From the NCBI GenBank assembly GCA_018335855.1, contig JAGXRM010000018.1, positions 1 through 64,000 on the forward strand: a DNA stretch of 64,000 nt. The letters are read 5' to 3'. The position numbers and the translations under genes are program-made. Positions 1 through 64,000 of this stretch are shown one piece after another. Source of the stretch: Clostridiales bacterium. Lineage in GTDB: Bacteria > Bacillota > Dethiobacteria > Dethiobacterales > Dethiobacteraceae. The notes below the pieces were generated by a model. It was given only the letters and a program-made list of their open reading frames with translations. It searched no databases and was not told the origin of the DNA. Every line of letters begins with the position of its first letter. The first letter of the stretch is position 1.

Positions 1-291
1 CCCCAGCTTCAACCGCTTAACCAAGCCGAAATCCTATCCGTTCTGGAACAGGTTCAGGTTTTTCACGGCAAAGCCTATGATTGGCAACCCCAAATTGATG
101 TACGTGAAGTTTTAAAGGCTTCGGAAAACCGGGGCTATCTCTTACGAACACGAATTCGTGCCGCCGTCGAATTGTTGGATCAGCTGTACCAATACAGACA
201 AGCTGGGGAAATTCGGATCAATGAATTAGGAGAACCACAATATCAGGAAGACGAACTACCCTCCCTAGATGAATGTATTAACGAGATGTAA
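1..291 (+). CDS. C-terminal end of a BREX-type P-loop ATPase (DUF2791-like), partial
   Basis: The frame is open from the first base to a TAA at 289-291, giving the last 96 residues of a protein that begins outside the window. The readable part (a Y-x-W-x-P motif, then RTRIRAAVELLDQLYQ, then an acidic tail) resembles the C-terminus of DUF2791 ATP-binding proteins, the BrxD/BrxC-like ATPases of phage-defence islands, where an 'RT-x-IRA-x-V-x-LLD' helix follows the P-loop module. No Walker motif is visible because the N-terminal part is missing. A terminator-like hairpin lies about 230 bases downstream, so this is probably the last gene of its operon. The family call rests on pattern memory only. 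Confidence 0.45.
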   Translation, partial: PQLQPLNQAEILSVLEQVQVFHGKAYDWQPQIDVREVLKASENRGYLLRTRIRAAVELLDQLYQYRQAGEIRINELGEPQYQEDELPSLDECINEM

Positions 292-520
292 TGCTCTGAA
301 TAAGATTGGAACTGATTGTCACCGCTCACGGATTCTGACGGCGGAATTCTCACCGATAATGGCGTTGCAGCTTGAACGACAACCTGCAAGCACGGCAGTT
401 TAGACCACATTAATGTAGTGAAGCATGAAAGTAGAGCAACAAGCCCAGAAGCAACAGATTGCGGGAGTTTCGAATCTGAATAGACTAAGCGGACCATATG
501 GGTATATGGGTCTACATAAG
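292..520. other. Gene-free stretch, unrecognised
   Basis: Stops interrupt all frames and no ribosome site precedes any ORF. The segment is purine-rich, with a 'gaatctgaatagactaagcgg'-like tail around 470-490 that faintly recalls group II intron RNA. No domain V hairpin or reverse transcriptase is present, so I do not assign it. Confidence 0.3.
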
Positions 521-562
521 AACAGCCCCGGTAGTATATAAACCATCGAGGGTTGTTTTTTT
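521..562 (+). terminator. Rho-independent terminator
   Basis: The left arm AACAGCCCC.GGT (521-532) pairs with ACC..CG.GGGTTGTT (542-557), with one bulge and G-U pairs, and is followed by seven T residues (556-562). It closes the rightward transcript ending at 291 and separates it from the convergent Crp/Fnr gene. Confidence 0.6.
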
Positions 563-563
563 A

Positions 564-1244
564 TTATGTAGAACAGAGCTGTTCAAGTATTTCTAAACTA
601 AGTATTCTAATCGTCCTATTATGCAAGGAGATTATCCCCCGTAGCTGCATATTCTTTAATTCTCTTGATAAAGTTGGTCTTGATACGTTTAAGTGTTCCG
701 CCAGGGATTTCTTTGTAAATGTTAACATTATAGTTTTGCTGTTTTGTTTACTGTGTTCCAACAATAAAAAAAATGCTATTTTGGCAGCAACAGAATTCAA
801 GGAAAGTATTTCAATAGTAGAGTTTAATGCTAATACTCTATTTGAAACAGATTCTAGAAACTTGGAAATAATCTCTTTATCTTTAGAAAAAATTTTTAAC
901 AAGTTTGATTTATTGATTAAGAAAACAGAGCTGTTTTCGTTGGCAGTAATTGTAGAGGGATAGTTCTCGATCTTAGCAAATATAGATGCATCGGCTATTA
1001 AATCAGGCGAAAACCTTCTGTTTACAGTTACAATCTTTCCGGAGGAGAATATTTTCTGAACATCTACACTTCCTTCTAATAAAATTCCAAGAGTATCAGA
1101 ATGATGGTGGGGGGAAAAGACCACCTCATTTTTTGAGTATAATTTTACATTGTATTCAATGTCTGATAATAAAAATACTATTTTTTCAGGAGATAGATGG
1201 TTAAACAGGCGGCATTTGTTTAGCTGCCGTACTAGATGTTGCAT
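564..1244 (-). CDS. Crp/Fnr-family transcriptional regulator
   Basis: This 226-residue protein has the usual Crp/Fnr size and layout. Residues about 15-120 form a cyclic-nucleotide-type beta-roll sensor (a 'GILLEGSVDV' strand). A dimerisation helix follows (about 120-150), then a C-terminal winged helix with the motif SLAEHLNVSRPTLSRELKNM (about 180-200). No N-terminal Fnr cysteine cluster is visible, so the ligand is unknown. GGGGAGG upstream of the ATG (minus strand) supports the start. It is transcribed divergently from the [4Fe-4S] activase gene. The perfect palindrome between them (1278-1291) lies in the spacer of its own likely promoter and at about -41.5 of the divergent one, which suggests autorepression plus activation of the neighbour. 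That regulatory scheme is inference. Confidence 0.9.
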   Translation of the reverse strand: MQHLVRQLNKCRLFNHLSPEKIVFLLSDIEYNVKLYSKNEVVFSPHHHSDTLGILLEGSVDVQKIFSSGKIVTVNRRFSPDLIADASIFAKIENYPSTITANENSSVFLINKSNLLKIFSKDKEIISKFLESVSNRVLALNSTIEILSLNSVAAKIAFFLLLEHSKQNSKTIMLTFTKKSLAEHLNVSRPTLSRELKNMQLRGIISLHNRTIRILSLEILEQLCST

Positions 1245-1277
1245 TTTCTAAACCTCCCCATGAAAAAAATATAAAGT

Positions 1278-1319
1278 GTATCCTAGGATACTTTTTTATA
1301 GGTTGAATGATAGTATAAT
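1278..1319 (+). promoter_or_regulatory. Palindromic operator and activator-dependent promoter of the activase gene
   Basis: GTATCCTAGGATAC (1278-1291) is a perfect 14-bp palindrome. A consensus -10 TATAAT sits at 1314-1319. The hexamer 17 bases upstream of it (1291-1296, CTTTTT) is not a -35 box. With a start near 1326 the palindrome centre falls at about -41.5, the class II activator position typical of Crp/Fnr proteins, which matches the adjacent divergent regulator gene. Confidence 0.6.
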
Positions 1320-1331
1320 ATTATCATGGTC

Positions 1332-1350
1332 GAGAATGATTTTCAATATC
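1332..1350. promoter_or_regulatory. Candidate Fur box
   Basis: GAGAATGATTTTCAATATC matches the classical 19-bp Fur consensus (GATAATGATTATCATTATC) at 16 of 19 positions. It lies just downstream of the predicted start site, where a bound repressor would block transcription. This would place the iron-sulfur activase under iron control as well as the Crp/Fnr regulator. It has not been tested beyond the sequence match. Confidence 0.4.
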
Positions 1351-1404
1351 ATCGTCGAGTGTTTGTCGATTAACTTTTCTGCTAGATTAAGGGAGGTTTA
1401 TTTC

Positions 1405-4308
1405 TTGAATAGTTTAGGTATTGATATTGGCTACTCTGCTGTAAAGTTTGTTTTAATAGATAAAGATTATGAAGTCCTTGAGAATGCTTATATTTTGCAC
1501 AAGGGAAGAATTAAGGAAAAAATAGAACAGTACGTAAATCAATTAATGGGTAAGTATGGAGAGCAGAATATAGTGTATGGAGCCCTGACCGGACAAGGGA
1601 GTAAAACCATCTCAGAAAAATTGAAAATGGTCTGGATTAATGAAACCACATCTTTGGTAGAGGGAAGTAGAACTTTTAATTCGGACGTTAATTCAGTTTT
1701 TGAAATTGGTGGGCAAAGCTCCAAATATTTAACCAATATTAATGAGACTGGAAATTCAAGTATTATAATTTCTATTAACTCAAACTGCGCTGCGGGCACA
1801 GGGTCATTTTTAGAAGAGCAGGTTTCCAGATTAGGGATTAACCTGGAAGATTACTCAACACTGGTAGCAGATGCTGATTTCGCCCCAAGAATAGCAGGTA
1901 GATGCAGTGTGTTTGCAAAGACAGATATTATTCACCACCAACAAGAAGGTACTACTGTAAATGATATTCTGCTAGGGTTAGCGTATGCACTGGTAAAGAA
2001 CTATAGAGCCAATGTTGTAAAGAAAAACCCAATTCAAAAGCCTATATTGCTTACAGGCGGAGTCATTTATAACAATGCAATTGTAAGAGCATTCCAAGAC
2101 GTCTTTAAACTCAGAGCTGAAGATATAATGATACCCGATAATTGCGGAAATATTGCAGCGTTAGGGGCTGCAATTATAGGAATTAAAGACAGCTTATCCC
2201 TCAATATAGCAAAACTTAAGACAGTATCTGTGCGTGAAGAAGGTGAAAGTAAAGTAACAGAAGGGGCTGTTAAATTTGAACCATTAAAAAATTATGGCGT
2301 AAATGACAGTGTTGGAAAGCACAAATGTAAGCCAATAAATGCGCAAACGCAAATCAGTGGTTATCTTGGACTTGATGTGGGGTCTACAAGTACAAATATT
2401 GTTTTGATGGACCAAGATAAAAATGTAATTTGTTTTAAATACCTAAGGACTTTAGGAGATCCCATTGCAGCAGTAAGAAAAGGACTTTTAGAAATAGAAA
2501 AAGATTTTGGAAAAGAGATAAAAATATTGGGTGTTGGTGCTACTGGTTCTGGTAGGCATTTGGCTGGCAGCTTTGTAGGTGCAGATACCATTGTAGATGA
2601 AATAACAGCCCAAGCAAAAGCAGCACATAGTATTGATTATGAAGTAGATACGATTATAGAAATTGGTGGGCAAGATTCTAAATTTATCAGAATACAAAAT
2701 GGGGTTGTCTCCGATTTTGAAATGAATAAAATCTGTGCTGCCGGAACGGGATCATTTATAGAAGAACAAGCAAAAAAACTGAATATATCTTTAGATGAGT
2801 TTGCCAGTTTAGCAATGAGCTCAGAAAATCCATTGGATTTGGGCGATAGATGCACCGTATTTATTGAAACAAATATTGCGGCATGCCTCGGTAATGAAGC
2901 AAAATTAGAAGATATCTCAGCAGGCCTGTCCTATTCAATTGTAAAGAACTATTTAAACAAAGTTGTTGGCAATAAACAGATTGGCAAGAAAATTTTCTTC
3001 CAGGGCGGCGTGGCCTACAATCAAGCTGTTGTTAATGCATTTAAATCTTTATTAGGTAAAAAAGTAGAAATCCCTAAGTTTTTCAGTGTAACTGGAGCAT
3101 ATGGCGCTGCGATTTTAGCTAAAGATGATATGCAGGATTCAATATCATTATTTAAAGGCTTTAATGTCGAGGAAAACTTTGTTTGCCAAAAAGAAAAGAA
3201 TAATAATTCAACTCAAGCTGGATACCAAATAAGGGTATTTGAGGAAATTGAAAAATATTATTTGGAAGGATATGAAAAAACAATAGACCCTCGCAAAAAA
3301 ACTGTGGGTATTCCCAGAGTACTTTTCTTACACAAGCTATTTCCCCTATTTAATGCTTTTTTTAAGGAACTAGGATTCAACGTTATTTTGTCAGATAAGA
3401 CTAGTGATAAGACTGTAGAATTGAGCCAGGAGTTTTCTATGGATGAAACATGTTATCCGATTAAACTCATCAATGGCCACGTAGCCCAGTTAATTGAAAA
3501 AGAAATAGATTATCTCTTTTTACCTAGCCTCTATACAATGGCTCATGCTATTTCTACTACAAGACAAAATTATGGCTGCGTATACATGCAATGTTTCCCC
3601 AAGCTTATTAATAGAACCATGGATTTAGAGGATAAAGGGATCGTATTACTATCTCCCGAGCTTTCGTTTAACTTTGGTAAAGAGTATATGATGAAAACTT
3701 TAATTAAGTTAGGTGTAAAATTAGGGAAAAGTAAAGCTCAAACAGCCTTGGCCCTGACAAAAGGGATGATGAGTTTAAAAAAATTCGAAATGAAAACTGA
3801 AAAATTAGGTGAGGAAACAATCAATAATCTGGATAAAAATGAAAAAGCCTTTGTTATTGTAACAAGAAATTATGGAATATCTGACCCTGTCTTAAATATG
3901 GGCATTCCAGAAAAAATAGAAAAGTTAGGATACAAAGTGCTAACTCTATCAAATTTACCTGCTCATGACCATGATACTTCTAAGGAACATCCAAATATGT
4001 ATTGGCCATTTGGGCAGCACATATTATCTGGTGCACAAATTATTAAACAGCATCCTAATCTCTATGCAATATATTTAACGAATCATGGCTGTGGGCCAGA
4101 CACTATTTTGAACCATTATTTTAAAGAAGAAATGACGGGTAAGCCTTATTTAAACATTGAAGTAGATGAGCACTTTTCAAGCGTAGGAGTCTTAACCCGA
4201 GTAGAAGCATTTATTAACAGTTTGAAATTACAAAGAGTTCGATCCAGTGAAACATTAACTCTTAAACAGTACTCAGAGATGGTGGCTTCTGGGGGTCTAT
4301 GGAATTAG
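1405..4308 (+). CDS. 2-hydroxyacyl-CoA dehydratase activase-family protein (two BadF/HgdC ATPase modules + DUF2229)
   Basis: TTG at 1405 is chosen as the start because GGGAGG (1391-1396) lies eight bases upstream and the protein then opens with MNSLGIDIGYSAVK, a typical ASKHA phosphate-1 loop. The product is 967 residues. Module 1 (about 1-270) has CAAGTGSF and GRCSVFAKTD. Module 2 (about 315-580) has GLDVGSTSTN, CAAGTGSF and DRCTVFIETN. The cysteines in these motifs hold the bridging [4Fe-4S] cluster in HgdC-type activators. The remainder (about 640-960) is the DUF2229/HgdB-like part, with GIPRVLF, ETCYP and CGPDT motifs, ending in a DEH..GV.TR motif. Family members couple ATP hydrolysis to low-potential electron transfer. 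Longer members reach about 1400 residues with an additional C-terminal domain. This one stops ten bases before recombinase debris, so it may be 3'-truncated. The substrate is unknown. Confidence 0.85.
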   Translation: MNSLGIDIGYSAVKFVLIDKDYEVLENAYILHKGRIKEKIEQYVNQLMGKYGEQNIVYGALTGQGSKTISEKLKMVWINETTSLVEGSRTFNSDVNSVFEIGGQSSKYLTNINETGNSSIIISINSNCAAGTGSFLEEQVSRLGINLEDYSTLVADADFAPRIAGRCSVFAKTDIIHHQQEGTTVNDILLGLAYALVKNYRANVVKKNPIQKPILLTGGVIYNNAIVRAFQDVFKLRAEDIMIPDNCGNIAALGAAIIGIKDSLSLNIAKLKTVSVREEGESKVTEGAVKFEPLKNYGVNDSVGKHKCKPINAQTQISGYLGLDVGSTSTNIVLMDQDKNVICFKYLRTLGDPIAAVRKGLLEIEKDFGKEIKILGVGATGSGRHLAGSFVGADTIVDEITAQAKAAHSIDYEVDTIIEIGGQDSKFIRIQNGVVSDFEMNKICAAGTGSFIEEQAKKLNISLDEFASLAMSSENPLDLGDRCTVFIETNIAACLGNEAKLEDISAGLSYSIVKNYLNKVVGNKQIGKKIFFQGGVAYNQAVVNAFKSLLGKKVEIPKFFSVTGAYGAAILAKDDMQDSISLFKGFNVEENFVCQKEKNNNSTQAGYQIRVFEEIEKYYLEGYEKTIDPRKKTVGIPRVLFLHKLFPLFNAFFKELGFNVILSDKTSDKTVELSQEFSMDETCYPIKLINGHVAQLIEKEIDYLFLPSLYTMAHAISTTRQNYGCVYMQCFPKLINRTMDLEDKGIVLLSPELSFNFGKEYMMKTLIKLGVKLGKSKAQTALALTKGMMSLKKFEMKTEKLGEETINNLDKNEKAFVIVTRNYGISDPVLNMGIPEKIEKLGYKVLTLSNLPAHDHDTSKEHPNMYWPFGQHILSGAQIIKQHPNLYAIYLTNHGCGPDTILNHYFKEEMTGKPYLNIEVDEHFSSVGVLTRVEAFINSLKLQRVRSSETLTLKQYSEMVASGGLWN

Positions 4309-4317
4309 TGGTTCACG

Positions 4318-4611
4318 TTGAACAACAACAATGGCTTGGGACATTTTGTCACACGATATATCGATGGGGCGTTGAATGCATTTCGCAACGCCGGTATTCT
4401 TAAGCAGGACAGAATCTGCGGGACAAGATTTACCCGCCATCATGCAGCGTCTCATATGCTAAAAAGCGGCGTACCTCTTTACGATATATCGGCCGTACTC
4501 GGCCATTGCGACCCAAGCAGCGTTGATACGTATTTAGCGACTGACGAAAACATGATGAGTCGGTGCTGCCTCCCGCTTCCTTTTGCGGAAGGGGGCGTGA
4601 ACAATGAATGA
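4318..4611 (+). pseudogene. Tyrosine recombinase, C-terminal catalytic fragment
   Basis: The 97-residue fragment carries the end of a phage-integrase catalytic domain: an R-H-H-A-A-S-H motif followed by VLGH and a terminal D-T-Y with the nucleophilic tyrosine. The N-terminal DNA-binding half and the first catalytic arginine are absent. Its last bases overlap the ATG of the next recombinase (4604), the coupling seen in recombinase-in-trio (RIT) elements. It is a remnant left beside the 3' end of the activase gene. Confidence 0.75.
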
Positions 4612-5026
4612 CGTATCTGCATCACTTGACTGTCTGGCTGAACAATTTCTCGCGTACAAAAGGGCGTTGGGGGTTCAATACGAAACAGGCGAATATTATC
4701 TAAGAAACTTTTTGACCTATGCAAACTCGAACAATCCAACGGCCTTTGGCGGGTTTGAAAAAGACCGGGAAACACTAAAATACCGCTGTCCTGCAAAACA
4801 CTACGGGATCGACTGTAAAGGGGCGGACGTATGCCCGGCAGCAAGTGGGATCCGGATTCCTTTATCGGAAGACAGACGCATATTTACGCCGCTTGCCCGT
4901 TCCAGCTACAGTTGGAAGACGGAATACAAAAAGCGGACAGCTGTAGAACGTGTGAGTAGCCGTCTTGACGTCTCCTTTGGCTTTGAAAATCACTTTATTT
5001 ACAACAACGCAAATGGCTCGCTATAA
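4604..5026 (+). pseudogene. Chimeric remnant: recombinase N-terminus fused to a DDE transposase C-terminus
   Basis: Residues about 1-45 (LAEQFLAYKRALGVQYETGE) look like the SAM-like N-terminus of a tyrosine recombinase. From about residue 48 the sequence switches to a cysteine-containing transposase tail (KYRCPAKHYGIDC, then YKKRTAVERVSSRLD and FGFENHF), the signature end of a DDE transposase. No integrase catalytic core remains between them. The frame is therefore an accidental in-frame join of two mobile-element remnants, with no expected activity. The transposase family (IS4/IS1182-like) is not certain. Confidence 0.65.
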
Positions 5027-5153
5027 ATTGTTGTTGACATATAAACACACTGTCATAGACAGTTGAAATAATAAAACTGTTTATTGCAAGGAGGAGCTAT
5101 TTTTATACGATAAGCAAAAATTTATGGATGAAAAAATTTTTGTACTAATGCCC
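5027..5153. other. Promoter-like and ribosome-site relics without a gene
   Basis: TTGACA occurs at 5034-5039, an inverted repeat ACTGTC-ATA-GACAGT at 5049-5063 and a very strong Shine-Dalgarno AAGGAGGAG at 5088-5096, yet only about 22 codons are open after it (no proper start; stop near 5171). This resembles the control region of a deleted gene, possibly a self-regulated TetR-type regulator. That identity is speculative. Confidence 0.3.
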
Positions 5154-5205
5154 TTGCAAAGATGCACAAAGTGAACTATAATGAACTTAACTAATCAGTT
5201 AAGTT
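5154..5205 (+). promoter_or_regulatory. Toxin-antitoxin promoter with palindromic operator
   Basis: TTGCAA (5154-5159), 17 bases, TATAAT (5177-5182) form a near-consensus sigma-A promoter. Immediately downstream AACTTAACT (5184-5192) and AGTTAAGTT (5197-5205) form perfect 9-bp arms around AATC, covering the transcription start. That is the usual position for autorepression by an antitoxin such as HigA. Confidence 0.65.
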
Positions 5206-5219
5206 AACTAAAAGGGTAA

Positions 5220-5589
5220 GTGGGGTGGTGGTCGCAAAAGGTGCTTATTGAATACGAAAAAGAATCAGTTCGTGATATTTTCAATGATTTTGACTTTATG
5301 AAGAAAGAGATTGGAAAGGATAGAGCTAGAGCAACAAAGAAGAGACTCGATCAATTGAAGGCAGCGATAAATTTTAGCATCTATTTGACGACAGGGCTTG
5401 GAAAACCGCACCCATTGTATGAAAACCTAAAGGGGTATTATGGAATTAACCATTACTGGAAATGTGAGACTTGTTGTGAAGCCTGATGCCGAAAGCTTGG
5501 AACCAGAAGCTTTGAAAGAATGCGATACTGTGATTATTAAGGGGGTGATGGATTATCATGGCAGAAAAAACGAATGGCTTATCCCGTGA
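5220..5589 (+). pseudogene. HigB/RelE-type toxin, frameshifted
   Basis: The 5' part encodes a RelE/HigB-like ribosome-dependent mRNA interferase (KEIGKDRARATKKRLDQL, then GLGKPHPLYENLKGYYGIN). At 5450-5451 one extra C (AACC) throws the frame into HYWKCETCCEA and an early stop. Removing that base restores NITGNVRLVVKPDAES and a natural end at TGA 5587-5589, which overlaps the antitoxin start by 32 bases as expected for this family. Start alternatives are GTG 5220 or GTG 5241. As sequenced, the truncated product lacks the C-terminal catalytic strand and should be inactive. A sequencing error is the alternative explanation. Confidence 0.8.
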
Positions 5590-6664
5590 ATTTATCATTC
5601 ATCCGGGAGAAACGTTAAAAGAAATGCTGGAAGATAGAGACATGACGCAACGTGAGTTAGCAATGAGAACAGATGTGAAAGAGCCACACATTAGTGGTAT
5701 CGTGAATTGTCAAAAACCAATCTCTGTTTCTTTTGCTAAGAAATTGGAGTATGCGTTGGGGGTAGATGCAAGCTTTTGGATCAATCTTCAGGCAAGCTAC
5801 GAAAAGGAACTGGCTGATTTTGAAGAGATAAACCAGATCTCAAGTGAAGAATTGGCGATTCTTCAAAAATTAAAAAACATCACCGAGTACGCTCAGGATA
5901 TCCGTTTGCTCAACCCTGACGCTCAAGGTTCGATGCTTGTCATTGAGTGGCGAAAGCGGTTAAATGTCAGCAGCTTGGCGCGAATTCCTGAAATATCACA
6001 GGCCGGGGCGTATCGTTTGGCAGTGGCGGATAATGTGGATCCATATGTTCTATTTACCTGGCTTAGAATTTGCGATCTAATCACAAAAAAACAGCTGGTA
6101 AACCAGGAGCTGAATATTGATAGGCTAAAGAGCAAACTGCCTGTAATTCGAAGGCTCACTTTCGAAGATGTGGATTCGATTCATTCAAGACTGAAGGAGT
6201 ATTTTGCAGAGTGTGGGATTAAATTCGCCATTGTCAAGCATTTTACTGGAGCACCTGTGCAGGGTGTCATACAGAAAAATAATGATGGTACCCTCAATCT
6301 AATCATGACATTAAGGCGCAAGTTTGCGGATGTCTTTTGGTTTACGCTTTTTCATGAAATCGGGCACATTATCAATGGAGATATAGAGGATAGGCTCATC
6401 GACTATGAGGATACAAAAAGTGAGATTGAAGATCGAGCAGATGAATTCGCAGCCAATACACTGATCGCTCAAGAAATGTATAACCATTTTGTTGAAACCG
6501 GCGATTATTCGCTGCCGCGCATTCACCAGTTCTGCTCTGAACAGAATATTCCCGCCTATATCTTGATCGGCAGATTGCAGCGTGACAAGCACTTTGAGTA
6601 TCATCACTATGTTCACGAGAAAATCAAGTATGAGCTAGACGGAATCGAAAAGACAATCGAATAA
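5558..6664 (+). CDS. HigA-type antitoxin fused to an ImmA/IrrE metallopeptidase
   Basis: The protein has 368 residues. Residues about 12-75 form an Xre/HigA helix-turn-helix (HPGETLKEMLEDRDMTQREL, then HISGI). The C-terminal half carries the ImmA/IrrE zinc-peptidase signature HEIGH at residues 266-270, with a downstream E..ADEFAANTLI helix supplying the third ligand. A plain HigA antitoxin is about 100 residues, so this is the fused form. It would bind the 5184-5205 operator, neutralise the toxin and possibly be self-processed. The start ATG at 5558 follows AAGGGGGTGATGG. It overlaps the broken toxin gene, so the antitoxin has outlived its partner. Confidence 0.85.
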   Translation: MAEKTNGLSREFIIHPGETLKEMLEDRDMTQRELAMRTDVKEPHISGIVNCQKPISVSFAKKLEYALGVDASFWINLQASYEKELADFEEINQISSEELAILQKLKNITEYAQDIRLLNPDAQGSMLVIEWRKRLNVSSLARIPEISQAGAYRLAVADNVDPYVLFTWLRICDLITKKQLVNQELNIDRLKSKLPVIRRLTFEDVDSIHSRLKEYFAECGIKFAIVKHFTGAPVQGVIQKNNDGTLNLIMTLRRKFADVFWFTLFHEIGHIINGDIEDRLIDYEDTKSEIEDRADEFAANTLIAQEMYNHFVETGDYSLPRIHQFCSEQNIPAYILIGRLQRDKHFEYHHYVHEKIKYELDGIEKTIE

Positions 6665-6801
6665 GTTGCCAATAAACCACAATAGTAAGATCCCATACGG
6701 GTATTTTCGATCATCCGAGCTTCCCTGGGCTTTCCTTTGATATTGAAATGCTGTTTAGCAAACCAAAAATTTAGTAAAGCGGTCTTTCATCACTGTCTTA
6801 G

Positions 6802-6856
6802 GCAAAAAGAGGCTGTTGCATCACGATAAGTTCGTTCTGCAACAGCCTCTTTTTGC
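6802..6856. terminator. Bidirectional terminator, or miniature inverted-repeat relic
   Basis: Perfect 19-bp arms (6802-6820 and 6838-6856, GAGGCTGTTGCA core) surround a 17-base loop. A-rich outer arms give U-runs on both strands. The hairpin lies between the rightward antitoxin gene and the leftward DUF4173 gene and can terminate both. 'GAGGCTGTTGCA' ends are also common in IS-derived repeats, so an MITE origin is possible. Confidence 0.65.
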
Positions 6857-6957
6857 ATGTATATTGTTATTCATTTTACTTGATACATTCTCTACATTTT
6901 GTTGTCGTATCTGGTAGTTTTCCTGCCAAAACTAGGTTTTATTCCCAGATCGTTTAC

Positions 6958-8571
6958 TTACTGCATATGATGGGCGGTCTTTTGCCGGGCGCGTAAATTC
7001 TCTAAACTGTCCCACGGAGTAGCGGCATACCTTGCGGACCACTGCTGCTGGTTATTCAGGTAGACATCCAGTTGTTCCCGCAGTAGCGGATCGTTGGACC
7101 GGTTGTAAACCTGGAGCGCCGATTCAACCCCGGCAGGACCTCCATGGGATAAGATTTCGACATCAAAGCTGCTGAGTGTTCCCGAAAGATAACGTTCTGC
7201 GTTGTAACGGGCAACAAACCCGTTAGGATTTAAAAGGAAGAGCAGGCAAAGCATCACTGCCCCCGTGACGGCAGCAAGCCTTAAAATAGAGAATTGTCGT
7301 TTTTGCATGGCGATCACCCCGACGTAAAGGACGGCCAGGAATACCAGAAAAATGCTGGGGAGCAGCCGGCGGACAGAGAGTCCGTATGCCCCGATATACA
7401 AGGCCATTTTGCTGAAGGCGGTTGAAATAAACAATAAAGTGAGCAACGACAGAAAAACATTAAAAATTTTCAATATGGGGTTGACGCTACGTTGTTTTTT
7501 AGAAAAAAGATTTGCCGCTGTCAGCAGCGATAAATTGATGGCCGCAATTGTACACAGTTCAAAAAACCCCTTGCGGGCGTATTCGGAATAAACCAACCAG
7601 CCCTCCGGCCGTTCTCCGATAAAAGCTGAGAAAAAATAGGGCAGTTGGCTGACGACAAATACTACGTACAAGCCGCATACCAAGCCCAGCAGGGTGTAAA
7701 CCGTGGCCGACGGCAGCAACCTTAGGGATGATACACCCTTTTCCAAATCGTCTTTTTTGAAGGTGAAACAACCTCTTTTATGAACACTGCCTGTCACCAG
7801 TCCAAAGATGTAGGCTGCTGCCGGAATACCGATAATCATATTAAAGATTAGTACAGTAACTTCATTTCGCATGCCTTGAACGTATTTAAAAATGCTGTTA
7901 GTAATTTTGGCGAAGCCTCCGCTGTCAGCCTCTATCAGCAATGGCAAAACCATACCCCCGATTATAAAAGCGAAAGCAATTCCCAGTGCGATGGAAAAAA
8001 ATTGACTTACTGTCGCCTGTTTTTTTCTTCCCAGAAAGGCAAGGCTTCTAAAATGACTATCAAAGTTTTTGAGTGGAATGAACAGCAGGCCGTTAAGAAA
8101 ATCCAACCCAATAAAGTTACTCGTTTTTCCCAGCAGCGGCAGGCCGGTCGCGCATATCACCCAGTATATTGCACAAAAGAATAATAGTAAACTGCGCCAT
8201 GGTTCCAACCCATGGTTATTCCAAAGAGAGAAGCTGATTCCGGTAAACGCCGTTACCGCCAGCCAAAACCATCCTTCCCCTGAAATAATCACTCCTTTTT
8301 TTCGAAAATAAATAGTTGTAGCCCCTAAGTAGCCGGCGGTAAAGAACGTCACGCTCCATCCCTGCCAGTAAAAAAGTACCCATCGAGCAAAAAGAAACCC
8401 CAATATAAAGACAAAAATAGCAAAAATACCGTCTTTAATGTCCGGTTCAAAAGGTTCTTTTAAGGAGAATGCGGGAACAGCGGGATGTTCCCATTTTTTG
8501 TTGCCGTGTTCCTTCGCTTGCTGCTCCGTATTGCCTGTAGAGACGCACTCATTGCTGCAAATATCAATCAT
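6958..8571 (-). CDS. DUF4173-family polytopic membrane protein
   Basis: The 537-residue protein has a polar N-terminal 45 residues, then about a dozen hydrophobic segments spread to residue 460, and a soluble C-terminal 70 residues. The motif VYSEYARKGFFELC (about 325-340) is the hallmark of DUF4173/DUF4153 membrane proteins. Their biochemical function is unknown. They often sit next to a small Cro-like regulator and a DUF2975 protein, as here. The gene's start overlaps the 3' end of the HTH gene by eight bases, indicating one leftward operon of three genes. Confidence 0.8.
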   Translation of the reverse strand: MIDICSNECVSTGNTEQQAKEHGNKKWEHPAVPAFSLKEPFEPDIKDGIFAIFVFILGFLFARWVLFYWQGWSVTFFTAGYLGATTIYFRKKGVIISGEGWFWLAVTAFTGISFSLWNNHGLEPWRSLLLFFCAIYWVICATGLPLLGKTSNFIGLDFLNGLLFIPLKNFDSHFRSLAFLGRKKQATVSQFFSIALGIAFAFIIGGMVLPLLIEADSGGFAKITNSIFKYVQGMRNEVTVLIFNMIIGIPAAAYIFGLVTGSVHKRGCFTFKKDDLEKGVSSLRLLPSATVYTLLGLVCGLYVVFVVSQLPYFFSAFIGERPEGWLVYSEYARKGFFELCTIAAINLSLLTAANLFSKKQRSVNPILKIFNVFLSLLTLLFISTAFSKMALYIGAYGLSVRRLLPSIFLVFLAVLYVGVIAMQKRQFSILRLAAVTGAVMLCLLFLLNPNGFVARYNAERYLSGTLSSFDVEILSHGGPAGVESALQVYNRSNDPLLREQLDVYLNNQQQWSARYAATPWDSLENLRARQKTAHHMQ

Positions 8572-8797
8572 CTGATTTGCCGCCTTCCTTTCGACTTGCT
8601 CTGTATTCCAGGATGTCTCCCGGCTGGCACTCCAGCGTCTTACATATGGCCTCCAGTGTGGAGAACCGAATTGCTTTGGCCTTCCCGGTCTTGAGGATGG
8701 AGAGATTGGCCGGGCTGATGCCTATGATCTCGGCCAGTTCACCGGAAGGCATTTTTCGCTTGGCCATCATCACATCCAGATTAACTACGATCGGCAT
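8564..8797 (-). CDS. Small Xre/Cro helix-turn-helix regulator (YozG-like)
   Basis: The product is a stand-alone 77-residue HTH_3/HTH_26 domain: MPSGELAEIIGISPANLSIL forms the helix-turn-helix and CKTLECQPGDILEY is the conserved end of this subfamily. It lies between the DUF2975 and DUF4173 genes, overlapping the latter. Such proteins typically repress their own membrane-protein operon. The palindrome at 9311-9327 over the operon's -35 box is the natural operator candidate. The pairing is inferred from position. Confidence 0.85.
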   Translation of the reverse strand: MPIVVNLDVMMAKRKMPSGELAEIIGISPANLSILKTGKAKAIRFSTLEAICKTLECQPGDILEYRASRKEGGKSDD

Positions 8798-8811
8798 TCC
8801 GTCCCCCCCTT

Positions 8812-9261
8812 TTAGATGGTGTAGTCAACTTCGTTTTGCAGTTCTACGGCTTTTGCCAGCACATTTTTCACGACACGGACTATCAGCCCCATAAAGGCTG
8901 CGGCAACCGCCACAAAGATCCACGGGAAATAGTAAAAGGCTGAAACAGTGCCGATGCCCGCCCCCATAAAACAGCTCCAGGAAATCCACCGCAAATAGTC
9001 TACGTTATCTGTGATAAACACTTGCTCCTGCTCAATCCGTCGTAGCAGGCGAAACAGGTTGTAGAGCAGGATTCCCGCTGGGATGCCACCCACGTAGATT
9101 GTGGCAAGAAAGAACGACTTAGTTCCCTGTAGTTCCGCCCGGGAAAAATTCAGAAACCATCGCGTTAGCCACGGAGCGGTTACAATTGTGCCGATCAATC
9201 CGGACATAAAAACCAGGAGACATAATTTGCTCAGGTTGAGGGATTTTTTGTCATTCCACAT
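8812..9261 (-). CDS. DUF2975-family membrane protein
   Basis: The start is placed at the ATG at 9259-9261 (minus strand) because GGAGG lies just upstream. A longer frame to 9384 would run through the promoter. The 149-residue product has four predicted membrane helices (about 15-35, 55-75, 95-115 and 118-138). A DNVDYLRWISW motif in the centre matches DUF2975, a family of small membrane proteins nearly always coupled to a YozG-like HTH regulator. Function unknown. First gene of the leftward three-gene operon. Confidence 0.75.
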   Translation of the reverse strand: MWNDKKSLNLSKLCLLVFMSGLIGTIVTAPWLTRWFLNFSRAELQGTKSFFLATIYVGGIPAGILLYNLFRLLRRIEQEQVFITDNVDYLRWISWSCFMGAGIGTVSAFYYFPWIFVAVAAAFMGLIVRVVKNVLAKAVELQNEVDYTI

Positions 9262-9292
9262 AGCTTCATCCTCCAATCGCTTTATTGGTTGC

Positions 9293-9327
9293 AGTATAAC
9301 ACAAATAATATTGATATACAATATCAA
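9293..9327 (-). promoter_or_regulatory. Promoter and palindromic operator of the DUF2975-HTH-DUF4173 operon
   Basis: On the minus strand TTGTAT (9316-9321) and TATACT (9293-9298) are 17 bases apart. The -35 lies inside a perfect palindrome TTGATAT-ACA-ATATCAA (9311-9327). Occupation of that palindrome would block RNA polymerase, so it is the likely target of the operon's own HTH protein. Confidence 0.55.
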
Positions 9328-9524
9328 ATTACTGTTTAACAATATATTTATTCCGTATTGCATAAAAATAAATGTTGGTTCCAAAGAGTTTGGGCGAAAA
9401 GGATGAGTTAGAAAGTCAGCAGCACTGTAATAAAGACACCGTAAAAGATAGATAATTTTGGTCGATAAATGGAAGATTATGTGATATAATTAAATGAAAA
9501 ATATATAATGAAAAAGGTGAATAA

Positions 9525-10295
9525 ATGGATATTTACAAATTACTTGACTTATATAAGGCTACCATAGATGAGCGCAGACCTTTTGAGGGTGAGATGCTGA
9601 AACAGATCAGAGATTACTATCGTATCGGCCTTACATGGTCCTCTAACGCGCTTGAGGGGAATATCCTTACAGAAAGCGAAACCAAAGTACTGCTTGAGGA
9701 TGGATTGACCATTGGCGGTAAACCATTGCTGTATACCTATGAGGCGGTTGGACATGCCAAAGCGTATGATTTTATGTTTACACTTCTTAGGAATAGAACC
9801 ATCACTGAAAGAGATGTCCTTACGATGCATCAAATGTTTTATGAGAACATAGAAGCGGAATATGCCGGAAGGTATCGTGACGTATACGTATTTATTAGCG
9901 GCTCGAAATATCCTGTGACTGAACCGGAACGCATACAGGCAGAAATGGATGGCTTGTTTCAGTGGATTGTAAACGAAAGAGAGCAGCTTCATCCGATAGC
10001 ATTTGCAGCACTGCTACATAAACGGTTTGTATTTATCCATCCGTTTAAAGATGGAAATGGGAGAATCGCAAGGCTTATCATGAATGCATCACTGATACAG
10101 GATGGATATCTGCTGGCTATTATTCCTCCGGTGCTGCGGCATGAATACATTGACCATCTTGAAAAAGCCCATAGAGATGACAAACCCTTTGAGCAGTTTA
10201 TTGCGGAGCGGGTCATTGAATCTCAGAAGGAAATTATGCGGTTACTGCACATACCTATTCCAACGATGGATAGTGGTATTGATATGAAGCCATAA
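9525..10295 (+). CDS. Fic-domain protein (putative AMP-transferase), class II
   Basis: The 256-residue protein has the complete Fic active-site loop HPFKDGNGRIAR (172-183; catalytic His172). An N-terminal inhibitory helix motif SNALEG (about 40-45), of the form [S/T]xxxE[G/N], places it in class II, where the glutamate blocks ATP binding until displaced. Fic enzymes usually transfer AMP to hydroxyl side chains of target proteins. The target cannot be read from the sequence. No antitoxin gene flanks it, consistent with intramolecular inhibition. AAGGTG precedes the ATG and a TATAAT-like box lies near 9483. Confidence 0.9.
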   Translation: MDIYKLLDLYKATIDERRPFEGEMLKQIRDYYRIGLTWSSNALEGNILTESETKVLLEDGLTIGGKPLLYTYEAVGHAKAYDFMFTLLRNRTITERDVLTMHQMFYENIEAEYAGRYRDVYVFISGSKYPVTEPERIQAEMDGLFQWIVNEREQLHPIAFAALLHKRFVFIHPFKDGNGRIARLIMNASLIQDGYLLAIIPPVLRHEYIDHLEKAHRDDKPFEQFIAERVIESQKEIMRLLHIPIPTMDSGIDMKP

Positions 10296-10401
10296 TACTA
10301 TGCGTTTCAGTTACTCCGACAGCGGGGGAGCCGGCCAGTTCAATCAAGGTGAACGGTGTAATAGTGCAAAGTGGTGCACAATCCGGTCAAATCGGCTTGA
10401 A

Positions 10402-10448
10402 AGAGGTGAGTAGCCTCGAGGAATTTCACCTCGGGGCTACTCACCTCT
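10402..10448. repeat. Long stable hairpin
   Basis: AGAGGTGAGTAGCC (10402-10415) is perfectly repeated inverted at 10435-10448. The intervening bases (TCGAGG...CCTCGG) extend the stem to about 19 pairs with a seven-base loop. There is no T-run, so it is not a classical terminator. It may be an attenuator-like or mobile-element relic downstream of the Fic gene. Confidence 0.5.
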
Positions 10449-10449
10449 T

Positions 10450-10554
10450 ATGCCGAAATTTAATACGGTTTGTATTGTGAAAGCTTTTGGATATGGCATG
10501 ACGTGGGATGACTGCAAGTTATTGCTTGTAGAAGAAAATGGGAAAGAGGGGTAA
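10450..10554 (+). CDS. Possible 34-residue small protein
   Basis: ATG at 10450 opens a 34-codon frame (MPKFNTVCIVKAFGYGMTWD...) ending six bases before the next gene. No convincing ribosome site precedes it, because the hairpin arm abuts the ATG. I do not recognise the product. It could be the decayed end of a larger gene. Confidence 0.2.
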   Translation: MPKFNTVCIVKAFGYGMTWDDCKLLLVEENGKEG

Positions 10555-10559
10555 AGGTA

Positions 10560-11264
10560 ATGGCTGACAGAAGTAAAGGAATGTGCCGGTTTTGCGGAAA
10601 GGAATATACAAAATCGGGGATGGTGAAACATATTTCATCATGTAAGTACCGGCAAGCTTGGTTGGAACAAAAAGGTAACGAAAAGCAGTCGGGTTATTTC
10701 AGCATTGCAGTGGGAGGGACATACTGTAAGGAATACTGGTTGCTGCTTGAGGTTCGTGAAGATGCAACGCTAGCAGATGTGGACGAGTTCCTGAGGGAGA
10801 TTTGGCTGGAATGCTGCGGTCATTTAAGCGCTTTCTTGATTGACGGTGTTTATTATGATGTGGAACCGATGGAATCGTGGGGACGCCTGAGAAAGACCAT
10901 GAACTGCAGATTAAGAAGTGTCTTGGATGTAGGCATGCGCTTTGCGCATGAATATGATTTTGGTTCTACGACTGAATTAACGTTAACAGTATTTGATTAT
11001 CGGGTCGGCGACCGGCATAAAGATAAGATCGTGATAATAGCAAGAAATAATCCGATACGTGTGTTGTGTGATGAGTGCGGAAAAAGGCCGGCTGCAGTGG
11101 TTTGTATTGCCGACGGTGAGGTTTTATGTGAGCATTGCATGGAGGAACATGAATGCGGCGACATGCTTGCGAGTTTAACGAATTCACCCCGGTCGGGTGT
11201 ATGTGGATATGAAGGCAGCGAGAAATATCCTGATGTACTGGAGCGGATTACGGAGCAGAAATAG
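10560..11264 (+). CDS. Plasmid pRiA4b ORF-3-like protein with zinc-ribbon ends
   Basis: The product is 234 residues. The N-terminus has CRFCGKEY..SGMVKHISSC, a C2HC zinc-finger-like motif. The middle (about 45-160) has the EVREDATLADVDEFLREIW and MRFAHEYDFGSTTEL motifs of the pRiA4b ORF-3 (PF07929) fold. The C-terminal part has CDECGKRPA..C and CEHCMEEHEC, further metal-binding cysteines. Family members are common on plasmids and integrated elements, sometimes as passenger genes, with no established activity. GGTAATGG supports the start. The surroundings are decayed mobile DNA. Confidence 0.75.
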   Translation: MADRSKGMCRFCGKEYTKSGMVKHISSCKYRQAWLEQKGNEKQSGYFSIAVGGTYCKEYWLLLEVREDATLADVDEFLREIWLECCGHLSAFLIDGVYYDVEPMESWGRLRKTMNCRLRSVLDVGMRFAHEYDFGSTTELTLTVFDYRVGDRHKDKIVIIARNNPIRVLCDECGKRPAAVVCIADGEVLCEHCMEEHECGDMLASLTNSPRSGVCGYEGSEKYPDVLERITEQK

Positions 11265-11298
11265 GAGATATGAGAACAATTACAAAGGAAGGTGAAAA

Positions 11299-11591
11299 AT
11301 GATGAGTGTACTTTCCGGCAAGCTGCAGAAGCATCTGGACGAAAAGATAGGAAAAGGTTACGAATTGTTATTTGAAAACGTAGGTGCACCATTGTCTCAT
11401 GCTGCTATTATGGCCAGAGAGCTGGGCACTCCTGCTGATGTGGGATGCGGTAACGCTACGTTAAGACTTAAACAGGAGACAGGGTTATTGTCGAAGGTGG
11501 GAATGCTTCTTTTCGAGAAAAGGCTCCAAAAGATATTGTTGAAGAAGTAGCAGATATAATCGTATCCTTTGTGGAAATAGAAAGTATTTAG
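11299..11591 (+). pseudogene. PEP-utilising enzyme, mobile-domain fragment with frameshift
   Basis: The first frame reads GAPLSHAAIMARELGTPA..GNATLRLKQ, the phosphohistidine loop of the PEP-utilising enzyme mobile domain found in PEP synthase and rifampicin phosphotransferase. After about 11475 the sense continues in another frame (DRVIVEGGNASFREKAPKDI, then EEVADIIVSF) to TAG 11589-11591. The large ATP-binding part is missing upstream. This is the last ~95 codons of a larger enzyme with at least one frameshift, and is non-functional. Confidence 0.7.
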
Positions 11592-11648
11592 AGCATAATA
11601 ATAAACCGTCCGACGTCACCGCCAAACCGGATTGCCGCATCTATGCAC

Positions 11649-11987
11649 GGTATGTCATTGACAATCTCTGGGATAACTAGGAGTCGCGAGTCCGGGTCCA
11701 TGACCCAATCAACAACGTGGATAAGGCTTAACTGCAAACAATAATTACGCTCTCGTTGCTTACTTAGCAGTGTGTCCGCTTACCGCGAGCCTGTAGTGGT
11801 AAACCGGGCGTCGACTAATCGGCTACCGAACCCACGGTTTGCCAAAGCCTTAGGGGAAGGAAATAACACCTGTGCTAGCGTAAATGTATCCTGTCTCAGG
11901 GAGCCCCATACGCGAATCCAAATCTGAGGCTACACTCGTAGAAGCTTTTACTGGTCTGCTTTCGGACAGGTTCGACTCCCCTCTACT
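11649..11987 (+). ncRNA. ssrA: Degenerate tmRNA-like gene
   Basis: The stretch follows the tmRNA plan from end to end. The 5' part GGTATGTCAT..GGGATAAC..GGAGTCGCGAGTC parallels the canonical 5' domain. The tag-entry segment CTTAACTGCAAACAATAATTACGCTCTCGTTGCT (11728-11760) encodes A-N-N-N-Y-A-L-V-A from resume codon GCA 11734. The 3' domain has ACACTCGTAGAAGC..TTTTACTGGTCTGCTTTCGGACAGG and a T-loop GGTTCGACTCC (11969-11979). Defects are also visible: the tag lacks its usual stop and runs to TAG 11794-11796, the 5' 'GGATTCGACGG' block is altered, two G's are missing from the T-stem, and the 3' end reads CTACTTGCAAAAAA with no CCA. A functional ssrA probably lies elsewhere. Confidence 0.7.
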
Positions 11988-12096
11988 TGCAAAAAACTGC
12001 GGGTTATCAGAAACCCGAAGTTGGTTTCGTCCTGTATAACACCCTGATGGCTAACCCTAGCCGAAGAAACTAAAGTGTTTAAGCAGAAAGCACAGG
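11988..12096. other. Structured intergenic segment
   Basis: A small hairpin CGGGTT-ATCAGA-AACCCG (around 12000-12018) and an imperfect repeat AGTTGGTTTCG/CCGAAGAAACT (about 12020-12072) follow the tmRNA-like gene. No coding frame is recognised. It may belong to the same decayed element. Confidence 0.3.
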
Positions 12097-12882
12097 TTAC
12101 AGAACTTTTTGTGTCACATTTATGGGCATAATTCCATTTTCATTTTTATACTGCCTGGGTGAAATATTATTTAATTGTTTAAATAATATATTGTAGTAGT
12201 TCTGATTATTGTAGCCAACTGCAATAGCAATATCCAATATAGACTTATCTGTATCTCTTAATAATAATTGTTTGCTTCTCTCGATTCTTACCTCATTTAA
12301 AACTTGGGTAAATGTCTTATTTGTATCCTTCTTGAAAACAGAGCAAAAATAGGATTTGCTAATCCCTAGTTTTTGTGAAACACTTTCTACAGTAAGAGGC
12401 TCAAAAAATCTGGTATTAATATGGTCTAAAGCTTTTTTTACATAAAAACTATAGGTACATTCTTTGTTTAGTCTGATAAAATTTGAATTCTCTGCTATAT
12501 TACGGAGTAATGTAATAAGATGAGGGATACAATCAGAGGGCTTATACAACATATTATTTTTAGTCAAAGGATTCGAGGTGTATGGGCCTAAAACATAAAC
12601 ACCCCTGTCAACGTTTTTAGGGCAAATATAAATAACTGCAAAATCAATATTATTTTTTGATAGTACTAAGTGTGCAGTACTATCTTTTTTATTTAGTTCA
12701 TTATCAATTTGAGCGATAATTCCTTGTTCTTGAAAAATAGACTCAGCTATCTGGCTATGCCCTTCATTATGAATAACCATACCTTCTACATCAATTGCTT
12801 TTATAGGTATATGCGTGCATAAGTAAAAATTTACCATAGTGTTAGCTATATGTTTTCTGCCCAATGAACTATGAATCTGCAT
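12097..12882 (-). CDS. AraC-family transcriptional regulator
   Basis: The protein has 261 residues. The C-terminal hundred hold the two AraC helix-turn-helix motifs: LTVESVSQKLGISKSYFCSV (first) and SILDIAIAVGYNNQNYYNIL with the ISPRQYK end (second). The N-terminal 140 residues form an unrecognised sensing domain. It is transcribed divergently from a siderophore ABC importer, so the importer operon is its likely target, with a siderophore the likely co-inducer by analogy to YbtA/Btr-type regulators. That role is inferred from position. Codon use is AT-rich like the importer. Confidence 0.9.
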   Translation of the reverse strand: MQIHSSLGRKHIANTMVNFYLCTHIPIKAIDVEGMVIHNEGHSQIAESIFQEQGIIAQIDNELNKKDSTAHLVLSKNNIDFAVIYICPKNVDRGVYVLGPYTSNPLTKNNMLYKPSDCIPHLITLLRNIAENSNFIRLNKECTYSFYVKKALDHINTRFFEPLTVESVSQKLGISKSYFCSVFKKDTNKTFTQVLNEVRIERSKQLLLRDTDKSILDIAIAVGYNNQNYYNILFKQLNNISPRQYKNENGIMPINVTQKVL

Positions 12883-12980
12883 AAAAAAAACATCCCTTCT
12901 GCGAATATATATAAATATTTTTATAAAAAAAGTAATATGCTCAAAATTAAAATTTTGTTGTATAGTATAGTATAAGAGAA

Positions 12981-12999
12981 GAGAATGAAAATCATTATC
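12981..12999. promoter_or_regulatory. Fur box of the siderophore importer operon
   Basis: GAGAATGAAAATCATTATC matches the 19-bp Fur consensus at 16 positions. It lies 80 bases upstream of the first permease, just after TATAGT/TATAAG -10-like repeats (12961-12976). This predicts derepression under iron limitation. Confidence 0.7.
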
Positions 13000-13078
13000 A
13001 GTCAGCGATTTAATTAATTATATCATATTTAAAAAAGGTGTCAAATAACAATCTAACTATTGAATTTGAGGAGGAGGT

Positions 13079-14023
13079 ATGAAGAGAAGATATTTAATTG
13101 TTGCACTTATTGTGCTCTCATTTACATCACTATTCATCGGAGTAAAAAATATCAATATTTTAGACATAATCCGTCTTGAAGATGACAAAATCCAAATTCT
13201 ATTGATCAGTAGAATACCCCGCCTTGTCAGTATTATCGTGGCAGGTGTCAGCATGAGTATGGCTGGTTTGATCATGCAACAGCTGACAAGGAACAAATTT
13301 GTTTCTCCAACCACTGCTGCCACTGTTGATAGTGCCAGATTGGGCATTTTAGTCTCATTGTTATTATTTTCCTCCTTCAGCAGTTTTACCAAGATGGTTG
13401 TCTCCTTTATGTTTGCTTTGGCCGGAACCTTCTTGTTCATAAAGATCATCAAAAGCGTTAGGTTCAAGGACAAAATCTTCATACCTTTAGTGGGTATAAT
13501 GCTAGGGAATATCATAGACTCCATAACCACTTTTTTTGCTTACAGATATGAACTTGTACAAAATATTTCTTCTTGGCTGTTAGGGGATTTCTCTATGGTA
13601 ATCAGGGGGAGGTATGAGCTTTTATACTTGAGTGTACCTTTGGTGTTTATTACCTACCTCTATGCGAATCAATTCACCGTAGCAGGGATGGGGGAAGATT
13701 TCTCATCAAACCTTGGCCTGAACTACAATAAAGTGGTGAACATAGGTCTTATCATTGTGGCTTTATCCGCATCCCTTGTTGTGATCACTGTTGGCAGAAT
13801 GCCTTTTTTAGGGTTGATTATCCCCAACATCGTCACCATCTACCAGGGTGACAACTTAAAGAAAAATCTACTGCCTACAGCGATGTTTGGTGCGGTATTT
13901 CTGCTCTTTTGTGATATTTTAGGCCGGGTGATCATTTATCCCTATGAGATTTCCATCGGATTAACTGTGGGTGTGATAGGCAGTGCCCTATTTCTGTACT
14001 TGCTTTTTTGGAGGGATCAGTAG
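13079..14023 (+). CDS. FecCD-family iron-siderophore ABC permease (YclN/FatD-like)
   Basis: The 314-residue integral membrane protein has the FecCD/BtuC fold: around nine hydrophobic segments, ISRIPRLVSIIVAGVSMSMAG (about 40-60) near the N-terminus and GRMPFLGLIIPNIV (about 238-251) preceding the ATPase-coupling region. It begins directly after GAGGAGGAGGT and is the first gene of a permease-permease-ATPase-lipoprotein operon, the order of yclNOPQ/fatDCB-type siderophore importers. The next gene starts at the base after its stop codon. Likely substrate: a ferric catecholate or petrobactin-like siderophore, by gene order only. Confidence 0.9.
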   Translation: MKRRYLIVALIVLSFTSLFIGVKNINILDIIRLEDDKIQILLISRIPRLVSIIVAGVSMSMAGLIMQQLTRNKFVSPTTAATVDSARLGILVSLLLFSSFSSFTKMVVSFMFALAGTFLFIKIIKSVRFKDKIFIPLVGIMLGNIIDSITTFFAYRYELVQNISSWLLGDFSMVIRGRYELLYLSVPLVFITYLYANQFTVAGMGEDFSSNLGLNYNKVVNIGLIIVALSASLVVITVGRMPFLGLIIPNIVTIYQGDNLKKNLLPTAMFGAVFLLFCDILGRVIIYPYEISIGLTVGVIGSALFLYLLFWRDQ

Positions 14024-14977
14024 ATGTCCTCCAAAAAGAAGCTGTTATTGTTGTTAGGATGCCTGCTTTTAGTATCGATAGTGCTCTATCTGACCATTAG
14101 CCTGAATAGTCGTAACTGGGATTTTGCGTTGCCCAGAAGAATCCCAAAGGCAGCCGCCATATTACTTACGGGTTCGGCAATCGCTTATTCAACGCTGATA
14201 TTTCAAACAATCACAAACAATAGAATTTTGACACCAAGCATATTAGGGCTAGATTCTCTTTATCTGCTGGTCCAAACATCCATGGTTTTTGTGCTTGGCT
14301 CTAGAACTCTGGAAGTCATCAGCGGTACCAGTAACTTTTTGTTATCTATCTTAGTGATGCTTGTTTTCTCTGGGGTACTTTATAAGCTCTTGTTTAGAAA
14401 AGAGAACCAGAACATCTACTTTTTATTGCTTGTAGGGATCATCTTTAGCACCTTTTTCCAGAGCATATCATCCTTCATGCAAATGCTGATTGACCCAAAT
14501 GAGTTTAGCATAGTTCAAAATAGAATGTTTGCTAACTTTCATAATGTAAAAACAGATTTACTGACTATCTCTGTGGTGATTTTTGCAACCTTAGCTCTAT
14601 ACACCTATCCCTATATTAGCAAACTGGATGTCCTTTCATTAGGCAGGGATCATGCCATAAACCTGGGGATTGATTACGATAAAGTAGTCAAGCGAATGCT
14701 GCTGGTTATCGTAATCATGGTATCTGTGGCGACTGCATTAGTTGGACCCATTACCTTTTTAGGGCTGCTGGTGGTCAATCTGGCCAGAGAGCTGCTGCAC
14801 ACCTACAGACACCACGACTTGATTATGGGGTCCATGCTATTAAGTGGCATCGCCCTAATAGGCGGCCAGTTAATGGTTGAAAGGATTTTCAACTACCACA
14901 CACCCATTAGTGTCATGATCAATCTTGTAGGAGGTATTTATTTTATCTATCTACTGCTAAGGGAGAGAAAAGGATGA
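14024..14977 (+). CDS. FecCD-family iron-siderophore ABC permease (YclO/FatC-like)
   Basis: This is the second 317-residue permease subunit, forming a heterodimer with the preceding one. It opens with a signal-like membrane segment, then RRIPKAAAILLTGSAIAYST, matching the first FecCD motif. VGPITFLGLLVVNLARELL (about 242-260) is the cytoplasmic coupling region contacting the ATPase. The start codon directly follows the stop of the upstream gene and its end overlaps the ATPase start by four bases (ATGA-type coupling), indicating stoichiometric synthesis. Confidence 0.9.
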   Translation: MSSKKKLLLLLGCLLLVSIVLYLTISLNSRNWDFALPRRIPKAAAILLTGSAIAYSTLIFQTITNNRILTPSILGLDSLYLLVQTSMVFVLGSRTLEVISGTSNFLLSILVMLVFSGVLYKLLFRKENQNIYFLLLVGIIFSTFFQSISSFMQMLIDPNEFSIVQNRMFANFHNVKTDLLTISVVIFATLALYTYPYISKLDVLSLGRDHAINLGIDYDKVVKRMLLVIVIMVSVATALVGPITFLGLLVVNLARELLHTYRHHDLIMGSMLLSGIALIGGQLMVERIFNYHTPISVMINLVGGIYFIYLLLRERKG

Positions 14978-15729
14978 TTGAAGTTAAAAATCTGACGAAG
15001 ATTTATGGAGAAAAAAGGGTTGTAGATAGTGTTTCCATAAAGATTCCCAAAAATAAAATAACATCCTTTATAGGGCCTAATGGAGCAGGGAAAAGCACGC
15101 TGCTGTCCATGCTCTGCCGACTCTTAAAAAAAGACGAAGGAGAAATATTTATCGGTGGAAAAGAAATTGGGCAATGGGACACAAAAGAATTATCCAAAAA
15201 AATCTCTATATTAAAGCAATCTAACCATATGGATATTCGCTTGACTATACGGGAGCTGGTGAGTTTCGGGAGATTTCCTTATTCCCAGGGCAATTTATCA
15301 AAGGATGATGAGCAACAGATTGACAAGGCCATAGCTTATATGAAACTTGAGGATATTCAGCATAAGCTTATCGATCAATTAAGCGGCGGCCAAAGGCAAC
15401 GTGCTTACATCGCCATGGTGATTGCTCAAAACACTGAGTACATATTGTTGGATGAACCCCTTAATAATTTGGATATGAAACATGCCGTGGAGATTATGAA
15501 GATCCTTAGGTGGTTAGTGGAGAATCTGGATAAAACAGTGGTCATCGTTATCCACGATATCAACTTCGCATCATGCTACTCCGACTATATTGTAGCCATG
15601 AATGAAGGCAAGTTAATTGAGGAAGGAGCCGCCGCCAGCATCATCGATGAAAAAGTACTATGCGGGATTTTTGATATGGATATCACAATACAAAATATCA
15701 ATAATCAAAAAATTTGCGTGTATTTCTAA
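14974..15729 (+). CDS. Iron-siderophore ABC transporter ATPase (YclP/FepC-like)
   Basis: The 251-residue ATPase has all ABC landmarks: Walker A GPNGAGKST (about 33-41), Q-loop around KQSN, signature LSGGQRQRA (about 135-143), Walker B YILLDEPLNNLD (about 153-164) and the switch histidine in VIHDINFA (about 190-197). It energises the two upstream permeases. The length matches FepC/YclP. It overlaps the upstream permease gene by four bases. Confidence 0.93.
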   Translation: MIEVKNLTKIYGEKRVVDSVSIKIPKNKITSFIGPNGAGKSTLLSMLCRLLKKDEGEIFIGGKEIGQWDTKELSKKISILKQSNHMDIRLTIRELVSFGRFPYSQGNLSKDDEQQIDKAIAYMKLEDIQHKLIDQLSGGQRQRAYIAMVIAQNTEYILLDEPLNNLDMKHAVEIMKILRWLVENLDKTVVIVIHDINFASCYSDYIVAMNEGKLIEEGAAASIIDEKVLCGIFDMDITIQNINNQKICVYF

Positions 15730-15788
15730 GATGATAAAATATAGATTTCCTTCAAACAAAACTATAATGAAAAAGGAAGTGTAAAAGG

Positions 15789-16745
15789 ATGGGTCAAAAG
15801 AAAAACTTGATTTTAGCAGCATTATTAGTAATTTTTTCTCTAGTTGCCTTTGTTGGGTGCAATTATTCTGCAAAAACTACAGAGGAGCAAGCAAAGGAAA
15901 TTGAGATTGAAACCGTCAGCATTGTCCACCAGTTAGGGGAAGTGACAGTAGAGAAAAATCCTGAAAGGGTCATTGTTTTTGACTATGCAACGCTGGACTC
16001 ATTAAATCAAATGAATGTTGAAATTATCGGTTTGCCAAAGTCCCATATTCCCGATTATTTAAGCAGGTACCGTGATGCTAAATATGAGGATGTAGGCACA
16101 CTGTTTGAGCCAAACTATGAAAAGATTTATGAACTTCAGCCGGATTTGATATTGATTTCAGCAAGACAAAGGGATCTATATACAGAACTTGCTAAACTCG
16201 CTCCCACTGTATATTTGACCATAGACACCCAGGACTACATCGGGTCTCTTGGTAACAATCTCAAAGTGTTAGGGGAAATCTTTGGCAAAGAAAACTTTGT
16301 AAAAGATGAAGTGGCCAAAATCGAGGCGAAAATAAACAATATCAGTTCCCGGACAAAAGCAAGCAATAAAAAAGCTCTCATTGTCCTGGCAAATGACGGA
16401 GCATTAAGTGCATTTGGTCTGAACTCTCGATTCAATGTAATTCATAAAGAATTTGGCTTTTCACCAGCGGATGAAAATATTGAAGTCTCAAATCACGGAC
16501 AAAGCATCTCTTTTGAATATATCCTGGAAGTGGATCCGGACATCATCTTTGTCGTGGATAGGGCAGCCGTTACAGGAGGAAGCAATGCAGCCCAGAATGT
16601 ATTGGACAATGATCTGGTCAAGATGACCAAAGCATTCAAAAATGATGAAATCCATTACCTGAATGCCCATGTATGGTATGTGGCTTCAGGTGGATTAGAA
16701 GGAACAAAGATAATGGTTGAAGAAATCGAAGCAGTAATTCAATAA
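15789..16745 (+). CDS. Siderophore-binding lipoprotein (YclQ/CeuE/FatB-like)
   Basis: The 318-residue protein begins with a lysine-rich signal peptide ending in the lipobox FVGC (Cys about residue 25), so it would be anchored outside the membrane. The mature part has the type III periplasmic-binding fold with NPERVIVFDYATLDSLNQM, EPNYEKIYELQPDLILIS and FEYILEVDPDIIFVVDR, typical of FatB/CeuE/YclQ proteins that bind catecholate-type ferric siderophores. A good ribosome site (AAAAGG) precedes the ATG. It completes the importer and is followed by a terminator. Confidence 0.9.
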   Translation: MGQKKNLILAALLVIFSLVAFVGCNYSAKTTEEQAKEIEIETVSIVHQLGEVTVEKNPERVIVFDYATLDSLNQMNVEIIGLPKSHIPDYLSRYRDAKYEDVGTLFEPNYEKIYELQPDLILISARQRDLYTELAKLAPTVYLTIDTQDYIGSLGNNLKVLGEIFGKENFVKDEVAKIEAKINNISSRTKASNKKALIVLANDGALSAFGLNSRFNVIHKEFGFSPADENIEVSNHGQSISFEYILEVDPDIIFVVDRAAVTGGSNAAQNVLDNDLVKMTKAFKNDEIHYLNAHVWYVASGGLEGTKIMVEEIEAVIQ

Positions 16746-16793
16746 TCTTTACCCGTTTGCGTATATAGTTGATAAAAATGCAGAAGTGCTTCA

Positions 16794-16828
16794 AGACCCC
16801 CTCTTCACTTTAGGGGGTCTGTTTGTTT
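16794..16828 (+). terminator. Terminator of the siderophore importer operon
   Basis: AGACCCCCT (16794-16802) and AGGGGGTCT (16812-16820) form a perfect 9-bp stem, followed by GTTTGTTT. Confidence 0.8.
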
Positions 16829-16877
16829 ATACGGAAGTCCTTTTTTTGTTTTATCCATTCCTTTTCCTTTTTTACCG

Positions 16878-16953
16878 TTAACAGAACGACTCTGAAACTT
16901 AAACAAAGCTTAAGACTGCCTTTGCTATTCAGTTAACATTGCCCCTGTATACT
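16878..16953 (+). promoter_or_regulatory. Alkaline phosphatase promoter with Pho-box-like repeats
   Basis: A TATACT -10 box (16948-16953) has no recognisable -35. Two TTAACA hexamers (16878-16883, 16933-16938) resemble half-sites of the PhoP/PhoB-type box of phosphate-starvation promoters. Their spacing is irregular, so this is only a candidate. Confidence 0.3.
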
Positions 16954-16983
16954 AAAATTACAAAAATATGGAGGTGTTGGCAG

Positions 16984-18474
16984 TTGTTAAAAAAGACCCG
17001 TTTTTTAAGTGGTGTTTCATTGTTCCTGGTGCTCATCATGGCACTGACCATCCTGGGGAGCGTCCCGTCTCCTGGCACGGCAAACCCCAAAAAGACTGAT
17101 TTCCATACCGGTAGAGTTCCCAAGTATGTATTTATGTTTATCGGTGACGGCTTAAGTTATGCCCAGGTCTCCAGTGCGGAGATGTATCTGGGAAATAAAG
17201 CGGCTCTCGGAGCAGTCATTCCGCAGCGCCTGAACTTCACACAGTTTCCCGTACATGGGGCCGCCATGACTCATGATTCCACTTCCTTCGTTCCCGATTC
17301 TGCATCCACCGCCACTTCAATGTCCTCAGGCTATAAAACTCTCTCCGGAGTAATCAACATGGATGTCACCAAAACAATCGAGTACACTCCGATTACAGAA
17401 GATCTTAAAGCTTTGGGCTATAAAATCGGTATCGTCACCAGCGTGCCTATTGACCATGCCACTCCGGCCGCATATTATGCCAAGGTTGCCCACAGGGGCA
17501 TGACGACTGAAATCGCCAGGCAATTAGCTCAAAGCGGTTTTGACTACTTCGGCGGCGGCGGTTTTCAGGCGGCAACCGGCCCGGCCCTCGCTGAAGCAGG
17601 CGGCTATACCGTTGTCAACACCACGGAAGACATTTTGGCACTGCACAAAAATTCCGGTAAAGTCGTTGCCATAAGCCCCGACCTGGATGGCAAAGCACTT
17701 AACTATGAACTCGACCGCGATAAAGAAGGCGGCGAACTTTCCCTGGCTGATTTTGTCCGCAAAGGTATCGAAGTATTAGACAACCCCAACGGTTTCTTTA
17801 TGATGGTTGAATCGGGCAAAATTGACTGGGCCGGCCATGCCAATGACGCTGCTGCCAACATTGCCGACACCATTGCCTTCGCGGATGCCATCGAAGAAGC
17901 ACTGAATGTGTACCGCAAGCATCCCAAAGATACATTGATTATTGTGACCGGCGACCATGAATGCGGCGGGATGACTATCGGTTATGCCGGAACCGGTTAT
18001 GCGACTTTCTTTGAAAAGATAGAGAAAGTGACCATGTCCTATGTTGAGTTCTCTAAAATTGTTAACAACTACAAGAAGACTGTTACTGCCGAAACTGCAA
18101 GCCTGACTGAACTTTTCCCCCAAATCGAACAGGCTTACGGTCTGACACCTGAAAACCTGAGCGCATACGAGATGGGCCTGTTGGAAGATGCCCTGGAACG
18201 CACCATGGTTCCGGCCAGCGAGCGCCCGTATACAGTACAGGAAAGACTCCTTTATGCCGGCTATGAGCCGCTGACAGTTAAACTTTCCCATATTGTCAAT
18301 AACAAAGCAGGCCTTCACTTCAGTTCCTATTCCCACACCGGCCAGCCCGTCCCCGTATACGCCATCGGAGCCGGAGCTGAGCTGTTTGACGGTTTCTATG
18401 ACAATACTGATATTTACTTTAAAACAGCAGAAATCACAAAGTTGAGCCGTATTAAGAAAGCTGTCGGCATGTAA
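16984..18474 (+). CDS. Alkaline phosphatase, exported
   Basis: TTG 16984 is taken as start because GGAGG (16970-16974) precedes it by nine bases. The product then begins MLKKTRFLSGVSLFLVLIMA, a signal peptide. The mature enzyme (about 496 residues in total) shows the alkaline phosphatase metal-site motifs: FIGDG (zinc/magnesium Asp), PDSASTATS with the nucleophilic serine, KIDWAGHAND (zinc ligands Asp and His), TGDHECGG (Asp-His pair) and a C-terminal SHTGQPVPV histidine. It hydrolyses phosphate monoesters outside the membrane to scavenge phosphate. It is monocistronic, with a strong hairpin following. Confidence 0.92.
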   Translation: MLKKTRFLSGVSLFLVLIMALTILGSVPSPGTANPKKTDFHTGRVPKYVFMFIGDGLSYAQVSSAEMYLGNKAALGAVIPQRLNFTQFPVHGAAMTHDSTSFVPDSASTATSMSSGYKTLSGVINMDVTKTIEYTPITEDLKALGYKIGIVTSVPIDHATPAAYYAKVAHRGMTTEIARQLAQSGFDYFGGGGFQAATGPALAEAGGYTVVNTTEDILALHKNSGKVVAISPDLDGKALNYELDRDKEGGELSLADFVRKGIEVLDNPNGFFMMVESGKIDWAGHANDAAANIADTIAFADAIEEALNVYRKHPKDTLIIVTGDHECGGMTIGYAGTGYATFFEKIEKVTMSYVEFSKIVNNYKKTVTAETASLTELFPQIEQAYGLTPENLSAYEMGLLEDALERTMVPASERPYTVQERLLYAGYEPLTVKLSHIVNNKAGLHFSSYSHTGQPVPVYAIGAGAELFDGFYDNTDIYFKTAEITKLSRIKKAVGM

Positions 18475-18499
18475 GTAACCTCATTTAACTTTATCTTTA

Positions 18500-18542
18500 A
18501 AGATTACTGGGCGAGAGTTTCCTCTCGCTCAGTAATCTTTGC
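18500..18542 (+). terminator. Terminator after alkaline phosphatase
   Basis: AAGATTACTGGGCGAGAG (18500-18517) pairs with CTCTCGCTCAGTAATCTT (18522-18539) with one mismatch and a TTTC loop, followed by a short T-run. It sits immediately before the ribosome site of the next gene. Confidence 0.75.
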
Positions 18543-18563
18543 ATAAACCGGTTGGAGGTTAAA

Positions 18564-19775
18564 ATGAACGGATTGTCTTTTAAAAAGCTGACTGCACCAG
18601 AACACCTGCTTACTGTTGCAGTCATTCTTCTGATCATTATTCTGGCTAAGATTCCCACGGGGTTTCCCACTAACGCCTATCCCGACAGTACCCGGGCCGC
18701 AGCCCTGGTGCTGGAAGTCAATAACAACAATGTCCACAGTACAATTGGCTTTGTCTTTCAGGGTGAGCAAATTTGCAAAGTTCAGGTTTTAAACGGGCCT
18801 TTCAAAGGCCATGAAACATACGCACGCAACATTTTTTCCGGGCGGCTGGAAGCAGACAAAGTATTTACTCCCGGAGACAAAGCACTGGTTGTTATAGATT
18901 ATACCCGGGGTGAGATCCGACATGTGAATATTATCGACCATTATCGTATTGATCTGGAAGCCCTGCTCTTCGGACTATTTGCACTGTTTCTCATTCTCTT
19001 TGCCCGCTGGACCGGTGTTAAGGCGCTCCTTTCTTTTGTCCTGACTGTAATGATGATCTGGAAGTTCTTAATTCCCCTGCTTCTGAAAGGTTGGAATCCC
19101 ATAGCCATTTCCCTGGTATTTGTGGTGATTGTCACGGTATTCGTAATTCTTCTTGTTGGCGGGCTTAACCGTAAATCCCTGGCAGCGATACTGGGTTCCC
19201 TGGCAGGGACAGCACTGACCGGGGTACTGGCCATTATTTTTGGCAGCAGCTTTAAAATACACGGTGCGGTTTTGCCCCATTCCGAATCGTTGTTATACTC
19301 CGGATACGCGCATCTCAATCTTACTGAAATTCTCGTTGCCGTCGTGTTTATCGCTTCGGCCGGAGCACTGATGGATCTGGCCATGGATATTGCTGCAGCC
19401 ATTCATGAAGTGGTCGAGAAAAACCCAGAAATCCCTGCAAATGAAGCAATTCAATGCGGACTAAATGTGGGACGGGCCGTTGTAGGCACAATGACCACTA
19501 CCTTGCTGTTAGCTTACACCGGCGGCTTTATCGCTCTGTTAATGGTCTTTATGGCCCAGGGCACCCCTTTGATAAACATTTTAAATCTAAAATACGTCTC
19601 CAAAGAAATCATGCACACCATCGTGGGCAGTTTCGGTTTGGTAACGGTGGCGCCGCTCACAGCGCTTATCGCAGGCGTTCTGTTCACAAAAAAACCCCTT
19701 AAAAGTTACGTGCACACCCTGCCCGAACACGTACAAAACCCACTTGGAATACCGGGAGACCCCCATAAACCTTAG
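18564..19775 (+). CDS. YibE/F-family membrane protein
   Basis: ATG 18564 follows GGAGG (18554-18558), so an upstream in-frame TTG is ignored. The 403-residue product has one N-terminal membrane anchor (about 10-30), an extracytoplasmic beta-rich segment (about 40-120: GPFKGHETYARNIFSGR), then about seven further membrane helices. The motifs VDVVFIASAGALMDLAMDIA-like (about 258-277) and GRAVVGTMTTTLLLAYTGG identify the YibE/YibF (PF07907) family. Function is unknown. A transport role has been suggested for relatives but nothing here specifies a substrate. The gene is followed by pseudogene debris. Confidence 0.85.
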   Translation: MNGLSFKKLTAPEHLLTVAVILLIIILAKIPTGFPTNAYPDSTRAAALVLEVNNNNVHSTIGFVFQGEQICKVQVLNGPFKGHETYARNIFSGRLEADKVFTPGDKALVVIDYTRGEIRHVNIIDHYRIDLEALLFGLFALFLILFARWTGVKALLSFVLTVMMIWKFLIPLLLKGWNPIAISLVFVVIVTVFVILLVGGLNRKSLAAILGSLAGTALTGVLAIIFGSSFKIHGAVLPHSESLLYSGYAHLNLTEILVAVVFIASAGALMDLAMDIAAAIHEVVEKNPEIPANEAIQCGLNVGRAVVGTMTTTLLLAYTGGFIALLMVFMAQGTPLINILNLKYVSKEIMHTIVGSFGLVTVAPLTALIAGVLFTKKPLKSYVHTLPEHVQNPLGIPGDPHKP

Positions 19776-19799
19776 CCCAACACCCGTAGTTTGTAACCC

Positions 19800-20137
19800 G
19801 GGGACGTTCTTCTCGAGTCGCAAATATATTACCTTACTCAGATCTGTGGGGTGCAACAGTTCAACGGCCCCGCCGCAGGAGCCTTCTCCTAAAAAGGAAC
19901 TTATTCTGGGAACGACCACAAGTACTTATGATTCCGGACTCCTTGATTACCTTCTCCCCTATTTCGAAGAAGCTAACAATTACAAGGTAAAAAGTGGTTT
20001 CTCTCGGCACCGGTGCTGCTTTAGAACTGGGCAAAAACGGTGACTGCGATCTGGTTCTTGTTCACGCCAGACAGGCAGAACTGGACATGGTGGAACAGGG
20101 GCACTACATTGACCGCTATAGCTGGTACCTGCTTTGA
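19800..20137 (+). pseudogene. tupA: Tungstate-binding protein TupA fragment, frameshifted
   Basis: One frame reads a lipoprotein-like VGCNSS then ELILGTTTSTYDSGLLDYLLPYFEE, the start of TupA/ModA-like tungstate binding proteins. One extra A in the A-run at 19989-19993 shifts the frame, and the sense continues as VVSLGTGAALELGKNGDCDL and LVHARQAELDMVEQGHYIDR before TGA 20135-20137. The remaining two thirds of the protein and the TupBC transporter genes are absent. This is a decayed import system component. Confidence 0.8.
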
Positions 20138-20202
20138 TTGACACGGATATTTCGAAAAAAGAGTTCCGCAGGAACTGGTCCCGACTGATCCAGAAGGCTT
20201 AA

Positions 20203-20502
20203 ATCCCAGTTCCCGAATACGCCACTAACGAATATGGTGAAACATATGGCTCTGCACTGTATGCGACCTCGCCAGAGACTGAGCCAGATTTAGTGCTAGC
20301 AGTGGGTGTGGGGGGTACTGCTGGATATGTAAGAGCAACCGATCTTAATGGGCCGATGCCAAAAACGCCAGAGGAAGCTTTGCGACAAATGAGGAGCAAC
20401 GCGGGCAAGAACCGCCGTATCCCAATGTATGACATTGACGGTAGAACTGTCATTGGTGTATTCGTCATCAGCGGCGGAGATGTCATTGAAGAAACTAACT
20501 AA
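20203..20502 (+). pseudogene. C-terminal fragment of a secreted/BlaR1-associated hypothetical protein
   Basis: The frame is open from 20203, directly after an in-frame stop, to TAA 20500-20502, giving about 99 residues. EYGETYGSALYATSPETEPD and YVRATDLNGPMPKTPEEAL match, from memory, the tail of extracellular or M56/BlaR1-associated hypothetical proteins of Bacilli and Clostridia. There is no start codon with a ribosome site near the beginning, and the N-terminal portion is missing. I read this as a truncated gene; an internal GTG start is less likely. Confidence 0.5.
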
Positions 20503-20562
20503 TAACCACGGATCATGACCCCTTTAAAAAAAGATAAGCGGAACAATAATTTATAATAATTT

Positions 20563-20590
20563 AAACCGTCCATAATGGTCGGTTTTTTTT
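20563..20590 (+). terminator. Rho-independent terminator
   Basis: AAACCGTCC-ATAAT-GGTCGGTTT forms a stem with a single mismatch (20563-20585), continued by eight T's. Confidence 0.7.
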
Positions 20591-20696
20591 CGCCCATTTT
20601 TCAGGGTATTCCGTACAACAAACGCTTATTTTTGTAAGATTGAGATAACAAAAATATTAATGGAACAAGAGTGTATCATGGCAAACGGTATATCTG

Positions 20697-20960
20697 TCAG
20701 GCTCGTTTTTGCTGTTTCCGCAGGTAATCATTATATTTTTGCGGCGGCAGTTTCCGCATTGGCGGCCGTAAAATATACTGCACGGTGAAAGTCGGGTTGT
20801 GTATGCCGTAACTGCCGTCATACCTGACCAGCACGTAATTGTAGGCTGCAAAATAAACCTCGTCGCTGATTTCCGTCGGCTCAAACTCCCTGCCCTTGTT
20901 AGAGGGGGTCGCATCTTTATGCCCAGTAGTAATTCTGATTTGATTATGAAGTACTATCAC
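20697..20960 (-). pseudogene. Possible multihaem cytochrome C-terminal remnant
   Basis: The 87-residue leftward frame contains DEVYFAAYNYVLVRYDGSYG followed by IHNPTF. 'D-x-S-x-G-[IV]-HNP' near the C-terminus is a recurring feature of ammonia-forming nitrite reductase and related multihaem cytochromes. No CxxCH motif is present, no ribosome site precedes the frame, and it lies in a pseudogene strip. The identification is tentative. Confidence 0.35.
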
Positions 20961-21121
20961 ACGTGGGGACAGTAGATGTTTGTTATCAAGGGCTTATCCA
21001 TACGCAATCAAGCGGAAGAGGAATCTAGGTTTTTATGTGGAAATTTGAAATTATATGTTATGTAAATAATAAAAACCAGGCTTGATTTCGGTTTATATGA
21101 TAGATAAGGAGTATGTGATTA

Positions 21122-21832
21122 ATGACGGAACTCCACGGAAGCATAATTAAGGTTCAGCAGCTAACTGAGCAGGATAAAAAGGCTATGTACTCTTTAATGG
21201 AAGAATATTATGATGGTACAATCTTTCCTGTATTTATAGAAGATTTAGAGGAAAAAGATTACTGCATTTTGCTTTTTGATACAGACAACAGAATAAAGGG
21301 TTTTTCAACTCAAAAGATCATGTCTGTAGAAGTGGGAGCAGAGAAGGTTTATGGTGTATTTTCAGGTGACACCATCATTCACAAGGATTATTGGGGTAGT
21401 ATCGAACTTTATAAGTTATTTGCCAAATATTTTATAAGCCATGGCAAGCAGTATGGAAGCTTTTACTGGTTCCTAATTTCAAAGGGCTACAAGACCTACA
21501 AGATGCTTCCGCTGTTTTTTAAAGAGTTTTACCCCAATTGCAAAGAAAAAACTCCGGCTTATGCTCAGGAGATTATCCATTCCTTTGGAAGTGCAAAATA
21601 TCCTGAAGAATATAACAGGGAAAGTGGCGTTATTCTTTATAAAGGAATAAAGGATAAGCTGAAGGTGGGGGTTGCAGATATAACTGAAAAGCAGCTCAAG
21701 GATTTAGATGTCAGCCATTTTTTAAAACTGAATCCGGAATATTTCAACGGTAATGACCTCATCTGCATAGCAAAGCTTACTGAAGAGAATCTGAAGCCTA
21801 ATGTGAGAAGGCTGCTATTAGGGACGTGTTAA
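21122..21832 (+). CDS. GNAT-like protein, first gene of the GH3/radical-SAM cluster
   Basis: The 236-residue soluble protein begins MTELHGSIIKVQQLTEQDKK and has an N-acetyltransferase-like strand pattern (CILLFDTDNRIKGFSTQKIM, then VFSGDTIIHKDYWGS), but no clear R/Q-x-x-G-x-G/A acetyl-CoA loop, so activity is uncertain. AAGGAG precedes the ATG by ten bases. The stop codon is one base before the next ATG, so it is the leader of a five-gene operon. Together with the GNAT at the other end, it suggests two acylation or N-modification steps flanking the GH3 and radical SAM enzymes. Confidence 0.65.
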   Translation: MTELHGSIIKVQQLTEQDKKAMYSLMEEYYDGTIFPVFIEDLEEKDYCILLFDTDNRIKGFSTQKIMSVEVGAEKVYGVFSGDTIIHKDYWGSIELYKLFAKYFISHGKQYGSFYWFLISKGYKTYKMLPLFFKEFYPNCKEKTPAYAQEIIHSFGSAKYPEEYNRESGVILYKGIKDKLKVGVADITEKQLKDLDVSHFLKLNPEYFNGNDLICIAKLTEENLKPNVRRLLLGTC

Positions 21833-21833
21833 A

Positions 21834-23375
21834 ATGTACAATCGCATGATTTGCTTTTTAATAAATTCTTTCTTATGCCTATTATATAAGAAGGAATTTG
21901 TTGATTATATGAAAATCAGAAATGTTAGAACTCTGCAGCAAAAAAGGCTGACAGATATTTTAAGCAAGAATAAGTCCTGTGAATACGGAAAAAAATATGA
22001 TTTTTCAAAGATAGGATCTATTGAGGAGTTTCAAAAAAAGGTACCGCTGACAATATATGAAGATTATAAGCCTTACATTGAAAAAATAAAAAAAGGTGAA
22101 AAAGGTATTCTGACGGCAGAAGATGTACTCCTTCTGGAGCTTTCCAGCGGATCCACATCTGCTTCAAAGCTCATTCCCTATACGAACGCTTTAAAGGAAG
22201 AATTTCAAAAGGGTATAAGGCCCTGGCTTTATGATCTGTATTCTGGGTATAAGGGTATTAAATGGGGCAATAGCTACTGGTCTGTAACTCCTGCTGTTAC
22301 AAAAAATGAGTATACAGAGGGTTGCATTCCTATTGGCTTTGAAGATGATAAGGAGTATTTTGGAACCCTGGAGAAAAAGCTCCTCGATGTAATATTTGCA
22401 GTGCCCAGCGATGTAGTTAAGGCGGACAATATAGAGGAGTTTTACTATAAGACTGCCCTGGGGCTATTGAAATGCAGGAATTTAACCTTGATTTCAGTCT
22501 GGAATCCAAGCTTCTTAATATTGCTTCTGAATTATATGGAGAAGAATGCAGAAGTGTTGGCAACGGATATTTCTGTTAAAAACAGGAAGAGGGCTGTGGA
22601 AGTAAGGGGTTGCCTGAAGGAAAAGGCCTTTGAAAAGCTGTGGAAGAATCTAAAGGTGATAAGCTGTTGGAGCGATGGAAATGCAAAGGCATACGCAGAC
22701 AAGCTTAAAGAGATTTTCCCTCATTCAGTTATACAGCCCAAGGGTCTTCTTGCCACGGAGGGATTTGTGTCTTTTCCGATGTTGGAGGCAGGAGGGGCGG
22801 TTCTTAGCATAAAGTCCCACTTTTTTGAGTTTGAAGCAGTGGATGACAGCAGAATATACCTAGCTGACGAGTTGGAAAAGGGCAAGGAATACTCTGTGAT
22901 ATTGACTACTTCCGGAGGTTTTTACAGGTACAGGTTGAAGGATATTATTCAGGTGACAGGTTTCATGGAAAAGAAACCTGTCATTAAATTCCTTGGAAAA
23001 CAGGACAAGGTTTCCGATCTCTTTGGTGAAAAATTGAATGAAACCTTTATTAAGGTTACCATAGAAAGAATGGGAGTAGAAACAGGTTTTTTCATGTTGG
23101 CCCCGGAGAAAAACAGGTATGTTCTGTACATTCAGGCAGAAAAAACAGCCCTTGCCGAAGGCCTTGAGGCTGCACTAAGAGAGAATTTTCATTATGATTA
23201 CTGTAGAAAGTTGGGTCAGCTTAAACCATTAAAGGTTTTCCTGCTTACTGGAAATCCTGAAGAAGAATATCTTGAGGAATGTGTGAGCCGTGGACAGCGG
23301 CTTGGGGATATCAAGCCGGTGGCATTGCATCTACAGGGCGGCTGGGATAAAGTCTTTAAGGGGGATTATTTATGA
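21834..23375 (+). CDS. GH3-family acyl-adenylating amido synthetase
   Basis: The 513-residue product has the hallmark GH3 (auxin-responsive) ANL-superfamily motifs: the ATP-binding loop SSGSTSASK (104-112), GLLATEGFVSF (the conserved glutamate of motif 2), and FYRYRLKDIIQVTGF (motif 3), followed by KFLGKQDKVSDLFGEKL. Plant GH3 enzymes adenylate a carboxylic acid and join it to an amino acid. Bacterial members are mostly uncharacterised. It starts one base after the preceding stop and overlaps the next gene by four bases. In this context it likely makes an amide or thioester intermediate for the radical SAM enzymes. Substrates cannot be read from the sequence. Confidence 0.85.
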   Translation: MYNRMICFLINSFLCLLYKKEFVDYMKIRNVRTLQQKRLTDILSKNKSCEYGKKYDFSKIGSIEEFQKKVPLTIYEDYKPYIEKIKKGEKGILTAEDVLLLELSSGSTSASKLIPYTNALKEEFQKGIRPWLYDLYSGYKGIKWGNSYWSVTPAVTKNEYTEGCIPIGFEDDKEYFGTLEKKLLDVIFAVPSDVVKADNIEEFYYKTALGLLKCRNLTLISVWNPSFLILLLNYMEKNAEVLATDISVKNRKRAVEVRGCLKEKAFEKLWKNLKVISCWSDGNAKAYADKLKEIFPHSVIQPKGLLATEGFVSFPMLEAGGAVLSIKSHFFEFEAVDDSRIYLADELEKGKEYSVILTTSGGFYRYRLKDIIQVTGFMEKKPVIKFLGKQDKVSDLFGEKLNETFIKVTIERMGVETGFFMLAPEKNRYVLYIQAEKTALAEGLEAALRENFHYDYCRKLGQLKPLKVFLLTGNPEEEYLEECVSRGQRLGDIKPVALHLQGGWDKVFKGDYL

Positions 23376-24709
23376 AAATAGCATTCTTGGCTCCAGCCGG
23401 TGCCATGCATAGATACAACGGCAACTTTGGGAAGTCTCTTCATTATGCCCCCCTGACCCTGACAACATTGGCGGCGCTTGTTCCAAAAGAACTTGCTGCA
23501 GAAGTTGTTATCCATGATGAAACTGCAGGAAAAATACCGCTGGAGCTAGATGCAGACATGGTCTGCATAACCTGCATAACCGGAACATCTTCGCGGTGTT
23601 ATGCATATGCAAACTATTTCAGAAGTTTAGGAAAAACTGTAGTCCTGGGAGGAGTACATCCTACTTTGATGCCAGATGAAGCTGCGGAGCATGCCGATGT
23701 TGTGGTTACAGGCTTTGCTGAGCAGAGTTTTCCCCAGATGCTACTGGATTACCAAAATGGAACTTTAAAGTCAAGGTATATCCAGGACATAAACTTTACG
23801 ATCAATAATAGGGTGACGCCAAGACGGGAGTTGCTTAATAGGAAAAGGTACATTACCATGAACAGCATTGAGGCTGTGCGCGGTTGCTCCCTACCCTGCA
23901 CTTTCTGTGCATACCCTGCAGCCTTTGGCAAGACAGTGTACAAAAGGCCGGTGAAGGAGATTATCGCTGAGATCGAAGCGCTGCATTCGAGGGAAGTGCT
24001 CTTCCCAGATGTGAATCTCATTGCTGACCGGGCTTTTGCCGTGGAACTGTTTACAGCATTGATACCCCTGAAAAAAATGTGGTTTGGACTCGTTACATCA
24101 GCTATCGGCATGGATGATGAGCTTATTTCACTATTTCAAAAGAGCGGTTGCAAAGGCCTTCTCATTGGCTTTGAGTCAATAAGTCAGTCTTCCCAGAAAT
24201 TCATACACAAAGGCATAAACAAGGTTATGGAGTACGGTGAGCTTATGAAAAAGCTTCACAACGCAGGAATTGTTGTACAGGGATGCTTTGCCTTTGGTGG
24301 TGACGATGAGGATACTTCGGTCTTTGAGAGGACTGTGGAAATGGTAATTAAAACTAAAATAGACCTGCCGAGATATTCAATTCTTACTCCCTTTCCGAAA
24401 ACAGAATATTACGGACAGCTTGAATTGGAAAATAGGATTGTTGAAAGGGATTGGGCCATGTATGACGTTGAGCACTGCGTCTATATTCCAAAGAAGATGA
24501 CAAAAGATGAATTGGAAGCCGGCACAGAATGGGCCTGGAGGGAGACCTATACATTCAGCTCGATTTTAAAGAGGCTGGCACCTTTCAAAACCAGCCCCAT
24601 TCTCGCTCTTTTTGTCAATTTAGGCTACAGAGGCTATGCAGGTAAATTTGCCACGTTCACAAGAGATGTTATGATTGATAATAGTGACATCCCACAGGTG
24701 AACAGATGA
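23372..24709 (+). CDS. B12-binding radical SAM enzyme (first copy)
   Basis: The 445-residue protein has an N-terminal cobalamin-binding Rossmann domain (about 1-135; VVLGGVHPTLMPDEAAEHAD) and a radical SAM barrel whose cluster motif CSLPCTFC gives cysteines 172, 176 and 179 (CxxxCxxC). The 'GCKGLLIGFES' strand further supports the fold. This class performs methylations or ring and carbon-skeleton changes at unactivated carbons, with methylcobalamin and S-adenosylmethionine. It overlaps both neighbours by four bases (ATGA), so it is translationally coupled to the GH3 gene and to the second radical SAM gene. Confidence 0.9.
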   Translation: MKIAFLAPAGAMHRYNGNFGKSLHYAPLTLTTLAALVPKELAAEVVIHDETAGKIPLELDADMVCITCITGTSSRCYAYANYFRSLGKTVVLGGVHPTLMPDEAAEHADVVVTGFAEQSFPQMLLDYQNGTLKSRYIQDINFTINNRVTPRRELLNRKRYITMNSIEAVRGCSLPCTFCAYPAAFGKTVYKRPVKEIIAEIEALHSREVLFPDVNLIADRAFAVELFTALIPLKKMWFGLVTSAIGMDDELISLFQKSGCKGLLIGFESISQSSQKFIHKGINKVMEYGELMKKLHNAGIVVQGCFAFGGDDEDTSVFERTVEMVIKTKIDLPRYSILTPFPKTEYYGQLELENRIVERDWAMYDVEHCVYIPKKMTKDELEAGTEWAWRETYTFSSILKRLAPFKTSPILALFVNLGYRGYAGKFATFTRDVMIDNSDIPQVNR

Positions 24710-26037
24710 AGATTACATTTATTCTTCCTGCAATAGGTAAAAAGCCCGGACAGAAATATATCGGAACCTGGAAGATGGAGCCGCTAACCATAGCGGTTTT
24801 AAAGGCGCTAACTCCGGAAGATATTGAAACTGAACTCTTCGATGACCGCATTGAGCTAATTAATTATGACACAAAAACAGATCTTGTAGCGATAACTGTT
24901 GAAACCTACACTGCAAAGAGAAGCTACCAGATCGCAGAAGAATTCAAAAAACGCGGCGTCACCGTCGTTATGGGAGGCTACCATACAAGCCTGATACCTG
25001 AGGAAGCCGCTCTCCATGCGGATTGTATTTTTACAGGAAATGCAGAAAAGCTATGGGGTGAGTTGCTTAGGGATTTCAAGGAAAACAGACTGAAAAAAAT
25101 CTACAAAGGTGGCATCGCATTTTCAGATATCCCACCTGACAAAAGTATATTCACCGGGAAAAAATATCTCCCCATCTCTCTGGTGGAAACCGGCAGGGGC
25201 TGCTGCCATTCCTGTGAGTTCTGTGCTATTTCAGGCTACTATAATTGTACCTATTACAAACGGGCTCAGGCTAATATAATCACTGATCTGGAAAAATCCC
25301 CATACAAATATCATTTTTTTGTTGATGATAACCTTATGGCAGATACAGCCAATGCTCAGGCACTTTTTGATAAGATAGCACCACTGAAAAAAAAGTGGGC
25401 TGGTCAGGGAACTCTTACTATGGCTCGGGATCCGGACCTGCTGAAAAGGATGAAAAAGAGCGGCTGTAATCTTATCCTGATCGGGTTTGAATCCCTTGAA
25501 GAAGAGAACTTAAGGCAGATGAACAAGTCTTGGAATATGGCCATTGGAGAACGGAATGAACTTGTAAAAAGAATACATGATGCAGGTATTGGCATCTATG
25601 CAACCTTTGTTTTTGGCTACGATGGTGATACTTCTGAAACCTTCCAGAAGACCTTAGAGTTTGCGGAAAAAAATAAGTTTTACACTGCGGCCTTCAATCA
25701 TCTGCTGCCTTTTCCCGGCACCCCTTTATACAGAAGGCTGAAGGAGGAAGACAGACTTTTGTATGATAAATGGTGGCTTGAGGATGATTATAATTACGGT
25801 GATCTTGCCTTCAAGCCCAAGAATATGTCTCCAGAGCAAATGAGCATGCTTTGCAGGCTTGCAAGAAAAGAATTTTCAAGACTACCTGTAACAATAGGCC
25901 GCGGTATCAGCAGCATGAGACAGACAAGCCCGCTTATGTGGGCGCTGTTCTGGGTTATGAATCTGCGCCTTGGTGAAGAAATTGATGAGAAAATCAATGT
26001 TCCAATAGGGAGAAATTTGGATGAAATGCCGAAATGA
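24706..26037 (+). CDS. B12-binding radical SAM enzyme (second copy)
   Basis: The 443-residue paralogue of the preceding gene has the B12-binding domain at about 1-130 (VTVVMGGYHTSLIPEEAALHAD), cluster motif CCHSCEFC (cysteines 166, 170, 173) and SGCNLILIGFES in the barrel. The two copies have diverged substantially, so they are likely to act on successive intermediates and not as redundant copies. The 3' end overlaps the next gene by 17 bases. Unlike lipid-related HpnJ-type relatives, its partners are GH3 and GNAT genes, so no characterised pathway is matched. Confidence 0.9.
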   Translation: MKITFILPAIGKKPGQKYIGTWKMEPLTIAVLKALTPEDIETELFDDRIELINYDTKTDLVAITVETYTAKRSYQIAEEFKKRGVTVVMGGYHTSLIPEEAALHADCIFTGNAEKLWGELLRDFKENRLKKIYKGGIAFSDIPPDKSIFTGKKYLPISLVETGRGCCHSCEFCAISGYYNCTYYKRAQANIITDLEKSPYKYHFFVDDNLMADTANAQALFDKIAPLKKKWAGQGTLTMARDPDLLKRMKKSGCNLILIGFESLEEENLRQMNKSWNMAIGERNELVKRIHDAGIGIYATFVFGYDGDTSETFQKTLEFAEKNKFYTAAFNHLLPFPGTPLYRRLKEEDRLLYDKWWLEDDYNYGDLAFKPKNMSPEQMSMLCRLARKEFSRLPVTIGRGISSMRQTSPLMWALFWVMNLRLGEEIDEKINVPIGRNLDEMPK

Positions 26038-26926
26038 AAAATTTGCAATAAACCTCGCAAAACCCGAAGATGCAGGGCAACTGCTGAGAATATACGAATG
26101 TGGGGACTTTAAAGGAAATATTTCTGTCCTATACACACGACGGCCTGATCCCTTCAAGTCCTTATTGCTTGAAGGCGAAAAGGTGCTCATACCGATTATC
26201 ACTGATAAAGAGAACGGCATTATAGTTGGAATGGGTGTTTGCATTATTCGGAAGGCTTATATCAATGGTAAAATAAGAAATGTCGGCTACCTGACAGGTC
26301 TGAAAGGACTACCTGAGTACAGAAAGCGCGTACCATTCATTTCCGAAGTTTATAAATATCTGCATGCGTTGACAAAAGATGATGTGGATATTTATTACAC
26401 AACTATCTTAAAAGAGAATGAAAGTGTTCAGAAGATGCTAGAGAAGAAAAGAAAAAACATGCCTGAATACAGAAGCATAGGAGAATATACTGTATACTGC
26501 TTCAAAACCGGCACTTCACTGAAGGAAAAAGGTTACACTCTGGAAATTGGGAACATAACGGAACTGGAGCGACGATACAATGACGGTTCGGGTAGTTTTA
26601 ACTTTTCACCGATTAATGTGAATCTACATGGGTTGCGAGACGAAGATACATATGTCCTCCGCAATCATACTGGAGAAGCTGTGGCGTCCTGTGCAGTCTG
26701 GAACCAGCAGAGCTACAAGCAGTATGTGATTACCCAATACAGGGGGATATACCGATATTTAAAAAGGTTTCCGCTGAAATTAACGGGTTATCCCAATCTG
26801 CCCCAAGAAAATATTCCTGCAAACTATGGAAGTATTGCGCTACTAACTGTCAAAGGTAATGATCCGCTATTGGCAGAGTATTTTATCAGAAGAGTGGCCG
26901 AAAAATCGGAGAACTATGCCTTCTAA
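26021..26926 (+). CDS. GNAT-family acyltransferase, last gene of the GH3/radical-SAM cluster
   Basis: The 301-residue product's first 150 residues show a GNAT fold (FAINLAKPEDAGQLLRIYE, then GYLTGLKGLPEYRKRVPFIS as the acyl-CoA pyrophosphate loop region). The second half (about 165-301) is a second GNAT-like lobe, giving a two-lobed protein. It begins inside the radical SAM gene (17-base overlap) and ends the operon. The following 370 bases contain no gene. A role as N-acyltransferase in a small-molecule pathway is inferred from context. Confidence 0.7.
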   Translation: MKCRNEKFAINLAKPEDAGQLLRIYECGDFKGNISVLYTRRPDPFKSLLLEGEKVLIPIITDKENGIIVGMGVCIIRKAYINGKIRNVGYLTGLKGLPEYRKRVPFISEVYKYLHALTKDDVDIYYTTILKENESVQKMLEKKRKNMPEYRSIGEYTVYCFKTGTSLKEKGYTLEIGNITELERRYNDGSGSFNFSPINVNLHGLRDEDTYVLRNHTGEAVASCAVWNQQSYKQYVITQYRGIYRYLKRFPLKLTGYPNLPQENIPANYGSIALLTVKGNDPLLAEYFIRRVAEKSENYAF

Positions 26927-27300
26927 TGCTAGGTCTTTTTGAAAATCACCCATATATAAGTTCCATGGATAGATTAAAATGTATAAAGTACCAGAGCCGC
27001 CTATACACGGTTCATTGGCAGGGCAATTCCCTTACACTAGATAACAGACCGGTAAATCTTGAGGTTGGATTGCTTTAATATTGATGCTGCTCCTGAAAGA
27101 TTGTACTCACTGTCAACTCAGCATTCCATAGTTAACCTCACAAGAAAATATTATACATAGTCTTAAACCATCATCTGTCTGATGATGTTAAAATGAAAAA
27201 TAAGGGGCAGCAATTGCCGCCCCTTAACTCAGTGATGGTTTAAGAAACTCCATTCTCTTGAACCAATTGGTAGCTCAATTGAAAAACCCTATGCGATAAT
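26927..27300. other. Convergent intergenic region with no gene
   Basis: This stretch lies between the rightward GH3/radical-SAM operon and the leftward katG. The only notable structure is the nested inverted repeat at 27161-27245. The first 230 bases show no ORF, hairpin or promoter of note. Confidence 0.5.
27161..27245. repeat. Nested inverted repeat, probable bidirectional terminator
   Basis: Outer arms TCTTAAACCATCA (27161-27173) and TGATGGTTTAAGA (27233-27245) are a perfect 13-bp inverted repeat. They enclose an almost perfect 24-base palindrome AAGGGGCAGCAATTGC... (27202-27225). The inner hairpin can end transcripts arriving from either side. The outer arms make the whole 85-bp unit look like a small transposon-derived element. 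Confidence 0.55.
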
Positions 27301-29951
<2,651 letters not shown>

Positions 29952-29987
29952 CTAATATCTGATAGGTTCAAATATAATAAGTTATAA

Positions 29988-30010
29988 ATAATTGTAATGA
30001 TTACAATTAT
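29988..30010. promoter_or_regulatory. PerR box upstream of perR-katG
   Basis: ATAATTGTAAT-G-ATTACAATTAT is a perfect 11-1-11 inverted repeat. Its core TTGTAATGATTACAA fits the 7-1-7 PerR/Fur-family operator (TTATAATnATTATAA) with one change per arm. It is 37 bases upstream of the perR start on the minus strand, well placed for autoregulation. Confidence 0.75.
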
Positions 30011-30108
30011 ATTGTATCTATAAAGATACGTGTTGTAATGAATAAATTATTAAATTTGATGATGAAGAGATTGCGAGGATAATTGTATGTGAAGGAGAGA
30101 GAATTGCT

Positions 30109-30510
30109 ATGCTGCAAAAGATTCATCTGCTTACAACCGGGCGCTCTGAAATGATAAAAATAACCGAACAGGTACGTGAGGCCATCCGACAGTCGGGAGC
30201 GCTGGAAGGCCTCGTCACGGTTTATTGCCCCCATACAACGGCTGGAATCACTATTAATGAAGGAGCCGACCCGGATGTGGCCCGGGACATTCTTCTGCAC
30301 TTGGATGAACTTTTCCCATGGGAGCATCCACTATACCAGCACGGTGAGGGTAACTCGGCTGCCCATCTCAAAGCGAGCACGATAGGAGCATCGCAGGCGA
30401 TTCCTGTCGTGAATGGTGATGTATCCCTGGGCACTTGGCAGGCTATCTATTTCTGCGAGTTCGACGGGCCACGCAACAGAACATACTTGATTAAAGTGAT
30501 ACAAGGATGA
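30109..30510 (+). CDS. yjbQ: YjbQ/UPF0047-family protein
   Basis: This 133-residue single-domain protein has the UPF0047 signature TVYCPHTTAGITINEGADPD (about 43-62) and the conserved HLKASTIGAS..VPVVNGD-like segment (about 88-107) with the final LGTWQAIYFCEFDGPR motif. Some family members have thiamine-phosphate synthase side activity, but the physiological role is unsettled. GAAGGAGAGAG precedes the ATG. The gene stands alone, followed by a terminator. The divergent perR box region lies about 100 bases upstream. Confidence 0.9.
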   Translation: MLQKIHLLTTGRSEMIKITEQVREAIRQSGALEGLVTVYCPHTTAGITINEGADPDVARDILLHLDELFPWEHPLYQHGEGNSAAHLKASTIGASQAIPVVNGDVSLGTWQAIYFCEFDGPRNRTYLIKVIQG

Positions 30511-30562
30511 TTGAAGGAGAGGATTAATTTGGTTGTTGAAGGAGAAAAGAATCGCTTACATG

Positions 30563-30600
30563 AAAGAGGTGGTTGCAGCTGCTCAACCACCTCTTTGTCA
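30563..30600. terminator. Terminator between yjbQ and purL
   Basis: AAAGAGGTGGTTG (30563-30575) and CAACCACCTCTTT (30584-30596) form a perfect 13-bp stem with T- and A-rich flanks, able to serve both convergent genes. Confidence 0.8.
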
Positions 30601-30631
30601 TACTTTTCATTGTGTGTTTTTACAATTAGAT

Positions 30632-33600
30632 TTAGGATTTAAAGTAGTTAACGCCAGCTTCAAACAAAAGCTGGTCCTTAACGCCTGGAATATTAATATA
30701 AAGGTTTTTACCGATTCTTTCGGAGTGACCCATTTTCCCTAATATCCTGCCATCGGGACTGGTAATTCCCTCCACTGCATAATGGGAGCTGTTCGGGTTA
30801 AACCGGATGTCTAAGGATGGTTGGCCTTCATAATCTACATATTGGGTAGCAATTTGACCATTTGTAATCATCTGGTTCATTTCTGCTTCATTGGCAATAA
30901 AGCGACCTTCTCCATGGGAAATGGCGATTTGATGAATATCTCCCACCTGTACATTTTGAAACCATGGAGATAAGACAGATGCTATCTTGGTTTGCACCAT
31001 TCCGGACATATGGCGGCCAATGTTGTTAAAGGTTAATGTTGGCTGGGTTTCGCTAATTTCCCGGATTTCACCATAGGGTACAAGCCCTAGCTTAATTAAT
31101 GCCTGAAACCCGTTACAGATACCCAGCATTAAACCATCTCTATTATTCAGGAGATCCATAACAGCTTCCTGCAACCATGGATTGCGAAAGAATGTGGCAA
31201 TAAATTTGCCAGAACCATCAGGTTCATCGCCGGCACTGAAGCCGCCTGGAAGCATGATGATTTGCGATTGCTTGATTTTTACGGCCATTGCTTTGATTGA
31301 TTCTTCTATCGCTGAAGCGGTGAGGTTATTAATAACAAATACATCTGTTTGGGCTCCTGCCAGTTCAAATCTTTTCTTCGTATCATATTCGCAGTTGGTC
31401 CCTGGGAATACAGGAATTAATACCCGGGGCTTGACCGCCTTTACTTTAGACGTAGCCTGTCCACGCCGGTTATATGCTATGGCAAGTGGTGCAGCCACCT
31501 TTGTTTCAGCAGTCTTTGTGGGAAAAACACTTTCCAGGGGCGCTTCCCAATACTGTTGGGCTTCCTGAAGGCCGATGATAATATCACCAATTTCAATTGC
31601 TTCTTTTCTCTGGGTATGACCAAGCAGTCTGTAGGGAATATCAGTAAAGATATCCTGTAAATCCACATTCATGGGTACCTCAACCACAAGACTGCCATAG
31701 TCTGGAGCAAAGAACAGTTTGCTATGCTCGGTAAGATCATGATCTGCTACTTTGAAGCCAATCCTGTTACCAAAAGACATTTTACTTATGGCTTCGGATA
31801 TACCGCCACTCCTTACGGGGTAAGCAGCCAGGATTTTACCTGTATGAATCAACTGAGTGATGCCGATATATATTTTACCTAAAGAATCAAAATTCGGCAA
31901 TTCGAAAGAATCTCTTTCTATAGGGATTAATACGACCTGGCTATTCACTTCTTTAAACTCAGGAGAAATAACGTTTCTGACATCCACTGTATCTACGGCA
32001 AAGGCGACTAATGTGGGAGGTACATCAAGCTCTTTAAACGTGCCGGACATGCTGTCTTTGCCGCCAATAGCAGGAATTCCGAGCTGCATTTGGGCGAAGT
32101 GTGCACCTAACAATGCACTAAAGGGCTTGCCCCATTTTTTGCTGTCTTTTCCCAGCTTTTCGAAATACTCTTGCAGGGTTAAGCGGATATTTTGATAATT
32201 TCCACCCATGGCTACAATTTTTGAGACTGCCTCAACCACTGCATATAAAGCGCCATGAAAGGGACTCCATTTGGCCATTTGTGCATTATAGCCGAAGGTC
32301 ATAAGCGTGCCTGTGCTGGTATCACCGGATTCCACCGGTAATTTAGCGGCCATACCGATAGCGGGAGTCGCTTGATATTTGCCACCAAAGGGCATGAGCA
32401 CGGTAGCGGCACCGATGGAGCTATCGAAGCATTCCACCAATCCACGCTGAGAGCATACATTCAAGTCTTGTAAATTGTCCAGCCAGGCTTTTTTTATGTC
32501 TAAGGAAATGTTTGCAGTTTTTTGATTAAAGTAGTTTTCTGCGGTAAGCGGCTCCTGTACGTAGACTTCAGTATGCTGCTGAACCCCATTTGTATCTAAG
32601 AAGTCTCTATTTATATCCACGATGGTTTTATTACGCCAAAGCATTTTTAGCCGCCTGTCTGAGGTTACGACCGCCACCTCTACGGCTTCAAGATTCTCGG
32701 ATTGAGCTAAAGCTTGAAAGTGCTTTGCGTCCTCTTTTGATACAACTACAGCCATTCGCTCTTGAGACTCAGAAATTGCAAGCTCGGTACCATCTAAGCC
32801 TTCATATTTCTTGGGCACTACATCCAAATTAATGACTAACCCATCCGTTAATTCGCCTATGGCAACAGAAACACCACCGGCCCCAAAGTCATTACATCTT
32901 TTGATGAGTCTGCTAGCTTGGGGGTTTCTAAATAACCGTTGTATCTTTCTTTCTGTAAGTGGGTTCCCTTTTTGGACTTCAGCACCGCAGTTATAGATGG
33001 ATTCTTCAGTATGTTCTACAGAAGAACCTGTGGCGCCCCCGCAACCATCCCGACCGGTTCTGCCGCCTAAAAGAATTACCACGTCTCCGGTTGTGGGCTT
33101 TTCTCTGACAACATTTTTCTTAGGAGCTGCCCCAATAACTGCGCCGATCTCCATTCGCTTGGCAATAAAGCCTTCATCATATACTTCTGCCACCTGGCCT
33201 GTTGCCAGTCCAATTTGATTGCCATAGGAACTGTATCCAGCCGCTGCACCCGTTGTAATCTTTCGCTGCGGTAGCTTTCCTGGCAGTGTTTCCGAGATAC
33301 TCACTCTAGGGTCACCGCTTCCTGTCACCCGCATTGCCTGGTACACATAAACACGGCCGGAAAGAGGGTCTCTAATGGCACCCCCCAGACAGGTGGCGGC
33401 ACCGCCAAAAGGCTCAATTTCGGTAGGATGATTATGGGTCTCGTTTTTAAACATCACTAACCAATCTTCTTTTTTACCGTCAATATCTGCTTCAACCATG
33501 ATGCTGCAGGCATTAATCTCATCTGAAAGGTCTAAATCTGGTAGTTTGCCTTCCTTCTTTAGTTTTTTCATCCCCAGCACAGCAATGTCCATGAGGCAAA

Positions 33601-34417
33601 TATCTCTTTCCTCAGAACCATAGACAAAGTTGCGGTCACTAAGGTAGGCTTCATATGCTTTTTTAATGGGCAGTCCTAAGCCATTTTCTTCTATTGATAC
33701 CTTGTCTATGCTGGTTGAAAACGTAGTATGTCTGCAGTGATCCGACCAATAGGTATCTATGGCTTTCATTTCCGTTAATGTGGGGTTTCTTTTTTCTTCA
33801 TCTCTAAAGTAAGCCTGGCAAAACTTAAAATCTTCAAAGCTCATAACAAAGCCCATTGCTTCTTGATAGGATGATAGGTTTTCATCCTTCATTTCAATAA
33901 AACCATCAAGGACGGCTACATCCTCGGGGGTGATTATTTCCATTTCCAATGACGAGGGTTTCTGCATAGAGGCTTCACGGGAATCAACTGGATTAATACA
34001 ATAGTCTTTAATCTTTCGGAAATAGTCTTCAGAAATTTCTCCGTAACATAAAATCAACTTAGCAGAAAGAATGGTTGGTGGTTCTCCCTGGGTTAAAATC
34101 TGAATACACTGAGCAGCCGAATCTGCCCGTTGATCATATTGACCAGGCAAGTACTCCATTGCGAAGTGTTTTAAGCCGTCTTCTATTTCAATATCCTCAT
34201 CGTAGACAAAATCTACATTAGGCTCAGAAAATATAGTTTTTCTAGCTTGGTTGTAATCTTCATCGGAGATACCAGAAATATCGTAGCGGTTAATAATCCT
34301 AACTCGTTCAAGACCTGCTATGCCTAAATTCTCCTTTAAATCCAAGTACAAGTGTTGTGCCTCAATATCAAACCCTGGTTTTTTTTCTACAAAGATACGT
34401 CTCACAGTATTATTCAA
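30632..34417 (-). CDS. purL: Phosphoribosylformylglycinamidine synthase, single-chain PurL
   Basis: The 1261-residue protein is the large fused FGAM synthase, which makes FGAM from FGAR, glutamine and ATP in purine synthesis. In order: an N-terminal PurS-like domain, a linker with YWSDHCRHTTFST, the two AIR-synthase-like halves (FKNETHNHPTEIEPFGGAAT in the first, KDSMSG in the second), and the C-terminal glutaminase (GTNCEYDT, GGFSAGDEP, catalytic cysteine in GICNGFQAL, and the His of the SSHYAVEG/GKMGHSER end). It stands alone, without other pur genes, as is frequent for this version in Clostridia. No purine riboswitch was seen in the 270-base upstream gap. Confidence 0.95.
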   Translation of the reverse strand: MNNTVRRIFVEKKPGFDIEAQHLYLDLKENLGIAGLERVRIINRYDISGISDEDYNQARKTIFSEPNVDFVYDEDIEIEDGLKHFAMEYLPGQYDQRADSAAQCIQILTQGEPPTILSAKLILCYGEISEDYFRKIKDYCINPVDSREASMQKPSSLEMEIITPEDVAVLDGFIEMKDENLSSYQEAMGFVMSFEDFKFCQAYFRDEEKRNPTLTEMKAIDTYWSDHCRHTTFSTSIDKVSIEENGLGLPIKKAYEAYLSDRNFVYGSEERDICLMDIAVLGMKKLKKEGKLPDLDLSDEINACSIMVEADIDGKKEDWLVMFKNETHNHPTEIEPFGGAATCLGGAIRDPLSGRVYVYQAMRVTGSGDPRVSISETLPGKLPQRKITTGAAAGYSSYGNQIGLATGQVAEVYDEGFIAKRMEIGAVIGAAPKKNVVREKPTTGDVVILLGGRTGRDGCGGATGSSVEHTEESIYNCGAEVQKGNPLTERKIQRLFRNPQASRLIKRCNDFGAGGVSVAIGELTDGLVINLDVVPKKYEGLDGTELAISESQERMAVVVSKEDAKHFQALAQSENLEAVEVAVVTSDRRLKMLWRNKTIVDINRDFLDTNGVQQHTEVYVQEPLTAENYFNQKTANISLDIKKAWLDNLQDLNVCSQRGLVECFDSSIGAATVLMPFGGKYQATPAIGMAAKLPVESGDTSTGTLMTFGYNAQMAKWSPFHGALYAVVEAVSKIVAMGGNYQNIRLTLQEYFEKLGKDSKKWGKPFSALLGAHFAQMQLGIPAIGGKDSMSGTFKELDVPPTLVAFAVDTVDVRNVISPEFKEVNSQVVLIPIERDSFELPNFDSLGKIYIGITQLIHTGKILAAYPVRSGGISEAISKMSFGNRIGFKVADHDLTEHSKLFFAPDYGSLVVEVPMNVDLQDIFTDIPYRLLGHTQRKEAIEIGDIIIGLQEAQQYWEAPLESVFPTKTAETKVAAPLAIAYNRRGQATSKVKAVKPRVLIPVFPGTNCEYDTKKRFELAGAQTDVFVINNLTASAIEESIKAMAVKIKQSQIIMLPGGFSAGDEPDGSGKFIATFFRNPWLQEAVMDLLNNRDGLMLGICNGFQALIKLGLVPYGEIREISETQPTLTFNNIGRHMSGMVQTKIASVLSPWFQNVQVGDIHQIAISHGEGRFIANEAEMNQMITNGQIATQYVDYEGQPSLDIRFNPNSSHYAVEGITSPDGRILGKMGHSERIGKNLYINIPGVKDQLLFEAGVNYFKS

Positions 34418-34691
34418 ATGCTAACCCCCATTTCTATTGAGACAATTAATTAGCTGCATATATATTTTAATATAGTCACGATATAATGTACATAGTCATC
34501 CCGCAAACGTTAGGGTCAAAATTAACTGCTACTATATTGGAAAGCCTTATGAGGAGTCTAACAATTTGCTATTTTGCGGATGAGGAAAGGGCATAATGAA
34601 TTGACAGTGTTTATTATTATATTAGCGTTTATAGAAAAAATTGGGTATAAAAGATAAAAGGCAAAAGAGGAAAAGGAGAAAATGAGATACG

Positions 34692-36167
34692 ATGACAAAG
34701 GGAAAAGCAATAATTGAAACAGGATGGAACTTTGACAACAGTTATGCCCGTCTGCCGAAATCATTTTTTACCAGCCTTAACCCAGTCACTGTACGCTCAC
34801 CGAAGTTGATTATTCTCAATTATTCGTTGGCAACATTCCTGGGGTTGAATGTCCAGGCACTGCAAAGCAAAGATGGTGTAGCGGTGCTTGCTGGCAACCA
34901 GATTCCTGAGGGTGCTTTGCCGCTTGCGCAAGCTTATGCAGGGCATCAGTTTGGTCATTTTACGATGTTGGGGGACGGCCGGGCGGTGCTACTTGGCGAG
35001 CAGATCACGCCAGTAGGTGAACGGTTTGATATTCAACTCAAGGGTTCAGGACAAACACCATATTCCCGTCGGGGAGATGGTCGGGCGACACTTGGACCGA
35101 TGCTACGCGAATATATTATCAGCGAAGCAATGCATGCACTTGGTATTGCGACCACCCGCAGCCTGGCGGTGGTGACAACCGGTGAGTCAGTTATCCGCGA
35201 AACCAATCTGCCTGGAGCAATTCTGACCCGTGTAGCTGCCAGTCATTTGCGCGTCGGTACCTTTCAATATGTTGCAAAATGGGGAACAATTGAGGAAATA
35301 AGGATTTTGGCGGACTATACATTACAGCGACATTTTCCAGAAGTTGACGCTACCCTGAACCGCTATCTAGCGCTCCTTCAGGAAGTAATCAAGCGTCAGG
35401 CCGGGTTGATAGCCAAATGGCAGCTGGTTGGTTTTATTCACGGGGTCATGAACACCGACAACATGGCCCTTAGCGGAGAAACTATTGATTATGGTCCTTG
35501 CGCCTTCATGGATGCCTATGATCCGGCAACGGTATTCAGTTCCATTGACGCTCAAGGGCGCTATGCATATGGTAATCAGCCGAGTATTGCCGGGTGGAAT
35601 TTGGCGCGATTTGCCGAAACCCTTTTACCGCTGCTGCATGAGGATGAGGCGCAGGCTGTCAAGCTGGCCCAGGATGCGATTTCAGAATTTCCTGAGTTGT
35701 ACCACCGTAACTGGCTCGCGGGAATGAGAGCGAAACTAGGAATCTTTAATGAAGAGGTACAGGATGAATCTCTAATTGACGGACTGCTCAGGATGATGGA
35801 GGAAGGTCATGCGGACTATACGAATACCTTCCGGGCATTAACGTTTGAAACGCCGGAGGATACGACCCTGTTTGGCACCACAGAGTTTACTCAGTGGCAT
35901 GAGCTGTGGCAGGCGAGACTAGGTAGGCAGCAGGAACCGAAAGCATCCTCGTACCAGTTGATGCGGAACTCCAATCCTGCGATAATCCCTCGCAACCACC
36001 GGGTAGAAACAGCACTAGAGGCCGCAGTGGAGCAAGGGGACTACAGCGTAATGGAGCAACTTCTTCATGTTCTTTCAAGCCCCTACACGCACTCCCCCGA
36101 ACAGGCTGATTACTGCGCACTGCCTGCGCCATCAACACGTCCTTACCGAACCTTTTGCGGAACCTGA
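34692..36167 (+). CDS. selO: Protein adenylyltransferase SelO (YdiU)
   Basis: The 491-residue pseudokinase-fold protein is complete. It has [20 protein letters not shown] (about 84-103), the [20 protein letters not shown] segment (about 126-145), and the catalytic [20 protein letters not shown] (about 247-266) holding the Asn and Asp ligands of the active site. It ends in the family's conserved YRTFCGT tail, so no truncation is present. SelO transfers AMP from ATP to Ser, Thr or Tyr of target proteins and is linked to redox stress. AAAGGAG precedes the ATG by about 13 bases, slightly long. Confidence 0.93.
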
Positions 36168-36416
36168 TCTATACGCCTCATAAAGGATTCGTAGTGCAAC
36201 TAAAAAAATGAAGTGGGTATGAGGGTGCAGCAAGAAGAAGATGACCTGATAAAATTAAGCATAAAGTTTCAATTTGTGCCTATTTTTTAGTAAAATATGC
36301 TATCTATCAAAAGGATTTTACATAGATACAAAGAAATAGAGCTAAATGAGAGAACAGGGCTCCTGATTTTGTGAGGATGTTCGATTAATAGCCCCTCTGG
36401 GTCTCTAGCAGAAGAA

Positions 36417-37304
36417 ATGGGGTGTTTAGCAGTGAGTAAAGGAAGATTTTTAGTCGTAGACGATTCAATGTTAATGCGTACTCATATTCGAGGCATTGTT
36501 AACAGACATTTTGATGCTGAAGTAATAGAGCTTCAAAACGGAAGTGAACTCTTCAGCTATCTGGAGAACTCAGATATTAACGGTATTGCCCTTATTTTGC
36601 TCGATATTAACTTGCCTGATATCAATGGGATGGAAATTGCGAAAAAACTCCAGTTTAGTGATAAATATAGACCGGTCCCCATAATAATCATTAGTGGTAG
36701 CATCAGTCAGGATACCGTATTACTTTCTCTGAAAGTTGGCGTCAAGGATGTGATAGTTAAACCAATTAATGAAGATGATTTTATTAACCGGATCATGAAA
36801 TTTATTGATGTTAGCAAAGCACCAAAAAAAATCTGCCGTGAAGAGAAAAAAGCTATTCATGACTTCTTTGATGTTATCAGGATAGAGATGAAAAAAGCGG
36901 ACCGCGGCAAGTATCCGTTAACAATATTATTAATGGGGTTTGTAAGGGGGAACACATTGGATTCACCTTTCACAGGTTTAGATTGTCGGGAAAACCTGGA
37001 ATTGGGCTCTCGATTTTGTGCTTGTTTAAAAGATAGCTTGCGGGAAACCGATTCCATAATTGGCCTTTCGTCACTGGATTACCTGGCTATTCTCCCATTT
37101 ACAGGTGAAGACGGGATTAACACAGTAAAGAACAAATTAAGACAGGCATCCTCTGACGCAGAAATCAAACATTTGTCGCTAATAGTCTCTTCTGTTACAT
37201 ACTCTCAGCAGGATGAATCAGCAGACGTATTGATAAACAGTTTAGAACGGAAATATAAAAGCTTGCTAGTAGTAAAAACCTTAAATTTACTTTCGGAACA
37301 ATAA
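36417..37304 (+). CDS. Response regulator with degenerate GGDEF domain
   Basis: The 295-residue protein has a CheY receiver (about 8-128: FLVVDDS acidic pair, phospho-acceptor Asp in LILLDINLPD, SGS, and the KP of VKPINEDD). A linker leads to a C-terminal domain (about 150-290) with the GGDEF fold pattern (an LR.TDSIIGLSSLDYLAILPF strand-hairpin). The active loop reads SSLDY in place of GGDEF and the Mg-binding residues are missing, so diguanylate cyclase activity is not expected. A GTG at 36432 with GGGGT eight bases upstream is an alternative start. No partner kinase is adjacent. Confidence 0.75.
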   Translation: MGCLAVSKGRFLVVDDSMLMRTHIRGIVNRHFDAEVIELQNGSELFSYLENSDINGIALILLDINLPDINGMEIAKKLQFSDKYRPVPIIIISGSISQDTVLLSLKVGVKDVIVKPINEDDFINRIMKFIDVSKAPKKICREEKKAIHDFFDVIRIEMKKADRGKYPLTILLMGFVRGNTLDSPFTGLDCRENLELGSRFCACLKDSLRETDSIIGLSSLDYLAILPFTGEDGINTVKNKLRQASSDAEIKHLSLIVSSVTYSQQDESADVLINSLERKYKSLLVVKTLNLLSEQ

Positions 37305-37352
37305 TGTTACTACGGACAAAGGGTAATAAGAAGAATATAGATTATGATGGCT

Positions 37353-37380
37353 TCCCCTCCCAAGGGGATTATTTTTTTTG
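37353..37380 (+). terminator. Rho-independent terminator
   Basis: TCCCCT-CCCA-AGGGGA (37353-37368) is followed by TTATTTTTTTT. It ends the response-regulator transcript. Confidence 0.75.
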
Positions 37381-37532
37381 CAAGCGTTGTTCTTACTGGG
37401 ATTCTATATGATTACGTTCAGGGATTTATAGAGAGTGTATTAAGCATAAATGCGAAAAGCAGATTATTTAAGGATAAAATTTAAGCTGATTGGAATAATG
37501 AAAATGATTTAATAAAGAAAGGAGATTTCTAT

Positions 37533-38798
37533 ATGTTTAACCCTTTTGAGGAAAAACCAATGCTACTTGGCGATGCCATTATGGATTGGGAAACAGTCTA
37601 CCCAAAGCCTTACTCTAAAGAAGATGTGGATCCTTACACAAAAACGCGCATTATCCTGATGAATGGAATTGAAGCGGAAGCGGCGATGTTCTCCCACCAA
37701 TTTCACCGTAACTGCAATAATAATGAGTTGCGGCGCGATTTAGCGATGTCTCGCCGTATTGAGCAGTTACAGCAGAAACATATCAATTGGCTTAAACCCA
37801 TTGGTGAAACTCCACTTGAAACGACAATCGGATATGAACATGTCGCGGTTGATCTAACGGCTTGGCTTGCCCAGAATGAGCCGGATCCATATGTAAAGCA
37901 AACTCTGGATTTTGCTCTTCTGGAGGATTTTGACCATTTATACCGGTACTCTAATTTGTTGGACCTGGATAAAAATATTCCCGCACAGAACTTAGTAAAG
38001 AGCTATGTTGAAATAACTCCAGGACGCCCAACCATTGCTGAGCACCGTCATCCTAATGACACGGTCAGAGGGTATATTGATTTTAAGAAAGCAGATATTC
38101 GTACCATGCTAAACATTTTAATTATTACAGCCGGTGAACAGCAAACCATGAATTTCTATAACAATATTGGCAACACTTACTACAATGACCTGGGACGCCA
38201 GCTTTATCTGGAAATAGCTATGATTGAAGAAGAACATGTCAGCCAATATGGATCTTTGATTGACCCGAATGCGACTTGGCTTGAAAACCTGTTGCTTCAC
38301 GAGTACACGGAGTGTTACCTCTATTACTCCTTCTATCAGGATGAGTTGGACCCGCATGTAAAATCTATTTGGGAAATGCACCTGCATCAGGAAATTGCTC
38401 ATCTGCACAGAGCAGCTACCCTCCTGGCCCAATATGAGAACAAACAGTGGGAACAGGTTATTCCTGGCGGAACATTCCCCAAGCTGCTTAAGTTCCAAGA
38501 TACACGTGATTATGTGCGCAAAATCCTCGCTGAGCAGATAGAGCTTACCGCTGATAAAGAAGATTTAAAAAATGTCAATGATCTGCCAGAGAATCATACT
38601 TTTTTCTGGTATCAAGACAAGGTTAATCATGACATAAACGTGGTTGCGAGCCATATGGTAATTGACCAGCGCCAGAAGATGAAGGGTGAAGACTACCGAT
38701 CAGAGGTAAAACCACATCCGGTAGAACCCCTGAGAAATCGAATAAGTGATAATGTAACAATTGCAAGAACAAAGCAAAAGCAATTCGCTAACGTTTAA
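37533..38798 (+). CDS. Large ferritin-like double-bundle protein, function unknown
   Basis: The 421-residue soluble, all-helical protein is not a known enzyme by sight. Carboxylate/histidine pairs recur at intervals: EAEAAMFSHQFHR, LLEDFDHLYR, EIAMIEEEHVSQYG and HLHQEIAHLHRA. These are the E..H patterns of ferritin-like four-helix bundles. The arrangement suggests two bundles, one around residues 45-145 and one around 205-300, each able to bind a di-metal site. AAAGGAG precedes the ATG and a terminator follows, so the gene is monocistronic. Proximity to stress genes hints at iron or oxidant handling, but that is inference. Confidence 0.6.
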   Translation: MFNPFEEKPMLLGDAIMDWETVYPKPYSKEDVDPYTKTRIILMNGIEAEAAMFSHQFHRNCNNNELRRDLAMSRRIEQLQQKHINWLKPIGETPLETTIGYEHVAVDLTAWLAQNEPDPYVKQTLDFALLEDFDHLYRYSNLLDLDKNIPAQNLVKSYVEITPGRPTIAEHRHPNDTVRGYIDFKKADIRTMLNILIITAGEQQTMNFYNNIGNTYYNDLGRQLYLEIAMIEEEHVSQYGSLIDPNATWLENLLLHEYTECYLYYSFYQDELDPHVKSIWEMHLHQEIAHLHRAATLLAQYENKQWEQVIPGGTFPKLLKFQDTRDYVRKILAEQIELTADKEDLKNVNDLPENHTFFWYQDKVNHDINVVASHMVIDQRQKMKGEDYRSEVKPHPVEPLRNRISDNVTIARTKQKQFANV

Positions 38799-38819
38799 GA
38801 TAATTTAGTATTGTATCAA

Positions 38820-38862
38820 AAACAGGTGGTTAAAGCTGAAAGCTGCTTAACCACCTGTTTGC
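38820..38862. terminator. Terminator after the ferritin-like gene
   Basis: AAACAGGTGGTTAA (38820-38833) and TTAACCACCTGTTT (38847-38860) form a perfect 14-bp stem. Confidence 0.8.
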
Positions 38863-39047
38863 ATTTTCCGCTATGCCGCAACCATAAGGTTCACTTAGAA
38901 ATTCGAAGTTTTTATCTGGTTTTATGGGGACATTATACCCCAGGAATTTAATCAAAATCACCAAATCACCTTGTTTCCGTGCAAACTTGGCACATCTATG
39001 ATACAATGATGGATGTGTGAATTTTAATTAAAAAAAGGCGGGACAAT

Positions 39048-40637
39048 GTGATAACTGTAAGTAATATAGGACTGCAATATGGAGAGCGTAAGCTCTTCGA
39101 CGATGTGAACCTAAAATTTACTCCTGGCAATTGCTATGGAGTAATTGGCGCAAATGGAGCTGGGAAAAGTACATTTCTGAAGATACTCGCAGGCGAAATT
39201 GAGCCGGATACCGGTGAAGTGGTGATTGCGCGCGGTATGCGGATGTCTATTTTGAAACAAGACCATTATCAATACGATCAGTCTGTCGTGCTTGATACTG
39301 TGATCATGGGCAACCAACGTCTGCATGATATCATTAAAGAGAAAGAGGAGCTTTATAGCAAGGCTGATTTTAGTGATGAAGATGGTATGAAAGTGGGCGA
39401 TTTGGAACAAGAGTTCAATGAGATGAATGGTTGGGAAGCCGAATCAGAAGCTTCTGCCATGCTACAGGGGTTAGGAATTGGGACGGAACTTCACGATAAA
39501 CTAATGTCTGAACTGCAAGGGGCAGAGAAGGTAAAGGTGCTTCTGGCACAGGCTCTCTTTGGTAACCCTGGCATCCTTATTCTAGACGAGCCTACCAACC
39601 ATTTGGATGTGCAATCCATCACCTGGCTGGAAGAATTTTTAATTGCTTTCGATGGCATTGTTATCGTTGTGACGCACGACCGGCATTTTGTAAATAAAAT
39701 TTGTACTCATATGGCTGATGTGGACTTTGGTAAGATTAAGCTCTATGTGGGCAACTATGATTTCTGGTATGAATCCAGTCAATTGGCTCTACAGATGTTA
39801 CGAGATCAGAACAAGAAAAAAGAAGAAAAAGTAAAACAGCTCCAAGAGTTTATTACTCGCTTTAGTGCCAATGCTTCCAAGTCCAAGCAGGCTACGTCCC
39901 GCAAAAAAATGCTAGAAAAAATAAATGTAGATGATATCGAACCATCCAATCGTAAATATCCTTACGTAGGTTTTAAGCCTGACAGAGAAGTTGGTAACGA
40001 TATTCTTACAGTCGTTGATTTATGTAAAACCATTGACGGAGAAAAAGTTCTCGATAAAGTAAACTTTACCGTGTCCAAAGGGGATAAAATCGCTTTTGTT
40101 GGCAGTAATGAGAATGCATACACAACCCTCCTCAAGATTTTAAGTGGTGAGATAGAGCCAGATAGTGGCCACTACAAATGGGGTGTTACTATCACCAAGG
40201 CTTATTTCCCCAAAGATAGCTCCCCTTATTTTCAGAATCAGGAATTGAACCTGGTCGACTGGCTGCGACAGTACTCATCGGACAAAGCTGACTCATACGT
40301 CAGAGGATTCTTAGGGAAAATGCTCTTTTCCGGAGAAGAAGCCCTCAAGCCGCTCAAAGTACTTTCCGGCGGCGAGCGGGTGCGCTGCATGCTGGCTAAA
40401 GTTATGCTTTGCCATGCCAATGTACTGCTCCTGGACCAACCCACTAACCATTTGGATTTAGAATCGATTACTGCCTTAAATAATGGTTTGCGTGATTACA
40501 GCAGTAATGTACTTTTTACCTCCCATGATCGTCAGTTAGTGCAAACAATTGCCAATCGGATTATCGAACTTACACCAAACAATATGATAGATGTACGTTT
40601 AACCTATGATGAATATTTAGAAAGCATTGCAAGCTAG
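39048..40637 (+). CDS. ABC-F family ATPase (YbiT/YkpA-like)
   Basis: The 529-residue protein has two ABC domains and no membrane segment. Domain 1 has Walker A GANGAGKST (about 35-43) and Walker B ILILDEPTNHLD (about 177-188). Its signature is altered to SELQGAEKVKV. The inter-domain linker (about 245-315) is basic, as in ribosome-binding ABC-F proteins. Domain 2 has an intact signature LSGGERVRC and Walker B LLLDQPTNHLD (Gln replaces the catalytic Glu), but its Walker A reads GSNENAYTT without the GK[ST]. ABC-F proteins modulate the ribosomal E site. The start is GTG 39048 after GGCGGGAC. Confidence 0.88.
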   Translation: MITVSNIGLQYGERKLFDDVNLKFTPGNCYGVIGANGAGKSTFLKILAGEIEPDTGEVVIARGMRMSILKQDHYQYDQSVVLDTVIMGNQRLHDIIKEKEELYSKADFSDEDGMKVGDLEQEFNEMNGWEAESEASAMLQGLGIGTELHDKLMSELQGAEKVKVLLAQALFGNPGILILDEPTNHLDVQSITWLEEFLIAFDGIVIVVTHDRHFVNKICTHMADVDFGKIKLYVGNYDFWYESSQLALQMLRDQNKKKEEKVKQLQEFITRFSANASKSKQATSRKKMLEKINVDDIEPSNRKYPYVGFKPDREVGNDILTVVDLCKTIDGEKVLDKVNFTVSKGDKIAFVGSNENAYTTLLKILSGEIEPDSGHYKWGVTITKAYFPKDSSPYFQNQELNLVDWLRQYSSDKADSYVRGFLGKMLFSGEEALKPLKVLSGGERVRCMLAKVMLCHANVLLLDQPTNHLDLESITALNNGLRDYSSNVLFTSHDRQLVQTIANRIIELTPNNMIDVRLTYDEYLESIAS

Positions 40638-40670
40638 GACTACGCTCACCGTAACAGAGGATTAAAAACA

Positions 40671-40715
40671 AAGCTGTGTTACGTGTTTATACCGTAACGC
40701 AGCTTTTTTATTTTT
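40671..40715 (+). terminator. Terminator after the ABC-F gene
   Basis: AAAGCTGTGTTACG (40671-40684) and CGTAACGCAGCTTT (40694-40707) form a stem with one mismatch, followed by a T-run. Confidence 0.8.
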
Positions 40716-40773
40716 AGCTTAATCAGGCATACTAATTATTAAATCTAATAAAAGAAGAAAGAGGTAGCCCAAG

Positions 40774-42159
40774 ATGCCAACTGACTTTCTGTCATTAGGA
40801 ATCAGAACTGAATTAAATGAAATCTTAAAAGATTTAGGCGTCAGGACTCCCACTCCTGTGCAAGTACAGGCAATCCCTGTTTTACTCTCGGGCAAGGATG
40901 TTGTGGCACAAGCCCAAACAGGCACAGGGAAGACGTTTGCCTTTTTACTGCCAATACTTGAAAGAGTAAACGGAAACAAACCCAATATACAGGCGTTAAT
41001 CATTACTCCCACAAGGGAACTGGCTTTACAAATTACTACGGAAGTAAACAAACTGGCCTTTAAGGTCAATGCTAATGTACTGGCTACGTACGGCGGTCAG
41101 GATGTGGATCGACAAGTCAAGAAATTAAAGGGTTCAATTCATATCGTAGTTGGGACACCTGGACGAATTCTGGATCTTATCCGGAGACGAACCTTAAATC
41201 TTTCCGAGTTGAAAATGTTAGTTCTTGATGAAGCTGATCAAATGCTGCATATGGGTTTTTTGCCAGATGTTGAGCAAATAATTAAACAGACATCTCCAAA
41301 ACGCCAAACCATGCTCTTTTCTGCAACGATACCGTCAAGCATACGTAGTCTGGCAAGACGCTACATGAAAAACCCTGTGGATATTCAAACAGAGAGTAAA
41401 AGAATCACATTAGATGAGATTAAACAAGTGGTTATAGCTACTACGGATAGGACAAAGCAAGATACATTATTTAAACTACTTGATGATTTTAGGCCATACT
41501 TGGCACTGATATTCTGCCGAACCAAAAGAAGGACTGCTTCACTGAATAAAGCCTTGCTTGAGCACGGATACTTATCTGATGAACTACATGGCGATTTATC
41601 TCAAGCGAAACGAGAGCAGGTTATGAAACGCTTTCGGGAAGCAAAATTGCAAATACTTGTGGCAACCGACGTGGCAGCAAGAGGCTTAGATGTGGAAGGT
41701 ATTACCCATGTGTTCAATTATGACACCCCTCAGGACGTAGAAAGTTACATACACCGTATTGGCAGGACCGGACGAGCCGGAGAAAAAGGGCTGGCGATTA
41801 CCTTAGCAACACAATATGACGGCGCATCAATAAAATTAATTGAAAAAGGTATTGGCATGTCTATTGAAACAAAAGGAACGCTTGCCAGTGAAAAGTATGC
41901 AAAAACAAACAAACCAAAAGTACAAGGCTATAAAGGGCAACAAGATAAAGCTAAACAAACAGACCCGAGTAAACGTCGTAGAAAGCAACCAGACAGTCAA
42001 GGAGAAAAGCCGGCAAAAGAACAACGAAGAAGCCAACTCAGTAAGCCAGATAGTTATAAAAAAAGCAATCAACAACCTAAAAAACAAGATCAATCTGATA
42101 ATCGAAGAAGTAACAGAGACCCAAGAAAGAGCAACCAAGCTCAAAATCGCAAACTCTGA
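40774..42159 (+). CDS. DEAD-box RNA helicase
   Basis: The 461-residue product has all helicase motifs: Q-motif (PTPVQVQAIP), I AQTGTGKT, Ia PTRELALQ, Ib GTPGR, II DEAD, III SAT, IV IFCRTKRR, V ATDVAARGLD and VI HRIGRTGRAG. The core ends near residue 365. A ~95-residue tail is rich in Lys, Gln, Ser and Arg, like the RNA-binding tails of CshA/DeaD-type helicases for cold-shock and RNA turnover. The stop is two bases before the ATG of a small antitoxin-like gene, so the two are coupled. Confidence 0.93.
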   Translation: MPTDFLSLGIRTELNEILKDLGVRTPTPVQVQAIPVLLSGKDVVAQAQTGTGKTFAFLLPILERVNGNKPNIQALIITPTRELALQITTEVNKLAFKVNANVLATYGGQDVDRQVKKLKGSIHIVVGTPGRILDLIRRRTLNLSELKMLVLDEADQMLHMGFLPDVEQIIKQTSPKRQTMLFSATIPSSIRSLARRYMKNPVDIQTESKRITLDEIKQVVIATTDRTKQDTLFKLLDDFRPYLALIFCRTKRRTASLNKALLEHGYLSDELHGDLSQAKREQVMKRFREAKLQILVATDVAARGLDVEGITHVFNYDTPQDVESYIHRIGRTGRAGEKGLAITLATQYDGASIKLIEKGIGMSIETKGTLASEKYAKTNKPKVQGYKGQQDKAKQTDPSKRRRKQPDSQGEKPAKEQRRSQLSKPDSYKKSNQQPKKQDQSDNRRSNRDPRKSNQAQNRKL

Positions 42160-42160
42160 A

Positions 42161-42403
42161 ATGATAAAAAATTATAAATCTTGCAGGGATAAGGCAGAAA
42201 GTTTCGGCAAGATATTTGTTTTAAAAAATAATCAACCGGATGCAGTACTGTTTTCGATTACCGAATATGAAAGACTTGCAGTGTTTATTGAGTATCTGGA
42301 AAGTCTTGAGGTAAAAGATATTGCACAGTTTACTGAGTCTTTACCAAAAGAAGGAATTAGGAAAAATTACTCCATTGACCATTTAAGAAGTGATATAAAG
42401 TAA
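42161..42403 (+). CDS. Phd/YefM-type antitoxin-like protein without partner toxin
   Basis: The ATG at 42161 is one base past the helicase stop. The 80-residue product (MIKNYKSCRDKAESFGKIFV, then QPDAVLFSITEYERL) has the Phd/YefM antitoxin pattern: an N-terminal strand-helix, 'V-L-x-N-N-x-P-x-A-V-L-F-S-x-x-E-Y-E-R-L', and a disordered C-terminus that would wrap a toxin. The frame is also open upstream within the helicase tail, but that part is low-complexity and antisense to no gene. No RelE/YoeB/Doc gene follows; a terminator does. It may be an orphan antitoxin or a transcription regulator. Confidence 0.65.
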   Translation: MIKNYKSCRDKAESFGKIFVLKNNQPDAVLFSITEYERLAVFIEYLESLEVKDIAQFTESLPKEGIRKNYSIDHLRSDIK

Positions 42404-42459
42404 ATCGCAGCAAGGATATGATTGTGTCATTTACATTTAAATAACTAATTAAAGCCTTG

Positions 42460-42500
42460 AGGGTAGAACGCTCATTTTAGCGGTACTACCCTTTATTATA
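42460..42500 (+). terminator. Terminator after the antitoxin-like gene
   Basis: AGGGTAG..CGCT (42460-42473) pairs with AGCG..CTACCCT (42479-42492) around CATTTT-like loop bases, followed by TTATTATAT. Confidence 0.65.
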
Positions 42501-42679
42501 TAAACCAGATCCTTGTCAAAGATGATAAATCACACAAAGACTGCTAAGCAGATCTGGAGAATGTGGAGCAAATCAGTAGTAATTGCAAATCATTTACCGT
42601 AACTTTTCTGCCAAAAAACCTAAATAAAGAATCGCGATACGGTCTTCACAAAAATCAGTTAAAGGAAGGATGATAAATC

Positions 42680-42829
42680 ATGTTAGGGACAGTCGCAATA
42701 ATTCTCGTAGTCTTATGGCTTCTTGGTATAGTTACTGCGAATACTATGGGGGGATTTATACATATCCTCATCGTAATTGCAATAGTTGTAGTTTTATTAA
42801 GAGTAATTAAGGGTGGTAGGATACTTTAG
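42680..42829 (+). CDS. Small membrane protein, lmo0937/DUF5670 type
   Basis: The 49-residue product, MLGTVAIILVVLWLLGIVTA then NTMGGFIHILIVIAIVVVLL, consists of two membrane helices joined by a turn with the family's TMGGFIHILLVIA motif and a basic C-terminus. AAGGAAGG precedes the ATG. Function unknown; relatives are frequent near stress and envelope genes. A related truncated copy occurs at 56823-56882. It lies between terminated genes and before a LapA protein. Confidence 0.8.
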   Translation: MLGTVAIILVVLWLLGIVTANTMGGFIHILIVIAIVVVLLRVIKGGRIL

Positions 42830-42900
42830 GGTATCAATATTATATTTAGCGAATCACTGTTAACGGATTTCACGAGAATAATTAGATAGGAGAAACAACT

Positions 42901-43245
42901 ATGAGTATGTTCTACCTTGTATTGGCACTACTGTTCAGTATGTTTGTTGCTGCGGTAGCCATGACCAACGCTACAATTGTCACCGTGTATTATCTTTTTG
43001 GCCATGCACAGATCTCTCTAATTGTGCTGATTTTGGGCTCTGCCTGTGCGGGTGCCTTGGCCATGGGCTTCTTCGGTCTCTTTCGCAATATTCGAACCCA
43101 TCTGAAATTTCGTGAGGCGCACCGCAACCAATTAGAGTTGCAGGGTCGCCTGGATTTTCTGGAGAAGGAGAAGATCAGGCTGGAAGCCGATTTAAGCAGG
43201 CAGCAACAGGAGCGTGAAGTAGCTGTAATAGAAGTATCAGAATAA
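42901..43245 (+). CDS. LapA-domain (DUF1049) membrane protein
   Basis: The 114-residue product has two membrane helices (about 5-25 and 37-60) with the LapA motif NATIVTVYYLFGHAQISLIVLI, then a cytoplasmic coiled-coil tail (ELQGRLDFLEKEKIRLEADL). LapA/LapB-type proteins participate in envelope assembly in Gram-negatives. In Firmicutes their role is not established. AGGAGAAAC precedes the ATG. It is transcribed in the same direction as the following glucan synthase but separated by 190 bases. Confidence 0.8.
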   Translation: MSMFYLVLALLFSMFVAAVAMTNATIVTVYYLFGHAQISLIVLILGSACAGALAMGFFGLFRNIRTHLKFREAHRNQLELQGRLDFLEKEKIRLEADLSRQQQEREVAVIEVSE

Positions 43246-43434
43246 TGCAGAATGGAGCGGGATTCATTGACTAAAAAAGGACAAATAGAGAGGATTGAAT
43301 TATTTATTTGACACATGTATGATACAATATATTAATATGTAAATTTTTATGTGGGACTGCGTGATAACTGCCATTCTTATCTATGTTTATATCTCATCAT
43401 TTTACCGCTATCATATTTTTAAGGAGATGCTAAA

Positions 43435-46400
43435 TTGAGTTTCCCATACATTTACTATTCTTATAAAATCGGTGCAGCATTTCTTGTGGTGTTGCTATTA
43501 TGGTTTGTTATTTTTAGGGTGCGGAAAAAAAGAAATATTAATATCAGTGATGCTTCTCTGACAGTGGAGGAGCTTGCGGATTATGCCAGAAGAATGGCCT
43601 TAGAGCATTCAGTTTCTTCAAAAAGAAACATATTAAATTGGCCTATGACATGGATGAATGATAATTATAGTTTTATACTTCAGGTGTATAAAGGGCTAAA
43701 TGATGATGTAATACAGAAGCGAACAGTACCGCCTGCTGCAGAATGGTTGCTTGATAATTTTTATACGATTGAAGAACAGGTTAAAATCATTAGAAGAGAT
43801 CTGTCGAAGCAGCACTATTATAGTTTGCCAGTTTTGAAAAAGGGCCCTTATAAGGGTTATACAAGAATTTTTGCCATCGCAATGGAGTTGGTTTCAAATA
43901 CAGACGGGCAGATTGAAGAAAGTACACTGCTCAAATATCTAGATGCATATCAATCTCAAAACATTCTTTTTGAGAGAGAGATCTGTGTAATTCCGACAAT
44001 GATTAGACTGGCTCTCATAGAGAACATCAGAGTAATAAGTGAAAAAATAAAGGAAACCCAAAAGCAATGGAATTTAGCTGATGAAATAGTTGAAAAATTA
44101 TGGGCTGAAAATGCGGTTGATTTAGAAAAGATAAGCAAGCTATTTAAGAACAATATTGCTGTAATTGATGAAGCTAGTCCATCCTTTGTAGAGCACCTGT
44201 TCTACAGATTGAGAAGATCTGGACGTAGCTACTCAAATGTTTCACGATATATTGAAGAAGCCCTTGATAAATTTCACACGACAATAGAAATTATTGCTCA
44301 AAAAGAACATAATGCCCAGGCTGTTAGCACTGTTTCCATGGGGAATTGCATAACGAGCCTCAAATATGTTTCCATTCTTAATTGGGTTGATTTGTTTGAT
44401 TCAGCAAGTTACTTGGAAAAGATTCTAAGGCAGGATCCTGATGGAACATACAATCTTATGGATATCAACTCCCGTAATTACTACAGGAGACAAATTGAAA
44501 AGATAGCAAAAGAATATGGAGTTTCGGAGCTCCGCATAGCACGGGAAGCCATAGATCTCGCGCGAAAAGCTTCACTGGAAAATAACGAGCTTGTGGATGA
44601 CAGATCTCGGAGAAAATCCCACGTGGGATACTATATAGTGGGTGATGGGGAAAGAAGTCATGAAAGTAGGCGAAAAAGAAAGACAACGTTCTTTACTAAC
44701 ATCTCACGTTTGGTAAAAAATTCTCCTGGCATCATATATTTGGGTTCAATAGGCGTTCTCACCATGCTCATCGTTACATTTGCCATAGGCTATGCCATGA
44801 ACTTCTCAGGAGCAAATTATCTATATTTTGCAATCATAGCTGGGGTAGCAGTAATGATTCCTGCTTCAGAGATGGCTGTCAATATAGTGAATTGGCTCGT
44901 TTGCAGAGTGAAACAGCCGGCAGTTTTTCCACGGCTAGAGCTAAAGGAAGGCATTCCAGATACTTTGAGTACTATGGTTGTTATACCAGCGTTGCTCAGT
45001 GATGAAAAACGGGTAGCAGAACTATTAGAAAACATGGAAAATCATTATCTTGCAAATTGCGAAGATAATTTATATTTCGCTTTAATCGGTGCTTTTAAAG
45101 ATTCACATGGGCCGAGCAATAGTGATGATCATAGCGTCTTGTGGGAAGCCTTTGCGGGAATCAAGGCTTTGAATGTAAAGTATGCAAAAGAAGGAAAAGA
45201 TATCTTTTATTTTTATAATCGACTTAGGAAATTTAATGAAAGCGATAATAACTGGACAGGTTGGGAACGAAAAAGAGGAGCTTTAATGGAATTCAATGAA
45301 GTGCTCCTCGGTTCACAAGAAACGAGTTTCTTATTTTATTCCAATGTATTGCTCCCAGCTAAAAATATAAAATATGTTATAACTCTCGATGCAGACACGG
45401 TCTTACCCTTGGGAATGGCTAAAAAAATGATAGGTACTATGGCCCATCCTCTCCATACGCCAGTCATTGATAGTAACAAGGGTATTGTTACCGAGGGGTA
45501 TGGTCTGATGCAACCTAGAATTTCCTTTGATATGGTTAGCTCAAACAGATCCATTTTCTCCAGAATTTATACAGGGCAGGAGGGAATCGATCCCTATGCC
45601 AGTGCTATTTCCGATGTGTACCAAGATCTTTTTGGCGAAGGGATTTTTACAGGGAAGGGTATCTACGATCTACGGGTTTTTCAAAGCATATTAAAAGATG
45701 CAGTACCTGAAAATGCCATCCTTAGCCATGATTTGTTGGAAGGCTCCTATGTTAGAGCTGCACTGGTTACCGGACTGGAATTGGTAGATTCTTATCCATC
45801 AAAATATAATTCCTATATGGCAAGGCTCCATAGATGGATTAGAGGAGATTGGCAGTTAATACCATGGTTAGGCAGGAAGATTTATAATAAAAACAAAGAA
45901 TTAGTAAAAAATCCGCTATCATATATTTCCATTTGGAAGATGGTTGACAACTTAAGAAGAAGCCTTGTGGCTCCAGCTATCATGGTTTTGCTGTTTTTAG
46001 GTTTTAGTATTCTTCCGGGCAGTGGCTACTTTTGGGCTGGATTTGCTATAACTCCACTGTTACTTCCTCTGGCACTTATCCTTTGGGGACAGCTGTTTAC
46101 TGGTGGGCCGAAAACTGACAGAATAAAGAGGCATATTTCAGGCTACTTTGGACTAAAAGCTTCCTTGTTTCAATTCTTATTGTCCATTGCTTTTCTGCCA
46201 TATCAGGCAGTAATAGCTTTGAATGCTATAGTGACAACACTTACACGTGTCTTTATAACCAAAAAAAATATGTTGGTATGGGTAACATCCGCCGATGCTG
46301 AAAAGGGTCAAAGCAACTCTTTAAAAAGCTATTTATCTGCCATGGGAGCAAGCTCACTTGGGGGTTTTGTCATTGCTGCCATGGCATACTATTTTAAGCC

Positions 46401-49400
46401 GGAAAGCCTACGTTTTAGTTTAGTATTTCTGGTTGTTTGGGGGATAGCCCCCTATATTGCCTACAATATCAGCAAAGACAATAACTATGAGGAAGAGCAG
46501 TTAGAAGTGGAAGATTTGCTCGAACTAGGGAAAATAGCAAGAAAAACATGGAGGTATTTTGAAGAGTTTGCAAACCTTACAAATAATTACCTTGCTCCCG
46601 ATAACTTTCAGGAAGAACCTCCTAGAGGGATTGCATATAGAACATCTCCAACGAATATCGGATTAGGACTCTTGGCCTCTCTGTCTGGGAGAGATATGGG
46701 ATATAGAGGGATACTGGAAACATTTGATGCCATTTCAAAAACCATAACTACCATAGAAAAAATGGAAAAATGGAATGGTCATTTATATAATTGGTATGAT
46801 ACCAGAACTCTTGAACCCCTAAAGCCTTATTACGTATCCACCGTGGATAGCGGGAACTTAGTATGCTATCTGATAACCTTGGTCCAAGGCCTAAAGGATT
46901 ATTATTCCCGTCCTTTGGTTGATGCAACATTTGTCAATGGAATAAAAGCTACCATCCGAAATGGACTTGGGGATGGGGAGCAGCTTCCCTTGGAATTTAC
47001 GTATTTTGACTTCCTAGAAAAAGCGGATAAAATTGATCTGGTGTTGTGGAATAAGGCATTGGGAGAACTTATTAATGGAAGTGTGGTTGCAAATATAAAG
47101 AAGAAAGTGTGGCAACTCAAAGTCCAGCAAATGGCCTACATGCTTAAAAATGAGCTTGAGGAATTTATTCCGTGGATTCATATGGTAGACACAATACCCC
47201 AAGATTTATTTCATGATGAATTAGTTGTGGAAACGAATGTATTATTAGACATCCTAAAAACAAATGTATCTTTAAAGGACTTACCTGCATGTAGCAACAG
47301 AATTGTAAAGCATGTTGATAAGTTAATCGAAGCTACTGAGAAAATAAAGGGAAAATCTATTGAGGTGGGGCGGGCTTGGCTACATGAGCTAAGGGGTGCT
47401 GTAAAAAAATCAAATGAATTTTCCCTAACGTTTATAAACAAATATAATCAAATCATTGAGCAGATCAATGAGCTGTCAGCGAATACTAGGTTCGTTTATT
47501 TGTATAACGATAAAAGAGACTTGTTTTCCATCGGTTACAATGTTGAAGAAAACCGTTTGACCAATTCATATTATGATTTGTTAGCCTCTGAAGCCAGACA
47601 AGCCAGCTATATAGCTATAGCAAGAGGAGAGGTTCCACCCAAGCACTGGTTTATGTTAGGGAGATCTCTGACGGTGGTTGATCATTATAAAGGACTGGTT
47701 TCCTGGAGCGGAACGATGTTTGAGTATCTTATGCCACTACTAATCATGAAAAGCTATAGAAATACACTATTAGACGAAACGTACTCCTTTGTTATAAAAA
47801 GCCAGCAAAAGTATGGAAAGCAGAGAGGAATGCCCTGGGGAGCATCTGAGTCTTCCTTTAATTCTTTGGATAGTAACCTTGATTATCAATACAAAGCTAT
47901 TGGAGTTCCCTGGCTAGGACTAAAAAGAGGCTTGATTGAAGATGCGGTAACTACACCCTATGCTACCTTCTTAGCCCTTATGGTAAGCCCCTATGAAGCC
48001 TTTAAAAATATTAAACACTTAAAGGCTGAGGGCTTGGATGGGCCTTATGGTTACTATGAAGCGGCAGACTATACTCCGGGACGACTTGATTTCCAGTCTA
48101 AAAAGGTTATTATCAAGAGTTTTATGGCCCATCACCAGGGTATGACCTTATTGGTCCTTAATAATTATTTAAACAAAAATATAATGCAGCAGCGTTTCTC
48201 AAATGATCCCTATGTGAAGGCTGCCAGGCTTCTACTTCAGGAAAAAGTGCCTTTAAATGTAGTATTCACAAAGGAAAACAAGGAAAAGGTAGTTGTATTT
48301 AAAGGAAGCGTGAAAAGGGAAAAGAGCGCATATCGGAAATTTACAGCACCGGATATTCATCTTCCAAAGGCACATATTTTATCGAATGGTAATTACTCAG
48401 TTATGATGACTGATAAAGGTACAGGATATAGCCGAAGTAAAACCTTTGACATATCAAGGTGGAGAGAAGACCCGATTATTGATAATTATGGAATGTTCTT
48501 TTATATCAAAAACATTGATAAAAACCAAATTTGGTCTGCCACGTATGCTCCCTTACATGTTCTTCCAGAAAATTATGAGGTTGTTTTTACTCCTGATAGA
48601 GCTACTTTTAAAAGGACAGACGGAGAAATTGCAACATCAACAGAAGTTGTTGTTGCATCGGATGATAATGCAGAAATTAGAAGGATTCGGCTTAAAAATA
48701 CTGGGAAAACCCCCTGTGTACTAGAGGTGACTAGCTATTTTGAGCTTGTTTTGGCTTCGCAAAATAGTGACTTGGCTCACCCAGCCTTCAGCAATCTTTT
48801 TGTAATGACAGAATATAATCCTGAGTATAAAACGTTATTGGCAAATCGACGCCCAAGATGTCAGGCAGACAAAAGAATGTGGATTGCAGAAACACCAGTA
48901 ATTGATGGGGAAATAGTAGGTGACATACAGTTTGAAACGGACAGGATGCAATTTATTGGCAGAGGACGTACTGTTAACAACCCTACAATGATTGAACGTG
49001 AAAAACCCCTATCGAATACAGTGGGGCCTGTTTTAGACCCAATCTTTAGCCTGAGGATAAGAGTAAAGATAGACCCGGGTAAGGTAGCCCGAATTTCCTT
49101 TGTAACGACAATGGCGGATAGTAAAGAGTCTATCATGGAACGAATAGAAAAATATTCAACAATAGAGACTTGTGATGCCTGTTTTAGGCTGGCCCTTACC
49201 AGGAGTGAGGAGGAAACAAAGTATTTAAATATTAGGGCTCCAGAGATGGAATTGTATCAGGATATGATTTCGAATATCCTTTTTATAAGTCCTCTAAGGC
49301 TAAAGTATGAACAGCTATTCAAAGATAACCGAAAGGGTCAGTCGTCCTTGTGGCCCTATGCAATTTCGGGGGATCGACCAATTATCCTTGTGGTTCTCAA

Positions 49401-52236
49401 TAAAACAGAGGAAGCAGATATATTATATGAGGTGTTAAAAGCCTATGAATACTGGCGATTAAAAGATTTGAAGGTTGATCTGGTAATTATAAGCCAAGAG
49501 GAGAGTAGTTACACAAATCCATTATATTCGCTAATTACAGAGATTGTATCTTCCAGCCAAACCCATGATGTTTTAAGTTGCCATGGTGACGTGTTTATCC
49601 TGAATGCTAATAATATGTTTCCCCAGGATATCAACCTATTTAGTGCCGTAGCCCGGATGATATTCTATGGCAGTGGCGGTACCATGGAAGAACAATTGAA
49701 AACATTACCCCAAAAAGAGTTGCCAGCATTATTGACGACTATTAGAGAAACTTCAAGTAATGTTATACAACGTAACAACGTCTTGAATGAGTCTACAGAG
49801 AAGCAACCTTCCCCTAAACACATAGTAGCCGCAGAGAAGGAACTGCAATACTTCAATGGCTTAGGTGGGTTTAGCCCTGATGGAAGAGAGTATGTTATAA
49901 CGCTTGAAAAGGGCCAAATGACTCCAGCACCTTGGGTAAATGTAATTGCTAACCCGGAATTTGGTTTTATGGTTTCTGAGTCAGGTGGAGGCTTTTCTTG
50001 GTGTGAAAACAGCAGGGAAAACAAACTATCACCATGGTCAAATGACCCTGTAAGTGATAGTCCAGGGGAAACATTTTATGTGAGAGATGAATACGGGGAA
50101 CCATGGTCCATGACGCCGCTGCCAATAAGAGAAGAGGAAGCGTATACCATAAAACATGGATTTGGCTATTCTGAATTTGAACATGTAAGTCATGGGATAG
50201 CACAAGGCCTGGTGCAGTTTGTGCCTGTGGAAGGCACAGTAAAGATAAGTATTATTAGCCTAAGAAATGAAAGTCCCGATGACAGAAATTTAAACATAAC
50301 CTATTATGTAAGCCCTGTTTTAGGAGTTAATACCCGAGATACTGCTATGCATTTAGTAAGCTCCCAGAGCGACAGAGGAACACTCATCATTGAGAATCCA
50401 TATAATCGGGAATTTGCGGATAGAGTTTGCTTTATGGATACTTCAATAGAGGAGCGTTCCGTAACTGGAGATCGAAAGGAGTTTTTTGGCCTAGGCAAAG
50501 CCGATTTTCCGGAAGTTTTAAAACGAGTGCATTTGTCGGGTGCAGTGGGGGCAGGCTATGACCCTTGTGCCGCAATGCAGGTTAATATAAGTATCAAGGC
50601 AAATGAAACAAAGGAAATTGTCTTCGTTTTGGGAATGGCGGGTCATTTACAAAAAGCCCATGAATTAGCAGATAAGTTTAAGAACGTAGAAGCAGCAAAG
50701 GAATCTTTCCTAGAGGTTAAAAAGTTTTGGCAAGAGAAACTCCAGGTTGTTCAAGTTAATACTCCTGATCCAGCCATGAACATTATGCTTAATGGATGGC
50801 TTTTATATCAAGTTATTTCCTGTAGAATGTGGGCAAGATCTGCCTTCTATCAAGCAGGAGGTGCCTTTGGATTCCGCGATCAACTGCAGGACTGTTTATC
50901 AATAGCCGCAATATGGCCTGAAATTGCCAAAAGCCAGATTTTAAAACATGCCCAGCATCAATTTGTGGAAGGGGATGTTTTACATTGGTGGCATGAACCC
51001 GCTGGTAAGGGCACCAGAACCCGGATATCGGATGACTTTTTATGGTTACCCTATGTTACTGCAGAGTATATCAAGATTACCGGAGACTCTGATATTTTAA
51101 AAACAGAACTTTCCTTCTTGGAAGAGGACATTTTAACAGATTGTGAGGACGAAAGGTATTGTCAGCCAAGAATCTCAAATGAAAGTGCGTCCCTATTTGA
51201 TCATTGTATTCGTTCTCTGGAAAACGCCCTCAAGTTTGGTGAGCGGGGTCTGCCCCTGATTGGAGGGGGTGACTGGAACGATGGCATGAACACGGTAGGG
51301 AATTGTGGAATGGGAGAAAGTGTGTGGCTGGGATGGTTTTTATGCACAACGCTACAAAGGTTTATACCTATCTGCCGTGAAATGGGACATGGTGAGAGAG
51401 CTGATTACTATTTTGAACTACGCGGCAAAATAGTTGAAGCTATTGAGGAAAATGGTTGGGATGGAAACTGGTACAAACGGGCCTTTTTTGATAATGGAGT
51501 ACCTCTGGGTTCTGCAAGCAATAGTGAGTGTAAGATTGACTCCCTGGCTCAAACCTGGGCGGTAATTTCCGGTGCGGGGGATGTTGTAAGAGCTGCAAAA
51601 GCTATGAATTCCCTTGAAGATTACCTTGTAATGCGGGAGGAAGGACTCATTAAGCTTTTAACCCCTCCCTTTAATGACGGGGACATGGAGCCGGGATATA
51701 TAAAGGGATATGTTCCAGGAGTCAGAGAAAATGGTGGTCAGTATACTCATGGTGCCGCCTGGGTCGTTGCTGCATTTGCCATGCTGGGTGATGGAGATAA
51801 AGCGAGTGAACTTTTTGGGCTCATCAACCCTATCAACCATACCCGTACTGATAGAGAGTATTCCATATATAAAGTAGAGCCCTATGTAATGGCTGCGGAT
51901 GTATATGCCAATCATCCCCACATAGGAAGAGGAGGATGGACCTGGTATACTGGAGCCGCAAGCTGGATGTATAAGGTCGGCTTGGAAAATATCCTTGGAT
52001 TTATCAAAAACGGTGATAAATTAGTAATAGACCCATGTATACCGAAAAAGTGGACGGAGTATTCAATAACGTATAATCACTACCAAACAACGTATAATCT
52101 TAAAGTTAGAAATCCTGAGAATCTTAGTAAGGGCGTGATTAAGATTTCAATGGATGGACAAATCCAAGATGGAAATGTTATAAATCTTTCAAATGATAAG
52201 AGAACACATAATGTTGAGATTCTAATGGGTTCATGA
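43435..52236 (+). CDS. ndvB: Cyclic beta-1,2-glucan synthase (NdvB/Cgs-like), GT84 + GH94
   Basis: At 2933 residues this is a full-length member of the cyclic beta-1,2-glucan synthase family. It has an N-terminal membrane anchor (about 10-28) and helices around 435-485, then the GT84 transferase module with ITLDADTVLPLG (about residue 651) and RWIRGDWQLIPWL (about 800) before further membrane helices. A glucoamylase-like domain includes FMAHHQGMTLL (about 1565). Two carbohydrate-binding sandwiches follow, and a C-terminal GH94 phosphorylase domain with the acidic catalytic motif GGGDWNDGMNTVG (about 2610). It uses UDP-glucose to make and cyclise osmoregulated glucans at the membrane. TTG 43435 follows AAGGAG at 43421-43426. 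It is the largest gene in the window. Confidence 0.93.
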   Translation: MSFPYIYYSYKIGAAFLVVLLLWFVIFRVRKKRNINISDASLTVEELADYARRMALEHSVSSKRNILNWPMTWMNDNYSFILQVYKGLNDDVIQKRTVPPAAEWLLDNFYTIEEQVKIIRRDLSKQHYYSLPVLKKGPYKGYTRIFAIAMELVSNTDGQIEESTLLKYLDAYQSQNILFEREICVIPTMIRLALIENIRVISEKIKETQKQWNLADEIVEKLWAENAVDLEKISKLFKNNIAVIDEASPSFVEHLFYRLRRSGRSYSNVSRYIEEALDKFHTTIEIIAQKEHNAQAVSTVSMGNCITSLKYVSILNWVDLFDSASYLEKILRQDPDGTYNLMDINSRNYYRRQIEKIAKEYGVSELRIAREAIDLARKASLENNELVDDRSRRKSHVGYYIVGDGERSHESRRKRKTTFFTNISRLVKNSPGIIYLGSIGVLTMLIVTFAIGYAMNFSGANYLYFAIIAGVAVMIPASEMAVNIVNWLVCRVKQPAVFPRLELKEGIPDTLSTMVVIPALLSDEKRVAELLENMENHYLANCEDNLYFALIGAFKDSHGPSNSDDHSVLWEAFAGIKALNVKYAKEGKDIFYFYNRLRKFNESDNNWTGWERKRGALMEFNEVLLGSQETSFLFYSNVLLPAKNIKYVITLDADTVLPLGMAKKMIGTMAHPLHTPVIDSNKGIVTEGYGLMQPRISFDMVSSNRSIFSRIYTGQEGIDPYASAISDVYQDLFGEGIFTGKGIYDLRVFQSILKDAVPENAILSHDLLEGSYVRAALVTGLELVDSYPSKYNSYMARLHRWIRGDWQLIPWLGRKIYNKNKELVKNPLSYISIWKMVDNLRRSLVAPAIMVLLFLGFSILPGSGYFWAGFAITPLLLPLALILWGQLFTGGPKTDRIKRHISGYFGLKASLFQFLLSIAFLPYQAVIALNAIVTTLTRVFITKKNMLVWVTSADAEKGQSNSLKSYLSAMGASSLGGFVIAAMAYYFKPESLRFSLVFLVVWGIAPYIAYNISKDNNYEEEQLEVEDLLELGKIARKTWRYFEEFANLTNNYLAPDNFQEEPPRGIAYRTSPTNIGLGLLASLSGRDMGYRGILETFDAISKTITTIEKMEKWNGHLYNWYDTRTLEPLKPYYVSTVDSGNLVCYLITLVQGLKDYYSRPLVDATFVNGIKATIRNGLGDGEQLPLEFTYFDFLEKADKIDLVLWNKALGELINGSVVANIKKKVWQLKVQQMAYMLKNELEEFIPWIHMVDTIPQDLFHDELVVETNVLLDILKTNVSLKDLPACSNRIVKHVDKLIEATEKIKGKSIEVGRAWLHELRGAVKKSNEFSLTFINKYNQIIEQINELSANTRFVYLYNDKRDLFSIGYNVEENRLTNSYYDLLASEARQASYIAIARGEVPPKHWFMLGRSLTVVDHYKGLVSWSGTMFEYLMPLLIMKSYRNTLLDETYSFVIKSQQKYGKQRGMPWGASESSFNSLDSNLDYQYKAIGVPWLGLKRGLIEDAVTTPYATFLALMVSPYEAFKNIKHLKAEGLDGPYGYYEAADYTPGRLDFQSKKVIIKSFMAHHQGMTLLVLNNYLNKNIMQQRFSNDPYVKAARLLLQEKVPLNVVFTKENKEKVVVFKGSVKREKSAYRKFTAPDIHLPKAHILSNGNYSVMMTDKGTGYSRSKTFDISRWREDPIIDNYGMFFYIKNIDKNQIWSATYAPLHVLPENYEVVFTPDRATFKRTDGEIATSTEVVVASDDNAEIRRIRLKNTGKTPCVLEVTSYFELVLASQNSDLAHPAFSNLFVMTEYNPEYKTLLANRRPRCQADKRMWIAETPVIDGEIVGDIQFETDRMQFIGRGRTVNNPTMIEREKPLSNTVGPVLDPIFSLRIRVKIDPGKVARISFVTTMADSKESIMERIEKYSTIETCDACFRLALTRSEEETKYLNIRAPEMELYQDMISNILFISPLRLKYEQLFKDNRKGQSSLWPYAISGDRPIILVVLNKTEEADILYEVLKAYEYWRLKDLKVDLVIISQEESSYTNPLYSLITEIVSSSQTHDVLSCHGDVFILNANNMFPQDINLFSAVARMIFYGSGGTMEEQLKTLPQKELPALLTTIRETSSNVIQRNNVLNESTEKQPSPKHIVAAEKELQYFNGLGGFSPDGREYVITLEKGQMTPAPWVNVIANPEFGFMVSESGGGFSWCENSRENKLSPWSNDPVSDSPGETFYVRDEYGEPWSMTPLPIREEEAYTIKHGFGYSEFEHVSHGIAQGLVQFVPVEGTVKISIISLRNESPDDRNLNITYYVSPVLGVNTRDTAMHLVSSQSDRGTLIIENPYNREFADRVCFMDTSIEERSVTGDRKEFFGLGKADFPEVLKRVHLSGAVGAGYDPCAAMQVNISIKANETKEIVFVLGMAGHLQKAHELADKFKNVEAAKESFLEVKKFWQEKLQVVQVNTPDPAMNIMLNGWLLYQVISCRMWARSAFYQAGGAFGFRDQLQDCLSIAAIWPEIAKSQILKHAQHQFVEGDVLHWWHEPAGKGTRTRISDDFLWLPYVTAEYIKITGDSDILKTELSFLEEDILTDCEDERYCQPRISNESASLFDHCIRSLENALKFGERGLPLIGGGDWNDGMNTVGNCGMGESVWLGWFLCTTLQRFIPICREMGHGERADYYFELRGKIVEAIEENGWDGNWYKRAFFDNGVPLGSASNSECKIDSLAQTWAVISGAGDVVRAAKAMNSLEDYLVMREEGLIKLLTPPFNDGDMEPGYIKGYVPGVRENGGQYTHGAAWVVAAFAMLGDGDKASELFGLINPINHTRTDREYSIYKVEPYVMAADVYANHPHIGRGGWTWYTGAASWMYKVGLENILGFIKNGDKLVIDPCIPKKWTEYSITYNHYQTTYNLKVRNPENLSKGVIKISMDGQIQDGNVINLSNDKRTHNVEILMGS

Positions 52237-52433
52237 ACATGTGATGATGTACAATTTTTTAGTTTTAAGGTCTGAAAAACTTTACATTATTTTCATATTA
52301 TAGTAGATTAAAAAATAATGTAATTTTTACAATTACTACAATTTTCTTTCGAATTTTTAGTAATTACTTGAGATAAATCTACCTGATAAACAACTCCAAT
52401 ATCTGACGAAAAACCAGAGGTGGATGTATCGTG

Positions 52434-53591
52434 ATGAGCAGGGACAATAACAAGTCGGCGGAAGAGCTGCGCCGTGAAGCAGAGAAGCGGTTGAAAATAA
52501 GTAAACAAAAGGGAACATCCCTTGCAACTCCTGCAGAATTGCAGAGGCTTGTTCACGAACTTGAGGTGCATCAAATTGAGTTGGAGATGCAGAACGAGGA
52601 ACTGCAGCAGGTACGCTCAGAGCTGGTGTCATATCTTAAACAATACACCGATCTTTACGACTTTGCTCCCGTGGGCTATATCACCCTGAATCGCAGCGGC
52701 TTCATCCAGCACATTAACTTGACCGGATCACGCATGCTCGGGGTGGAGCGCACCCGGTTGGTAAATCAGCCGTTCGGTCGGTTCGTCATTGCAGACTCCC
52801 GGCCAGCTTATACCGCCTTCTTGGCAGAAGTATTTATAAGCCAACCACAGGTAACCTTTGATATTGGACTGAAAAAAGAGGGGCATGGAACGTTTTTTGT
52901 GCGTGTTGATGCCAGTGTCTCCGGGGACGGGCAAGAATGCCGCGTTGCCCTAATGGACATCTCGGCGAAAAAGCAGGCGGAAGAATTGCTCCGGGAAAGT
53001 GAACGAAAATACCGTACCTTATTTGAAGCTATGTCTCAGGGTGTTGTGCACCACGGATCAGATGGCAAAATAATATCGGCTAACCCCGCAGCCGAAGCCA
53101 TTCTGGGCATATCCATCGATCAAATGCAGGCAAAAACACCGACAGACTCCCGTTGGTTGGCTATTCGTGAAGATGGATCTGAATTCCCCGAGGATGCACA
53201 CCCCTCCATGGTGGCCCTTCGCACGGGAAAAGCACTGCAAAATGTGGTCATGGGGGTTTTTTCACCGAAAGCTGACGGCTATATTTGGCTCAATATTAAT
53301 GCGGTGCCGCTGTTTTTGCACGGTGAAGGCAGGTCATCCCAGGTCATGATAACCATTGAGGATATTACATATCGTAAACGCATCGCTATATATAACAAGC
53401 TTACCCCCAGAGAGAAAGAGGTTTTTAAGCTGGTGGCCAAAGGCCGCAATCGTAGAATAATTGCGGAAGCTTTGAACATAAGACCCAAAACTGTGGACAA
53501 GCACATTAGCAACCTGACGGAAAAACTTAACCTGCGTAAGAAAGACGAAATTGTGCAGTTTGCCACGCTTTTAGGGTTGGTGGTTTCATAA
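52434..53591 (+). CDS. PAS-PAS-LuxR transcriptional regulator
   Basis: The start ATG 52434 follows AGAGGTGG by ten bases. The 385-residue product has a coiled-coil leader (TPAELQRLVHELEVHQIE...), a first PAS domain (about 60-180), a second (about 190-310) and a C-terminal LuxR/FixJ helix-turn-helix (LTPREKEVFKLVAKGRNRR, then RPKTVDKHISNLTEKL, about 320-375). There is no phospho-acceptor receiver, so it senses directly through PAS. Its N-terminal 100 residues are closely related to those of the hybrid kinase at 53863, including a 25-residue identical stretch. It is followed by a terminator. The ligand is unknown. Confidence 0.88.
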   Translation: MSRDNNKSAEELRREAEKRLKISKQKGTSLATPAELQRLVHELEVHQIELEMQNEELQQVRSELVSYLKQYTDLYDFAPVGYITLNRSGFIQHINLTGSRMLGVERTRLVNQPFGRFVIADSRPAYTAFLAEVFISQPQVTFDIGLKKEGHGTFFVRVDASVSGDGQECRVALMDISAKKQAEELLRESERKYRTLFEAMSQGVVHHGSDGKIISANPAAEAILGISIDQMQAKTPTDSRWLAIREDGSEFPEDAHPSMVALRTGKALQNVVMGVFSPKADGYIWLNINAVPLFLHGEGRSSQVMITIEDITYRKRIAIYNKLTPREKEVFKLVAKGRNRRIIAEALNIRPKTVDKHISNLTEKLNLRKKDEIVQFATLLGLVVS

Positions 53592-53625
53592 CATATCTAT
53601 CACAAGATACTGGCACGTTCTCAAC

Positions 53626-53652
53626 AAGCCTCATAATCATGGGGCTTTTTTC
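53626..53652 (+). terminator. Terminator, first copy of a duplicated block
   Basis: AGCCTCAT-AATC-ATGGGGCT (53627-53646) is followed by six T's. A near copy occurs at 60529-60558, also just upstream of a sensor-kinase gene. Confidence 0.75.
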
Positions 53653-53687
53653 ATTGAGAATTCAATATAAGTTAAATAAAAGAAATT

Positions 53688-53718
53688 ATTGCTAATGGAT
53701 TTCTAAGCATTACGTCTG
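53688..53718. repeat. 31-bp conserved upstream element, copy 1
   Basis: This is identical at 26 of 31 positions to 60585-60615, with the core TTGCTAAT..AT.TCTAAGCATT. It lies 36 bases after a terminator and 145 bases before the hybrid kinase ATG. The core is an imperfect palindrome, so it may be an operator or part of a promoter. Confidence 0.55.
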
Positions 53719-53862
53719 ATAATATATAAAAAACTGTGTATGACAGCTACCGAACTATCCGCCATCAAGGAGCTGGATATGGTCGTGGGGGAAGAAGATT
53801 GAGCAAAATATCTAATGCATGTAATAGAGCTTCAAGCCTGGTAAGATACCGGAGGGATCGAC

Positions 53863-56676
53863 ATGAAAAAGATTAATAACAGGTCGGACACCAACCAGTT
53901 GCGCCGTCTGGCAGAGAAGCGGCTACAAAATAATAAGCAAAATAATTCTTCTCCTGTGACGCCGGAAGAATTGCAACGGCTTGTCCACGAACTAGAGGTG
54001 CACCAGATCGAGTTGGAGATGCAAAACGAGGAATTACAGCAGGCACGATTAGAGCTGGAGGCAAGTCTTGAGCGATACACCGACTTCTATGACTATGCGC
54101 CCGTGGGCTACTTTATCCTGGAGCGCAACGGTGCAATCCAGAAAGCTAACCTGACCGGAGCGTACTTGCTGGGAGTGGAGCGGGCCCGGCTGCTGACACA
54201 GCCCTTTAGCCGTTTTATCTCAGCTGATTCTCGCCCCACCTTCAACAACTTCATCGAAAATGCTTTTAGGAGCCAAGCCAAGGAAACCTGCGTGGTCACA
54301 CTTAGTGATAAGGGAAGTGGGCTGCTCTGTTTACATATTGAAGCCAGGGTATCGGGGGACGGGCAAGAGTGCCGGGTAGCGGTGTTGAATGTTACTTCAA
54401 GCAAGCATGCCGAAGAAGAGTATAAAGCAATTATCAGCACATCGCTGAATGGGTTTCTGACTACAGATGTACGGGGACATATTTTGAATGTCAACGATGA
54501 GTATTGCCGGCTAATTGGCTACAGCCGTGAAGATTTGCTGACAATGCAAATTCAGGATGTTGAAGCGCAGGAAACCCCTGAAGAGACAGCGCAACACATT
54601 GATAAAGTAATAAGGATTGGCAATGACCGCTTTACGACTCTGCACCGGTGTAAAGACAGCAAAATTGTTGATCTGGAGGTCAGTGTCAGTTTTGTCCCTG
54701 CCCAAGGTGGGCGACTAGTTATGTTCCTGCACGACATTACAGTGCCAAAACAGCTGGAAGCTAAATTAAAACAATCCGAACACGAAAAAAATGTTATTCT
54801 GACTAGCATGGCAGAAAAGGTTGTATACCATGACAGGGAAATGAAGATCCGCTGGGCCAACCGTGCGGCTTGTGACTTTTTCGGATTGCAACCGGAAGAA
54901 GTCACAGGGAAAAGCTGTTATGAAATACTGGGTCGCCGAAAGGTAGACTGCGAGAAATGCCCGGTAAAAAAAGTCTTGGAAACGGGACATTATGATCAGG
55001 ATACTCTAAGTTATTCGGAGGGGAAAACGCTACTTATCAGCGCCCATCCTGTTTTTGATGCAGACGACAGTCTCACCGGTGTTGTTGAGGTTAGCCTTGA
55101 TATCACGGAGCGCGTTAGGATGGAAGCTGAATTAACAAAGGCGAAAGAAGAATGTGCTGCGGCAAACGTAGCAAAAAGTAGCTTTTTATCTTATATGAGC
55201 CATGAAATGCGCACACCTATGAGTGTGATTATTGGAATGGCCCACTTGGTTTACGAATCTGTTCAAAGTCAGGAAGAAAAAGAAAATGTTGATATGATTA
55301 GGGATTCGGCCGCGTTTTTACTTGCGCTGATCAACCGTATCCTGGATCTTTCTAAGATTGAGGCCGGTATGCTTGAACTGGCACAGGTCCCCTTTCATCT
55401 TACCCGGGAAGTAGAAAGAACCATCTCGTCGGTTGCTTTTCAGGCTCGTAAAAAGGGGTTAGAACTGTCTTATTCTATTGATGACAATGTCCCTGAGGCT
55501 GTTATTGGGGATCCCACAAGGCTTCAACAGGTGCTGGTCAACCTCATTGGAAACGCCATTAAGTTTACGGAGCAGGGAATAATTGATATAAGCATCCGAT
55601 GGAATGAAACAGGGGTGCTCTTTTCCATCAGCGATACAGGGATCGGTTTTCCACCCGATAAGGTGGACTTGATGTTTCAGAGCTTCACCCAGGTAGATAC
55701 TTCTGACACACGCAAGTATGAAGGCACGGGTTTGGGTTTGGCCATTTCCAAGAATCTTGTGAAATTGATGGGCGGTTCTATGGGTGTAAAAAGTGTGGAA
55801 AACCTGGGTAGTACTTTTTATTTTACTATTCCTTTTACACTGCCCGAGGGCATGGAGGATATTACGGAGACGTTCGTTCTAGAAAAACATGGGAAGAGTT
55901 TTCCCATGCATTCATCATTGTCTGAAAAGAAAGTGTTAGATATATTACTGGTAGATGATAAGCCCATGAACCAGAAGATGGCAACAATACTCCTTGAGAA
56001 AAAAAAGCATAAAGTAACCACAGCAATAAATGGCAGGGATGCGCTGGAAACGCTTATGTCACGGTTTTTTGATGTAATCCTAATGGATATTCATATGCCG
56101 GAAATGGACGGGCTGGAAGCGACGGCGCGTATCCGCGCCTGTGAAGATGAAGCCATAAGGTGCATCCCCATTATTGCCATGACGGCCTATGCCATGAAAG
56201 AAGACCGGTATAAGTGTATGCAAGCAGGCATGGACTACTATATACCTAAACCAATTAATCCGGGGGAATTGTATTATGCCTTGGGTAAGGTCATGGAAGG
56301 CAGGGTGTGTGAGCTTGAGCAGCATGCCCTTACTCTGGAAGAGGTACGCGAAATGCTCATGCGGGTAGATGGAAACAGAGAGCTGCTACAGGAACTTGTG
56401 GAAATGTTCTTCCAGGACTATTACAAAGATATGACAAAATTGAAGGAGTCTATGGACAAGAAAGACGCTCCGGCTCTGGCTGTAGTAGTTCATGGTCTTA
56501 AAGGTGTGCTTGGAAACCTGGGGTTCAAAAACGCTTACAAGCTTGCTTGCGAACTGGAGAAGATGATACGGGCAAATATTCTGGAAGAAGCTCCTGCAAT
56601 GATTCGGCAGTTGGAAACGGAAATAAAGGGGCTTGAAAGATTCTTTTCCCACCCCCAATGGCAGGAGCAGACTTAA
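53863..56676 (+). CDS. Hybrid sensor histidine kinase (PAS x3, HisKA, HATPase, receiver, Hpt)
   Basis: The product has 937 residues and begins with the same coiled-coil leader and PAS domain as the gene upstream. PAS 2 and 3 follow, the third with a DCEKCPVKK cysteine pair. HisKA has the H-box SHEMRTP (His about 447), and HATPase has NAIKFTEQG, DTGIGF and GTGLGLAI (about 565-625). The receiver (about 690-810) has an acceptor Asp in ILMDIHMPEMDG, and the C-terminal Hpt domain has VVHGLKGVLGN (His about 876). All phosphorelay residues are present. AGGGATCGAC precedes the ATG. No DNA-binding partner is adjacent except the PAS-LuxR gene. The product looks cytoplasmic, with no membrane segment. 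Confidence 0.93.
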   Translation: MKKINNRSDTNQLRRLAEKRLQNNKQNNSSPVTPEELQRLVHELEVHQIELEMQNEELQQARLELEASLERYTDFYDYAPVGYFILERNGAIQKANLTGAYLLGVERARLLTQPFSRFISADSRPTFNNFIENAFRSQAKETCVVTLSDKGSGLLCLHIEARVSGDGQECRVAVLNVTSSKHAEEEYKAIISTSLNGFLTTDVRGHILNVNDEYCRLIGYSREDLLTMQIQDVEAQETPEETAQHIDKVIRIGNDRFTTLHRCKDSKIVDLEVSVSFVPAQGGRLVMFLHDITVPKQLEAKLKQSEHEKNVILTSMAEKVVYHDREMKIRWANRAACDFFGLQPEEVTGKSCYEILGRRKVDCEKCPVKKVLETGHYDQDTLSYSEGKTLLISAHPVFDADDSLTGVVEVSLDITERVRMEAELTKAKEECAAANVAKSSFLSYMSHEMRTPMSVIIGMAHLVYESVQSQEEKENVDMIRDSAAFLLALINRILDLSKIEAGMLELAQVPFHLTREVERTISSVAFQARKKGLELSYSIDDNVPEAVIGDPTRLQQVLVNLIGNAIKFTEQGIIDISIRWNETGVLFSISDTGIGFPPDKVDLMFQSFTQVDTSDTRKYEGTGLGLAISKNLVKLMGGSMGVKSVENLGSTFYFTIPFTLPEGMEDITETFVLEKHGKSFPMHSSLSEKKVLDILLVDDKPMNQKMATILLEKKKHKVTTAINGRDALETLMSRFFDVILMDIHMPEMDGLEATARIRACEDEAIRCIPIIAMTAYAMKEDRYKCMQAGMDYYIPKPINPGELYYALGKVMEGRVCELEQHALTLEEVREMLMRVDGNRELLQELVEMFFQDYYKDMTKLKESMDKKDAPALAVVVHGLKGVLGNLGFKNAYKLACELEKMIRANILEEAPAMIRQLETEIKGLERFFSHPQWQEQT

Positions 56677-56701
56677 TTTTTGGAAAGGACGATTCAAATC
56701 T

Positions 56702-56821
56702 ATGCATGCTAACGGTTTAAAACCAGACAAGCCGATAATTATGTCAACTGATACTAAGATTTTACAATACGCGGAGATGTTATCAAAACTCTGGAGTAAT
56801 CCCACTCATGGGATGGTGTAA
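56702..56821 (+). CDS. Possible 39-residue small protein
   Basis: ATG 56702, preceded by GGAAAGGA about 14 bases upstream, opens MHANGLKPDKPIIMSTDTKI... to TAA 56819-56821. It is hydrophilic and unrecognised. Its stop is one base before the next small frame, suggesting coupling. Confidence 0.3.
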   Translation: MHANGLKPDKPIIMSTDTKILQYAEMLSKLWSNPTHGMV

Positions 56822-56822
56822 C

Positions 56823-56882
56823 ATGTTATACACGATCGTGGTAATTCTCTTAGTATTATGGCTTATTGGCAAAATATTTTAG
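56823..56882 (+). pseudogene. Truncated lmo0937-type membrane peptide
   Basis: MLYTIVVILLVLWLIGKIF (19 residues) matches the first membrane helix of the 49-residue protein encoded at 42680-42829, then stops at TAG 56880-56882 where the family continues with the TMGGFIH motif. It is probably a broken copy; a functional single-helix peptide is possible. Confidence 0.45.
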
Positions 56883-56960
56883 CTGAAGAACGTCATATTG
56901 GCATAAACATTTGCCATCAGTGCTTCGCTTGCTAATACACGTAAATTAATTGACAGGGAT

Positions 56961-57878
56961 GTGAACTTCATAATCTCGCTATCAGAACAAAAAAAAACTA
57001 TACCCAATATCGGACTTGATATCGGTGTTTTTGCGGTAAAGGGTGTACTGATAGACGGTGAACGGGTAGAAAAGATTTACCGCCCTACTGCTGGGAACCC
57101 TGCTGCCGCTTCCCGGGAATGTCTCGATTACTTATTGGAAAAGGTAAGTACTTCCACAGTGCGCTTTGCTCTTACTGGTAATAATGCCAAGCTGGTGGCC
57201 GGGAAAATCGGCATCACTCTGACTATTGAAGTTGAAGCGTTGCAGGCTGGGCTCGCTTTCATGTTAATTGACGCCGAAACCGTGCTTTCTTTGGGACATG
57301 AAAATATGTATTATCTGGAGCTGGACAACAGAGGTACGGTCACTTTTTTCAACTACAACGGTCAGTGTGCTGCGGGAAGCGGCTCATTCTGGTACCAGCA
57401 GGCTACCCGGATGGGCTATAATGACCGGGAGTTGGCGGAAGTGGCTATAGAGTCCCCCTCATCAGTAAAGATTTCAGGCCGGTGTGCTGTTTTTGCCAAG
57501 TCTGATATGACCCACGCCATCAACGGTGGGGCATCACAAATGGCTGTCGCAGCCGGTATGGCTAAAGCCCTTGTTGATTTGGTGGTAACGGGAGTTGCCC
57601 AAAGCAGGATCAAGGGTCCTGGTACCCTGTTTATGGTTGGTGGCGTAGCCAACAACAAGGCGATTCTCAAATATCTGCAGGCATATTGCCGGGAACGCGA
57701 CATTGAAATAATGGTGCCTACTGATCATGAATATATTAATGCACTGGGGGCCGCGCAATACGGGGTAGAAATACCGTTATCCGATCTTAGTCTGGAGCGG
57801 TTAGTTTTAGATAAATACATTCCGGAAAACCCGCTTCCTCCTCTTAACCCGGACGTAGTCATTTATAGCAATGATTGA
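56961..57878 (+). CDS. BadF/HgdC-type ATP-dependent activase, single module
   Basis: The 305-residue ASKHA ATPase has NIGLDIGVFAVKGVLIDG (P-loop 1), the cluster motif CAAGSGSFWYQQ, GRCAVFAKSDMTH (second cysteine) and GGVANNKAI (adenosine loop). A homodimer with one bridging [4Fe-4S] cluster is expected. GTG 56961 is the start. It overlaps the next gene by eight bases, so the activase and its electron acceptor are translationally coupled. It corresponds to one of the two ATPase modules of the fused protein at 1405-4308, here as a separate subunit. Confidence 0.88.
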   Translation: MNFIISLSEQKKTIPNIGLDIGVFAVKGVLIDGERVEKIYRPTAGNPAAASRECLDYLLEKVSTSTVRFALTGNNAKLVAGKIGITLTIEVEALQAGLAFMLIDAETVLSLGHENMYYLELDNRGTVTFFNYNGQCAAGSGSFWYQQATRMGYNDRELAEVAIESPSSVKISGRCAVFAKSDMTHAINGGASQMAVAAGMAKALVDLVVTGVAQSRIKGPGTLFMVGGVANNKAILKYLQAYCRERDIEIMVPTDHEYINALGAAQYGVEIPLSDLSLERLVLDKYIPENPLPPLNPDVVIYSND

Positions 57879-60498
57879 ATTAGATAAGAACAAGCAATCC
57901 GGCGACCTCCCTGATTATCAGAAAATCAGGGAGAATATTTTCCGTGAAGCCGCCGGTGAACCGCTCAACGATGGGATAAAGGTAGGGATAGCGTGCAGTG
58001 GTCTGTACCATGAACTATTCCCGTTCTGGGCAGCTTTCTTCAGGTCACTTGGTGCTAAGGTTGTACTGAGTGGAACGTCCAGTGAAGAGATACTGGAGCA
58101 GGGTAAGAGGGATCTTGCTGCTGAGATGTGCTACCCCATTGAGGTCTTAATAGGACACTATCGAGAACTGGTAAATATGGAAACGGACTATATCTTCATC
58201 CCTGAAGTGATCGACCTTGAGCCTCTTCCCTGGGCGGCAGAATGGCCACGCTCTTTAAGTTGCCCCCTGCTGATGATGATAAGAGGGGTTGCCGTTAACT
58301 CGCTAAATATTCCGGAAGAAAAAGTGCTTCATGCACAGCTAAATTACCGTAAGGGGCCTGAGCGAATCAGAGAACAAATGTTGCCGGCAGCCAAAAAACT
58401 TCTCGGTAAAAATTTCTCCAACGCCGTATATCAGCGTGCACTGGACGAAGGATATCTCGCCCAGAAAAATTTCCAACTGGCCATCGAGGATGAGGGTCGT
58501 TGTATTATCGAAGGTCTCGGCGATTACCCCGATGCAGTTGTCATGCTTATTTTAGGACGCTCCTATACCCTATATGATTCTTTCGTTTCCAAAGACTTAA
58601 TGTCATACGCCGCACAGCGAGGTCTGGTTGCCCTCTCCCAGGATTTTCTACTAGAATATTTGCGAGGATGGTATGAGGGAAGGATTAAATCATCTTTCCT
58701 CGATTCCCGCCGTGCGGATTTTGAACATTACATGAAGCAGAAGATAGAAGAAATGAGTAACATTTACCCTTCTCAGCTTCAGCACATTCTATCGGCGGCG
58801 CTCGCGGCACAGTTTTTCAATGAAAAATCAGAAGAAAGTGGCCTTCCACAACTTCACTTGGTACTTCAGGATCCCTTCAGATGCGGACCTAACTCCATGA
58901 TCCGCCATTATCTGGACAATGTGTCCGGGTATTTACGACTTACTCTTGACGAGCATACCGCGGCCGCCGGCATGATTACCAGGCTGGAAGCGTTCAAAAA
59001 CACCTGTCGTTCCCGGAAAAGTAGCGTTGCTACACCGTTTTTCTCGGGTAAAACGACAACAGCTGTTGACCGGAAAATAAAAAAAATTCTCATACCCAAC
59101 TCTACTAAACACGCCGCAGTTTTCGTGGCATTATTCGAGAATTATGGCATCCAGTCTGCATTGCTTCCCCGGAGTACTGACAAAGACCTGACTCTGGCAC
59201 GCCGTTACACGAACGGTGAGGAATGTCTTCCGTTTATTCAGAACTTGCAAGATTACCTCGAATATGCAGAGAGCAACTCACAAGAACTAGAAGAAGGCGG
59301 GGTCGTCTTCTTTCAGGGGTGGGCATGCGGTCCCTGCCGCTACGGTCTTTACGCATCAACCCAATCTATGATTATTAACCGAGCCGGATACGGCACACAG
59401 AAAATTTTAGCGTTTAAGAGTGAAGATGCCGTAAAAAGATTCGGACCGAAATTTGTTATTGCTGCCTACGACGGTATGCTGGCCATAGATATGTTGTATA
59501 AAATGCTGCATCAAACCAGGCCTTACGAGTTAAATAAAGGTGAAGCAGAAGCTCTTTTTAATGAATACTGTGAGCAGGTGTATACGATTCTGCGCCACCA
59601 TCGCTTTATGTGGTTAAGTCTACTTACAGGCAGACATCTGAAACCATTGAAATTATTGTTGACGGCGGCGGCAGAGCGATTTGCATCTATTCCCTGTGGC
59701 AATGATCAATTACGGCCGAAGATAATGTTGGCAGGTGAATTTTACGTCCGCCTTGATGACCGCTGTAATCAGGATATAATCAAACAGTTAGAAGAAGCCG
59801 GTGGAGAGGTTTCCCTTGCCCCAGCCACAGAGTTTTTTATTTACTCGGCGTACGCAAACTATCGCAAAGCAAAGGAAGACTATGAATTCAAAGGTAGCCT
59901 TGCTCTCTACTTTAAAAAATTATGCTACACCGTTGTTAATTGGCTGACACACCACGATGAACACCATCTGGAACAGTCTGCGAAAAGTCTGCTGCACGGT
60001 GGGGAAGAGCCTGCTGCTGAGGAGATAAGGAAGCACTCTGAAAAATATATTCCGGAACATACTGCGGGAGAGCCTCCGATGACCATTGGCCGCACAGGAG
60101 CATTAGCCGGTCGTGATAGGATGGCCGGGGCCATATTCGTGGGGCCCTTTACATGTTTGCCCGCCTCGGTAGTGGAAGCACAACAGGGAGTTCTCAGCAA
60201 TGAAATTGGCATCCCTATCATTTCGGTTTACTACGATGGTAGAGAGAACACCAACCGGTACGAATTTGTCTCCAGCCTCGTCTTCCAAGCCAAACAAAAC
60301 CTGATATCAAAAAGACAGATCCCCATGGCGAGTGGAATTGAGTGGAAATTAAGCCATATAAAAAGACAGAAAGGAGTTTTTGATATGGGAGATAAAAGCC
60401 CAAAGAAACGGGAAAAAAAGAAGAAAGTGGTTAAGAACATTACTGTACAGCCCACAATTAAAAGTGAAGCACCCTCAGCAAAGTCGTCAAAAAAATAA
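57871..60498 (+). CDS. Activase-associated DUF2229/HgdB-like iron-sulfur protein
   Basis: The frame codes for 875 residues. The N-terminal part (about 35-370) is DUF2229-like: KVGIACSGLYHELFPFWAAF, EMCYPIEVLIGH and FRCGPNSMIRHYLD, then LDEHTAAAGMITRLEAF. The second half (about 405-830) has NGEECLPFIQNLQDYL, ACGPCRYG and GPFTCLPASVVEAQQGVLSN, cysteines suited to iron-sulfur clusters as in double-cubane and HgdB-like reductases. It would receive electrons from the ATP-driven activase encoded upstream, which it overlaps. The reaction is unknown, as no CoA-transferase or dehydratase gene accompanies it. From residue 839 the frame enters what looks like a separate small gene (60385-60498), so the true end of this protein is ambiguous. 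Confidence 0.82.
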   Translation: MIELDKNKQSGDLPDYQKIRENIFREAAGEPLNDGIKVGIACSGLYHELFPFWAAFFRSLGAKVVLSGTSSEEILEQGKRDLAAEMCYPIEVLIGHYRELVNMETDYIFIPEVIDLEPLPWAAEWPRSLSCPLLMMIRGVAVNSLNIPEEKVLHAQLNYRKGPERIREQMLPAAKKLLGKNFSNAVYQRALDEGYLAQKNFQLAIEDEGRCIIEGLGDYPDAVVMLILGRSYTLYDSFVSKDLMSYAAQRGLVALSQDFLLEYLRGWYEGRIKSSFLDSRRADFEHYMKQKIEEMSNIYPSQLQHILSAALAAQFFNEKSEESGLPQLHLVLQDPFRCGPNSMIRHYLDNVSGYLRLTLDEHTAAAGMITRLEAFKNTCRSRKSSVATPFFSGKTTTAVDRKIKKILIPNSTKHAAVFVALFENYGIQSALLPRSTDKDLTLARRYTNGEECLPFIQNLQDYLEYAESNSQELEEGGVVFFQGWACGPCRYGLYASTQSMIINRAGYGTQKILAFKSEDAVKRFGPKFVIAAYDGMLAIDMLYKMLHQTRPYELNKGEAEALFNEYCEQVYTILRHHRFMWLSLLTGRHLKPLKLLLTAAAERFASIPCGNDQLRPKIMLAGEFYVRLDDRCNQDIIKQLEEAGGEVSLAPATEFFIYSAYANYRKAKEDYEFKGSLALYFKKLCYTVVNWLTHHDEHHLEQSAKSLLHGGEEPAAEEIRKHSEKYIPEHTAGEPPMTIGRTGALAGRDRMAGAIFVGPFTCLPASVVEAQQGVLSNEIGIPIISVYYDGRENTNRYEFVSSLVFQAKQNLISKRQIPMASGIEWKLSHIKRQKGVFDMGDKSPKKREKKKKVVKNITVQPTIKSEAPSAKSSKK
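60385..60498 (+). CDS. Small basic 'MGDKSPK' protein, in frame at the 3' end of the upstream gene
   Basis: ATG 60385 is preceded by its own ribosome site AAAGGAG (60370-60376, eight bases away) and opens MGDKSPKKREKKKKVVKNIT..., a 37-residue lysine-rich peptide of a type I recall as free-standing small proteins in many bacteria. It shares frame and stop with the 875-residue ORF because no stop codon separates them. Either it is translated independently, or the two genes have fused. Function unknown. Confidence 0.55.
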   Translation: MGDKSPKKREKKKKVVKNITVQPTIKSEAPSAKSSKK

Positions 60499-60528
60499 CA
60501 AAAAAGTATTCCAATATCCGCCGTAAGG

Positions 60529-60558
60529 AGCCTCATAAATTTGTGGGGCTTTTTTTTT
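60529..60558 (+). terminator. Terminator, second copy of a duplicated block
   Basis: AGCCTCAT (60529-60536) pairs with GTGGGGCT (60543-60550) and nine T's follow. It is nearly the same hairpin as 53626-53652. Confidence 0.8.
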
Positions 60559-60584
60559 AGAACAAAATAATGAAAAAGGGGAAT

Positions 60585-60615
60585 ATTGCTAATAGATATC
60601 TAAGCATTTAGTTTG
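60585..60615. repeat. 31-bp conserved upstream element, copy 2
   Basis: This is the partner of 53688-53718 (26 of 31 identical), 27 bases after the terminator and 59 bases before the start of the split kinase. The core AGATATCT is flanked by TGCT/AGCA, an imperfect palindrome. Confidence 0.55.
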
Positions 60616-60673
60616 TTATGATAACAAAACGAATTATGTAATTTAGTAATATTGGTGTAGGAGGTGACGAAAA

Positions 60674-62376
60674 TTGACCAGGCATCTATCGGCCCGAGTG
60701 GAAGCATCTATCCGCCGTCAGGAGAGCTTGTGTTATGATGATTTGTCGCACCCGGAACTGACGTCTAAACTTATAGCAGAGCTAAATTTTACCATACATG
60801 AATTACAGGCAGTTACAGTTGAACTATTAGGGCAAAATGAGGAATTGGTGACCGGATGTTTGGCACTGGACGAAGAGCGGATTCGCTATCGGGAGTTATT
60901 TGAATTTGCACCGGAAGGCTATCTGGTCACTGATACGGAAGGCATAATACTCGATGCCAATCGTGCAGCTGCCAACCTTTTTAACGTTAGCAAATCTTTT
61001 CTAATTGGCAAGCCGCTAGCGCTATTTGTGTATAGCCAGGAGCGCAACAATTTCCGTACCCGGCTGGGCCAACTGAAAAATGGAACCATCGTACAAAACG
61101 AAGATTGGGAGCTTGTCATGTTTTCGAGAAAGCGCACAGCTTTTCTCGCATCCCTCACCGTGGGGTCAGTTATTATTTCCAGGAGAAAAACTGCGGAACT
61201 GCACTGGCTACTGCGTGACATTACTGCACGCAAGCAAATGGAAGAGGAGTTTCAAACACTGGACAAGCTGGAATCCCTCGGTATTTTAGCAGGGGGATTG
61301 CCCATGACTTTAACAACTTCCTTACCGTGATCCTCGGCAATCTCTCACTGGCGAAAATGTACGCCAGGAAAAAAGACGACAGAGTTTCCAGGCATTTTCA
61401 GGAAATGGAACAAGCCATCAGGCAGACAGAAAGTTTAGCCGTGCAATTGCTTACCTTTGCCAGCGGCGGCAAGCCACTAACCAAGGCTGTCTCCATCCGT
61501 AGCCTTATTGAGGAAGTGAGCAATTGTGCACTCAGCGAGTCGAAGGTGCGCTACGAATTTTCGCTTGCTGAAGATCTGCCGCCTGTGGAGATTGACAGTG
61601 GGCAGATAACACAGGTTATCAACAACCTGCTGATTAATGCCCACCAGGCTATGCTGGAAGGCGGGACAATCAGGATTCTTGCCGAGAAGCTGGCCGTTAC
61701 CGGTGAGAAAGGTGCTTTGCCGCTCAAGCCCGGCAACTATGTAGCCTTAATCATAATTGATGAAGGCGCAGGCATTCCCAGGCAGCACTTGGCAAAAATA
61801 TTCGACCCGTATTTCAGTACCAAAGAACATGGCCGTGGCCTAGGGCTGACAATCTGCTACTCAATTATAAAAAAACATCATGGTCATATTTCTGTAGAAT
61901 CAGTGGAGGGAGAAGGGTCAAGCTTTACCGTTTATCTTCCTGTTTCCAGTAAAAAAGTTAAAGAAGAAGCAATGGAAGGCACACTTCTCTTGGGAAAGGG
62001 GAAAGTTTTATTTATGGACGATGAGGAGAGTGTGCGTCAAACTGCTGGTGAGATGCTGGCTGTTCTCGGCTATGGAGTGGAATTCGCCAGGGACGGTGCC
62101 GAAGCGGTCACGCTGTATAAAGAGGCGTTTTGCTCTGGCAGCCCATTTGATGTCGTGATTACTGACCTGACGGTCCGTGGTGGCATGGGAGGCAAACAGG
62201 CTGTGCGTGAGTTGCTTAAAGTTGACCCCGATGTCAAAGCTATTGTCTCCAGCGGCTACTCCAATGACGCGTCGCTTTCCGATTATGGAAAACACGGCTT
62301 TGGCGGTGTAGTAGCCAAGCCGTACAGACTCCAGGAACTGGGAGAGGTCTTGTCAGGGATTCTGGGGAAGGGATAA
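60674..62376 (+). pseudogene. PAS histidine kinase with receiver, split by a one-base deletion
   Basis: The first frame (TTG 60674, after AGGAGGTGACGAAAA) codes for a coiled-coil leader, a PAS domain (about 75-200) and the dimerisation helix up to LESLGILAGG. There, one A is missing at 61297/61298. Restoring it gives GGIAHDFNN with the phospho-acceptor His codon at 61303-61305. As sequenced, translation ends at 61330. The second frame (61327-62376) holds the rest of HisKA, HATPase (NNLLINAHQAM, DEGAGIP, GRGLGLTICYSI) and a C-terminal receiver (FMDDEES, acceptor Asp in VITDLTVRGG, KPYRLQE). Intact length would be about 567 residues. Frameshift mutation or sequencing error cannot be told apart here. 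Confidence 0.8.
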
Positions 62377-62537
62377 ATACAAATGCGGAAACAACCGCGT
62401 CAGTCCCAAGCGCTTTGGGATGAATGATTTTCTCAGAGAAAATCGAAAAGAGAGAGGGTTGAAGAGTTCAACAGGGGACAACTGAGGTATCTTCTAAATT
62501 CATTGAGTATTTTCCTATAATTAAGGAGGTCTAAATT

Positions 62538-62951
62538 ATGTTAAAGGAATATCTTGAGAAAGCAAAAGAAGAAAAAAAACGGAAAGAAAAGCTGGACGCC
62601 GCCAAAAAAGTAGGTGTCGGTCTAGCTGTGGGGACAGCGGTGGGCATCGCAGCAGGTGTATTACTGGCGCCAAAGTCAGGTGAAGAAACCCGGGAAGATA
62701 TTGCGGAAAAAGCATCGGACGTCATCATTAAGGGAAAAAAAGTGTTTAACGACAAGAAAGAGCAAATCAGTGAGCTGAGGGAAATTGTAAAAGAGAGTAT
62801 CACCGAAAGAATAAATAATGTAGGGGATAGTATTGAAGAAGCCAATGAAAAGCTGGAAAAAGTAAGTGAAGATTTAAAGGAAGGGCATGCAGATATCACA
62901 GATGCGCTCAAAGACACAAAAGAGAAAATCAAGAAAGATTTAAACAGGTAG
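62538..62951 (+). CDS. YtxH-family envelope/stress protein
   Basis: The 137-residue product has a charged coiled-coil leader, one glycine-rich membrane segment VGVGLAVGTAVGIAAGVLLA (about 26-45) followed by APKSGEETREDI, the defining YtxH motif, then a long amphipathic helical tail. Family members are membrane-associated general-stress proteins of unknown mechanism. AAGGAGG precedes the ATG. It ends at the base before the next gene's leader, so the two form a pair. Confidence 0.85.
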   Translation: MLKEYLEKAKEEKKRKEKLDAAKKVGVGLAVGTAVGIAAGVLLAPKSGEETREDIAEKASDVIIKGKKVFNDKKEQISELREIVKESITERINNVGDSIEEANEKLEKVSEDLKEGHADITDALKDTKEKIKKDLNR

Positions 62952-62960
62952 GTGAGAGTT

Positions 62961-63407
62961 ATGTATGTTTCCCTGCAAGATTTGGGAATATTTCTAGTCT
63001 TAATCACCGCGCTGGCCATTGGTGTGTTTTTAGTGATTACGCTAAATAATGCAAACAAGCTGGTTGCAAATATAAATCGAAGTGTAACTGCTAATGACGA
63101 AAACATTCAAAGCTTTTTGAACAACCTGAATGTCGCCACAGAAAATATTAGCGTTCTTAGCGCGGCTCTTCGTAAAAATCAAGATGTTTTCGAGAACAAA
63201 ATTCCCGAATCAATTAATAATTTTCATGCAATAACAACAACACTAAAGCATACCAGCGAGAGAGTTGACAGCTCCATAAATGTTGTCAATGCAAGCCTGA
63301 TGGAAACGGCCACTACCGTTAAAGAAAATACCCAGGATGTATTGACCTATATTAAGATTGTCAGTGAAGGAATCCGTATTTTGATAGATACACTGAAAAA
63401 AAAATAG
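62961..63407 (+). CDS. DUF948-like membrane-anchored coiled-coil protein
   Basis: The product (149 residues from ATG 62961; GTG 62952 is an alternative) has one N-terminal membrane helix (LGIFLVLITALAIGVFLVIT) and then only heptad-like helices (VANINRSVTANDENIQSFLN, and SERVDSSINVVNASLMETAT). DUF948 proteins are regularly paired with YtxH proteins, as here. The role is presumed structural or stress-related at the membrane. It is followed by a terminator. Confidence 0.65.
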   Translation: MYVSLQDLGIFLVLITALAIGVFLVITLNNANKLVANINRSVTANDENIQSFLNNLNVATENISVLSAALRKNQDVFENKIPESINNFHAITTTLKHTSERVDSSINVVNASLMETATTVKENTQDVLTYIKIVSEGIRILIDTLKKK

Positions 63408-63418
63408 TTGGCAAAACA

Positions 63419-63455
63419 ATCAGGATAGAGCAATAAGGCTCTATCCTGATTTCGA
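63419..63455 (+). terminator. Terminator after the YtxH pair
   Basis: ATCAGGATAGAG (63419-63430) and CTCTATCCTGAT (63439-63450) form a perfect 12-bp stem followed by TTTCG. Confidence 0.7.
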
Positions 63456-63539
63456 CTTTGCACCTGCTTGCCAGGGGGTTGTAAAATGGACTTGATTAAT
63501 ACAAAATCTTACAAAATAGCGGTTTGGATACTAATTAAT

Positions 63540-63742
63540 GATTATCATTGGGCTAATACTTATTGGTAGCCTGTTCGGCTTTGTCGGCTTGATTCTGGCA
63601 ATTCCAGCCTTTAGGCGGCATTATTGTATTTTTAGTTTGGCTGTATATTAGCAGTGTAGTAATATTGCTGGGTGGAGAAATTAACGCTACTTTCCATCAT
63701 TACCTTACTAACAAAACCAACCCAAAAATCATTCAAGGGTAA
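63540..63742 (+). pseudogene. Membrane-protein remnant: AI-2E-type helix joined to a YihY/BrkB tail
   Basis: From ATG 63540 one frame gives IIIGLILIGSLFGFVGLILA, like a membrane helix of AI-2E-family transporters. From about 63610 another frame gives GGIIVFLVWLYISSVVILLG then GEINATFHHYL, the C-terminal signature of YihY/BrkB membrane proteins, to TAA 63740-63742. Both parents are truncated, so the segment is debris. Confidence 0.5.
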
Positions 63743-63801
63743 ACTACCTTCACTTTAGTCATTCCTTTGTATTTAAGATTAAATAGAGGGAGCGTGAAAA
63801 A

Positions 63802-64000
63802 ATGGCCACGTCACGGACAATAGCAAAAGAGGCTGAGTGGGCTATAGTTAAGAAAGATAATAAGTATCAGAAGCTTGTAGAAAATATGCCAGATGCTTTT
63901 GCCTATCATCAAATAATTATAGATAAAGAAAACAATCCTGTAGATTATATTTTTATAGAGGTTAATGCCGCCTTTGAAACAGTGTCAAGCCTTTCAAGGG
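63802..64000 (+). CDS. PAS-domain protein, N-terminal part (runs off the window)
   Basis: ATG 63802, after GAGGGAGCG, is open to the end of the window. The first 66 residues read MATSRTIAKEAEWAIVKKDN... then YQKLVENMPDAFAYHQIIID and FIEVNAAFETVS, the start of a PAS domain typical of diguanylate cyclases and kinases ('NMPDAFAYH.II.D..N.P.DY.FIEVN.AFE'). The output domain is outside the window. Confidence 0.7.
   Translation, partial: MATSRTIAKEAEWAIVKKDNKYQKLVENMPDAFAYHQIIIDKENNPVDYIFIEVNAAFETVSSLSR

Follow-up and report, generated by a model that had tools for sequence, protein, structure and literature searches.

Organisation of the operon and its flanks

The window, a 64,000-nucleotide stretch of a Clostridiales bacterium contig (JAGXRM010000018.1), contains five open reading frames on the plus strand. 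They are spaced by a gap of 1 base followed by overlaps of 4, 4 and 17 bases, just as the first-pass annotation had described. The first gene, g1 (21122..21832), encodes a protein of 236 aa which has a GNAT fold and belongs to an unnamed family; it is the marker gene of the cassette. It is followed by an adenylate-forming amide ligase of the GH3 family (21834..23375, 513 aa), which was assigned by Pfam, plant GH3 structures and a phylogenetic tree, and by two B12-binding/radical SAM proteins, namely rS1 (23372..24709, 445 aa) with a CxxxCxxC cluster motif and its paralogue rS2 (24706..26037, 443 aa). The last gene, g5 (26021..26926), encodes a putative double-GNAT acyltransferase resembling N-myristoyltransferase (NMT).

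All five genes had been taken to be intact. This holds for g1, GH3, rS1 and rS2, the frames of which are open, but not for g5, which is shortened by a frameshift near 26925. Its frame stops at 26926, while intact relatives (L009, L010, L011 and others) are about 60 residues longer and share a conserved ...LEVGLL end. The missing end was located in the window by tblastn with g5 of L011 (58% identity over 65 aa), where it occupies a different frame and extends to 27078; this remainder (26917..27078, plus strand) encodes the conserved ...RPVNLEVGLL C-terminus. As it sits in another frame, the window copy is either frameshifted or carries an assembly error, and the cassette is probably impaired at g5. 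Compared with L011, nonsynonymous change was far below synonymous change, itself at or near saturation, for GH3, rS1, rS2 and g5 as far as its break.

Immediately before the operon, at 19744-20510, lies degraded sequence that had been annotated as pseudogenes. It is indeed degraded, but reads as one gene with its open frames split by frameshifts, presumably for a tungstate-type binding protein resembling TupA. On the right-hand side, a nested 13-nt inverted repeat (27161..27245) between g5 and the convergent katG surrounds a strong terminator-like stem (27201-27226) for katG on the minus strand. The minus-strand RNA of this region folded with z = -6.6 against shuffled sequences. A mobile repeat was ruled out by the single copy in the genome and the structure of a hairpin terminator, so that the former "IR element" is not a repeated element at all. 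The argument for acquisition that was drawn from the flanks is weak for this reason.

Elsewhere in the window, a tmRNA gene (Rfam RF00023) was located on the plus strand at 11660-11983, and an open frame of 2933 aa at 43435-52236, which may encode a protein of the cyclic beta-glucan synthase type.

The GH3 ligase

GH3 enzymes form acyl-adenylates and amides. The assignment of the second gene to this family was borne out by Pfam, with 177, 66 and 32 bits for the GH3 N, central (GH3_M) and GH3_C domains (cut-off 23.6 each), and by plant GH3 structures, which matched at E 2.5e-20. Among 24 cassette GH3s, the adenylate-binding columns Ser/Gly/Lys, Thr-Glu and Arg-Tyr-Asp were invariant or nearly so. 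The homology to the plant acyl-amido synthetases JAR1, GH3.12 and GH3-1 extends over the N-terminal and central domains; the cassette enzyme differs from them in being bacterial and encoded in an operon with different partners.

A function of bacterial GH3 proteins in ornithine-lipid synthesis was first assigned in 2025 with OlsH, a characterised member which ligates free fatty acids to ornithine with the use of ATP and magnesium; other clades are expected to make other acyl amides (PMC12493201). Like this N-acylornithine synthetase, the cassette GH3 is bacterial, has the GH3 fold with conserved adenylating motifs and likely forms an acyl amide. Unlike OlsH, it is accompanied by radical SAM and GNAT-fold genes and not by an OlsI-like gene. 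The cassette GH3s formed one clade in the tree (100/100), apart from other Bacillota GH3s and from OlsH-like planctomycete GH3s, which are themselves below the cut-off of the OlsH model NF052613. The window GH3 reached 49.7 bits on this model (cut-off 620), and the ornithine-lipid pathway via OlsH was ruled out by this score and the separate clade.

The radical SAM pair

rS1 and rS2 are 33% identical. The Radical_SAM domain was above the Pfam cut-off in both, in agreement with the first annotation, and the B12-binding domain was above it in rS1 (35.9 bits) and just below it in rS2 (28.5 bits; cut-off 32.1). CxxxCxxC was present in 60 of 61 homologues and invariant in the rS1 and rS2 alignments. 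The DxHxxG motif of the B12 domain was absent from all 61. In the tree, rS1 and rS2 formed two clades of their own, and the extra radical SAM copies found at some loci belonged mostly to the rS2 clade and in some cases to that of rS1.

BchE, which oxidises its substrate anaerobically, has an aerobic counterpart in AcsF. The best-scoring NCBIfam relatives of the pair were BchE (TIGR02026), the best match of rS1, with 81.8 bits for rS1 and 70.4 bits for rS2, and HpnJ (TIGR03471) with 79.9 and 92.2 bits, respectively, all far below the equivalog cut-offs of 481 and 577.6. The domain layout is shared with these enzymes, of which BchE is a ring-forming radical SAM enzyme of the B12 type (PMC13331322), but the low scores and the fixed pairing of rS1 with rS2 set the cassette proteins apart. 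Moderate scores were also obtained for the ladderane-associated TIGR04072; they were far below its cut-off and lower than those for BchE and HpnJ. The nearest solved structure by sequence was for both proteins AprD4 (PDB 6fd2), the radical SAM diol-dehydratase of apramycin biosynthesis, with rS1 scoring well below the cut-off of the AprD4 family. A role in anti-phage defence was discarded, as it was suggested only by matches of about 20 bits of the two radical SAM proteins to an uncharacterised candidate model.

The GNAT-fold proteins g1 and g5

The description of g1 and g5 as acetyltransferase-like held at the level of the fold more than that of sequence families. g1 matched no Pfam or NCBIfam family, but its AlphaFold (AF2) model (pLDDT 93) retrieved mostly GNAT acetyltransferases as top Foldseek matches (best E 5e-6), and 23 columns were invariant across 13 relatives. 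g5 gave only a weak GNAT signal in Pfam. The Q/RxxGxG/A pattern of the CoA P-loop occurred in 3 of 35 g1 proteins, in none of them at the expected site, and the canonical P-loop of g5 is atypical or not at the expected place. The acyl donor may therefore not be an ordinary acyl-CoA, although genuine GNATs with atypical P-loops exist.

The model of g5 is a double-GNAT fold resembling those of eukaryotic NMT and the Eis-type enzymes. Its best Foldseek match was NMT (E 4e-12, TM about 0.6), with other double-GNAT enzymes scoring nearly as well. It is distinguished from these enzymes by an identity of about 10%, the atypical P-loop and the lack of a sequence-profile match to NMT. The C-termini of nearly all g5 relatives coincide and read [E/D]xxxL, an end that is missing from the window frame. 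This fixed C-terminus may correspond to that of NMT, where the C-terminal carboxylate is the catalytic base (PMC7048800). Given the fixed C-terminus, the NMT-like fold of the model and the use of its own carboxylate by NMT, g5 probably employs its C-terminal carboxylate in the same way. The truncated g5 of the window is therefore predicted to be inactive.

Recurrence and distribution of the cassette

When the window GH3 was used as query against 84,980 species genomes, 13 loci were obtained. All 13 GH3 relatives adjoin at least one rS1/rS2 homologue and most of them also g1 and g5, so that the conserved co-occurrence in distant taxa, which had been named as support for a pathway, was found. 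The set g1, GH3, rS1, rS2 and g5 is present in metagenome-assembled genomes of Bacillota, Synergistota, Elusimicrobiota and Planctomycetota, and one of Syntrophobacterales has part of it. Overall, the cassette occurs in two gene orders and spans at least five distant phyla of bacteria. The order g1-GH3-rS1-rS2-g5 is complete in L009, L010, L012/L091, L015 and L020 and agrees for the part on the contig in L011, L016, L018, L022 and L023. L012/L091 belongs to a named strain, Anaerotalea alkaliphila F-3ap. The second order, rS1-rS2-g5-g1-GH3, was seen in L013, L014, L021 and L024; in the first two of these, one more gene lies within the set or next to it. L019 is rearranged in yet another way, and L017 has a short partial copy. 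This recurrence across phyla, together with a nonsynonymous divergence from the nearest relative that is far below the synonymous one, places the five-gene set beyond chance. A larger conserved operon in Bacillota was ruled out, as the neighbours change from locus to locus. One match (G946/L089, E 1e-10) had no cassette genes nearby and was rejected.

The distribution is patchy. The cassette was present in 4 of 399 genomes of the window's phylum and in 2 of 98 of its class, both from the same genus; g1 was found in 20 of 246 Planctomycetota and in about 1% or less of three other sampled phyla. The copy from the same genus as the window (L043) has different surroundings, adjoining what we take from its sequence to be a carbamoyl-phosphate-synthase-like gene, and is only 52-76% identical. 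Patchy presence and flanks that are unrelated from locus to locus fit horizontal transfer, with loss as the alternative. The acquisition of the cassette as a unit, as initially proposed, is plausible on these grounds and from the different location of the same-genus copy, but receives little support from the right-hand inverted repeat. In L043, GH3 matches at 7638-9285 fall in two frames (7638-8924 and 9064-9285); this copy may also be broken, or the break may be a draft error.

No transporter, regulator or immunity gene was constantly found beside the cassette across the loci examined, which fits a product that is kept in the cell. Radical SAM genes of the SPASM type or other classical types lie near the cassette in L013, L021, L022, L068 and L071, without a conserved position.

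Alternation with a Rieske oxygenase in Planctomycetota

In Planctomycetota, the core g1-GH3-g5 was accompanied by rS1/rS2 at nine loci and by a Rieske oxygenase (Rieske2) at seven, but never by both (Fisher 9e-5 on 16 loci, a significance that is inflated by the relatedness of the genomes). L068 was counted among the nine with only rS2 visible, as its contig starts there, and three short contigs with neither type are outside the 16. Among the Rieske2 loci, the oxygenase gene lies several kilobases from the core in L072 and L073, g5 was not seen in L075, L076 and L080, and GH3 was also not seen in the latter two. The nearest NCBIfam family of Rieske2 is 4beta-methylsterol monooxygenase. Cytochrome oxidase (COX1) was encoded in 7 of 7 genomes with Rieske2 and in 11 of 26 of the radical SAM type.

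Both types of core adjoin genes for FA_desaturase, an AurF-like diiron enzyme, a hexapeptide acyltransferase and PAP2. An FA_hydroxylase that comes closest to OlsE, the hydroxylase of ornithine lipids, was found beside the Rieske-type cores, and SnoaL/DUF4440 genes beside those with radical SAM genes. These neighbours point to an oxidised lipid, though enzymes with an FA_desaturase fold can have amino acids as substrates and the FA_desaturase neighbour has a weak match to GntB. Lipid-type neighbours are confined to the planctomycete branch, and the Bacillota copies stand alone.

One core without radical SAM pair or Rieske2 (L088) adjoins two proteins of about 446 aa (12790-15518). They had no Pfam match and carry NHxxxDG-like motifs, by which they are possibly condensation-type acyltransferases; missed radical SAM enzymes were ruled out, as no radical SAM similarity was detected. 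In L072 and L073, a protein of about 890 aa adjoins the OlsE-like hydroxylase, and the copy in L072 is without a Pfam match.

Proposed pathway and alternatives

The operon is tentatively read as encoding the synthesis of a fatty amide, similar to an amino lipid, that is kept by the cell, an explanation which we consider the best one and to which we give somewhat under an even chance. In the scheme that we infer, with regard to the lipid nature of the product as well as every chemical step, GH3 would convert a carboxylic acid into an acyl-adenylate, with a fatty acid as the probable substrate, and join it to an amine, as suggested by its family and by OlsH. g1 and g5 would add or transfer acyl groups. 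rS1 and rS2, probably together or in sequence, would perform an oxidation without oxygen, be it hydroxylation, desaturation or ring formation, which the Rieske oxygenase would take over in some Planctomycetota. The scheme is suggested by genomic evidence, namely the conservation of the cassette, the distant kinship to OlsH, the lipid-enzyme neighbours in planctomycetes, the Rieske alternation and the COX1 counts; BchE as the best match of rS1, the NMT-like g5 with its fixed C-terminus and the lack of a constant transporter across the loci are also consistent with it. Against it stand the possible action of FA_desaturase-fold enzymes on amino acids, as hinted at by the weak GntB match, the lack in g1 and g5 of a canonical CoA P-loop where one is expected, and the restriction of lipid-type neighbours to one branch. 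Furthermore, the alternation is counted on related genomes, with Rieske2 at a distance in L072 and L073, and a GH3 enzyme alone is no proof of a fatty-acid substrate.

The same genes could serve a small-molecule natural product, with GH3 and the GNAT-fold proteins building a short acyl-amino-acid or peptide-like amide that the radical SAM enzymes C-methylate or rearrange. B12-type radical SAM enzymes are commonly C-methyltransferases (PMC13331322), the AurF-like and FA_desaturase-fold neighbours could act on amino-acid-type substrates, and both the extra radical SAM and SPASM copies, which look like tailoring diversity, and the patchy distribution would be typical of such clusters. We nevertheless regard this product as doubtful, since export, resistance and regulatory genes are not conserved, the OlsE-nearest FA_hydroxylase and PAP2 adjoin the core in planctomycetes and g5 resembles a long-chain acyltransferase fold. 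Methylation or rearrangement by the radical SAM pair, as put forward in the first-pass annotation, is likewise not favoured over oxidation in view of the BchE/HpnJ and AprD4 relationships and of the alternation between the pair and a Rieske oxygenase. The alternation also bears on a lipid pathway in which the pair would methylate acyl chains or couple them by carbon-carbon bonds, in a tetraether- or ladderane-like manner, instead of oxidising them, as a Rieske oxygenase is not expected to stand in for either reaction. In archaea, lipid chains are joined through sp3 carbon-carbon bonds by radical SAM enzymes (PMC11186832), and several loci have multiple radical SAM copies; still, the moderate scores on TIGR04072 stay far short of its cut-off and under the BchE and HpnJ scores, and we judge chain coupling or methylation unlikely. 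It appears very unlikely that in the window strain the operon has lost its function and survives as a decaying remnant. The frameshift in g5, the degraded upstream neighbour and the absence of the cassette from almost the whole class would agree with decay, but the other four genes are open, GH3, rS1 and rS2 are under strong amino-acid constraint compared to L011, and one frameshift in a draft assembly could stem from an error in sequencing.

The oxidised fatty-amide scheme can be taken one step further: the radical SAM pair would perform anaerobically the very oxidation of an amide lipid for which the Rieske enzyme of sister clusters uses oxygen, in the manner of BchE/AcsF, and the lipid would belong to an undescribed class made by an NMT-like acyltransferase and a new clade of GH3 enzymes. 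In this full form, the proposal is rather unlikely to hold.

None of the five genes reached an NCBIfam equivalog cut-off, and the open-access literature yielded no described pathway that combines GH3 with radical SAM, GNAT, Rieske or aminolipid functions, a search by which a report in a subscription journal could be missed. The earlier statement that no characterised pathway has this combination thus agrees with the libraries and papers searched. The component families are known, while their combination, the GH3 clade and the g1 family appear undescribed. The cassette defines a GH3 clade of the kind expected in the work on OlsH, the partners of which stay fixed across at least five phyla. Its two alternatives, radical SAM pair and Rieske oxygenase, provide a clean genetic system for asking if radical SAM enzymes take the place of oxygenases with an identical substrate, and the cassette would give two unnamed GNAT-fold families a pathway.
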